The notes: generated by a model not told the origin, from the sequence alone. A stretch of 33,345 bases of DNA from Kiritimatiellia bacterium (GCA_017418445.1 JAFONM010000039.1:1-33345), one strand, 5' to 3'. Positions 1-33,345 are shown, numbered from the stretch's first letter. Translations and numbers: made by a program.

Positions 1-124
1 CGATCTGCTCGTAGCCTTCCTTCTTCGCGCGCGACGCGAAGTAGTCGTACTTGTTGCGAGCCTGAGATTCTCCGGCAAACGCCTGCAGCAGATTCTTCTC
101 GGTCTTGGATCCCTTGAGTTCCAT
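1..124 (-). CDS. rbr: Rubrerythrin, N-terminal part (cut by window edge)
   Basis: The first 41 residues read MELKGSKTEKNLLQAFAGES and continue with QARNKYDYFASRAKKEGYEQI. This is the characteristic start of rubrerythrin, including the first iron-ligand glutamate region (FAGESQARN). Rubrerythrins are cytoplasmic non-heme di-iron proteins that reduce hydrogen peroxide in anaerobes and microaerophiles. The ferritin-like core and rubredoxin domain lie outside the window. The ATG is preceded by an AAAGGGG ribosome binding site. A promoter with an extended -10 (TGCTAGAAT) and a TTGCTT -35 lies upstream, so the gene is probably transcribed on its own. The family call is secure; completeness cannot be judged. 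Confidence 0.9.
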   Translation of the reverse strand, partial: MELKGSKTEKNLLQAFAGESQARNKYDYFASRAKKEGYEQI

Positions 125-162
125 TCTTTATACCCCTTTCCGTTGTTGGTGGTTTTACGGAA

Positions 163-191
163 ATTCTAGCATTTCCCCGCGCCGAAAGCAA
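163..191 (-). promoter_or_regulatory. Putative sigma-70-type promoter of rubrerythrin
   Basis: On the minus strand TTGCTT (186-191), a 17-nt spacer and TAGAAT (163-168) are visible. The -10 carries the extended TGn element. The predicted start leaves a leader of about 30-35 nt containing the AAAGGGG ribosome binding site. The spacing is ideal; the -35 matches consensus only in its first three bases. Confidence 0.6.
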
Positions 192-209
192 GGGCGGGAA
201 ATCACTGAC

Positions 210-246
210 GACCGGCAGCCGGCGGCCAGCGGCCTGCCGGCCGGTC
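210..246 (-). repeat. GC-rich inverted repeat after the HAD gene (REP-like or terminator hairpin)
   Basis: Arms 210-227 and 231-246 pair imperfectly (both begin or end in GACCGGC / GCCGGTC) around a 3-nt loop, 11 nt past the stop of the HAD gene. No U-tract follows on the minus strand, so it is not a canonical intrinsic terminator. It shares the 12-mer CGGCAGCCGGCG, followed by TGCCGGCC, with the element at 17756-17792, which also lies just after a stop codon. A small dispersed palindromic repeat is therefore possible. Confidence 0.6.
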
Positions 247-256
247 CGGGCGGCGG

Positions 257-982
257 TCAATCTTCCGCCCTGCAATAGCGGAGGAGCTCCTCGAGACGGT
301 TGATGCGGACGGTCGCGCGGGAGTCGCGGAGCTGCCCGAAGCCGTAGGTGCAGAAGGCGCCCTTCACGCCCGCGTTCGTCGCGCACTGCATGTCAGTCCA
401 GGCGTCGCCGACCATCCAGTCATGGGACGAGAGCCGGTGACCGTTCATGCGCGAGGCGCATTCACGCAGCGGGAACGCGCTCGGCTTCATCTCCTGACAG
501 TCCCCTCCGGCGACGATGGCGTTCCCGAAGTAGCGCAGCATCCCGAAGTGCTCCAGTATCGCCAATGTCGCGAAGCGCGGCTTCGAAGTGTTTATCCCGA
601 GAAGCCATCCGCGGTCGCGGAGTTCCGCAAGAGTGGAGCGGACCGTCGGATAGAGCTCCGTCGAATCGAGCATGTGCTCCGCGTAATGGCGGCGATAGAC
701 ATCGAGAAGCCCTTCGCCCTTCGGTTTCCCCCCGGGGACCGCGGACCCGCCCATCAGGTCTATGACGCCGGGTTCGGCGACCGGCTTCGTGGCGCCGTCC
801 TCCTCGAGCGGACATATCGTCTTCTCGAAGAGATGCCTCGCGCCCTGGCCGACGTTGGCGATCACCTCCTCGAGAGGAAGAGGATCCATGCCGAGGTCGC
901 GGCGGGTGTGGTTGACTGCGGCTGCAAGATCGGCCCGGGAGTCGATGAGAGTCCCGTCCATGTCGAAGAAGACCGCATTCAT
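257..982 (-). CDS. HAD-superfamily hydrolase, phosphoglycolate phosphatase-like
   Basis: This 241-residue cytoplasmic phosphatase has all HAD motifs. Motif I is FFDMDGTLIDS (residues 5-15, nucleophile Asp7), motif II is the Thr/Ser of NTSKPRF (about 131-137), the motif III lysine is in EMKPSAF, and motif IV is VGDAWTDMQCA (about 191-201). The helical cap and sequence resemble Gph-type phosphoglycolate phosphatases, but substrate cannot be read from sequence. Residues about 60-88 form a Gly/Pro-rich stretch (EEDGATKPVAEPGVID, then GGSAVPGGKPKG) that looks like an extra loop in the cap compared with typical Gph proteins. The start lies 10 nt after the upstream 84-residue gene's stop and has no clear Shine-Dalgarno, so co-translation is likely. 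It is the last gene of its unit. Confidence 0.85.
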   Translation of the reverse strand: MNAVFFDMDGTLIDSRADLAAAVNHTRRDLGMDPLPLEEVIANVGQGARHLFEKTICPLEEDGATKPVAEPGVIDLMGGSAVPGGKPKGEGLLDVYRRHYAEHMLDSTELYPTVRSTLAELRDRGWLLGINTSKPRFATLAILEHFGMLRYFGNAIVAGGDCQEMKPSAFPLRECASRMNGHRLSSHDWMVGDAWTDMQCATNAGVKGAFCTYGFGQLRDSRATVRINRLEELLRYCRAED

Positions 983-992
983 CGCGGCGGAA

Positions 993-1247
993 TCACTTCT
1001 TCGTGGAGCCGTGTATGATCGCGAAGACGGTCGCGACCACGCCGCCCCATATGAGCGAGTTGAACACCATCACCACCCACCAGAGGATTCCGCCGCCGTC
1101 GGCGCCGAGGACATCGGCGAGCCAGAACCCGGGCTGTCCGAGCACGTCGACGAAGTTCCACCTCTGGGAACGCGCGATGACGAACAGGACGAAGTGGACG
1201 ACGCTCACCGGAACGTCCGCGAACAGAAACGACTTTACTGCATTCAT
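993..1247 (-). CDS. Small two-helix membrane protein, unknown function
   Basis: This 84-residue protein has two probable membrane segments, roughly residues 10-27 (VSVVHFVLFVIA) and 54-77 (ILWWVVMVFNSLIWGGVVAT), with a short Gly/Asp-containing linker and a basic C-terminus (STKK). I do not recognise a family. The start is well supported: an AAGGAG ribosome binding site lies 6 nt before the ATG. It sits between the GHKL ATPase and the HAD phosphatase with gaps of 28 and 10 nt, so it is co-transcribed with them. Nothing in the sequence ties it to a specific function. Confidence 0.75.
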   Translation of the reverse strand: MNAVKSFLFADVPVSVVHFVLFVIARSQRWNFVDVLGQPGFWLADVLGADGGGILWWVVMVFNSLIWGGVVATVFAIIHGSTKK

Positions 1248-1275
1248 TGTTTTCTCCTTGAAAATGGCTTATCCG

Positions 1276-2331
1276 TCACGAGACCGCCGCGGACGCGTTA
1301 AGGCTCTTCTTGAGCAGCGACAGGAGCGTGCGCTTCTCCGTCTCGGAGAAGTTCTCGATGCGCTTCTTCCATTCCTTGCGGAAAGCCTTTATGTGCTCGT
1401 CCGCCTCAACCAGGAAGTGCGCCTTGAGCTGCGCCTTGGCCGCGTCGATGTATCCCCTGACCTCGGGATTGAGCTCGTCCATGACCAGCGCGTTCTCGGC
1501 GGCGAGCGCCGGGAAGCGCGACGACACGAGGTACGCCGTGAACGGGATTCCGCCGGACCTCACGCCGGCAGGCTGCTCGTGGAGCTGGAAACCGTCCGTG
1601 CCCGCGAAGACGATTCTCCCCGCGCCCTGGAACTTGCACTTCCACTCTATTATCTCGAGCTTCGCCTCGGCACCGCCCTCCGTCCTGAGCGAATAGTCGG
1701 TCGTGCGGCGCTGGACTATCACCGGCGTCACGGGGAGTCCGTTGAAATAGATCCTGACGTCCGGGTAGCTCTTGAGATAGAGCGCGAACTTCGCGGCAAG
1801 AGACTGGACGGTCGAGGCGGCATCCTGCAGGGAGTCGCTGTTCGCCGAGACGTTCGTCACGTACACCTCGGTGCCCGTGCCGGGACCAGGGGTCGGACTG
1901 GACTCGAGGTTGAAGACGCCCGGATTGTCGAGGTCGCCAGACAGGACGTACGAAAGGTTCTCGCCGCCGACGCGGACCGTCGTGCGCCACTCTGCGTGCG
2001 CGCCGAGCGCGAACGCCTTGAAGCGCCCGCAGCCGTGCCGCCCGTGCAGACGCCTGTGCGAACCGTCCGTCTCGCCGCCGGTGCGCTTCCAGCTTCCTCC
2101 GAGGAAGCCGAACGTCGAATCGGCCTTGAAGACGTCGATTCCGGTGCCGTCGTCCGAGACGCGCACCGCATCGACCGCGCCGAGCGCGTTCGTAACGAGA
2201 TCCACCCTCACCTCGCGCGCATCGGCGTCGAGCGCGTTCCACACGAGCTCCTCTATGGCCGAGACCGGCGCCGCCTTCGCGAGCGAGGCTATGTAGTCCG
2301 CCTGCGCCTGGACGTATATCTGCTTGCTCAT
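1276..2331 (-). CDS. GHKL-fold ATPase (Hsp90/MutL-like ATP-binding protein)
   Basis: This 351-residue protein has an N-terminal GHKL ATPase domain. The N-box is AIEELVWNALDADA (residues about 25-38, catalytic Glu and Mg-binding Asn). The G1 motif is DDGTGI (60-65) and the glycine-rich lid is HGRHGCGRFKAFALG (96-110). This resembles HATPase_c_3-type proteins rather than histidine kinases, because there is no dimerisation/phosphorylation helix. The C-terminal two thirds (about residues 130-351) form an alpha/beta region I cannot assign, ending in a charged helical segment. Its ATG overlaps the xseB stop in an ATGA arrangement, so the two are translationally coupled. Exonuclease VII subunit coupling suggests, but does not prove, a DNA-related job. 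No toprim, nuclease or membrane segment is visible. Confidence 0.75.
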   Translation of the reverse strand: MSKQIYVQAQADYIASLAKAAPVSAIEELVWNALDADAREVRVDLVTNALGAVDAVRVSDDGTGIDVFKADSTFGFLGGSWKRTGGETDGSHRRLHGRHGCGRFKAFALGAHAEWRTTVRVGGENLSYVLSGDLDNPGVFNLESSPTPGPGTGTEVYVTNVSANSDSLQDAASTVQSLAAKFALYLKSYPDVRIYFNGLPVTPVIVQRRTTDYSLRTEGGAEAKLEIIEWKCKFQGAGRIVFAGTDGFQLHEQPAGVRSGGIPFTAYLVSSRFPALAAENALVMDELNPEVRGYIDAAKAQLKAHFLVEADEHIKAFRKEWKKRIENFSETEKRTLLSLLKKSLNASAAVS

Positions 2332-2570
2332 ATCTCGATGTCTCCGTCAGGCCTTGCGGCAACCTCCGCGACGCCGCCCGAGGCCGTCACCTTCTCTATC
2401 CTGAGGCGGAACGCCTCAAGGTCCTTCCTGCACTTCTCGACGAGTTCGCGCCCCTTCTCGAACGAGGCTATCATCTCGTCGAGGGACACCCCGCCGGACT
2501 CCATCTTGCGGACGAGCTCCTCGAGCTCTTTTAGATTGTCCTCGAACCTGGGACTTTCTTCGGATTTCAT
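2328..2570 (-). CDS. xseB: Exodeoxyribonuclease VII small subunit
   Basis: This 80-residue acidic helical protein matches the XseB family: FEDNLKELEELVRKMESG, then VSLDEMIASFEKGRELVEKC and a final amphipathic helix. XseB packs along the long helices of XseA to form exonuclease VII, which degrades single-stranded DNA to oligonucleotides. Its length is normal for the family. xseA is not in the window. The ATG has no Shine-Dalgarno, and a perfect TATAAT ends only 7 nt upstream, so the mRNA may be leaderless. The stop codon overlaps the start of the GHKL ATPase gene (ATGA). Confidence 0.92.
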   Translation of the reverse strand: MKSEESPRFEDNLKELEELVRKMESGGVSLDEMIASFEKGRELVEKCRKDLEAFRLRIEKVTASGGVAEVAARPDGDIEI

Positions 2571-2577
2571 GAAGGGT

Positions 2578-2583
2578 ATTATA
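2578..2583 (-). promoter_or_regulatory. -10 element immediately before xseB
   Basis: A perfect TATAAT on the minus strand ends 7 nt before the xseB ATG, in the 39-nt gap after thiF. Only a weak -35 (TTTCCG, 18-nt spacing) is visible. Normal spacing from -10 to +1 would start the transcript within a base or two of the ATG. Confidence 0.5.
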
Positions 2584-2609
2584 TCAAAATTGCGCGCGAT
2601 GCGGAAATC

Positions 2610-3209
2610 TCACGGCTCGACGCCGAGAGCTATCGCGCAGACCGCGTTCGCCTGCATGGCGGCCGCGATTCCAACGCGTGGAGAGACGGGCGGCATCGTC
2701 GGCGACACCGCGCTCACTCCGTCGCCCACGACGACGAGGTGCTGCCCCATCCTCTTGAGCCGCACCGAGTCGGAGCGACCCCATCCCGCGATCCCGCTGG
2801 CGAACACCATGGGCTTGCCGAGGTGCGGCGCCTCGACGAGGAACATCCTCTTCGCGGACTCGTCGTCGAAGGCCTCGACGACGATGTCGCATCCGGCGAA
2901 GAGCATCGTGAAGTTGTCGGGCGTGACGCGGACCCTGTACGTGAGCAGGTCGACCTCGGGATCTATCCTGCGGAGGTTTTCCGCAAGCGCGTCGACCTTG
3001 GGGCGGCCGATCTGGTCGCGGAAGAAGAACTGCCTGTTGAGGTTCGACTCGGCGACCACGTCGAAGTCCGCGATCGCGAGGTGTCCGACTCCGGAGCGGA
3101 CGAGATGCATCGCGCAGTTGGAGCCGAGTCCGCCCGCGCCGGCGATGCCGACGCGCAGCGAACGCAGCTTCTCGCGCTCGGCCTCGGTGGCGTATGCTCC
3201 GACGTCCAT
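2610..3209 (-). CDS. thiF: ThiF-family adenylyltransferase (sulfur carrier protein activation)
   Basis: This 199-residue E1-like enzyme has the Rossmann ATP-binding loop GIAGAGGLGS (21-30), the acidic residue after beta-2 (ADFD, about 47-50), the diagnostic NLNRQ (56-60) and a following conserved lysine (GRPKVDA, Lys71). ThiF adenylates the C-terminal glycine of ThiS so that sulfur can be loaded for thiazole synthesis. The protein is shorter than E. coli ThiF (about 250 residues), and I see no CxxC zinc pairs, as in the short ThiF forms of some anaerobes. The start is 2 nt after the thiS stop, which supports pairing with that carrier. MoeB or HesA functions are less likely given this neighbour. 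Confidence 0.88.
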   Translation of the reverse strand: MDVGAYATEAEREKLRSLRVGIAGAGGLGSNCAMHLVRSGVGHLAIADFDVVAESNLNRQFFFRDQIGRPKVDALAENLRRIDPEVDLLTYRVRVTPDNFTMLFAGCDIVVEAFDDESAKRMFLVEAPHLGKPMVFASGIAGWGRSDSVRLKRMGQHLVVVGDGVSAVSPTMPPVSPRVGIAAAMQANAVCAIALGVEP

Positions 3210-3211
3210 CC

Positions 3212-3403
3212 TCAGCCGCCTCCCACGATGGCGAAAACCTCTATGGAGTCCCCTTCCGCGAGCGGACGATCCAGCCCCTTGCCTGGCGGAATGAAGTCTC
3301 CGTTCATCTCCACGACGGCGTTCCTGGCGCCCATCTCCGCGAGGAGAGCGCCAAGCGTCGCGACGGATGTCTCGATAACCTTCGACTGGTATCTTATTTT
3401 CAT
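3212..3403 (-). CDS. thiS: Sulfur carrier protein ThiS
   Basis: This 63-residue beta-grasp protein ends in IVGGG, matching the Gly-Gly tail of ThiS that is adenylated and converted to a thiocarboxylate. The body (MKIRYQSKVIETSVATLGAL, then AVVEMNGDFIPP and GDSIEVFAIV) fits the ThiS fold and usual length of about 65. I chose the ATG at 3403. Upstream in-frame ATG (3412) and longer starts would add residues not seen in the family and would overlap a TATAAT. It lies 2 nt upstream of thiF. No thiG, thiH or thiC is in the window. Confidence 0.88.
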   Translation of the reverse strand: MKIRYQSKVIETSVATLGALLAEMGARNAVVEMNGDFIPPGKGLDRPLAEGDSIEVFAIVGGG

Positions 3404-3412
3404 GACGCCCAT

Positions 3413-3441
3413 ATTATACCATTCCCGCCGCATTCTTTCCA
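3413..3441 (-). promoter_or_regulatory. Putative promoter of thiS-thiF
   Basis: On the minus strand TGGAAA (3436-3441), a 17-nt spacer and a perfect TATAAT (3413-3418) precede thiS. The hexamer ends 9 nt before the ATG at 3403, leaving at most about 3 nt of leader and no room for a ribosome binding site. Confidence 0.55.
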
Positions 3442-3475
3442 GCGGGCGAAGGCAGGGAGTGATGCCGGCGCTTCC

Positions 3476-4252
3476 TCATCCTCGCCTCTCGCCCGGGCCG
3501 GCGGCATCCCACCCGTCGGCGAGGAGCATCAGTGCGACGTCGTACTTGAGCGGGTCGACGGGATCCCACGACCTGAAGATCGACGTCAGCTCGAGACACC
3601 CCTTCCAGGACGGCGTCCTGCATTCCCTCATCGCCCGGGTCTGACGGTTGACGTGGACGTCCATCACGGCGAGGAGATCCGACTCGGAGCGCGACTTCCA
3701 GATCCCGAAGTCCGGCGCGCCCCGGCGCGTCATCCAGCGCATGAACATCGAGATGCGCTTGCACGGACTCCGTCCCGGGGCGCCGACGTTCGCCGGCTCG
3801 AGGATCCTGCACAGGACTCCAAGCGCCGCCGGCGCGTCAAGTCCCGCGACCAGCGACTCGATCGTCGTCTTCCCGCGCAGCGCCGCGCGGAGATTGCGGC
3901 AAACCGCCTGGAAGTGGCGGAAGTCGAGAGTCCTGTAGACGCATTTCGCAAAGGTTCCGCGCCCCTTCCCCTCGAAAAGCCCCTCCCGCACGTAGCGGGC
4001 GGGACGGGACTCCATCTCCTCGAAGACCAGCCTGCGCGCTGCGGAACGGATGGCCTTGCGGTTGCCCCACGAGATCATGGCGACGAAGAGCGCCGCGATT
4101 TCGAGGTCCAGCTGCGTGCGGCCGGGAATGGCGTCGAACTCCCCGACGATTCCGGCGGGGTCGCCGGAACGGAAATCCGACTCGCCGATCTTCGCCGCGA
4201 GACGGTCGAGGACCTTCTTCATCCTCGCGCGCTCTTCTGCAATTTCGCTCAT
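3476..4252 (-). CDS. TIGR02757 / DUF2400 family protein
   Basis: This 258-residue protein matches the TIGR02757 family, which is widespread in Bacteroidota and PVC bacteria. Recognisable blocks are EIAALFVAMISWGNRKAI (51-68), RISMFMRWMTRRGAPDFGIW (166-185), MDVHVNRQTR (197-206) and SWDPVDPLKYDVAL (228-241). The biochemical role is not established as far as I know; a resemblance to helix-hairpin-helix DNA glycosylase folds has struck me but is unproven. I chose the ATG at 4252 because it overlaps the murJ stop (ATGA) and begins where family alignments start. The same frame stays open far upstream inside murJ, but that extension is a shadow. Confidence 0.88.
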   Translation of the reverse strand: MSEIAEERARMKKVLDRLAAKIGESDFRSGDPAGIVGEFDAIPGRTQLDLEIAALFVAMISWGNRKAIRSAARRLVFEEMESRPARYVREGLFEGKGRGTFAKCVYRTLDFRHFQAVCRNLRAALRGKTTIESLVAGLDAPAALGVLCRILEPANVGAPGRSPCKRISMFMRWMTRRGAPDFGIWKSRSESDLLAVMDVHVNRQTRAMRECRTPSWKGCLELTSIFRSWDPVDPLKYDVALMLLADGWDAAGPGERRG

Positions 4253-5790
4253 CGCCTGAGCCTTATCTTTCCGCGGGTGAGAGGGATCGCGACGGCGAAG
4301 TAGACGGCTCCGCCGAGCATCACCAGAACCGCAAGATCGACTGCGGGACTGACGTGAAGGAACCTGCGCGCCGTGACGAGCGCCGCGGCCATCGCGCCGG
4401 ACGCCGCGAGGATGCGCGCGAGCGGGCCGAGGCAGCGGGAGAGTCCGAGCTCGCCGTTCTTCCTCTTCGCCGCAAGGAGAAGCATGGCGCACCCGACCAT
4501 GGAGCAGAGGACCGTGGAAGCGGCGAGACCGACGTGCCGCCACTCGACCGGCAGCAGCCATACGGCGAGGATGTTGAGCACGGCGTTGAGGCAGACCGTC
4601 GCGACGGAGACCTTGAGAGGAGTCTTCATGTCGTTCTGGCTCTGGAACCAGGGAATGAGTATCTTCTGGAATCCGAAGAATCCGAGCCCTGCCGCATACA
4701 TCGCGAGAGCCCTTCCGACGCGCGTCGTAGCGGTCGCGTCGAACTCGCCGCCCTGGTAAATGACGCCCGTCGTCTCGTAGGCGAGAACGCCGAGTCCGAC
4801 AGCGGCAGGGACCATTATGAAAAGAAGCGAGTTGACCGAATCGCCGAGCGCCTTCCTCGCGCCGTCCATGTCGTTCCTGGCGAAGAGGCCGGCGAACGAC
4901 GGCAGGAGGACCGTCCCGAACGCGACGCCTATCACGCCGAGCGGGAGATCCATGAGCCTCTCGGCGTATCCGATGACGCCCGCGGCCCAGGGGGATGCGA
5001 GCTGGGCGAGAATCTGGTCGAGCATGTAGTTCAGCTGTATCGCCCCCGCGCCCAGCGCGGCGACCCCGAGGTTCTTCCAGACCTTCACGACCGCCGTGTC
5101 GCGCCATCCGGAGAACGTGATTCCCGGGGGCACTCCGGCCCTGTGCATAGCGAAGAGCATGAACGCGAACTGCACTGCGCCGGCGACGAGTATCGCCATG
5201 GCGATGCGGTGGATTCGCTGGTCCGGCCTGAGATCGGGGAATATCGCGATCCAGGCGAGCATTCCGATCCACACGATGTTCAGGAGGCACGGCATGAAGC
5301 TCGACGCCTTGAACCTTCCGAGCGCGTTCAGAACGCCCATTCCGAACGCCGCCCCGCAGATGAATATCATGTACGGAAGAAGCGTCTTGACGAGGCGAAC
5401 GGTAAGGAGGAACCGCCTGTTGTCGGTTATGCCGAGTTCGGCGCGGAACTTGACGACCGTCTCGAGTCCGCCGAACGCGAGGAGGACGATTGCGGCGAGC
5501 ATCAGGAGGACCGTTGTCATCACCGCCCGGGCGAGCGCCGCGGCCTTCTCCTTCGACCCGGTCTCGACGGCGCCCTTGAAGACGGGGACGAACGCGGCCG
5601 TGAGCGCTCCCTCGCCGAAGAGCTTGCGGGCCATGTTCGGGATGGCGAAGGCGAGGGTGAACGCGGACTGCTCGATGTCGGCGCCGATGAGGCGCGACTG
5701 CATCATCTCGCGGACGAGTCCGAGAAGGCGCGAGAGCGACGTGAAGGCGCCGACCGTGAACGCGTTGCGCAGAATGGAGTGCCCGGCCAT
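4249..5790 (-). CDS. murJ: Lipid II flippase MurJ (MviN family)
   Basis: This 513-residue polytopic inner-membrane protein starts with the MurJ signature SILRNAFTVGAFTSLSRLLG, followed by LVREMMQSRLIG. It has the family's 14-helix pattern, including FGEGALTAAFVPVF, and a final hydrophobic region followed by a basic tail. MurJ moves lipid II across the inner membrane for peptidoglycan synthesis. Its length is typical. The ATG shares one base with the ruvB stop (TGATG), and its own stop overlaps the next gene. The gene follows a polysaccharide-export block that has no Wzx flippase. Sequence favours true MurJ, but a dual or Wzx-like role for a MOP-superfamily member cannot be excluded from position alone. 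Confidence 0.92.
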   Translation of the reverse strand: MAGHSILRNAFTVGAFTSLSRLLGLVREMMQSRLIGADIEQSAFTLAFAIPNMARKLFGEGALTAAFVPVFKGAVETGSKEKAAALARAVMTTVLLMLAAIVLLAFGGLETVVKFRAELGITDNRRFLLTVRLVKTLLPYMIFICGAAFGMGVLNALGRFKASSFMPCLLNIVWIGMLAWIAIFPDLRPDQRIHRIAMAILVAGAVQFAFMLFAMHRAGVPPGITFSGWRDTAVVKVWKNLGVAALGAGAIQLNYMLDQILAQLASPWAAGVIGYAERLMDLPLGVIGVAFGTVLLPSFAGLFARNDMDGARKALGDSVNSLLFIMVPAAVGLGVLAYETTGVIYQGGEFDATATTRVGRALAMYAAGLGFFGFQKILIPWFQSQNDMKTPLKVSVATVCLNAVLNILAVWLLPVEWRHVGLAASTVLCSMVGCAMLLLAAKRKNGELGLSRCLGPLARILAASGAMAAALVTARRFLHVSPAVDLAVLVMLGGAVYFAVAIPLTRGKIRLRR

Positions 5791-6788
5791 CAGCTCCCCG
5801 ACTTGAGGCCCAGCCGCTCGTAGGCGAGCGGCGTCGCGACGCGGCCCTTCGGAGTGCGCTCGAGGCAGCCTTCCATGATGAGGAACGGCTCGTACGCCTC
5901 CTCGACGGTGTCCGCCTCCTCTCCGACGGATACCGCTATCGTGGAGAGTCCGACGGGGCCGCCGCCGAACTTGACGCAGATCGTCTCGAGAATCCGGCGA
6001 TCCATGTCGTCGAGTCCGTGCGGATCTATCTCGAGGAGACCGAGAGACTCCGTGGCGACCTTGCCGGTGATGAAATTGTCGGCCCGCACCTGCGCATAGT
6101 CGCGCACGCGACGCAGGAGATTGTTCGCGATGCGCGGCGTTCCGCGGCTCCGCCGCGCGATCTCCAGCGCACCGTCGTCGTCCACGTCGACGCCGAGCCT
6201 GGCGGCGCTGCGGCGGACGATCTCCGCGAGGGACTCCGGATCGTAGTAGTCGAGACGGTTGACGAGACCGAAGCGCGCCCTGAGCGGCGCCGCGATGAGT
6301 CCGATTCTCGTCGTAGCCCCGACGAGCGTAAAGCGAGGGAGCTCGAGGCGGACCGACCGCGCGTTCGGACCCTGGTCGATCATGATGTCTATCGCGTAGT
6401 CCTCCATCGCGCTGTAGAGGTATTCCTCGACGGTCTTGGCCATGCGATGTATCTCGTCGATGAAGACGATGTCGCCCGGCTCGAGCGAGGTGAGGAGTCC
6501 CGCGAGATCCCCGGGCTTCGTGATGACAGGGCCGGATGTCGTCTTGACGTTGACGCCCATGGCCTCGCCGAGGATGTAGGAGAGAGTGGTCTTGCCGAGC
6601 CCGGGCGGGCCCGAAAACAGGACGTGGTCGAGTGTCTCGCCGCGGGCCTTCGCGGCCTCGACCGCGAGGAGCAGCCTGTCGCGGACCTTCTGCTGGCCGA
6701 CGAATCCGTCGAAGTCGCGCGGACGCAGCGAGTTGTCGAACGCGGTGTTGCGCTCGTTCAGCTCCTCGCTCCTGCGGACGGCGTTCAC
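5790..6788 (-). CDS. ruvB: Holliday junction branch migration ATPase RuvB
   Basis: The 332-residue RuvB AAA+ motor drives branch migration of Holliday junctions with RuvA. It shows [12 protein letters not shown] (21-31), Walker [12 protein letters not shown] (59-69), Walker [10 protein letters not shown] (108-116), sensor VGATTRIG (about 158) and the C-terminal winged helix. I chose the GTG at 6788. It overlaps the argC stop in a GTGA arrangement and gives the normal length. An upstream in-frame extension to about 7016 would lie inside argC and has no RuvB-like sequence. ruvA and ruvC are not in the window, so ruv genes are split in this genome. Confidence 0.95.
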
Positions 6789-7723
6789 TCGACGAGTCCC
6801 TCCGTCTCGTCCGCGCCGATCGCGATGTTCATGTTCTGGATTGCGGCGCCGGAGGCGCCCTTGCCGAGATTGTCGAAGCGCGAGACGAGGATAACGCGTC
6901 CGTCGCATCCCCAGACGGAGACCTCGAGGGAGTCGCGTCCCGAAAGCGCCGCGGATGAAAGGAACCCGTCGCCGTCGTCGCTCTCGACGAAGCGGACTAA
7001 CCCCGACTTGTAGCACGAACGGTAGACGTCCCTGATTTCCCCGACCCTTCCGCCGGGGAGCTGGACCGTCACCTCCATTCCGGCGAGATGCGGAACCACT
7101 ATCGGAGAGAAGACCGGCGCGTTGGAAAGTCCGCAGACCTTGACCATCTCGGGAAGGTGCTTGTGCGTCTGGCCGAGCGCGTACTGGCGGCCGCCGAGAT
7201 AGAGTGCGGAGTCAGGGGTGCGGGATGCGGAGTCCGGGGCGAGGGCGGAGTCGTAGGCGGCGATCATCTTCTTGCCTCCGCCCGAATATCCGGTGAGGGA
7301 GAAGGCCGAAAGCACCGCGTCCTTCGCGACGATCCCCGCGCGGACGAGAGGCTCGACGAGCGCGATGAAGCCGGTCGCGTGGCATCCCGGGTTCGCGATG
7401 CGCTTCGCCACGGCGATGCGCCCGCGCCTTCCGGCGAGTTCGGGAAATCCGTACTCCCATCCGTCCGCCGTACGATGCGCCGTCGACGTGTCGATCACCA
7501 CCGTATCGGGATTCTCGACGAGTCCTGCGGACTCGACGGCGGCGGCGTCGGGAAGGCAGAGGAATGCGACGTCGGCCGCGTTGAGCGCGTCGCGTCTCGC
7601 GGACACGTCCTTTCTCAAGTCGTCCGGAAGCACCGAGACGGAAAGGTCCGCGCGCGAGGCGAGCCGCTCGCGTATGCGCAGTCCGGTGGTTCCGGCCGAA
7701 CCGTCTATGAAGACGCTAGTCAT
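6785..7723 (-). CDS. argC: N-acetyl-gamma-glutamyl-phosphate reductase, type 2
   Basis: This 312-residue NADPH-dependent enzyme reduces N-acetylglutamyl phosphate to the semialdehyde in arginine biosynthesis. It has the short type-2 form: N-terminal [16 protein letters not shown] (6-21), DTSTAHR (78-84), catalytic cysteine in NPGCHATGF (Cys114), [13 protein letters not shown] (142-154) and HKHLPEM (187-193). Residues about 158-177 contain a heptad-like repeat ([12 protein letters not shown]) encoded by 21-bp tandem units. The repeat lies in the loop between the GYSGGGKKM helix and HKHLPEM and appears to be an added segment. The ATG overlaps the end of the wzc-like gene by 8 nt and the stop overlaps ruvB. 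No other arg genes are adjacent. Confidence 0.92.
7205..7253 (-). repeat. In-frame 21-bp tandem repeat inside argC
   Basis: On the plus strand TGCGGAGTCAGGGG (7205-7218) recurs as TGCGGAGTCCGGGG (7226-7239), exactly 21 bp later, and a third partial copy (GCGGAGTC) ends at 7253. The period is seven codons, so the repeat keeps the ArgC frame and encodes S-A-x-x-x-P-D-like units. Confidence 0.75.
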
Positions 7724-10172
7724 CGTCGGTGAAGTCGTCTCCGTCCACTTCGGCGCCCGGCGCTCCGTCAGGCACGGTCTCGTCCCTGTCCTCGGGCGCG
7801 ACGAGCTTCTCGCCGTCGCCCTTCCTGGACTTTGAAGGTCCGTAGCTGTAGCCGTAGCCGTAGCCGCGATGTCCGCTCGTCGCGAAAGCGGTGGAATTGG
7901 ACACGTCGACGTCGTTGACGACAACGCCCAGGATGTTCGCCCCGGCCTCGGCGAGCGAACGCGAGCAATACTGGATCGGCTTGAAGTGCGTCCTGTCGGG
8001 GCAGCACATTATGAGCGTTCCGTCGACCAGCATCGAAAGCGAGACGACGTCGCCCACCACTCCGTACGGCGGCGCGTCGATGATGACGCGGTCGTAATGC
8101 GAGCGCGCCCACGCGAAGAACTCGCTCACCACGTTCGAACCGAAGATGTTGGCGGGAGTGACGCCCTCCGGCGGCAGCGAGCAGATGACGTCCAGCCCCG
8201 GAACCTGCGACTTGTTGGCGAGCCTCGAGAAGTCCGGCACGGTCGAACCGGACTTCTGCAGCGCATGGGAGAAGCTGGTCTCCAGGGTGAGCTCGACGCC
8301 CCAGATCCTGGCGAGCCGCGGACGGCGGAGGTCGAAGTCGACGTGCAGCACCCTGCGCCCCGCCTGGGCGTAGGAGATGGCGAGCGAGGTGGAGGTGATC
8401 GTCTTGCCTTCGCCCGGCTGGGTGGAGATGACGAGAAGGCAGTGGCTCATCGCCTCGTATCGCGGAGAATCGAGGAGGTTGCGGAGCCCTGCGACCGTTT
8501 CGGAGAACTGCGAATACCTGTCCTCCAGGATGAACTTCGCCACGTTCTCGCGACGCTTGCGGCTCACGTGCGGGAATACGGCGAGAACCTTCAGGGCGAG
8601 CCGGCCCTCGATGTCCGCCAGGTTGACGACGGTGTCCTCGAGATTGTCCATGATAAGGACGAACAGAACTCCGAGGGAGAGCGAGAGGAAGACTCCTATG
8701 CCGAAAATGATCAGCGGATCCGGAAGAACGTACTTCTTGGGCGGAAGCGCCTTGCGTCCGACATTGATCCTCTCGTCGTTGGACTGCGCCTCCTTGCGGA
8801 GCTCGACCTCGGTGTTGTACAGGTTCTTGTATATTTCCTCGGTGATCTTGAGCTCGCTCTCCAGCTTGTTCAGTCCGGACTCGGCGAGGACGATCTTCTG
8901 TTCGTCGGAGGCAAGGTCGTTGTTCATGTCGTCGCGCTTCTGGCGCAGCACATCGAGCGCCTTGCGCGCTGTTTCCAGCGTGGCGGTCCCCGTCTCCAGC
9001 GCGCGCGTCGTCGCGTCGAGGAACCGCTGCCTGGCCCCTTCCAGCTCCTGGGCCTTCGCCTTCACCTCGGGATGCTCGGCCTGGAAGTTGACGAGCAGCG
9101 CCGCATGCTCCGCCGAGGCCTTCTGGTAGGCGCTGTACTCAGTCGCGATCTCCTGCGCGCGGGGCGCGCCAGAGGCGAGCGAGCCGAACTTCTCCGGATT
9201 GTCCTTGACCGCAGTGAGGAGCTTCTTCCACTCCTCGAGCTGCGTGACCTGGCCTTCGAGCTCGAGTATGTCGGCGGTCGTCTTCGTTATCGACTGCTTG
9301 AGCGTGTCGCGGTGGGAGCGGAGCACGTCCACTCCGTTGTTGATGCGGAAGTCCGATATCGCCTGGCTCAGCTGGTCGCGCTCGCGGTTCTTCTGCTCGA
9401 CGTTGGCGTGCGTGTCGCGGACCTTGTCCTCGACCCGCTTCCTGTTCTCCTCCTCCGCGTGCAGCCTGACGGCCTCGACGTACGCGTTCGCGAGGTCGGC
9501 GGAGAGCCTGGGGTCCTTGGAGCGGACAGATATGGTGATTATTCGCGAGTTGCGCTGGAGCTCCATCTCCGACTCGGCGAGGGCGGCGTATATCTCGTCG
9601 ACGGGAACGGACGAGGCCTCGCCCACCGCCGCGGCCGCCTCCTGGCCCTTGTTGTACAGGCTGACGATCTCCTGCATCATCTCCGGGGAGCGCCATGTCG
9701 TAAGACGCGTGTTGAAAATCTCCGCGTAGTTGTTGCCGAGGTCGGGGAGCACCTCGTCCATGACGGACGACGGACGGCCCACGGCGTGGCGTATGTCCAT
9801 CGTGAACTCGCCGGTCGCCTCGTAGATCCTCGGCGAAATCATGTATATCGCCCAGGATATGATGAGCCCTATCAGCAGGAACACGAACACCGACAGCCAG
9901 CGCTGGCTTATGACGCGCAGTATGCGTCCGACCGTGATCGTGCCCACCATGGAGGACCCGTCCTGCTGGTTGCCGCCGTAGCTGCCGTACGACCCGTAGT
10001 TGCCGTAGGATCCGTAGTTGCCGTAGGATCCGTAGGCGCCGTACGACGGGCCTCCGGAGCCTCCGTAGTACATCGGTCCGCCCCCGCCGCCCCCGCCGTA
10101 GATGGGCTTCGAGGAGCCGTAGTACATCGGCGAGGACTTTGAGGTTCCGTAGTAAAGGGGTTTGTTTGCCAT
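7716..10172 (-). CDS. Wzc-like polysaccharide co-polymerase / BY-type tyrosine kinase
   Basis: This 818-residue inner-membrane protein controls polymer length and export. Order of parts: a Gly/Tyr-rich cytoplasmic tail (residues 1-70, 15 tyrosines), TM1 about 92-112, a periplasmic Wzz domain with long coiled coils (about 245-470), the PCP proline motif before TM2 (about 477-508), and a CpsD-type kinase domain. Walker A is STQPGEGKT (583-591), Walker A' is HVDFD (610-614) and Walker B is VIIDA (696-700). The end has a small tyrosine cluster (GYGYGYSYG, 770-778) and an acidic tail. I chose the ATG at 10172, which follows AAGGA. The upstream in-frame extension overlaps the wzy-like gene and is unlike the family. 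The N-terminal tyrosine tail is not part of classical Wzc. It may be an additional phosphorylation or assembly region, which is inference. Confidence 0.9.
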   Translation of the reverse strand: MANKPLYYGTSKSSPMYYGSSKPIYGGGGGGGPMYYGGSGGPSYGAYGSYGNYGSYGNYGSYGSYGGNQQDGSSMVGTITVGRILRVISQRWLSVFVFLLIGLIISWAIYMISPRIYEATGEFTMDIRHAVGRPSSVMDEVLPDLGNNYAEIFNTRLTTWRSPEMMQEIVSLYNKGQEAAAAVGEASSVPVDEIYAALAESEMELQRNSRIITISVRSKDPRLSADLANAYVEAVRLHAEEENRKRVEDKVRDTHANVEQKNRERDQLSQAISDFRINNGVDVLRSHRDTLKQSITKTTADILELEGQVTQLEEWKKLLTAVKDNPEKFGSLASGAPRAQEIATEYSAYQKASAEHAALLVNFQAEHPEVKAKAQELEGARQRFLDATTRALETGTATLETARKALDVLRQKRDDMNNDLASDEQKIVLAESGLNKLESELKITEEIYKNLYNTEVELRKEAQSNDERINVGRKALPPKKYVLPDPLIIFGIGVFLSLSLGVLFVLIMDNLEDTVVNLADIEGRLALKVLAVFPHVSRKRRENVAKFILEDRYSQFSETVAGLRNLLDSPRYEAMSHCLLVISTQPGEGKTITSTSLAISYAQAGRRVLHVDFDLRRPRLARIWGVELTLETSFSHALQKSGSTVPDFSRLANKSQVPGLDVICSLPPEGVTPANIFGSNVVSEFFAWARSHYDRVIIDAPPYGVVGDVVSLSMLVDGTLIMCCPDRTHFKPIQYCSRSLAEAGANILGVVVNDVDVSNSTAFATSGHRGYGYGYSYGPSKSRKGDGEKLVAPEDRDETVPDGAPGAEVDGDDFTDDD
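9994..10029 (-). repeat. Perfect 18-bp tandem repeat in the tyrosine-rich tail
   Basis: CCGTAGTTGCCGTAGGAT on the plus strand occurs twice in direct succession (9994-10011 and 10012-10029), flanked by partial copies. It encodes repeated Y-G-N/S-Y-G-S units of the Wzc-like protein. Perfect DNA identity, not only protein similarity, points to recent slippage or expansion. Confidence 0.85.
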
Positions 10173-10188
10173 ATCCTTGTTGTCCTTT

Positions 10189-11583
10189 TTAAGCTTCGCC
10201 CTTGACGTCCTCTTCGTTTCCGCCCTTGCCCAAGAGGCGCGGAATCGGCAGCGAACTGGCCGCAAGCGCAAAGAGCGCGAACGCGGCGAGAATGGCGTCA
10301 GGCCTCATGGCCGAGGAATCGACGAGACCGTCCGCGGCGACCAGCATCGGCGCGACGATCCCGAGGGCGACGAGCGGAAAGAACGCGGCGCGACGGAATC
10401 TTATCGCTATCCAGGCCCTGTGCAGGAGCGAATACAGCATGAACGCGAAAGGCACTGCGAGCGCTATCGCCCCGATGATTCCGCGCTCGGAGAGGAGAAG
10501 CCACCATCCATTGAGCGGGGCCTGCGAGGCGAGTCCCTTTGCGGAGCCTCCTGAAATCCAGAGTTCAAGCGGGTATGTCCCGACCCCGGTTCCGGTCCAC
10601 ATGTTCTCGCGCCAGAACGTCGCGGCGAAATCGGAAAGCGCCGCGCGGCGCTCCCAGAATCCTTCGCCGAACAGGTTGTCCGGGAATTCCGCCATCGTCA
10701 TCGCGAAGGCGCCGTGGGTCCTCGTGACCTCGGGATCGACCGTGCATATGCCAAGAAGCACCGGGACTACGGCCGAGACGACCACGACGACGAGAAACCT
10801 TGCGACGTCCGCCCCGGTCCGGCAGATCGCCAGATATGCGGCGGATCCGGCGATGAAGAGGACGCCTGCGACCGCGAAGGAGAAGAGGACGGGCGGAGTG
10901 GAAAAGTAGAACAGTCCCGTGGCCGAGCCTCCCATGGCGAATGAAAACAGCAGGAGGTAGCGCTGCCACCTGCACTCGAAGATTCCAGCCGCCGCGACAA
11001 TCGACGCGAGAAACGCGAAGCCGAAGGCAAGTCCGGGAGAGCTGACAAGGTCCTCGCTGTGGAGGTTTGCGATGGCCGCGGCGACGCCGCCGGACGCCGC
11101 GGCAATGGAAAACGTGGCGGCGAAGGCTGTTCTGGCGGACTTGCCGAGCGCGAGGCGGCAGCCTTCCACAACCACGCCCAGCGCAAGGATCGTGGCGAAG
11201 GAGAGGAATCCGCTTCCCGTCGCGCACCCGGGAAAGAAGCCGCACGGAGGAGCCGTGACGAGCCACCTGCGGACGGACGGATCGTATATGCGCTCCATTC
11301 CGCCGTTGAGGGCCCTCAGTCCGGAGAGCAGCGCAATGACGACGAAGAACCAGAAGAGAGGATCTCGCACCAGTGCGCCGGCGACGCGAAGCCTCGCGTC
11401 ATGCAGCATTTCGTCGCTCTTGCGGGAAGGCTCCAGGAGAAGCCACAGGGCCCCGATCGCGGACATCCACACGAGACTCTTCGCAATCGTCGCCTCCTCG
11501 CAAAAGGGAGATAGGAAGAGCGGCGTCACCGCCAGCAAGGCAAGGTGCGCCGCTAATCCGTATTTTGAGATAAACGCCTGCAC
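10189..11583 (-). CDS. Wzy-like O-antigen polymerase/ligase family membrane protein
   Basis: This 464-residue protein has about 11-12 membrane helices and a large loop containing FWRENMWTGTGVGTYPLELW followed by LLSERGIIGA. That loop is the pattern of the WzyC/O-antigen ligase superfamily, whose periplasmic loop residues join glycan units. It would polymerise or ligate the exported polysaccharide in the periplasm. I accept the GTG at 11583, because it lies 2 nt after the upstream barrel gene's stop and starts the first hydrophobic segment. The wzc-like gene follows after a 16-nt gap. Whether it is a polymerase or a ligase cannot be told from sequence. Confidence 0.82.
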   Translation of the reverse strand: MQAFISKYGLAAHLALLAVTPLFLSPFCEEATIAKSLVWMSAIGALWLLLEPSRKSDEMLHDARLRVAGALVRDPLFWFFVVIALLSGLRALNGGMERIYDPSVRRWLVTAPPCGFFPGCATGSGFLSFATILALGVVVEGCRLALGKSARTAFAATFSIAAASGGVAAAIANLHSEDLVSSPGLAFGFAFLASIVAAAGIFECRWQRYLLLFSFAMGGSATGLFYFSTPPVLFSFAVAGVLFIAGSAAYLAICRTGADVARFLVVVVVSAVVPVLLGICTVDPEVTRTHGAFAMTMAEFPDNLFGEGFWERRAALSDFAATFWRENMWTGTGVGTYPLELWISGGSAKGLASQAPLNGWWLLLSERGIIGAIALAVPFAFMLYSLLHRAWIAIRFRRAAFFPLVALGIVAPMLVAADGLVDSSAMRPDAILAAFALFALAASSLPIPRLLGKGGNEEDVKGEA

Positions 11584-11585
11584 TG

Positions 11586-12860
11586 TCAGTAGGACAGGCG
11601 GACGCCGACCGTGCCGCGCCAGCGGTCATAGTCGTACTCGTGGCTGCGGGGTCCGCCGCTGGAGGTCTCCTCGGTCTGGTACTCGACGCGACCGAAGATC
11701 GAGAACATGCGGTTCAGCTGGTAGACGAGACCGACGCGGGCGGTGTAGATGTCCTCGTCGTAGTCATCCTCCTTGTACTCGGTGTACTCGTGGGTCTCCT
11801 TGCGATAGGCGAGGTCAAACGTGGCGCGGAGCTTGTTGCGGACGAGGCCCTTCGCGAGGCCGAGGCTGACCGTATAGACCTTGAGGGCGCTGCCGCACTC
11901 GCGCTCGGACGGCTGGTAGTAGCTCGAGCCGAGGAGCATGAGCGAGGTCGTGTTCTCGTCGTCGATCTGCCACTTGGAGCTGACCTGGTAGGTCCAGCCG
12001 TCAATGTCATCCACGCCGTTGCCGTACTCGAAGCGGGACCAGCCGGCGAGGACGCGGTAGGAGAGCTTCTCTGTCGCGTGCGTCTGGATGCCGCCCATGA
12101 CGGACCAGCCCCTGGAATCGCTGCTCACGCGCTTGCCGCGACGGGAGGCGTCGCCGGTGTGGTAGTCGCTGTCCTTGTCGTTGTCCTGCCAGAACCACTG
12201 GTAGTCCGAAGCGACGATGAGGTCCATCCACTTGTTGACGGTGTAGCCGACCTGGCCGCCGAGCGAGAGGCGCTTCCAGCCGTAGAGCGTCGAATACTTC
12301 TCGACGTCGTTGTCGTAGTCGAGATAGTAGTAGTTGCCGAGAATGCCCGCATGCAGGCTCTCGTTGACGCGACGCTCGAGGATGGCGTCGAACTTGAACT
12401 GCTTGCGGTCGCGTCCGATGCCGCGGCCGTCATGGTCCGTCATATCGTCGTCCTGCGCGATCTGCTCGAAGCTCTCGGCCATCTTGAGGAACCAGCCGGC
12501 CTCGTCCGCCTTGGCGTTCTGCCAGTCGAGACTCAGCTTCTCGCCGAAGCTCGAGGAGTTGAGCTGGGAGGTGTAGCGGTTGTAGGCGTGGTACTGGTAC
12601 CAGACCTGGCCGTCGATCTTCCAGTTGTCGTCCTTGTATACGCCGACGATTCCGGGATTGACGACCCACTGCGAACCGGACTTCGAATGCTTGGACGAGT
12701 CGATGTTGGAATCGTACGTGTACGAGAGGGCCACGTAGGGGCTGAACGTGAGACGATCGTTGATGAAGCGGAAGCCCTTCTGCTCCGCATCCATCTCGGC
12801 CGCCTGCGCTGCAACGGCCGCCGCGACCGTGCACATCGTCAGAAGTTGAATTTTCTTCAT
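11586..12860 (-). CDS. Outer-membrane beta-barrel protein of the polysaccharide cluster
   Basis: This 424-residue protein has a signal peptide (MKKIQLLTMCTVAAAVAAQA, likely cut after residue 20), then alternating aromatic and polar strands (SPYVALSYTYDSNID, DGQVWYQYHAY and similar), and ends with GTVGVRLSY. The terminal aromatic residue is typical of BAM-assembled barrels. It resembles the outer-membrane barrels often encoded with exopolysaccharide genes, and I expect an export or surface-anchoring role. The family assignment is only approximate. An AAAGGAG ribosome binding site lies 5 nt before the ATG. Repeated acidic patches (Asp/Glu-rich turns) suggest long extracellular loops. Confidence 0.75.
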   Translation of the reverse strand: MKKIQLLTMCTVAAAVAAQAAEMDAEQKGFRFINDRLTFSPYVALSYTYDSNIDSSKHSKSGSQWVVNPGIVGVYKDDNWKIDGQVWYQYHAYNRYTSQLNSSSFGEKLSLDWQNAKADEAGWFLKMAESFEQIAQDDDMTDHDGRGIGRDRKQFKFDAILERRVNESLHAGILGNYYYLDYDNDVEKYSTLYGWKRLSLGGQVGYTVNKWMDLIVASDYQWFWQDNDKDSDYHTGDASRRGKRVSSDSRGWSVMGGIQTHATEKLSYRVLAGWSRFEYGNGVDDIDGWTYQVSSKWQIDDENTTSLMLLGSSYYQPSERECGSALKVYTVSLGLAKGLVRNKLRATFDLAYRKETHEYTEYKEDDYDEDIYTARVGLVYQLNRMFSIFGRVEYQTEETSSGGPRSHEYDYDRWRGTVGVRLSY

Positions 12861-12902
12861 TTTTCTCCTTTGAAATTAGTCGTGGAATTTATCTCGGTGA
12901 TA

Positions 12903-13871
12903 TCATTCGTAGGGATAGCGATAGGGCTCATCCTCCTCCTCGACCGAGTCGCCGCGCTTGATGCCGTTGTAGTAGGGCTTCTCGGGATTGAGCGTGCGCG
13001 GAACGCGGTTCATGCCGACGTCCGTGAGCGATTCGGGAAGCGCATACTGCGTCGCGTCCATGTCCAGGGCCACATCGGAGATGGAGCTCGCGACCTTGCC
13101 GTCAGAACCGACGGTGTCGGCGAGCCCGCCGAGGAGCGCGGCCGTTCCGTCCGCAGGAGTCTGGACCATGACATTGGGGGCCACGGCCGCACCCCTGCCG
13201 CCGGACTCCTCTTCCGACTCGGAGGTGCCGAGAATCGGCTCGTAGGTCTTGGGCTCTCCCTCGCCGAGGGCGGCGGCGATCCAGCCGGCGGCCTCGTCGT
13301 TGCCGAGGCTGTCGGTCAGCTCCTTGCGGAGATCGGCGGGCTTGCCTTCGGACGCGCGGATGAACATGAGCGCGGCGAGTGCGTTGCGCTCGTCGGCGTT
13401 CGAGACGTCGGACTTCGCGTTGCGGGCCTTGACAGCGTCGAGAGTGGCGGTCGCCTTGCTCTTCATGTCGGCGTCGGAAACGGGATGCGCGGCGTCGGCG
13501 TTGCGGTTGAAGAGCTCCTTGGCGAACTGCTCGTTCATCTGCGCGAGGGACTCGAGCGACGCGGTCGCAAAGGTCTCGGCGACGAGCGCGGTGAGATTGC
13601 CGTCGGCCGCGTTCTTGAGGGCCGCCTTGGACGCATCCACGTACTTCGCGGTCTTCTCGGCGTCGGAAACGGGCATCGCCGCGATGGCTCCGTTGACGGA
13701 ATTAAGGAACTTCACCTGATCGCCGGCGGACAGTCCCTTCGTCACAGCGGACATCGTGTCGGCTTTCTCGGCCGCTTCGGCCAGCTTGCCGTTGGCCTCG
13801 GACAGAGTCATCGCTCCCGCCGCGGCCGCTATGGCCATGGCTGCGATACCAGTCGTCAATACTTTTTTCAT
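12903..13871 (-). CDS. Secreted alanine-rich protein of unknown function
   Basis: This 322-residue protein has a clear signal peptide (MKKVLTTGIAAMAIAAAAGA). Residues about 22-215 are predicted helical and rich in Ala, Asp and Lys. A linker rich in Glu, Ser and Gly follows (SESEEESGGRG, about 222-232), and an extended tail ends with acidic and tyrosine residues (EEEDEPYRYPYE). I do not recognise a domain. I chose the ATG at 13871 for its AAAGGAA ribosome binding site and because the longer in-frame extension reads into the preceding gene. It lies 49 nt after the wza-like gene and 42 nt before the barrel gene. A periplasmic partner of polymer export is a reasonable but untested guess. Confidence 0.75.
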   Translation of the reverse strand: MKKVLTTGIAAMAIAAAAGAMTLSEANGKLAEAAEKADTMSAVTKGLSAGDQVKFLNSVNGAIAAMPVSDAEKTAKYVDASKAALKNAADGNLTALVAETFATASLESLAQMNEQFAKELFNRNADAAHPVSDADMKSKATATLDAVKARNAKSDVSNADERNALAALMFIRASEGKPADLRKELTDSLGNDEAAGWIAAALGEGEPKTYEPILGTSESEEESGGRGAAVAPNVMVQTPADGTAALLGGLADTVGSDGKVASSISDVALDMDATQYALPESLTDVGMNRVPRTLNPEKPYYNGIKRGDSVEEEDEPYRYPYE

Positions 13872-13920
13872 GTTCTTTTTGTTCCTTTCAGTTCTGTTGT
13901 AAATTAGCCAATCGTTACCG

Positions 13921-14604
13921 TCAGTACATGCGCTCCGGGACCCACACGACGTCGCCGTCCATGAGCTTCCTGTCAAGATCGCCGCGGCCCTCCTCGCCTA
14001 TCAGGACAGTGTCGACGATAGTCCTGTCGAGCGTGCCGTCCTGGTTGCAGTGGGTGACCTGCACCTTGCGCTTGTTCGCGAAGGGGCGGAAACCGCCCGC
14101 GGCCTGGAGCGACTTGAGCACCGTGAGCTCCATCGTGGGCGGCATGTTCACCGGACCAGGCCTCTGCACCTCCCCGAGGACCTTCACCGTGCCGTACGGG
14201 CTCACGCCGGTCAGCTCGTCGAACGGGGCGAAGTAGACGGAGACCTGAGGCTCCTTGATGAACTCCTTGTAGGCCTTCACGAGCTTCTGCCTGAGGGAGT
14301 CGAGAGTCATGTTGTCGCAATGGACCGGCTCCTTGAGAAGATACGGAATGGTGATGTCGCCGTTCTGATCGACGAGCGCCTCGAACTTCGAACTCTGCCT
14401 GCCGGCGACACCCACGTTGACGATGACGGCGACGCCGGGACGAAGCCTCGGCTTGCCGTCCGACCAGCGGGCGAACTGCGTGACGTCGACGCGCTCCTCC
14501 TCCTTGCCGAAGGCGGAATCGTAAAGCGACGAAAGCCACGAGCAACCGCACAGCACGGTCGCCAGCAGAGTGACAAGAATCGTTCTAAGATATGGTATCA
14601 CCAT
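13921..14604 (-). CDS. Wza-like polysaccharide export lipoprotein
   Basis: This 227-residue protein has a lipoprotein signal peptide ending in LCGC (acylated Cys21). A Poly_export domain follows (LRPGVAVIVNVG, then DQNGDITIPYLL and IKEPQVSVYF), and then one SLBB domain (VKVLGEVQRPGPVNMPP, LKSLQAAGGFRPFA). Wza-type proteins form the outer-membrane channel for capsule or exopolysaccharide. This is a short form with one SLBB domain and no obvious C-terminal amphipathic barrel helix, unlike E. coli Wza (379 residues). The separate barrel gene downstream may supply the missing pore. I chose the ATG at 14604. The in-frame GTG at 14625 overlaps the -10 box. It heads the export block and has its own strong promoter. 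Confidence 0.88.
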   Translation of the reverse strand: MVIPYLRTILVTLLATVLCGCSWLSSLYDSAFGKEEERVDVTQFARWSDGKPRLRPGVAVIVNVGVAGRQSSKFEALVDQNGDITIPYLLKEPVHCDNMTLDSLRQKLVKAYKEFIKEPQVSVYFAPFDELTGVSPYGTVKVLGEVQRPGPVNMPPTMELTVLKSLQAAGGFRPFANKRKVQVTHCNQDGTLDRTIVDTVLIGEEGRGDLDRKLMDGDVVWVPERMY

Positions 14605-14616
14605 TTGTCGTGCTGT

Positions 14617-14646
14617 ATTATACACTTTTTATATCGCCGATGTCAA
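14617..14646 (-). promoter_or_regulatory. Full-consensus promoter of the polysaccharide-export operon
   Basis: On the minus strand TTGACA (14641-14646), an 18-nt spacer and TATAAT (14617-14622) are both perfect. The hexamer ends 12 nt before the wza-like ATG, giving a leader of roughly 5-6 nt without a Shine-Dalgarno. The -10 contains the tsaE stop codon TAA, so promoter and upstream coding end are physically merged. Confidence 0.85.
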
Positions 14647-15100
14647 TGCGGATTCGGCGATTTTCTTCCCCCATGTGGAGGAAGGCGACATGCCGTGCGT
14701 CGGGCGGGATGAGACTCCCGGCCCTTTCCGGCCATTCGACCGCCAGGATGGCTCCACGCGAAAGGTAGTCCTCCCACCCTATCGCCAGCACGTCGTCCTC
14801 CCCGTGCAGTCTGTACAAGTCCATATGCACCAGCAGAACGGGCCGCCGACCGCCGGACGCCGAGTCCCCGCCCGCTTCCGCCGCAGGCGGACCGGCGTGC
14901 TCCTGCACTATGCAGAATGTCGGGGACGTGACGCGTCCCTTCACGCCCAGCGCCGCCGCGAGTCCCTGCACGAACGTCGTCTTGCCCGCGCCCAGGTCCC
15001 CTTCGAGGCATACTATGTCGCCAGGCGACAGTTCCTTCGCGAACTCGCGCGCCAGCGCCCAGGTCTCCTCGACCGAATCGACGTCAAAGGAGCCCTTCAT
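14618..15100 (-). CDS. tsaE: tRNA t6A biosynthesis ATPase TsaE
   Basis: This 160-residue P-loop protein acts with TsaB and TsaD to make threonylcarbamoyladenosine at position 37 of ANN-decoding tRNAs. Visible motifs are Walker A GDLGAGKT (34-41), TSPTF (58-62), HMDLYR (92-97) and EWPER (122-126). Between SPTF and the HMDLYR strand there is an extra Ala/Gly/Pro stretch (about 69-87, including AEAGGDSASGGRR), where most TsaE proteins have a short turn. The ATG overlaps the dehydrogenase gene by 17 nt and is preceded by GGGAG. The stop codon lies inside the -10 of the wza-like gene. Confidence 0.92.
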   Translation of the reverse strand: MKGSFDVDSVEETWALAREFAKELSPGDIVCLEGDLGAGKTTFVQGLAAALGVKGRVTSPTFCIVQEHAGPPAAEAGGDSASGGRRPVLLVHMDLYRLHGEDDVLAIGWEDYLSRGAILAVEWPERAGSLIPPDARHVAFLHMGEENRRIRIDIGDIKSV

Positions 15101-16007
15101 CGCCTAGCTCCCTAAAGCACATTTCCAGATAGTCGCCGGAAAAGGCGGACGAGTGGGGCGTCGTCACGAGGTTCCACGGCAGGCCGGACGTGCGCGAAAG
15201 GATCGGCCCCGGCTCACCGCCCAGCGGACCCGGCTCCCCGCGGAATACGTCGAGGTACGCGCCCGCGATGCGCCCGTCCTCGAGCGCCTTCAGGAGGGCC
15301 GCCTCGTCGACGGCGTTCCCGCGGCCGATATTGACTACCACCGCGCGGCGCGGAAGTTCGGCGATGAGGCTCTCTCCCAGGAATCCGTCCGTCCCGGTGT
15401 CGCCGGGCAGAGCCATCACGAACCAGTCCGCCTCGCGCGCGGCGGACGGGAGCTCCGCCGCGCTGGAGCGTCCGAATCCCTTCACCGAAACTCCGAGCGC
15501 CTCGAGCTTCGCGCCGATCGCCTTTCCTATCCTTCCGTATCCCGCGATCACCGCGCGCGTGCCGGCGACGCGGCGGCACTTGTCGCCCATCGCGACGCGG
15601 GGCCATCGGCGGCCCCAGTCGTCGACGGGGACCCGGACCTCCGGCCTGAAGAATCCGCGCGCCCACGCGAGGACGAACGCGGCGACGCTCTCCGCGATTA
15701 TCGCACCGTGGAATCCGCCGAAATGGATCTTCACTCCGTCAGGCCCCTTCGTCGGGACGAGCTCCCTTCCGGCGGCCGGCGTCGCGAGGAGCCTCAGGCT
15801 CCCCGCCCTTGCGAACCACTCGGACCTGAAGTTCCAGACTATCGCGTGCGTCGCCTCGGGGAGCCTCGCGAGGAATTCGGACTCGGTCGAGACCGACTCG
15901 ACGTCGCTCCCCGCCGGAACGAGAGACTCCAATAGCCGAAGCGCCTCCGCGTCCGCGCGGAAGCACTTCTCAGGCCATGCCAGCCAAACGAGATACAGGT
16001 TCTTCAA
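15084..16007 (-). CDS. D-isomer-specific 2-hydroxyacid dehydrogenase
   Basis: This 307-residue NAD(P)-dependent oxidoreductase has the Rossmann loop IAGYGRIGKAIG, the arginine region VNIGRGNAVDEAALLKAL followed by AGAYLDVF, and the catalytic histidine in TTPHSSA. The family interconverts 2-oxoacids and D-2-hydroxyacids; the substrate is unclear. Just before the histidine strand there is a GEPGP repeat (GEPGPLGGEPGPI) in the substrate-domain loop. I chose the TTG at 16007: GGAGAG lies 7 nt upstream, and the protein then starts at KNLYLVWLAW. The first in-frame TTG (16034) would abut the previous stop but has no ribosome binding site. It is placed between an acyl-CoA synthetase and tsaE. Confidence 0.85.
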   Translation of the reverse strand: MKNLYLVWLAWPEKCFRADAEALRLLESLVPAGSDVESVSTESEFLARLPEATHAIVWNFRSEWFARAGSLRLLATPAAGRELVPTKGPDGVKIHFGGFHGAIIAESVAAFVLAWARGFFRPEVRVPVDDWGRRWPRVAMGDKCRRVAGTRAVIAGYGRIGKAIGAKLEALGVSVKGFGRSSAAELPSAAREADWFVMALPGDTGTDGFLGESLIAELPRRAVVVNIGRGNAVDEAALLKALEDGRIAGAYLDVFRGEPGPLGGEPGPILSRTSGLPWNLVTTPHSSAFSGDYLEMCFRELGDEGLL

Positions 16008-16034
16008 TCTACTTCTCTCTCCGCCGGCCGCCAA

Positions 16035-17699
16035 TCACTCGTCAAGCTTTCCCTGATACTTCACGCGGCGGATCTTGCCGACCGAAGTGCGCTCGAGCGG
16101 ATCCCTGTATGCCACGACCTTGCGGACGCGCTTGTAGTCGGCGAGCTCCGCGCAGCGCGTCTGCACCGCCTTTATCACCGACTTCTCCATCGCCTCCCAT
16201 TCCGGCAGCGTCCCTCCGTTCTGCGCCTTGAACCATTCCTCGTCGGGATGCACGATCGCGCCGACGCGCTCTCCGGGCAAGCCGCCCTCCGTGTAGCCGA
16301 CCACGATGATGTCGGCGACGGACGGCTCCTTCGCGATGCAGTTCTCGACCTCCTCGGGATAGATGTTCTTGCCCTCGCGGTTCACTATCAGGGCCTTCTT
16401 GCGGCCGCGAATCGATATGACGCCGTCCTTGTCGATGGACGCGAGATCGCCGGTCTTGAACCAGCCGTCTTCCGTGAAGGCCTCCTTCGTCGCCTCCTCG
16501 TTGTGGTAGTAGCCCTTCATGACGATCGGCCCCTTCACCTGAAGTTCGCCCACGCCGTTCTCGTTCTCGTCGCCGAGCCTTACGCTGATTCCGGAGACCG
16601 CCTTGCCGATGGAGCCTACGGCGTCGATCTCGGGACCGCACACGCTGACGACAGGCGAGCACTCGGTGAGTCCGTAGCCCTCGAGGAACCTGATGTGCAT
16701 CCTGTTGAAGCCCTTGAGGACATGGTGCGGACACGGCGCGCCGCCGGTGATCATGAACCTGAGCCTGCCGCCCAGACGCAGCTTGACCATGTGCATCACG
16801 GGTCCGCGAAGGCCGATCGCGAAGAGGAACCTGGCGGCCTTCGACTTCGCGAGCGCCTCCTCGATCTTCTCGAATATCTTCTCCGCAAGGAGCGGAACCG
16901 CCATCATGATGGATGGCTTCAGGGTCTTGATGTCCTGCACGACCGTCCTCAGGGACTGCATGAAGCAAATCTGGCAGCCGACGACCATCGCGAGGACGAA
17001 GTTCGCCGTGAACGAGAACGCGTGGAAGAGCGGCAGGACGAGGAAGATGGAGTCGCGCTCCGTCACCTTCGCTCCGAAGCACTGCAACGAGCCGACTATG
17101 TCGTGCAGGAAGTTCGAGTGGGTGAGCATCGCGCCCTTCGGCCTGCCCGTCGTCCCGGACGTGTAGATGATGGACGCGACGTCCGACGGCTGCGCGATGT
17201 TGAGGTCGTACCACTCGCCGCCGTCGCGGATGCAGAGGGACTTGAAGCCCACGACGTCCGCCCGGCCGATCTTCTGTCCGTTGAAGATGATGCCGTCCAC
17301 GACGACGATCCCGCGGAGATGCGGAAGCCGCGGCGCGATCTCAAGGAACATCCTCAGGTGCGCCTTGTCGGTAGTCACCACCGCCACCTCGGCGTCGTTC
17401 AGGATGTAGAAGACCTCCTCGGCGTGGAGCTTGGGGTCGACGGGGACGACCGCGAGTCCCGCTCCCGCCTGCGCGAGGTACGAGACCATCCATTCCGGCT
17501 GGTTGGGCAGGATGAGGGCGACGTTCTCCTCGCGCGGCCGGAGCCCGAACCTCGTGCCGTAGCCCTCAGCCGTCTCTCGTACGTTGACGAGGAACTCCTC
17601 CCATGTCCTCGATTTCCATTCCTTGTTCTCGCACCAGCGCATCGCGACATTGTGCGGAATGCGCATTGCGGAGCCTTCAAGAAGTCCACGGATAGTCAT
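16035..17699 (-). CDS. AMP-forming acyl-CoA synthetase (long-chain fatty acid-CoA ligase type)
   Basis: This 554-residue ANL-superfamily enzyme activates a carboxylic acid to its acyl-adenylate and transfers it to CoA. Motifs are IIYTSGTTGRPKGAMLTH (177-194), EGYGLTECSPVVS (about 338-350), the hinge-region aspartate in WFKTGDLASIDKDG (about 427-440) and the C-terminal catalytic lysine in TSVGKIRR (about 540). FadD-like long-chain acids are the most likely substrates, but short-chain or acyl-ACP roles are not excluded. The ATG has no ribosome binding site. A TTGCCA-18-TATAAT promoter ends 10 nt upstream, so a near-leaderless mRNA is likely. It heads the unit with the dehydrogenase and tsaE. 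Confidence 0.9.
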   Translation of the reverse strand: MTIRGLLEGSAMRIPHNVAMRWCENKEWKSRTWEEFLVNVRETAEGYGTRFGLRPREENVALILPNQPEWMVSYLAQAGAGLAVVPVDPKLHAEEVFYILNDAEVAVVTTDKAHLRMFLEIAPRLPHLRGIVVVDGIIFNGQKIGRADVVGFKSLCIRDGGEWYDLNIAQPSDVASIIYTSGTTGRPKGAMLTHSNFLHDIVGSLQCFGAKVTERDSIFLVLPLFHAFSFTANFVLAMVVGCQICFMQSLRTVVQDIKTLKPSIMMAVPLLAEKIFEKIEEALAKSKAARFLFAIGLRGPVMHMVKLRLGGRLRFMITGGAPCPHHVLKGFNRMHIRFLEGYGLTECSPVVSVCGPEIDAVGSIGKAVSGISVRLGDENENGVGELQVKGPIVMKGYYHNEEATKEAFTEDGWFKTGDLASIDKDGVISIRGRKKALIVNREGKNIYPEEVENCIAKEPSVADIIVVGYTEGGLPGERVGAIVHPDEEWFKAQNGGTLPEWEAMEKSVIKAVQTRCAELADYKRVRKVVAYRDPLERTSVGKIRRVKYQGKLDE

Positions 17700-17709
17700 G
17701 ATTGGTGCA

Positions 17710-17739
17710 ATTATACACCAAACGCCGCCGTCTTGGCAA
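17710..17739 (-). promoter_or_regulatory. Promoter of the acyl-CoA synthetase unit
   Basis: TTGCCA (17734-17739), an 18-nt spacer and TATAAT (17710-17715) are read on the minus strand. The -10 ends 10 nt before the ATG at 17699. Spacing and sequence parallel the promoter at 14617-14646. Confidence 0.75.
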
Positions 17740-17755
17740 CCCCCGTCGGATCGAT

Positions 17756-17792
17756 AATCGGCAATCGGCAGCCGGCGTGACCGATGCCGGCC
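17756..17792 (-). repeat. Palindromic repeat after the histidine kinase gene
   Basis: A heptamer runs three times (AATCGGC at 17756 and 17763, AGCCGGC at 17770). Arms 17759-17768 and 17781-17789 pair with one bulge to form a hairpin 3 nt past the kinase stop. The core CGGCAGCCGGCG plus TGCCGGCC is shared with 210-246. It may act in 3'-end formation; no U-tract is visible. Confidence 0.6.
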
Positions 17793-17794
17793 GC

Positions 17795-19177
17795 CTATTC
17801 GAGGGGCAGGGAGAAGTCTATGCGGGAGCCGAGGCCCCGCTTGGACCAGACGGTCATGGCGCCGCCGAGCTCGGAACAGCGCCGCTCCATCGACGCCATG
17901 CCGTAGTGCCCCGATTCCATCACGCGCTCGCTGTCGAACCCGATTCCGTCGTCGACGACGGACATGACGAGCCTGCTGTCCGAAAAGACGAGCCGCACCC
18001 TCACGTGCGCCGCCCTGCCGTGCTTCAGGGCGTTGCCCACCGCCTCCTGCATTATCAGCAGAAGAGTGCCCGCGCTCTTGCGCGCGATTGCGCGCTCCTC
18101 CCCCTCGGCGGCGATCTCGACCTTGCCGTCCCAGTGCGCCATCCTTCGCGCCGCGAAGCCGAAGAGGGCCATCAGGGACTCGGGCCCCTCGCTCTCCTCG
18201 TTCATGGCCCAGAGGGTCGACCTCAGTCCCGTCTGCGTATGCTGCAGCGCCGCCTGGACCTCCGCGAGCTGCTCGGCGGAGCGCGTCGCCTCCTTCGGCA
18301 GGTAGTTGCGCGCCGCCTTGAGGCGGAACATCGCGCTCGCGAGATACTGCTGGAATCCGTCGTGGAGGTCGGCGGCGAGGCGCAGCCTCTCGCGCCTGGC
18401 CGCATCCGCCTCGATGCGCACCGTCTCGCGCTCGCGTATCGACTCGGCGAGTTCGTCCGTGCGCTTTCTCACCATCCTCCTCAAGGTCGCCGCCCAGACG
18501 AAGAGGACGAACACCACGAGACCCAGGATTCCGAGGATTCCCGCCACGCGCCGTCCCGTCCAGAACGGAGGCTTGGGCGCGCGCTTCACGACCTCGACGG
18601 CGTCCGACGAGGTCGGCAGCAGCTCGACGTTCTCGATCCTCCCGAACACGGACTCGTCGTAGTTCTCGATCGACGTGTACGCCAGCGAACCGACTATGCG
18701 CACCGTCGCGCCCTGCACCAGCTTGTCCGGAAGGGATTCCTCGAGCGGAATCGGTATCTCGACCTGGAGGTTGTACTCGCCGTCGCCGACGAGAAGCTGC
18801 GTGGAGTTCTGGCGCCTGTTGATGTCCCTCAGGAGCCCTTCCGTCGCGAACAGTCCGCCGTACCAGCGAGCGTCCCCGTACGGCATGATTCCCGCGAAGA
18901 TTTCCGGTATCTCGACCTCCTTCGGCAGAGGCGCCTCGCCGTGCGACAGGACCTTCAGCCCCTTGGTCGCGAGCCTGTTCTTGACGGCGGACGGCTCCCT
19001 CTCGCCCCAGGCCTCTATGACGTCCCCGACGACGGCGTTGGTCGACGCCGTCCGCTCGACCCGCCAGTTCGAGCCGTCCGACGCCTCGATGAAGTAGAAC
19101 GGAAGCCCGCTCCTCTCGAACGTGACCACGCCGGTCAGGTTCGTGAATGCGGCGGCAAGTAGCAGCGGCAGGGTCAT
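17795..19177 (-). CDS. NarL-partner sensor histidine kinase with OB-like periplasmic region
   Basis: This 460-residue HisKA_3-type kinase has an N-terminal hydrophobic signal (1-16), a periplasmic region to about 205, one TM (about 210-232), and a dimerisation helix with phospho-acceptor His272 in LAADLHDGFQQYLA. The HATPase_c domain shows N-box MQEAVGNALKHG, G1 VVDDGIGFD and G2 GHYGMASM. The periplasmic part contains two similar stretches, about 14-58 (LTGVVTF, VGDVIEAWGE) and about 112-168 (LLVGDGEYNLQV, GATVRIVGS). They read like tandem OB-fold barrels; this is inference from pattern only. The ATG directly follows the regulator's TGA with no gap, so the two are a pair. It is the last gene of the pseudopilin unit. 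Confidence 0.87.
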   Translation of the reverse strand: MTLPLLLAAAFTNLTGVVTFERSGLPFYFIEASDGSNWRVERTASTNAVVGDVIEAWGEREPSAVKNRLATKGLKVLSHGEAPLPKEVEIPEIFAGIMPYGDARWYGGLFATEGLLRDINRRQNSTQLLVGDGEYNLQVEIPIPLEESLPDKLVQGATVRIVGSLAYTSIENYDESVFGRIENVELLPTSSDAVEVVKRAPKPPFWTGRRVAGILGILGLVVFVLFVWAATLRRMVRKRTDELAESIRERETVRIEADAARRERLRLAADLHDGFQQYLASAMFRLKAARNYLPKEATRSAEQLAEVQAALQHTQTGLRSTLWAMNEESEGPESLMALFGFAARRMAHWDGKVEIAAEGEERAIARKSAGTLLLIMQEAVGNALKHGRAAHVRVRLVFSDSRLVMSVVDDGIGFDSERVMESGHYGMASMERRCSELGGAMTVWSKRGLGSRIDFSLPLE

Positions 19178-19777
19178 TCAGGCCCTCAGTATGCCGAGCT
19201 CGTAGGCCCTCCCGACGACCGAGGTCGCGTTGGGACAGCCGAGCTTCGTCATCATGCCCTTCATGTGGGTCTTGACGGACTCCGAACCGATGCCGAGCTC
19301 CGCCGCGATCTGGTCCCGCTGCCTGCCCTGGGCGACGAGCTTCAGGACGTCCATCTCGCGCGCAGTGAGCGGCGACGGTGCGGACTGGAACTCCTCGTGC
19401 GCGAAGACCCCGTCCTTCGCGGCGATTTCACGGATCGCCGCGGAAAGCCGGTCGAGGTCCACGTCCTTGGGGAGGTATCCGCTCGCACCGCCTTCCTTCG
19501 CGCGCGCCTCCTCCTCCTTGAGCGGCATGCCGGCGAGAAGAAGAACCTTCGGCCCGGGATTCAGCCCGCGCATCTTCGCGAGCATCGAGAAGCCGTCCAT
19601 CTTTGGCATCCTGACGTCGCTCAGCACGACGTCGGGGCGTTCCCTGCCGGCAATCTCCACGGCGGCCTCGCCGTTCGGGGCGATGGCCGCAACACGGAAG
19701 CCCTCCTCGCTCTCGAGCATCGCCGCGAGCCCTTCGCGGACCATCGGGTGGTCGTCGACTATCAGTATCGAGATCAC
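19178..19777 (-). CDS. NarL/FixJ-family response regulator
   Basis: This 199-residue regulator has an N-terminal receiver with acidic pair Asp8-Asp9, phospho-acceptor Asp54 (LSDVRMPKMDG) and Lys104 (GYLPKD). The C-terminal LuxR-type helix-turn-helix (LTAREMDVLKLVAQGRQRDQ, then IAAELGIGSESVKTHMKGMM) binds DNA. The conserved Ser/Thr at the end of beta-4 is replaced by alanine (LLLAGMP, Ala82), which may alter phosphorylation-dependent switching. I chose the GTG at 19777, which overlaps the upstream pseudopilin stop (GTGA) and starts the protein at the first beta strand. Targets are unknown; the pseudopilin operon itself is the obvious candidate. Confidence 0.9.
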   Translation of the reverse strand: MISILIVDDHPMVREGLAAMLESEEGFRVAAIAPNGEAAVEIAGRERPDVVLSDVRMPKMDGFSMLAKMRGLNPGPKVLLLAGMPLKEEEARAKEGGASGYLPKDVDLDRLSAAIREIAAKDGVFAHEEFQSAPSPLTAREMDVLKLVAQGRQRDQIAAELGIGSESVKTHMKGMMTKLGCPNATSVVGRAYELGILRA

Positions 19778-20676
19778 TTCATCTCCACATACTTCTTGGA
19801 CCCCGTGTCGTACGCGACATCCCTCGCGTCGCAAAGCCATTCGGTGAGCTCCTGGAGGTTGGCGTCCGGTCTCCAGACGAGCTTCTCGGCATGTCCGTCC
19901 GCGAAGACGACGTGCGCCATGACGTCGCGTCCCGCCTTGTGGTTGAAGCCGATCGATTCGGCGTTGCCGTGGTAGTTCGGAGCGTTCCTGTACTGGAGCA
20001 CGCAGTCGTTCGCGAGTCCCGGGGAGGCCGAGACGTTCGGTTCGCTCCCCGTGAGGTTGGACCACTGGAGCTCCGCGAAGAGGAGGCGCTTGTCGGTGCG
20101 GGTGACGCTCTCCCTCCACTTGCGGGGGTCGTTGATCGTCACGGCCCTGCCGCCCTGCGAATGGTCCCACCCGAAGTACGCGCTCATGACGTAGCTCCAG
20201 CACGGCCTCTGGCCGGCGCGCATCTTGTTGACGTGCGACGGGCACGTGTAGCAGTCCGCGCTGCCGCTCACGGCCGTCCACAGCGCACCGTTGGTGAGGG
20301 CGTACATGCGAACCTCGGTTTCCTGGTTGTAGGCGGAGGTGAACCAGCCGGCGCTCGCCACGTGCGACTGCGGCCTGCCGGCGTACGCTCCGCGGGAATC
20401 CCAGCTGACCCAGCCGCGCCATTCGCTGTAGCCCTTCCTGGCGCTGCCGTTGTTCAGGTCAATGCTCATCGCCTCGCAGGAGCCTGCCAGCGGATAGCAG
20501 CCCGCGCCGCCGAGGTAGGACTGCACGCCGTTCGCGAGGTTCTTCATGTTCGCGAGGCAGTGCGCGGCGCGTGCGGACTCAGTGGCGCCGCCGTAATTTG
20601 TGACCAGTATGGCGATCAGGATGCCGATGATGCTGATGACGACCATCAGCTCCACTAGTGTGAATGCGCGTTTCAT
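19774..20676 (-). CDS. Cysteine-rich pseudopilin with DUF1559-like C-terminal region
   Basis: This 300-residue protein begins MKRAFTLVELMVVISIIGIL: a short basic leader, A|F cleavage junction, Glu+5 and a hydrophobic helix, all as in class III prepilin signals. The mature part contains many cysteines (such as CYTCPSHV and GCYPLAGSC) and a C-terminal HVVFADGHAEKL. That C-terminal stretch recalls the H-x-DG region of PVC-group prepilin-like proteins of the DUF1559 type, although the spacing differs. The ATG at 20676 follows the 1060-residue gene's stop by 15 nt. A TTG nine bases upstream is an alternative. Its stop overlaps the response-regulator start, so it is coupled to the two-component system. 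Confidence 0.85.
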   Translation of the reverse strand: MKRAFTLVELMVVISIIGILIAILVTNYGGATESARAAHCLANMKNLANGVQSYLGGAGCYPLAGSCEAMSIDLNNGSARKGYSEWRGWVSWDSRGAYAGRPQSHVASAGWFTSAYNQETEVRMYALTNGALWTAVSGSADCYTCPSHVNKMRAGQRPCWSYVMSAYFGWDHSQGGRAVTINDPRKWRESVTRTDKRLLFAELQWSNLTGSEPNVSASPGLANDCVLQYRNAPNYHGNAESIGFNHKAGRDVMAHVVFADGHAEKLVWRPDANLQELTEWLCDARDVAYDTGSKKYVEMK

Positions 20677-20691
20677 GTCCTGCAAAGCTCC

Positions 20692-23600
20692 TTATTCGAA
20701 CTGCCTGTAGAAGAGGATGCGCGTCTGGTGGGGTTCGTCGCCCTCGGTAGCCTCCGGATCGCGCCAGACGAGCGCCATCGCGCGCGCACCGAGCTGCGGA
20801 GGCGTCTGCCCCTCGCCGCCCATCATCGTGGGCTCTGCACGGACGAACACGAGGAACAGCTGCTGTCTCGCGGCGAAGGAGTCGCGCCAGTATCCGTACA
20901 GGAACTTGCGGTCGTGGCACCACGGTATGTCCGACTCTCCGCCCAGCTCCACTCCGGCGAACTGGGGATCGTCGGTCCCCGGCTTCGGATAGAAGTTCCA
21001 GCTGATGTCGTCCCACGCCTCCTCCCAGTTCTTGGCGGTCCTCGCCGCGTGCGAGAAGTTGCCGGCTATTGATTCGAGATCCTTCCACTCCATCTTGGAG
21101 GACGACGAATACTCGTTCCATGCCCATTCGCTGTTGAACTTCGTCATCGCCATGCCGGCGTAGTCCGGCGCGCTGCCGTACGGCTCGTTCGTCGCCGCGC
21201 GCTTCCAGTCGAGCGGCGTGTTGGCGAACGCCGCCATCAGGACGTTCGTCGAATCCGAATATGGATTCACCTTGAAGCCGGGACCCTCGTTCAGCCACGG
21301 GAGGAATTCCGTGATGTCCTGCGGATCGTACGTCAGCCAGAAGAGCTTCGTGTGGGCCGTCTTGGCATATGCGTCCGGGATGCCCTTCCACGACTGCACG
21401 TCGGGGCGCGAATAGCCGCCCGCGACGTCGCCGGCGTAGTTCGCTATGTCGGTGAGGCACGGAATGTGCGCGATCTCGTAGCGGCTCTGCAGGTAGCCGG
21501 AGTCGCTCGTCGCCATGAATATGTCGGTGTCGCGACCGTTGTTCATCGCGTTGGAGCGTATATCCTTGAGCCACTCTGTCGGCGTCAGGTCGGAGGACGT
21601 CCTGTACCAGTCCTCAGGCGCGTGGTTGTAGCGCGGGTCGGGGCAGAACATCGCCCGGGGCGAGAGACTCACGTCGTCACCGTCGCCGACCAGCTTGTCG
21701 AGACCCTTCTCCGGATCGAGCGAGCAGGTGAACGTCGCAAGCGTGTCGAAGAGCATCAGCGGAACCTCTGCGCCGAGATAGTCGGCCGCGAGATCCTCGC
21801 CGTACGTCGGCGGAATCTCGTTCTGGGTGAAGTCCTCCCCGCCGGCGGCCGGCACCATGTCCACCACGCGGCTGCCGTCCTTGACGCGAAGCCACAGGGC
21901 CGCCCTGAGCTGGAGGTCCTTCCCGCCGTCCTGCAGGAGCGTCTTGAACCTCGTGCCGGAGGTGAAGTCCGGATCGATGTCGTTGCAGGTGCCGTTCTTC
22001 CAGACCGACGGAGGCAGTCCGCAGAAGCAGTTGTCGGTGAGCTCGTACCGCTTGCCGGCCAGGGCGTCGTTCCACTTGGGATACCATTCCGTTCCGCCGC
22101 CGGTGTTGATTCCGCCTCCTCCGCCGCCCGGGATCTTCCTCGCGACCTGCTCCCACTGGTACTCGACGCGGATGAACTCCTCGCGCTCGAGAAGGTCCTC
22201 GATCGCGGCCTCGGAATCTGAAAGCGCGAACTCGACGGTCTTGAAGGCCTCCTCCTCGGTCCTCGGCGATCTGCCGGAGAAGGATACGGACTGGTTCTGC
22301 AGCTTCGCGTTTATAAGCCCCTTGCGCTCGTCCCACGTAGTCTCGGCGAGCTCTCCGTGCGGAAGCTTGTAGACACACCCGGGATTGGACGCCCTCAGCG
22401 TAGCGCTGTCGCCGGAGGTAAGGAAGAGCGAGAGACGTCCGTCGAGCTTGAAATTGGAGGAATCCGAGCCGTCCTCGTGCGCGAACGGGAAGCAGACGAG
22501 CGCGCGTACGGCGCCCGCGAATCCGGTCGCCAGCTCCCTGCCGATCCTGTATCTGACGACCTGCCTGACCTTGCGCGTCGTGCCCACCTGGTCCGCGCTC
22601 GGCACCCCGTCGCCTCCGCTGCCGTTCTCGTGCGGCTCGGTCTTCTGGGCGTTCATGAACTGGTATTCCTTGTTCAGGCGGAACTTGGAGCCGGGGAAGA
22701 CGGAGTCGATTCCGCAGATCATCGGGACGCGCTCCGCCGTCGGGATGGCGAGGGAGATCGGGTAGTGGTCGGGGTCGAGGTAGTCGTGCAGGGCCGCGCA
22801 GCCGAGGACCGAGAGCTTCTGGACGATGTCCATTCCCTCGCTTCCGTGGGCGGCTCCGGCCTTGGAGGGATACGACCCCTTGTTTATCAGCATCCAGAGG
22901 TCGAGGTCCGGGTCTTCAAGCGACGCCGACGTGAACGGCTGGCACTGCGGGTCGTTGATGTCGAATATGAACTCGCCCCGCGAATTCTTCTTCCCCCTGG
23001 CCGGCTGGACGAACTTCGAGTCCGTGACGAACGTCATGCGCTGGACGTCGACCTCGTGGGAGAAGCCCGGGTCCACGAACGTTCCGTCGCGATCGCCGTA
23101 GTAGCCGTAGAACGGACTCTTCAGGTTCCCGATCGCGCCGCCGTGGCCGAGCCACAGGTTGAAGTCCGCCAGCGAGATGAGCGGATACCTGTCTCCGATC
23201 GAGTCGAACATGAAGGTCTTCGGATTCAGCTCGCCGCGGACATCCTTGAGGCGGCTGTCCCACTTGTCGGCCCCGGTGGCGGCGGACGTGTGCTCGTCGT
23301 CCTCGAATATGTGCGAAAGCGTGATGCGCCGCGCGTCGGCGGACGTCCTGTGCTCGCCGGCGACCATCCTGTTCACGTCGAAGTAGTCCGACACGTCCAG
23401 CGCGCACCAGACGAAGCGGCCCGCATCGAAGGAGAACGTCTGCCAGTAGCCGGTGGGCACCTGCCGCGAGTGGTACCGCGCGCGGTTCACGAGCGCAGGC
23501 GGCATGTACGCAAGGGCCTCCACGCAGAGCGGAGAATACGTCTCGAGCTCGTCGATGTACGACGCCCCTTCTCTGTCGCCGACGAACACCCTGTCGACCC

Positions 23601-23874
23601 AGTAGTTGAGGTTGCTTCCGCCGGAGAGCGAGGAGGACTGGTCTCCAACGCCCGGATGGGGATTGTTGTTGATGGCGCGGTCGATCACCTCGATCGCCTC
23701 GGCGACGGCGGCCTTGGCGAGGAGGCGTGTCGAGCTCGTGCGCCTGAGATAGCTCGACGGGAGCCTGGCGTAGCGCATGTACGCGGAGAAGGAAACGGCG
23801 GAGATCACCATGAAGGCGACCATTCCGAGGACAACCAGCAGCGCACTGCCCTTCCTGGAGAAACGAGTCGTCAT
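20692..23874 (-). CDS. Very large PilX/GspK-like protein (Verru_Chthon cassette A-like)
   Basis: This 1060-residue protein has an N-terminal KGSALLVVLGMVAFMVISAV membrane segment followed by a basic, helical stretch (RYARLPSSYLRRTSSTRLLA). That is the layout of PilX N-terminal and GspK minor pseudopilins, and of what I recall as Verru_Chthon cassette protein A. There is no canonical Glu+5, as in GspK. The remaining roughly 1000 residues are mostly soluble, rich in Trp, Tyr, Asp and Gly, with a Gly run (PGGGGGGINTGGG) in the middle; I recognise no enzyme domain. I chose the ATG at 23874, which overlaps the previous stop (ATGA). It is far larger than GspK (about 320 residues) and probably forms the tip or adhesive part of the pseudopilus (inference). 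Confidence 0.8.
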   Translation of the reverse strand: MTTRFSRKGSALLVVLGMVAFMVISAVSFSAYMRYARLPSSYLRRTSSTRLLAKAAVAEAIEVIDRAINNNPHPGVGDQSSSLSGGSNLNYWVDRVFVGDREGASYIDELETYSPLCVEALAYMPPALVNRARYHSRQVPTGYWQTFSFDAGRFVWCALDVSDYFDVNRMVAGEHRTSADARRITLSHIFEDDEHTSAATGADKWDSRLKDVRGELNPKTFMFDSIGDRYPLISLADFNLWLGHGGAIGNLKSPFYGYYGDRDGTFVDPGFSHEVDVQRMTFVTDSKFVQPARGKKNSRGEFIFDINDPQCQPFTSASLEDPDLDLWMLINKGSYPSKAGAAHGSEGMDIVQKLSVLGCAALHDYLDPDHYPISLAIPTAERVPMICGIDSVFPGSKFRLNKEYQFMNAQKTEPHENGSGGDGVPSADQVGTTRKVRQVVRYRIGRELATGFAGAVRALVCFPFAHEDGSDSSNFKLDGRLSLFLTSGDSATLRASNPGCVYKLPHGELAETTWDERKGLINAKLQNQSVSFSGRSPRTEEEAFKTVEFALSDSEAAIEDLLEREEFIRVEYQWEQVARKIPGGGGGGINTGGGTEWYPKWNDALAGKRYELTDNCFCGLPPSVWKNGTCNDIDPDFTSGTRFKTLLQDGGKDLQLRAALWLRVKDGSRVVDMVPAAGGEDFTQNEIPPTYGEDLAADYLGAEVPLMLFDTLATFTCSLDPEKGLDKLVGDGDDVSLSPRAMFCPDPRYNHAPEDWYRTSSDLTPTEWLKDIRSNAMNNGRDTDIFMATSDSGYLQSRYEIAHIPCLTDIANYAGDVAGGYSRPDVQSWKGIPDAYAKTAHTKLFWLTYDPQDITEFLPWLNEGPGFKVNPYSDSTNVLMAAFANTPLDWKRAATNEPYGSAPDYAGMAMTKFNSEWAWNEYSSSSKMEWKDLESIAGNFSHAARTAKNWEEAWDDISWNFYPKPGTDDPQFAGVELGGESDIPWCHDRKFLYGYWRDSFAARQQLFLVFVRAEPTMMGGEGQTPPQLGARAMALVWRDPEATEGDEPHQTRILFYRQFE

Positions 23875-24341
23875 TCGCGCTCCTCCTCGCTGAGCCTGTA
23901 GTAGTTGGGGTAGAAGTAGCCGGTCTGGAGCGTGCCCGAGGCCGTCTCCGCCTTGAACGACACGCTGCCCTCCCTTATCGTGATCTTGTACGGTGTGTTC
24001 CACGGATCCATCATCTTGCCGCCGTCGTTCAGCTGGGCCATCAGCAGGGTCGGAATCTCGCCGGACCTGGCGGATCCCGCGTGCCCGATGAGGAAGCCGA
24101 CGGCGCCGGAGTCCGCGTCGCGGTTCTCCATGGTCGGCAGACTGTGCGCCTCGTCCCAGTTCTCGTAGGAAAGGATGGCCTGGGTGATTACCTTGACCTC
24201 GCTCTCCGCCTTGGCGATCCTCGCGCGACGCTTGGCCCCGGCGAGCGACGTCGTGACGGCCGCCATGAGCATGGCGAGTATGGCGAGGACGACGAGGACC
24301 TCGACGAGCGTAAAGCCCTTTCTCGTGTCAGTTGACTTCAT
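23871..24341 (-). CDS. GspG-like type II secretion pseudopilin
   Basis: This 156-residue protein has leader MKSTDTRKG, then FTLVEVLVVLAILAMLMAAV with Phe+1 and Glu+5. The mature part shows KAESEVKVITQAILSYE and a DPWNTPYKI block matching the DPWGxPY region of GspG-type major pseudopilins. The calcium-site consensus is only partly visible. Start ATG 24341 has GGAGC 7 nt upstream; the gene overlaps the upstream one by 14 nt. It is the best candidate for the structural pseudopilus subunit in this cluster. Confidence 0.87.
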   Translation of the reverse strand: MKSTDTRKGFTLVEVLVVLAILAMLMAAVTTSLAGAKRRARIAKAESEVKVITQAILSYENWDEAHSLPTMENRDADSGAVGFLIGHAGSARSGEIPTLLMAQLNDGGKMMDPWNTPYKITIREGSVSFKAETASGTLQTGYFYPNYYRLSEEERE

Positions 24342-24813
24342 CGGGGAAGCTCCAGATGTCGTCATACGTGTTGAACTCGCGGTCGGGTCCCGCGCTCTTG
24401 ACGTTGACGGTGTAGGTCTTTCTGGATCCGATGGCCTTGGCGCTTCCGACGCCTATGGCCTTGAACTTCGACGGCTTCTCGTCGTCCTTGCTCACGGCTC
24501 CGCCGCCTGCGAGGTAGTCCGCGTCGTTCACGTCGTTGTCCCCGGCGACGTTCCACGCCCGCTGCCTCAGCTCGCCCGAATTGTCCCACAGCCCGATTAT
24601 CCGGTAGATGTGGTCGTTCCAGATGTACGCGTTGTCCGCCTCCTCGCGGACCTCGGCGATGTTCTCCCTCACGTCCTCGAGCGCGTTCACGCCGGCGACG
24701 CCCGTCCGCCACGATATCGCGGACTGGTTGAAGAGCATGGTCAGTATCGAGAAGAGCATCCCCAGCAGGAGGCTCGCGACCAGAAGCTCGATTATGGTGA
24801 AGCCCCTTTTCAT
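24328..24813 (-). CDS. Pseudopilin, GspJ/cassette C-like
   Basis: This 161-residue protein starts MKRGFTIIELLVASLLLGML, with canonical G|F cleavage and Glu+5. The body (NQSAISWRTGVAGVNALEDV) and its position next to the GspI-like and GspK-like genes suggest a minor pseudopilin comparable with GspJ or the third protein of the Verru_Chthon cassette; that assignment is inference. The C-terminal half is polar with a YDDIWSFPDE end. The ATG shares one base with the upstream stop (TGATG). The much longer in-frame extension upstream lies inside the neighbouring gene and is a shadow. Confidence 0.82.
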   Translation of the reverse strand: MKRGFTIIELLVASLLLGMLFSILTMLFNQSAISWRTGVAGVNALEDVRENIAEVREEADNAYIWNDHIYRIIGLWDNSGELRQRAWNVAGDNDVNDADYLAGGGAVSKDDEKPSKFKAIGVGSAKAIGSRKTYTVNVKSAGPDREFNTYDDIWSFPDEVN

Positions 24814-25358
24814 CAGTCCCCTCCCCCGTCGCCGTCCAGCTTGTCCGTCCTGCCCTGGAACCGGACCTCGGTGTAGAACATCGGCATCGCCATCAGCTCC
24901 GCCTCGTTCCGCGTCGCCTTGAACGCGATCCTCACGACGCCGCTGTTCCTGTCGTGCATGACGACAAGACCCGCCTTGAGCCCTCCCGACGCCGTGGAGG
25001 CCGGCCACGAGACTCCGCCGTTGACCTTGCCGACGACGTCCTGGAAGACGGATCTCGCCCTGCCCTCCGGATTCGACGCTATGGAGCCGTCGCGGTCGAG
25101 GTAGGCGCCCCAGCCGGAGCTGTCGGGCAGGTCCTCGATCGAGTTGAACGCCCGCCACGTGACGTTCGTCGCCGAAAGCGCCGCGACAAGCGGAGAAATG
25201 ACGGCGTCCGCGTACGCGGCCGCCGCAACGTCCTCGCGGCTCTGCCGCTTTTCGCGGTAGCCGAGGCCGTAGAGTCCGATGATGGAGAGGACTCCCCCCG
25301 CCATGATCATTATGGCGAGGTTGATCTCGAGGAGAGTAAATGCCCTTTTCATGCTCAT
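24813..25358 (-). CDS. Pseudopilin, GspI/cassette B-like
   Basis: This 181-residue protein begins MSMKRAFTLLEINLAIMIMA, with an A|F junction and Glu+5. The INLAIMIMAGGVLSIIGL helix differs from the GspG type and resembles GspI-like or cassette-B-like minor pseudopilins. The mature part includes DLPDSSGWGAYLD and ends in an Asp/Gly tail (DGDGGGD). I favour the ATG at 25358, which overlaps the previous stop (ATGA). The ATG at 25352 is equally possible and would give the more typical MKRAF leader. Confidence 0.82.
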   Translation of the reverse strand: MSMKRAFTLLEINLAIMIMAGGVLSIIGLYGLGYREKRQSREDVAAAAYADAVISPLVAALSATNVTWRAFNSIEDLPDSSGWGAYLDRDGSIASNPEGRARSVFQDVVGKVNGGVSWPASTASGGLKAGLVVMHDRNSGVVRIAFKATRNEAELMAMPMFYTEVRFQGRTDKLDGDGGGD

Positions 25359-26191
25359 TCGCTTACGTCCTGTGTCGGAGATGTCGTCGTGCCGACCTTC
25401 TGCGCCGAAATCGATCCCGAGGAGTCCGGCCTCAGGCTGTAGAGCGTCACCGTGGACCTGCCCGTCGTCCCGTTCTGCGCGCCGCTGCCGGAATTGGCGC
25501 CGACCGAGAACAGCATCGATTCCGGCTGGGTGACTCCGCCGGCGGACTTGTTCCACTGGGAGCCGAAGATATAGCCGTGCGGAAGCTGGATCGAGGCAAA
25601 CTCGAACCCGTACGCGTCGCCGGCCCGCCACGAAACGCCGTTCCTGTCCTTCATCTCGTAGGCGTAGCACAGCATCGTCCTGGCATCGTTCCTGGCGAGG
25701 CGAAGGCTGAGCTTCTTGACGGCCGGGACCTCGTACACCACGCTGCGCTGCGGACTCGTCTCGGCGCCGTTGAGCTTGTAGACGAAGACGCCCGATCCCG
25801 AGGCCGTCTGCGCGGAAGTCACCGGCTCGTCTCCGCCCGCGTCGCCGGAATCGACTATCAGGTCCGAGAACTCGTCGTAGAGATAGTTGCCGTCAACCAT
25901 CGAGAAGCGCCCCGAGCGACGGACCGCTATGGCCTTGCCGACCGCAATCGCCGTCTTGTCGGAATCCTCGGCCTGCAGGGTCTCGTTCCAGAAGTACACG
26001 GCCACCGGCGCCCTGTCGATCTGCGCGCGCTGGTACGCCGCACGTATGAACTGGTTCGCGTCGTCGACCGCCCCCCGGTCCTCCATGCCGCGACGCATCG
26101 CGCGGTAGCCGCCGACGGCCACCGTGCCGAGGAAGCCCATGAGCGCTATCACGACGAGCAGCTCGAGAAGCGTAAATGCCCTTTTCGTCAC
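25355..26191 (-). CDS. Pseudopilin, GspH/cassette D-like
   Basis: This 278-residue protein starts with GTG and reads MTKRAFTLLELLVVIALMGF, with an A|F junction and Glu+5. The stretch DANQFIRAAYQRAQIDRAPV after the helix is typical of GspH/FimT-type minor pseudopilins. The C-terminal domain contains a basic, strand-rich region (RRSGRFSMVDGNYLYDEF). The GTG overlaps the upstream stop (GTGA). With the next three genes it forms a D-B-C-A-like order recalling the Verru_Chthon cassette. Confidence 0.83.
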   Translation of the reverse strand: MTKRAFTLLELLVVIALMGFLGTVAVGGYRAMRRGMEDRGAVDDANQFIRAAYQRAQIDRAPVAVYFWNETLQAEDSDKTAIAVGKAIAVRRSGRFSMVDGNYLYDEFSDLIVDSGDAGGDEPVTSAQTASGSGVFVYKLNGAETSPQRSVVYEVPAVKKLSLRLARNDARTMLCYAYEMKDRNGVSWRAGDAYGFEFASIQLPHGYIFGSQWNKSAGGVTQPESMLFSVGANSGSGAQNGTTGRSTVTLYSLRPDSSGSISAQKVGTTTSPTQDVSE

Positions 26192-26736
26192 TGCGTCTTC
26201 ACCTCCATGGAGTCCGTGGGAATCGAATAGACTATCCTAAGCCTCCTGAAATGCCCTGTCGAGGTCTCGGGATAGCCGAAGTACATCTCGGAGACCGACA
26301 TCTTCCTCGGGCTCCTCTTCGTCCCGCGGACCGCCTCCCAGAAATCCATGCCGTAGTCGTTCTGGTTGTTCTCGCCGGGGCTGCGCGAGACGAAGAGGCC
26401 GGAGATGTCGATGAGGGGGTTGCCCTTCACGGTCTCGTCCACGATCGCCCGTATCGTCTGCCGCACCTGCATGGCGGTAAGCTCGTAGAGGTCCTTGTTG
26501 CCGAAGTCGTTGGAGTTTATCCCGTCCTCCGCGGAACTGCCCAGCGGACCCGGCCACTCGTCCTTCTGCGCCCTGTACGTCTCGATGCCCTGCTGGACGC
26601 AGTGAACGATCGCGCTGGCCTTCTGGGAGCGCGAGAGCTTGATCGAGTTGGCGGTCGCCGTCATGACGATCGCCATGAGGACCGCTATGATGGCGATCAC
26701 CGCCATGAGCTCGATTATGGTGAAGCCCTTCTTCAT
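26188..26736 (-). CDS. Type II secretion-like pseudopilin
   Basis: This 182-residue protein begins MKKGFTIIELMAVIAIIAVL, with G|F cleavage and Glu+5. A GspG-like helical segment follows (KASAIVHCVQQGIETYRAQK, then DEWPGPLG), and the C-terminal part is strand-rich (GHFRRLRIVYSIP). The start is 2 nt after the previous stop. The long in-frame extension upstream belongs to the antisense-like reading of the neighbour. Its exact role among the pseudopilins is unclear. Confidence 0.83.
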   Translation of the reverse strand: MKKGFTIIELMAVIAIIAVLMAIVMTATANSIKLSRSQKASAIVHCVQQGIETYRAQKDEWPGPLGSSAEDGINSNDFGNKDLYELTAMQVRQTIRAIVDETVKGNPLIDISGLFVSRSPGENNQNDYGMDFWEAVRGTKRSPRKMSVSEMYFGYPETSTGHFRRLRIVYSIPTDSMEVKTQ

Positions 26737-26738
26737 CG

Positions 26739-27350
26739 TCAGTTCACGTCCTTCGTCTGTCCGTCCGTCCAGCTCTTGATGAGCACGCCCTTCGGCCCGC
26801 GGCACCACACGGCCGCCGTCGAGCGTATCGACACGGACTTCCTGTCGGAGCCCTTGAGGTCGGGCACCGTCGCGCCCGGGTTCACGTTCTTTATGACGCC
26901 GTCGCCGTCGAGGTCGATGGCGTAGCAGAGCCTGTGGTCGGCTATCGTCCCGCCGATCGGCACCCGGTCGGACTCGGAGCAGGACTCTCCGCGGTTCTTG
27001 ATCACCGCGGCCGCCCAGGGCGTGACGATGCCGAACTTGTCGAGCCCCTTGAGCTTCTTCATCCCTGTGTCGTACGAAAGCGACATCCCGATCTGGCTCG
27101 CGAGCGGATACGCGGCCGTCTCGTCGAGTCCGCGCGAGCTGTTGTTGTTGTTTATCAGGCACTTGGGCCACGCGCCGTTCTGCTCGAAGAGCGCCGCGAG
27201 GGCCGTCTCGGTGTTCTTGACGAGCTCGCTGCACTTCGCGATCTCGGCCTTCTGCGGCGCCTTGCCGAAGCCGGTCATGAGAATCCCCATCATGACGGCT
27301 ATGATGCCGACCACTACGAGGAGCTCCACCAGGGTAAATCCTTTTTTCAT
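26739..27350 (-). CDS. Type II secretion-like pseudopilin
   Basis: This 203-residue protein starts MKKGFTLVELLVVVGIIAVM, with canonical G|F cleavage and Glu+5. The body has a GspG-like helix (AEIAKCSELVKNTETALAAL, FEQNGAWPKCL) and a DLDGDGVIKNV stretch that resembles a calcium-binding loop. Start ATG 27350 has GGAGG 7 nt upstream, which decides against the adjacent TTG. The two cysteines flanking the first helix (AKCSEL, WPKCL) could form a disulfide. Confidence 0.84.
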   Translation of the reverse strand: MKKGFTLVELLVVVGIIAVMMGILMTGFGKAPQKAEIAKCSELVKNTETALAALFEQNGAWPKCLINNNNSSRGLDETAAYPLASQIGMSLSYDTGMKKLKGLDKFGIVTPWAAAVIKNRGESCSESDRVPIGGTIADHRLCYAIDLDGDGVIKNVNPGATVPDLKGSDRKSVSIRSTAAVWCRGPKGVLIKSWTDGQTKDVN

Positions 27351-27369
27351 CAAGTCGCCTCCGCTTTCG

Positions 27370-28566
27370 TCAGTTGCTCATCTGCAGGATGTCGTCGACC
27401 GTCCACAGCGCTATGCACTCCCTCGCCTTGCTGCCGCCCTCGATGTTCTCGCGGTCGACCCACGGCGGGAACGTACGTCCGTTCGCGCCCGCGCTCCAGA
27501 GCGTGTAGTGCTGGTAGGGCGCGGGGGAGTAGTAGTAGAACTCGTGGCCCCAGCCGTCCAGTATGGTCACGCCGTCGAGGACGTACTGCGTGGACGTCGA
27601 GTCCGATTCCGCGCCGCCCGGGGCGAAGATCTCGATGCCGACGTTGTCCGGGTCGAGCTCGCTCTGCGGCCATATCGTGTCGCGGATGTCGATTCCGAAG
27701 AGAGTGAACGAGTGGTTCACCCTGCATATCCCGCGGAGATTGGGCATCCACCTCGCGCAGACGGACTGCGACGGGACGTTCGCGAGCTCCGCGTTGTCGC
27801 GCGACACGTCGCTTATCGCGAGGCGACGGACCTGCTGCCAGCCGCCGGACGTGGAATAGGACCTGCCTGTCAGCGGATTGCACGGCATCTGGTTGTTGCC
27901 GGTCCACTGCGAGTACTCCGTGAAGAACTCCTCGGGGCAGTCCATCATGACGAGATAGCGGGGGAGAAGATAGCTCATCACCCCGAACTTGAAGAGCTGG
28001 ATGTCCTGCCAGCTGACCTTGTCCTTGTTCTTCGAGTGGCGGCTCCTGTTCTTCGTGACGCCGTCGTCGAAGCCGGCCGCGAGGCGCGCCTTGACGGACT
28101 CGTTCTGCCAGTACGCGGCGTACGCCTCCTCGCCCGACATGGCGCGCGCCTTCATCTCCTCCGAGACGAGCTCCACGAGCTCGTCGTAGCCGCTCGGATA
28201 CGGGAAGCGGCAGTCGACGGGCTGCGCCCTGCATGCGGCCTGCACCTGGTTCCACGCCGCATACTCGGCCGACTCGCCGATCCTCGACCAGCCCCAGAGC
28301 CCCGTGTTGTCGCTGTCCTTCTGGAGCCCGTGCACGTTCACCGCCCTGTAGATGTCGCGCGAGGCGTGGAGCTTCACCGGCGGATACGTCCCGAAGGCCG
28401 CGTGGTAGCCGGAGAGACAGTTCTCGAGACGCTGGATGCGCGTGATCGTCGCGGCCTTGCGCCACGAGTCGCCGCCCGCCGTCGCGAGCTTGTAGACGAT
28501 GCCCATCAGGACCACCATCACTGCGATGGTGATCATGAGCTCTATGAGAGTGAACGCCCTTTTCAT
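27370..28566 (-). CDS. Large GspG-family-like pseudopilin
   Basis: This 398-residue protein begins MKRAFTLIELMITIAVMVVL (A|F junction, Glu+5). Near the C-terminus are ILDGWGHEFYYYSPAPYQHY and TLWSAGANG, closely matching the GspG pattern DPWGxPYxY...LWSxGxDG. Between these, about 250 residues form an insertion rich in Cys, Trp and Arg (such as CRAQPVDCRFPYP and MMDCPEEFF). It is more than twice the usual size for the family. It lies 16 nt after gspF, so it is probably the first pilin-like gene translated in the operon. Confidence 0.84.
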   Translation of the reverse strand: MKRAFTLIELMITIAVMVVLMGIVYKLATAGGDSWRKAATITRIQRLENCLSGYHAAFGTYPPVKLHASRDIYRAVNVHGLQKDSDNTGLWGWSRIGESAEYAAWNQVQAACRAQPVDCRFPYPSGYDELVELVSEEMKARAMSGEEAYAAYWQNESVKARLAAGFDDGVTKNRSRHSKNKDKVSWQDIQLFKFGVMSYLLPRYLVMMDCPEEFFTEYSQWTGNNQMPCNPLTGRSYSTSGGWQQVRRLAISDVSRDNAELANVPSQSVCARWMPNLRGICRVNHSFTLFGIDIRDTIWPQSELDPDNVGIEIFAPGGAESDSTSTQYVLDGVTILDGWGHEFYYYSPAPYQHYTLWSAGANGRTFPPWVDRENIEGGSKARECIALWTVDDILQMSN

Positions 28567-28582
28567 TTTCGCCCCGACTCCG

Positions 28583-29896
28583 TCACGCCCCCCCGGAGAC
28601 CGCCGAGATGATCTTGATCATCGGGAGGAACATCGCGACGACGATGGTTCCGACGACGACCGCGAGGAAGATGATGAGCGCAGGCTCGATCGCGGCCGTC
28701 ATGCCCGCCACGGCGTTGTCGACCTCGTCGTCGTACGTGTTGGCGACGCGCGTGAGCATGTCGGCGAGAGCGCCGGTCTCCTCGCCGACCTCGACCATCG
28801 AGACGACCATCGGGGGGAACACCCAGCACTGCGAGAGGGGACCGGTCATCCCCTCGCCCTCCTTCACGGCGTCGTGGACGTCCTGGATCGCCTTCGCCAC
28901 GATGCGGTTGCCGGACGTGTCGCGGACGATCACGAGGGACTGCAGGATGGGGACGCCCGATGCGAGGAGCGTTCCCAGCGTGCGCGTAAGGCGCGAAATC
29001 GCCGTGCGCTGCACCAGGGTTCCCGTAACCGGGACCTTCAGCGCCATGTAGTCGAAGAAGTACGCTCCCTTCTCCGTGCTGCCTATTATCTTCTTCACGA
29101 CCACGAGGGCGATGACGACGGCGAGGACCACGAACCAGTTGTGCTGGACGTACTCGGACGCGTCGATGACGAACTGCGTGACGCCCGGCAGCTCCTCGCC
29201 CTGCATCATGTCGGCGAACACCTGCTGGAACTTGGGGATGACCGAGACGAGGAGGAACGCCGTGATGCCGATCGCGGCAACCAGGACCACGACGGGGTAG
29301 ATCATCGCGCCCTTCACCTTGTTCTTGATCTTCTCGGACTTCTCGGCGAACTCGGCGAGTCGCGCGAGCACGACTTCCAGCACGCCGCCCGCCTCGCCGG
29401 CCTTCACCATGTTGATGTACAGATTGTCGAATATCTTCGGATAGGCGGTGAGCGCCTCGGAGAAGGTTCCGCCCGAGGCGATCGACTCGGAGATCCCGTT
29501 CAGCGCCTCGAGAAGCTGCTCGTCCTTCATCTGGCGCTTCAGTACGTCGAGGCCGCGCATCAGCGGAAGGCCGGCGTTGACGAGCGTCGCGAGCTGGCGG
29601 GTGAACTGGGTGAGGACCTTCGTCTTGATCTTCATGCGAAGGAACTTCGGCATGGAGAGCTTGATCTCCATGTTGAGACCCTTGCCCTTCTTCTTGCCGC
29701 CCTCCGCCGGCTCGGGCGCCGGAGCGCCCCTGCGCGCCTTCTTCGCGGGGGCCGAGGAGCGGACTTCGCCCATGGCCGTGGGCCTGAGACCCTGCGCCCT
29801 GACGGCCTCGATGGCCGACTGGCGGTCGCCAGCCTCCACGACGCCACGCGTCTCGTTTCCCGCCGCGTCTTTCGCAATGTACTGAAATGTCGCCAT
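28583..29896 (-). CDS. Type II secretion / type IV pilus platform protein GspF (PilC family)
   Basis: This 437-residue inner-membrane platform protein recruits pseudopilins to the assembly ATPase. It starts MATFQYIAKDAAGNETRG, typical of the family. A basic Ala/Pro/Lys-rich linker (residues about 48-75) follows, and then two T2SSF domains. Each has the FTRQLATLVNAGLPLMRGLD or ISRLTRTLGTLLASGVPI pattern and GGVLEVVLARLAEF or ETGALADMLTRVANTYDDEV. Three membrane helices are evident. I prefer the ATG at 29896; a GTG at 29911 is in frame but neither has a clear ribosome binding site. No gspE or gspD is nearby. Confidence 0.92.
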   Translation of the reverse strand: MATFQYIAKDAAGNETRGVVEAGDRQSAIEAVRAQGLRPTAMGEVRSSAPAKKARRGAPAPEPAEGGKKKGKGLNMEIKLSMPKFLRMKIKTKVLTQFTRQLATLVNAGLPLMRGLDVLKRQMKDEQLLEALNGISESIASGGTFSEALTAYPKIFDNLYINMVKAGEAGGVLEVVLARLAEFAEKSEKIKNKVKGAMIYPVVVLVAAIGITAFLLVSVIPKFQQVFADMMQGEELPGVTQFVIDASEYVQHNWFVVLAVVIALVVVKKIIGSTEKGAYFFDYMALKVPVTGTLVQRTAISRLTRTLGTLLASGVPILQSLVIVRDTSGNRIVAKAIQDVHDAVKEGEGMTGPLSQCWVFPPMVVSMVEVGEETGALADMLTRVANTYDDEVDNAVAGMTAAIEPALIIFLAVVVGTIVVAMFLPMIKIISAVSGGA

Positions 29897-29908
29897 TTGT
29901 AGTGTTTC

Positions 29909-29928
29909 CACGGACCGACCGGACCGTG
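29909..29928 (-). promoter_or_regulatory. Imperfect 20-bp palindrome in the gspF leader
   Basis: CACGGACCGACCGGACCGTG pairs in 8 of 10 arm positions and also contains the direct repeat CGGACCG with a 9-bp period. It lies between the putative -10 (29951) and the gspF start, so it would be transcribed. It could be an operator, for example for a LuxR-type regulator, or a leader hairpin; function is inferred only. Confidence 0.4.
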
Positions 29929-29950
29929 CCCTTTCCTGAGTTTGGCGACT

Positions 29951-29979
29951 ATTTTAACATAACCTTGCTCGTTTAGCAA
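29951..29979 (-). promoter_or_regulatory. Promoter of the gspF-pseudopilin operon
   Basis: TTGCTA (29974-29979), a 17-nt spacer and TAAAAT (29951-29956) are read on the minus strand in the 99-nt gap before gspF. The predicted leader is roughly 45-50 nt. The TTGC-type -35 resembles that of the rubrerythrin promoter. Confidence 0.6.
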
Positions 29980-29980
29980 G
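29964..29980 (-). promoter_or_regulatory. Perfect 6-bp inverted repeat overlapping the gspF -35
   Basis: CTTGCT-CGTTT-AGCAAG on the plus strand forms perfect 6-bp arms with a 5-nt loop. It covers the -35 and lies 15 nt past the stop of the upstream HAD-like gene. It may be an operator, a weak terminator of the upstream gene, or both. No U-tract follows on the minus strand. Confidence 0.5.
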
Positions 29981-29995
29981 AAGGAACGGGGCCTG

Positions 29996-30934
29996 TCAGA
30001 ACCCGGGAAGGTTCATCTGGCCGGAGACGCAGACCTTGCGTCCCTTCGACAGCGAACGGTCAGATGTGTCGTAGACAACGAACTTTATGCCGTCGAAGCG
30101 CTTCGAGAGCTCCGCCCGGATGTAGTTCGAGACGCACTTGACGTTCCCCTTGTCGTCGTCCGAGAACCCTATGGCAACAGACCTGTCGAAGCCTCCGTTG
30201 CGACGCAGCATGTGAAAGACGTGCTCGACGAAGTCGCGTATCGCGAACTCCTTGGCGAGCTCGGGGCGGGCCGCCGTCGTCGCAGTCGCGAGCTTCTCCG
30301 AGTATATCGGATCGCTCTCCATGCGGTCCTTGAACCCGCCGTAGGTCACCGCGGAGTATCGGCACATGCCCAGATAGTAGTCGAGCTCCTCCCCGTCCGT
30401 TCCGAAATCCTCCACCCTGTCGAGCCAGCGTCGGTACCCCCTCAGGTTCGACATCATCGTCTCGCGCTCGTCGGGGGTCAGCGCGCGGGCTATGAAGTAG
30501 CGGACCGCCTCCTCTATCGTCGCGGGCGCGTGTCCGCGCGCCGTCACGATCGCGAATATGCGGCCGTCCACAAGCGTCTTGCGGAACGTGTTGAAGCTCG
30601 GCGACGGCTTCTCGCGTCCGGATGCGACGCGATCGAGCGCCGCCTTCGTGTCCTCCAGGAACCGGTTCGGACCGTCCTCGCTGTCCGCGAAGTTGCGAAA
30701 CGCCTCCTTCCATCCGCCTTCCGCCGGCGGACGGTAGTGCGCGGTGTCGGCCCTGACGAGCGCGAACGTCGAGGTGGAGAGCTCCACCGGACGCCATTCG
30801 CCGCTCTCGGGGTCGAGATGCTCCATGCGTATCTTCGTCGGCATGTGCAGGATGTTGTCGTCCCAGTCGAAGATGTAGTACTTGAAGTCCCGGCTGCGGA
30901 CCTCGTCATTCACGTATGGAATCGGCTTCGTCAC
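29996..30934 (-). CDS. Divergent HAD-like phosphatase, unknown substrate
   Basis: This 312-residue protein has HAD-like motifs. Motif I is YYIFDWDDNILHMPTKI (19-35, with the two aspartates as Asp23 and Asp25), motif II is the Thr in AIVTARGHAP (about 128-137) and motif IV is GFSDDDKGN (256-264, Asp259-Asp260). The DWDDN form of motif I and the large helical insertion (about residues 45-230) are unlike Gph or Cof families, and I know no characterised member. The GTG start overlaps the rimO stop (GTGA). Cytoplasmic location is expected. The link to RimO may be only operon convenience. Confidence 0.75.
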   Translation of the reverse strand: MTKPIPYVNDEVRSRDFKYYIFDWDDNILHMPTKIRMEHLDPESGEWRPVELSTSTFALVRADTAHYRPPAEGGWKEAFRNFADSEDGPNRFLEDTKAALDRVASGREKPSPSFNTFRKTLVDGRIFAIVTARGHAPATIEEAVRYFIARALTPDERETMMSNLRGYRRWLDRVEDFGTDGEELDYYLGMCRYSAVTYGGFKDRMESDPIYSEKLATATTAARPELAKEFAIRDFVEHVFHMLRRNGGFDRSVAIGFSDDDKGNVKCVSNYIRAELSKRFDGIKFVVYDTSDRSLSKGRKVCVSGQMNLPGF

Positions 30935-32208
30935 AGGACATCCCCTTCGAAATCGAACCCGGAGACGGACTCGAGCCGCACCGTCGCGAAGTCACCGACC
31001 CTGACCGCACGCGCCCTCTCCGAATCGAGAAGGTAGACGACTCCGTCCACGTCCGGCGCCTGCGACGCGAGCCTCGCGACGCCCGGCGCCACGACGAGCG
31101 CCTCCTCGACGCTGCCTATCTGCCTTGCCGACTTCACCTTCCAGACGGCCTCCGCGTCCGACATCACGATCCGCTCGCGCTCCTCCGCGACCTTGCGCGA
31201 AGGCCTGCCGGACATCTTCGCGCCCTTCGTCCCCGCCTCCGGCGAGTACGCGAACGCGCCGAGCCTGTCGAACTGCATGCGCTTCAGGTCAGCCCTCATC
31301 CGCGCGAAGCGGAGCGGCGTCTCCCCCGGAAAGCCCGTCATCACGGTCGTCCTCAGCGTGACGCCGGGGACCGCGGCGCGGAGCGCCTCCGCCGCGACGA
31401 GCGACGGCTCTATCGCCCGGACGCGGTTCATGCGCGCAAGGACCTCCGGGACCGTGTGCTGGAGCGGGACGTCCACGTACTTCACCGCGTGGCGCGATGT
31501 GTTCAGCCAGTCGAGGAACCCATCCGTTATCTCGCTCGGATACGTGTAGAGAACCCTCACCCAGAACCGGCCCGGCAGCTTGTCGAGCATCCAGAGGAGA
31601 TCCGCAAGCTCCATGCGCGGCTTCAGGTCGCATCCGTACATCATCGGATCCTGCGCGACTATGTCGAGCTCGCGGCATCCGGACTTCAGGAGCGCCTTCG
31701 CCTCCCGGAGGATCGAATCCGCGGGGCGGGAGCGGAACCTCCCGCGTATCGCCGGAATCGCGCAATACGAGCAGCGGTGCGAACATCCCTCGGCTATCTT
31801 GAGGTACGCGAACGCCTTGCCCGTGAAGCGCAGCTCCGGCATCTCGGGCTCCTCCCACCTCTCGGGAACGCCATCCCACGAATCGACGCCGGGGAACTTC
31901 GCGTAGGCCCTGGGATATCGCTTCGGATAGCAGCCGGCGACGACGACGCGCCTGTAGCGTCCGCGGGATTTAAGGGCGAGCGCACGGGCGATCTCGGACT
32001 CCGCCTCCGCGCGCGCGGATGCGATGAAGGCGCATGTGTTGACTATCGCCACGTCCGCCGAGTCCGGGTCGGGCGAAAGCCTGTAGCCGCGCTTCAGGAG
32101 CGCGCCCGCGCGCACCTGAAGGTCCACGGCGTTCTTCGCGCAGCCGAGCGACACCAGCGCCAGCGTCGGCTTCGCGTTTTCGCCTTTTTCGTGCATTGCC
32201 CTCGTCAT
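30931..32208 (-). CDS. rimO: Ribosomal protein S12 methylthiotransferase RimO
   Basis: This 425-residue radical-SAM enzyme adds a methylthio group to an aspartate of ribosomal protein S12. The N-terminal domain has ALVSLGCAKNAVD and the three cluster cysteines Cys23, Cys59 and Cys93. The radical-SAM CxxxCxxC is EGCSHRCSYCAIP (Cys142, Cys146, Cys149), followed by the RGRFRSRP pattern. A C-terminal TRAM-like domain is present. MiaB is less likely given the LGCAKNAVD motif. I chose the ATG at 32208, which lies 7 nt after a TAAAAT with no ribosome binding site. The ATG at 32196 is an alternative. Confidence 0.9.
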   Translation of the reverse strand: MTRAMHEKGENAKPTLALVSLGCAKNAVDLQVRAGALLKRGYRLSPDPDSADVAIVNTCAFIASARAEAESEIARALALKSRGRYRRVVVAGCYPKRYPRAYAKFPGVDSWDGVPERWEEPEMPELRFTGKAFAYLKIAEGCSHRCSYCAIPAIRGRFRSRPADSILREAKALLKSGCRELDIVAQDPMMYGCDLKPRMELADLLWMLDKLPGRFWVRVLYTYPSEITDGFLDWLNTSRHAVKYVDVPLQHTVPEVLARMNRVRAIEPSLVAAEALRAAVPGVTLRTTVMTGFPGETPLRFARMRADLKRMQFDRLGAFAYSPEAGTKGAKMSGRPSRKVAEERERIVMSDAEAVWKVKSARQIGSVEEALVVAPGVARLASQAPDVDGVVYLLDSERARAVRVGDFATVRLESVSGFDFEGDVL

Positions 32209-32215
32209 GCTGGAT

Positions 32216-32221
32216 ATTTTA
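32216..32221 (-). promoter_or_regulatory. -10 element immediately before rimO
   Basis: TAAAAT on the minus strand ends 7 nt before the rimO ATG, the same arrangement as xseB. No good -35 is visible at 16-18 nt. A TTGCCG lies further upstream and would pair better with an overlapping TATATG. Treat as tentative. Confidence 0.4.
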
Positions 32222-32313
32222 CCATATATTCCGCCGATGCGCCCCGGCAAAACCTGCAGGGGACCGGCGGGAGGCGCGGACCTCAGACGGCGGAAGGCCG
32301 AAGGAGGCGGGCG

Positions 32314-33279
32314 TCATTGCCGTGTCTTCGCGGTGCGGCGGTCGTCCCGCCAGCGGAAAACGCCCGCGAGGACCGCGCCCGAGATCGAGTGGTAGACGCA
32401 CGCGACAGCGCTCGCGATGGCCGCGTCCGGATACATGGGGAAGTGCTTCCCGGCGAGGACCGTCGCGAGCCCCGCGTTCTGCATGCCGACCTCGAGGGAC
32501 ATCGTGCGGCACTTCGGAACGGACATCCTCGCGATCCATCCGGCGAGGTATCCGAGCGCGTAGCCCGCCGTGTTGTGGAGGAATATCGCGACGAACATGA
32601 TCGCCGCCGAATTGGCGAACTTGCCGCCGTGCGCGGATGTGACTCCGCCGACGATGCACGCGAGGCCTATCACCGAAAGTCCCGGCATGAGCGGCACGAG
32701 CGCCTTGTACCCGCGCGTCCGCCCGCAGGCGAGGTTGGCGAGGAATCCCAGCGCGACCGGACCGACGACGCTCAGGAGTATCGACACGAACATCCCCATC
32801 GCGTCCACCTCGATGGCCCGCCCCGCAAGATGGAGGCAGAGGAACGGAGTCAGCACCGGGGCGAGTATCGTGGAGACCGAGGTTGTTCCTACCGAGAACG
32901 CGACGTCGCCGCGGCCGATGAAGCTCATGATGTTCGACGAGACGCCGCCCGGACAGCATCCGATGAGGAGGAGTCCGGCCGTGAGCGCGTCGGAAAGTCC
33001 GAGCAGCCTGGCGATTCCGAACGCGAGGAGCGGCATGATCGTGTACTGCGCCGCCGCCGCCGCGCATATGTCGAACGGACGCTCGGCGACGACCTTGAAG
33101 TCCTTGACCGAAAGCGTCATGCCCATCGTGAGCATGATGAAGCCGAGGATCGCCGTCTGCACGTTCCCTCTCACCCACGAGAACGCGTCGGGAAGGAAAT
33201 ACGCGAAGACGGCTGTCGCGACGACGAACGCCGAAGTGTAACGCGCCAGAAGCGCGCTGACCGCCGAGAGGAACTTCAT
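32314..33279 (-). CDS. Bile acid:sodium symporter (BASS/SBF) family transporter
   Basis: This 321-residue protein has about nine to ten membrane helices. It shows the family pattern AILGFIMLTMGMTLSVKDFK, then AAAAAQYTIMPLLAF, GCCPGGVSSNIMSFIGRGDV and, in the second half, RTMSLEVGMQNAGLATVLAG. The two crossover motifs (GGVSSN, EVGMQNAGLA) hold the sodium- and substrate-contacting residues in this family. Bacterial members carry organic anions, and the physiological substrate may be a keto-acid or similar rather than bile acids. The ATG has GGAG 8-9 nt upstream. The gene is followed by a 105-nt gap before rimO. Confidence 0.9.
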   Translation of the reverse strand: MKFLSAVSALLARYTSAFVVATAVFAYFLPDAFSWVRGNVQTAILGFIMLTMGMTLSVKDFKVVAERPFDICAAAAAQYTIMPLLAFGIARLLGLSDALTAGLLLIGCCPGGVSSNIMSFIGRGDVAFSVGTTSVSTILAPVLTPFLCLHLAGRAIEVDAMGMFVSILLSVVGPVALGFLANLACGRTRGYKALVPLMPGLSVIGLACIVGGVTSAHGGKFANSAAIMFVAIFLHNTAGYALGYLAGWIARMSVPKCRTMSLEVGMQNAGLATVLAGKHFPMYPDAAIASAVACVYHSISGAVLAGVFRWRDDRRTAKTRQ

Positions 33280-33305
33280 TTGAGCATCTCCACCATCGCC
33301 GCCAC

Positions 33306-33345
33306 CTAGCCGCGCAGACGCTCCGACAGCAGCGTCGAGCTCGTC
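33306..33345 (-). CDS. Possible 3' end of an upstream gene (cut by window edge)
   Basis: On the minus strand one frame reads TSSTLLSERLRG and stops at TAG (33306-33308), 26 nt before the transporter ATG. Tight spacing matches the rest of the window, so the end of a neighbouring gene is plausible. Only 12 codons are visible and no family can be assigned. Confidence 0.3.
   Translation of the reverse strand, partial: TSSTLLSERLRG

Follow-up and report, generated by a model that had tools for sequence, protein, structure and literature searches.

A twelve-gene prepilin operon in a Kiritimatiellia bacterium that may encode an alternative pseudopilus with a giant GspK-like protein

The window, by which we mean the whole 33,345-nucleotide (nt) stretch of Kiritimatiellia DNA that was analyzed, carries 12 open reading frames (ORFs) that follow one another on the minus strand from 29893 to 17795, and all of them were found where a preliminary description of the locus had placed them (Table 1). 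Read 5' to 3', they encode GspF, the prepilins P1 to P7, a protein of 1060 aa (K), the prepilin P9, a response regulator (RR) and a histidine kinase (HK). Consecutive genes lie at most 19 nt apart, with overlaps at six junctions, and we infer that the 12 genes are transcribed as a single unit. Some gene starts were refined: the start of GspF was moved from 29896 to the ATG at 29893, P7 starts at either 24341 or 24365, P9 at the ATG at 20676 and the RR at the GTG at 19777. Pfam searches and ORF translations revealed no ATPase of this class, secretin or prepilin peptidase in the 33,345 nt (in the first 7.7 kb, Pfam was applied to some genes and the remainder were judged from ORF translations). 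The 12-gene pseudopilus operon described earlier, with genes joined by gaps of at most 19 nt or by overlaps, is thus confirmed, as is the absence of these three components from both the operon and the window. On the same strand, the window also contains an exopolysaccharide-type operon (7716-14625) that encodes a Wzc-like tyrosine kinase/chain-length protein, a BBP2_2 porin, a Poly_export/SLBB protein and two further proteins.

Table 1. Genes and promoter of the prepilin operon, with the spacing between each gene and the next.
Feature	Position	Strand	Basis or remark	Junction with next gene
Likely operon promoter	29951..29979	-	TTGCTA-17-TAAAAT, TG ahead of second hexamer	
GspF/PilC inner-membrane platform protein	28583..29893	-	PF00482 1.5e-62	gap 16 nt
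P1, 398-aa prepilin	27370..28566	-	N_methyl and C-terminal T2SSG (GspG) domain PF08334 2.3e-6	gap 19 nt
P2, prepilin, N-terminus GspG/H-like	26739..27350	-	profile matches	gap 2 nt
P3, prepilin, N-terminus GspG/ComGC-like	26188..26736	-	profile matches	overlap 4 nt
P4, GspH position	25355..26191	-	Verru_Chthon D-like, under cut-off	overlap 4 nt
P5, GspI/PilV position	24813..25358	-	Verru_Chthon B-like, under cut-off	overlap 1 nt
P6, GspJ position from gene order	24328..24813	-	Verru_Chthon C-like, under cut-off	overlap 14 nt
P7, GspG-like prepilin, candidate major subunit	23871..24341	-	TIGR01710 match	overlap 4 nt
K, giant GspK-like pseudopilin, 1060 aa	20692..23874	-	HMM and predicted structure	gap 15 nt
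P9, 300-aa prepilin, C-terminal DGH motif	19774..20676	-	in most genus relatives	overlap 4 nt
RR, NarL/LuxR-type	19178..19777	-	Response_reg 3.5e-27, GerE 4.5e-15	gap 0 nt
HK, sensor histidine kinase	17795..19177	-	HisKA_3 and HATPase_c; N-terminal extracytoplasmic region	

The likely operon promoter is overlapped by an inverted repeat (TTGCT-AAACG-AGCAA, at about 29965-29979). An exact TATAAT was present 5' of GspF in 18 of 19 genus loci (0.6 expected from mononucleotide shuffling), roughly 25-110 bp before the GspF start; the window is the one exception, with TAAAAT in place of TATAAT. The element is common to RR-positive and RR-negative genomes, and comparison by eye of the regions upstream of GspF revealed no motif specific to RR-positive genomes that might act as an RR operator. 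At the opposite end of the operon, a strong sigma-70-like promoter (TTGCCA-18-TATAAT, 17710-17739) lies between HK and an AMP-binding gene, so this downstream gene is probably transcribed separately.

GspF matched PF00482 with 209.5 bits, over the cut-off of 25.2, and scored 391 bits against the GspF equivalog TIGR02120, under the cut-off of 424. Seven of the eight prepilins scored over the N_methyl cut-off, with P5 under it. The match of P1 to PF08334 reached 28.1 bits (cut-off 21) and that of P7 to TIGR01710 reached 46.5 bits across 53 aa (cut-off 88.85).

K matched the GspK model NF037980 weakly (1.3e-3, 18.3 bits, cut-off 130), and the same model matched 28 of 35 K orthologues. In the K sequence, position +5 from the predicted cleavage site is occupied by a residue other than Glu; GspK likewise lacks Glu here. 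An AlphaFold2 prediction based on an alignment of 35 orthologues (mean pLDDT 82, pTM 0.82) contains one N-terminal helix (residues 10-68) and, beyond a mixed insertion of ~900 aa, three C-terminal strands (1005-1059). The best VIA match of this model was ETEC GspK (3ci0_K; Z 7.8, rmsd 3.1, 108 aligned), while the other rows had Z 5.5 or lower. As residues 38 and 1060 of the model are the two ends of the alignment, the pilin frame appears to be split by the insertion. The model is suggestive of a GspK-type pilin frame, at a Z under 8 and over 108 residues only. Residues 366-764, predicted alone, form a beta-rich domain (pLDDT 85) for which the VIA matches were all generic beta-sandwiches (GH2 accessory, transglutaminase; Z no higher than 6.2). 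Foldseek found nothing in the PDB under E 0.001 for the whole of K or for residues 366-764, and a PDB sequence profile search with K gave zero matches up to E 1.

The preliminary description had likened P4, P5, P6 and K to the D, B, C and A members of the Verru_Chthon cassette, a tandem of four genes; our literature search found nothing on 'Verru_Chthon cassette'. This identity fails the HMM check that had been proposed for it. P4 scored 21.0 bits against TIGR02596 (protein D, cut-off 70), P5 17.5 bits against TIGR02598 (protein B, cut-off 51.4) and P6 15.2 bits against TIGR02599 (protein C, cut-off 256.5), and K had no match to TIGR02600 (protein A, cut-off 332.3 bits) at E<=1. What stands is the D-B-C-A-like order, matched position by position in the orthologues (P4 to D in 22/25, P5 to B in 20/25, P6 to C in 26/26 and K to TIGR02600 in 9/35, the last with a best score of 36.5 bits); the best E-values were 1e-6 to 1e-9, and all these matches were under cut-off wherever scores were printed. 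Cassette A is also giant, with a model of 1296 positions. However, P7 sits between the C-like and A-like genes, and when K was aligned with five true cassette A proteins using hhalign, 68 N-terminal columns aligned and nothing beyond. Furthermore, no GspF match was seen beside four true cassette A genes (L225, L226, L227 and L231; flanks of ~4-11 kb a side). With all four window proteins under the cut-offs and the hhalign match confined to the N-terminus, we rejected membership, and the chance that a bona fide cassette is embedded in a larger operon is very small.

In most orthologues, the positions of P4, P5 and K also match the GspH, PilV and GspK models, and a common H-I-J-K module is thus the best reading of the shared signal. 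A deep common ancestry of this module would survive the refutation of cassette membership. The cassette A model was weakly matched in 131 of 241 phylum genomes (7 over cut-off), and these mostly N-terminal matches show that large GspK-like proteins are widespread, and nothing more.

The earlier proposal to look for the same gene order in related genomes proved fruitful: the nine-gene order GspF-P1-P2-P3-P4-P5-P6-P7-K recurs in the genus, family and order, with some genes missing from the comparison at contig ends or where similarity falls. Within the genus, gene lengths are stable and the 4-nt overlaps are kept. Of 145 relatives (genus to class), 121 have K, the more distant ones mostly as N-terminal matches. 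A chance array of ORFs is ruled out by this conservation, given that relatives keep gene order and gene sizes at ~25-80% protein identity. The named records are Kiritimatiellae, Verrucomicrobia and Lentisphaerae MAGs, many of them from gut sites (goat, sheep, yak, roe deer, cattle and horse). A 3.8-kb contig (L107, G072:C118) assigned to another genus carries K, P9 and RR of the type found in the genus of the window, besides the K operon of that genome itself, which may reflect either transfer or binning contamination.

The source genome is a MAG of 1.39 Mb that is 65% complete. It encodes a canonical GspG-H-I-J-K operon (contig C3), GspD together with GspM-like and GspL-like genes (C70; the GspL-like gene was assigned by eye from its position and sequence), a block of consecutive genes for a PilB-type ATPase, PilT and a GspE-type ATPase (C18), a further, third GspE cut by the contig end (C49), an Amuc_1098-like secretin (C14), minor pilins alongside an ATPase-F pair (C44), Tad-like genes for F and ATPase proteins, and one Peptidase_A24 match. 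GspE and GspD are absent from the operon, and because the genes for motor (GspE), pore (GspD) and peptidase lie on other contigs, the operon can be served in trans. On a further contig of the same MAG (L093, G000:C22), an FlhA/SctV-like protein, recognized by eye, adjoins a secretin, a possible type III secretion-like locus.

The GspF orthologue and K are on different contigs in nine genus genomes, and in the GspF tree all nine fall to the same side of a single branch. In the two operons examined among these nine (G031 and G034), GspF is missing from the operon head. In G031 the GspF orthologue lies 2 kb from PilB, and in G012 a gap of 7 nt separates it from the next gene, which from its sequence looks like a prepilin peptidase; a canonical GspK is nearby. 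Since GspF stands beside core genes in these genomes and is unlinked from the operon in the sister clade, it appears to be a core platform protein rather than an operon-exclusive one. The genome contains several ATPases and further F proteins, so the motor and secretin partners of GspF are best regarded as candidates. In one genome (G001, L044:21-1737), the operon lies directly 3' of two TadE-like genes whose homologues adjoin GspL/M/D on C70 in the genome of the window, a hint of a link between the operon and the type II secretion system (T2SS) core.

RR and HK form a domain-complete NarL/LuxR pair, with the receiver, GerE, HisKA_3 and HATPase_c domains all over cut-off. RR orthologues (61% identity or more) were found in 28 of 145 relatives, and in 25 of these 28 the gene is no more than about 3 kb from where K or P9 ends. 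HK orthologues (51% or more) were also found in 28 genomes; about 11 adjoin the operon, two of them on the opposite strand. Nine genomes have RR beside the operon and HK on another contig, and in the seven of these kinase loci that were fetched no RR was found near HK; as the contigs are short, the RR-HK distance is a lower bound. Of 61 genus genomes, 23 have both RR and HK (Fisher p 2.7e-8, a value without phylogenetic correction). On the GspF tree, RR requires one change and is confined to one clade, some members of which lack it, so the linkage is genuine, yet young compared with the pseudopilus. Paralogous HK-RR pairs (HK 36-46% identity) occur at other sites, with no recognizable prepilin operons beside them. 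Its linkage suggests that RR may control the operon, although the promoter is conserved with and without RR.

We think it somewhat probable that the operon specifies an alternative pseudopilus serving a type II secretion-like engine, alternative because the same genome has canonical GspGHIJK, GspD/GspM, GspE/PilB/PilT and a peptidase. P1-P3, P7 and P9 would form or modify the shaft, and P4-P5-P6-K would form a tip of the H-I-J-K type. K, lacking Glu5, would cap the filament, and its very large exposed domain, in the periplasm or outside the cell, would select cargo or bind substrate. GspF would anchor assembly, one of the chromosomal GspE/PilB ATPases would supply power, a prepilin peptidase encoded elsewhere would mature the prepilins and a chromosomal secretin (GspD or Amuc_1098-like) would be the exit. 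In one clade, a NarL-type regulator would have been added at the 3' end of the operon, with its cognate kinase often encoded elsewhere, and RR would probably adjust expression of the operon or of its substrates.

Against this proposal, the operon has more prepilins than a normal T2SS set and the genome encodes a PilT-family ATPase, so a type IV pilus is possible. The operon would then encode a type IVa-like surface pilus, a long extracellular and possibly retractile fibre that PilB/PilT and the Amuc_1098-like secretin would drive and in which K would be a tip adhesin binding plant or mucus polysaccharide; we regard this as rather unlikely. The PilB-PilT block and this secretin in the genome, the GspF orthologue near PilB in G031, the eight prepilins, the beta-sandwich region in the K insertion and the gut habitat of the relatives all fit such a fibre. 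The details of the proteins point the other way, as K without Glu5 is GspK-like rather than PilX-like, the gene order is H-I-J-K-like, P7 and P1 match GspG and the beta-sandwich matches are generic (best Z 6.2).

The preliminary description proposed a secretion machine that is independent and under the control of a sensor, with a two-component system dedicated to it. RR overlaps P9 by 4 nt and abuts HK, it lies beside the operon in 25 of 28 genomes, and nine genomes keep it there even though HK is elsewhere, so the linkage of a regulator is upheld. The dedicated system is upheld only in part, as HK is adjacent in 11 of 28 genomes and the arrangement belongs to one clade of the genus. Neither does the operon look like a machine of its own: motor, pore and peptidase are encoded elsewhere, GspF is unlinked in the sister clade, in most of the order the pseudopilus occurs without RR/HK, and one change on the tree explains RR. 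We consider such a machine improbable.

Our favoured reading, an alternative pseudopilus, has wider implications. It is possible, and we suggest it only tentatively, that Verrucomicrobiota swap pseudopilin sets on one shared engine, using giant GspK-like tips and, in one clade, RR-controlled tip choice. If so, the giant GspK-like tips, which would make up a family of proteins roughly 700-1700 aa long, carry cargo- or substrate-binding domains, and the linked RR in one Kiritimatiellae clade places tip choice under signal control. GspF with an H-I-J-K set and a 1060-aa tip, beside a canonical set, offers a testable case of one engine with different tips, and the RR linkage in one clade offers a genetic handle on the timing of alternative tip production. 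The weak cassette A matches in 131 of 241 phylum genomes extend the question beyond a single gut lineage. Clusters rich in prepilin genes are common among Verrucomicrobiota; we found no description of the function of this kind of cluster in the literature, and nothing on Kiritimatiellae combined with type II secretion and pilin. A study of Verrucomicrobiota reported an alginate-induced pseudopilin and one genome with 67 homologues of a pulG-like pseudopilin (PMC13274419).

Among known systems, the Verru_Chthon cassette resembles the operon in its D-B-C-A-like order, its giant A-like protein and a weak HMM match at each position, whereas the operon is linked to GspF and further prepilins and its A match is confined to the N-terminus. 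The canonical GspG-H-I-J-K operon on C3 encodes the same protein class in the same genome but has a short GspK (about 425 aa), no GspF and no regulator. With the GspH-I-J-K tip of the T2SS (ETEC 3ci0; Pseudomonas XcpUVWX, PMC6211770), the operon shares the H-I-J-K order, the presence of GspF, and a K that lacks Glu5 and has a predicted GspK-like pilin frame. It differs in the size of K, 1060 aa with an insertion of ~900 aa, in several extra GspG-like prepilins, in the GspG-like gene between J and K, and in being without E, D, L, M, C and peptidase.
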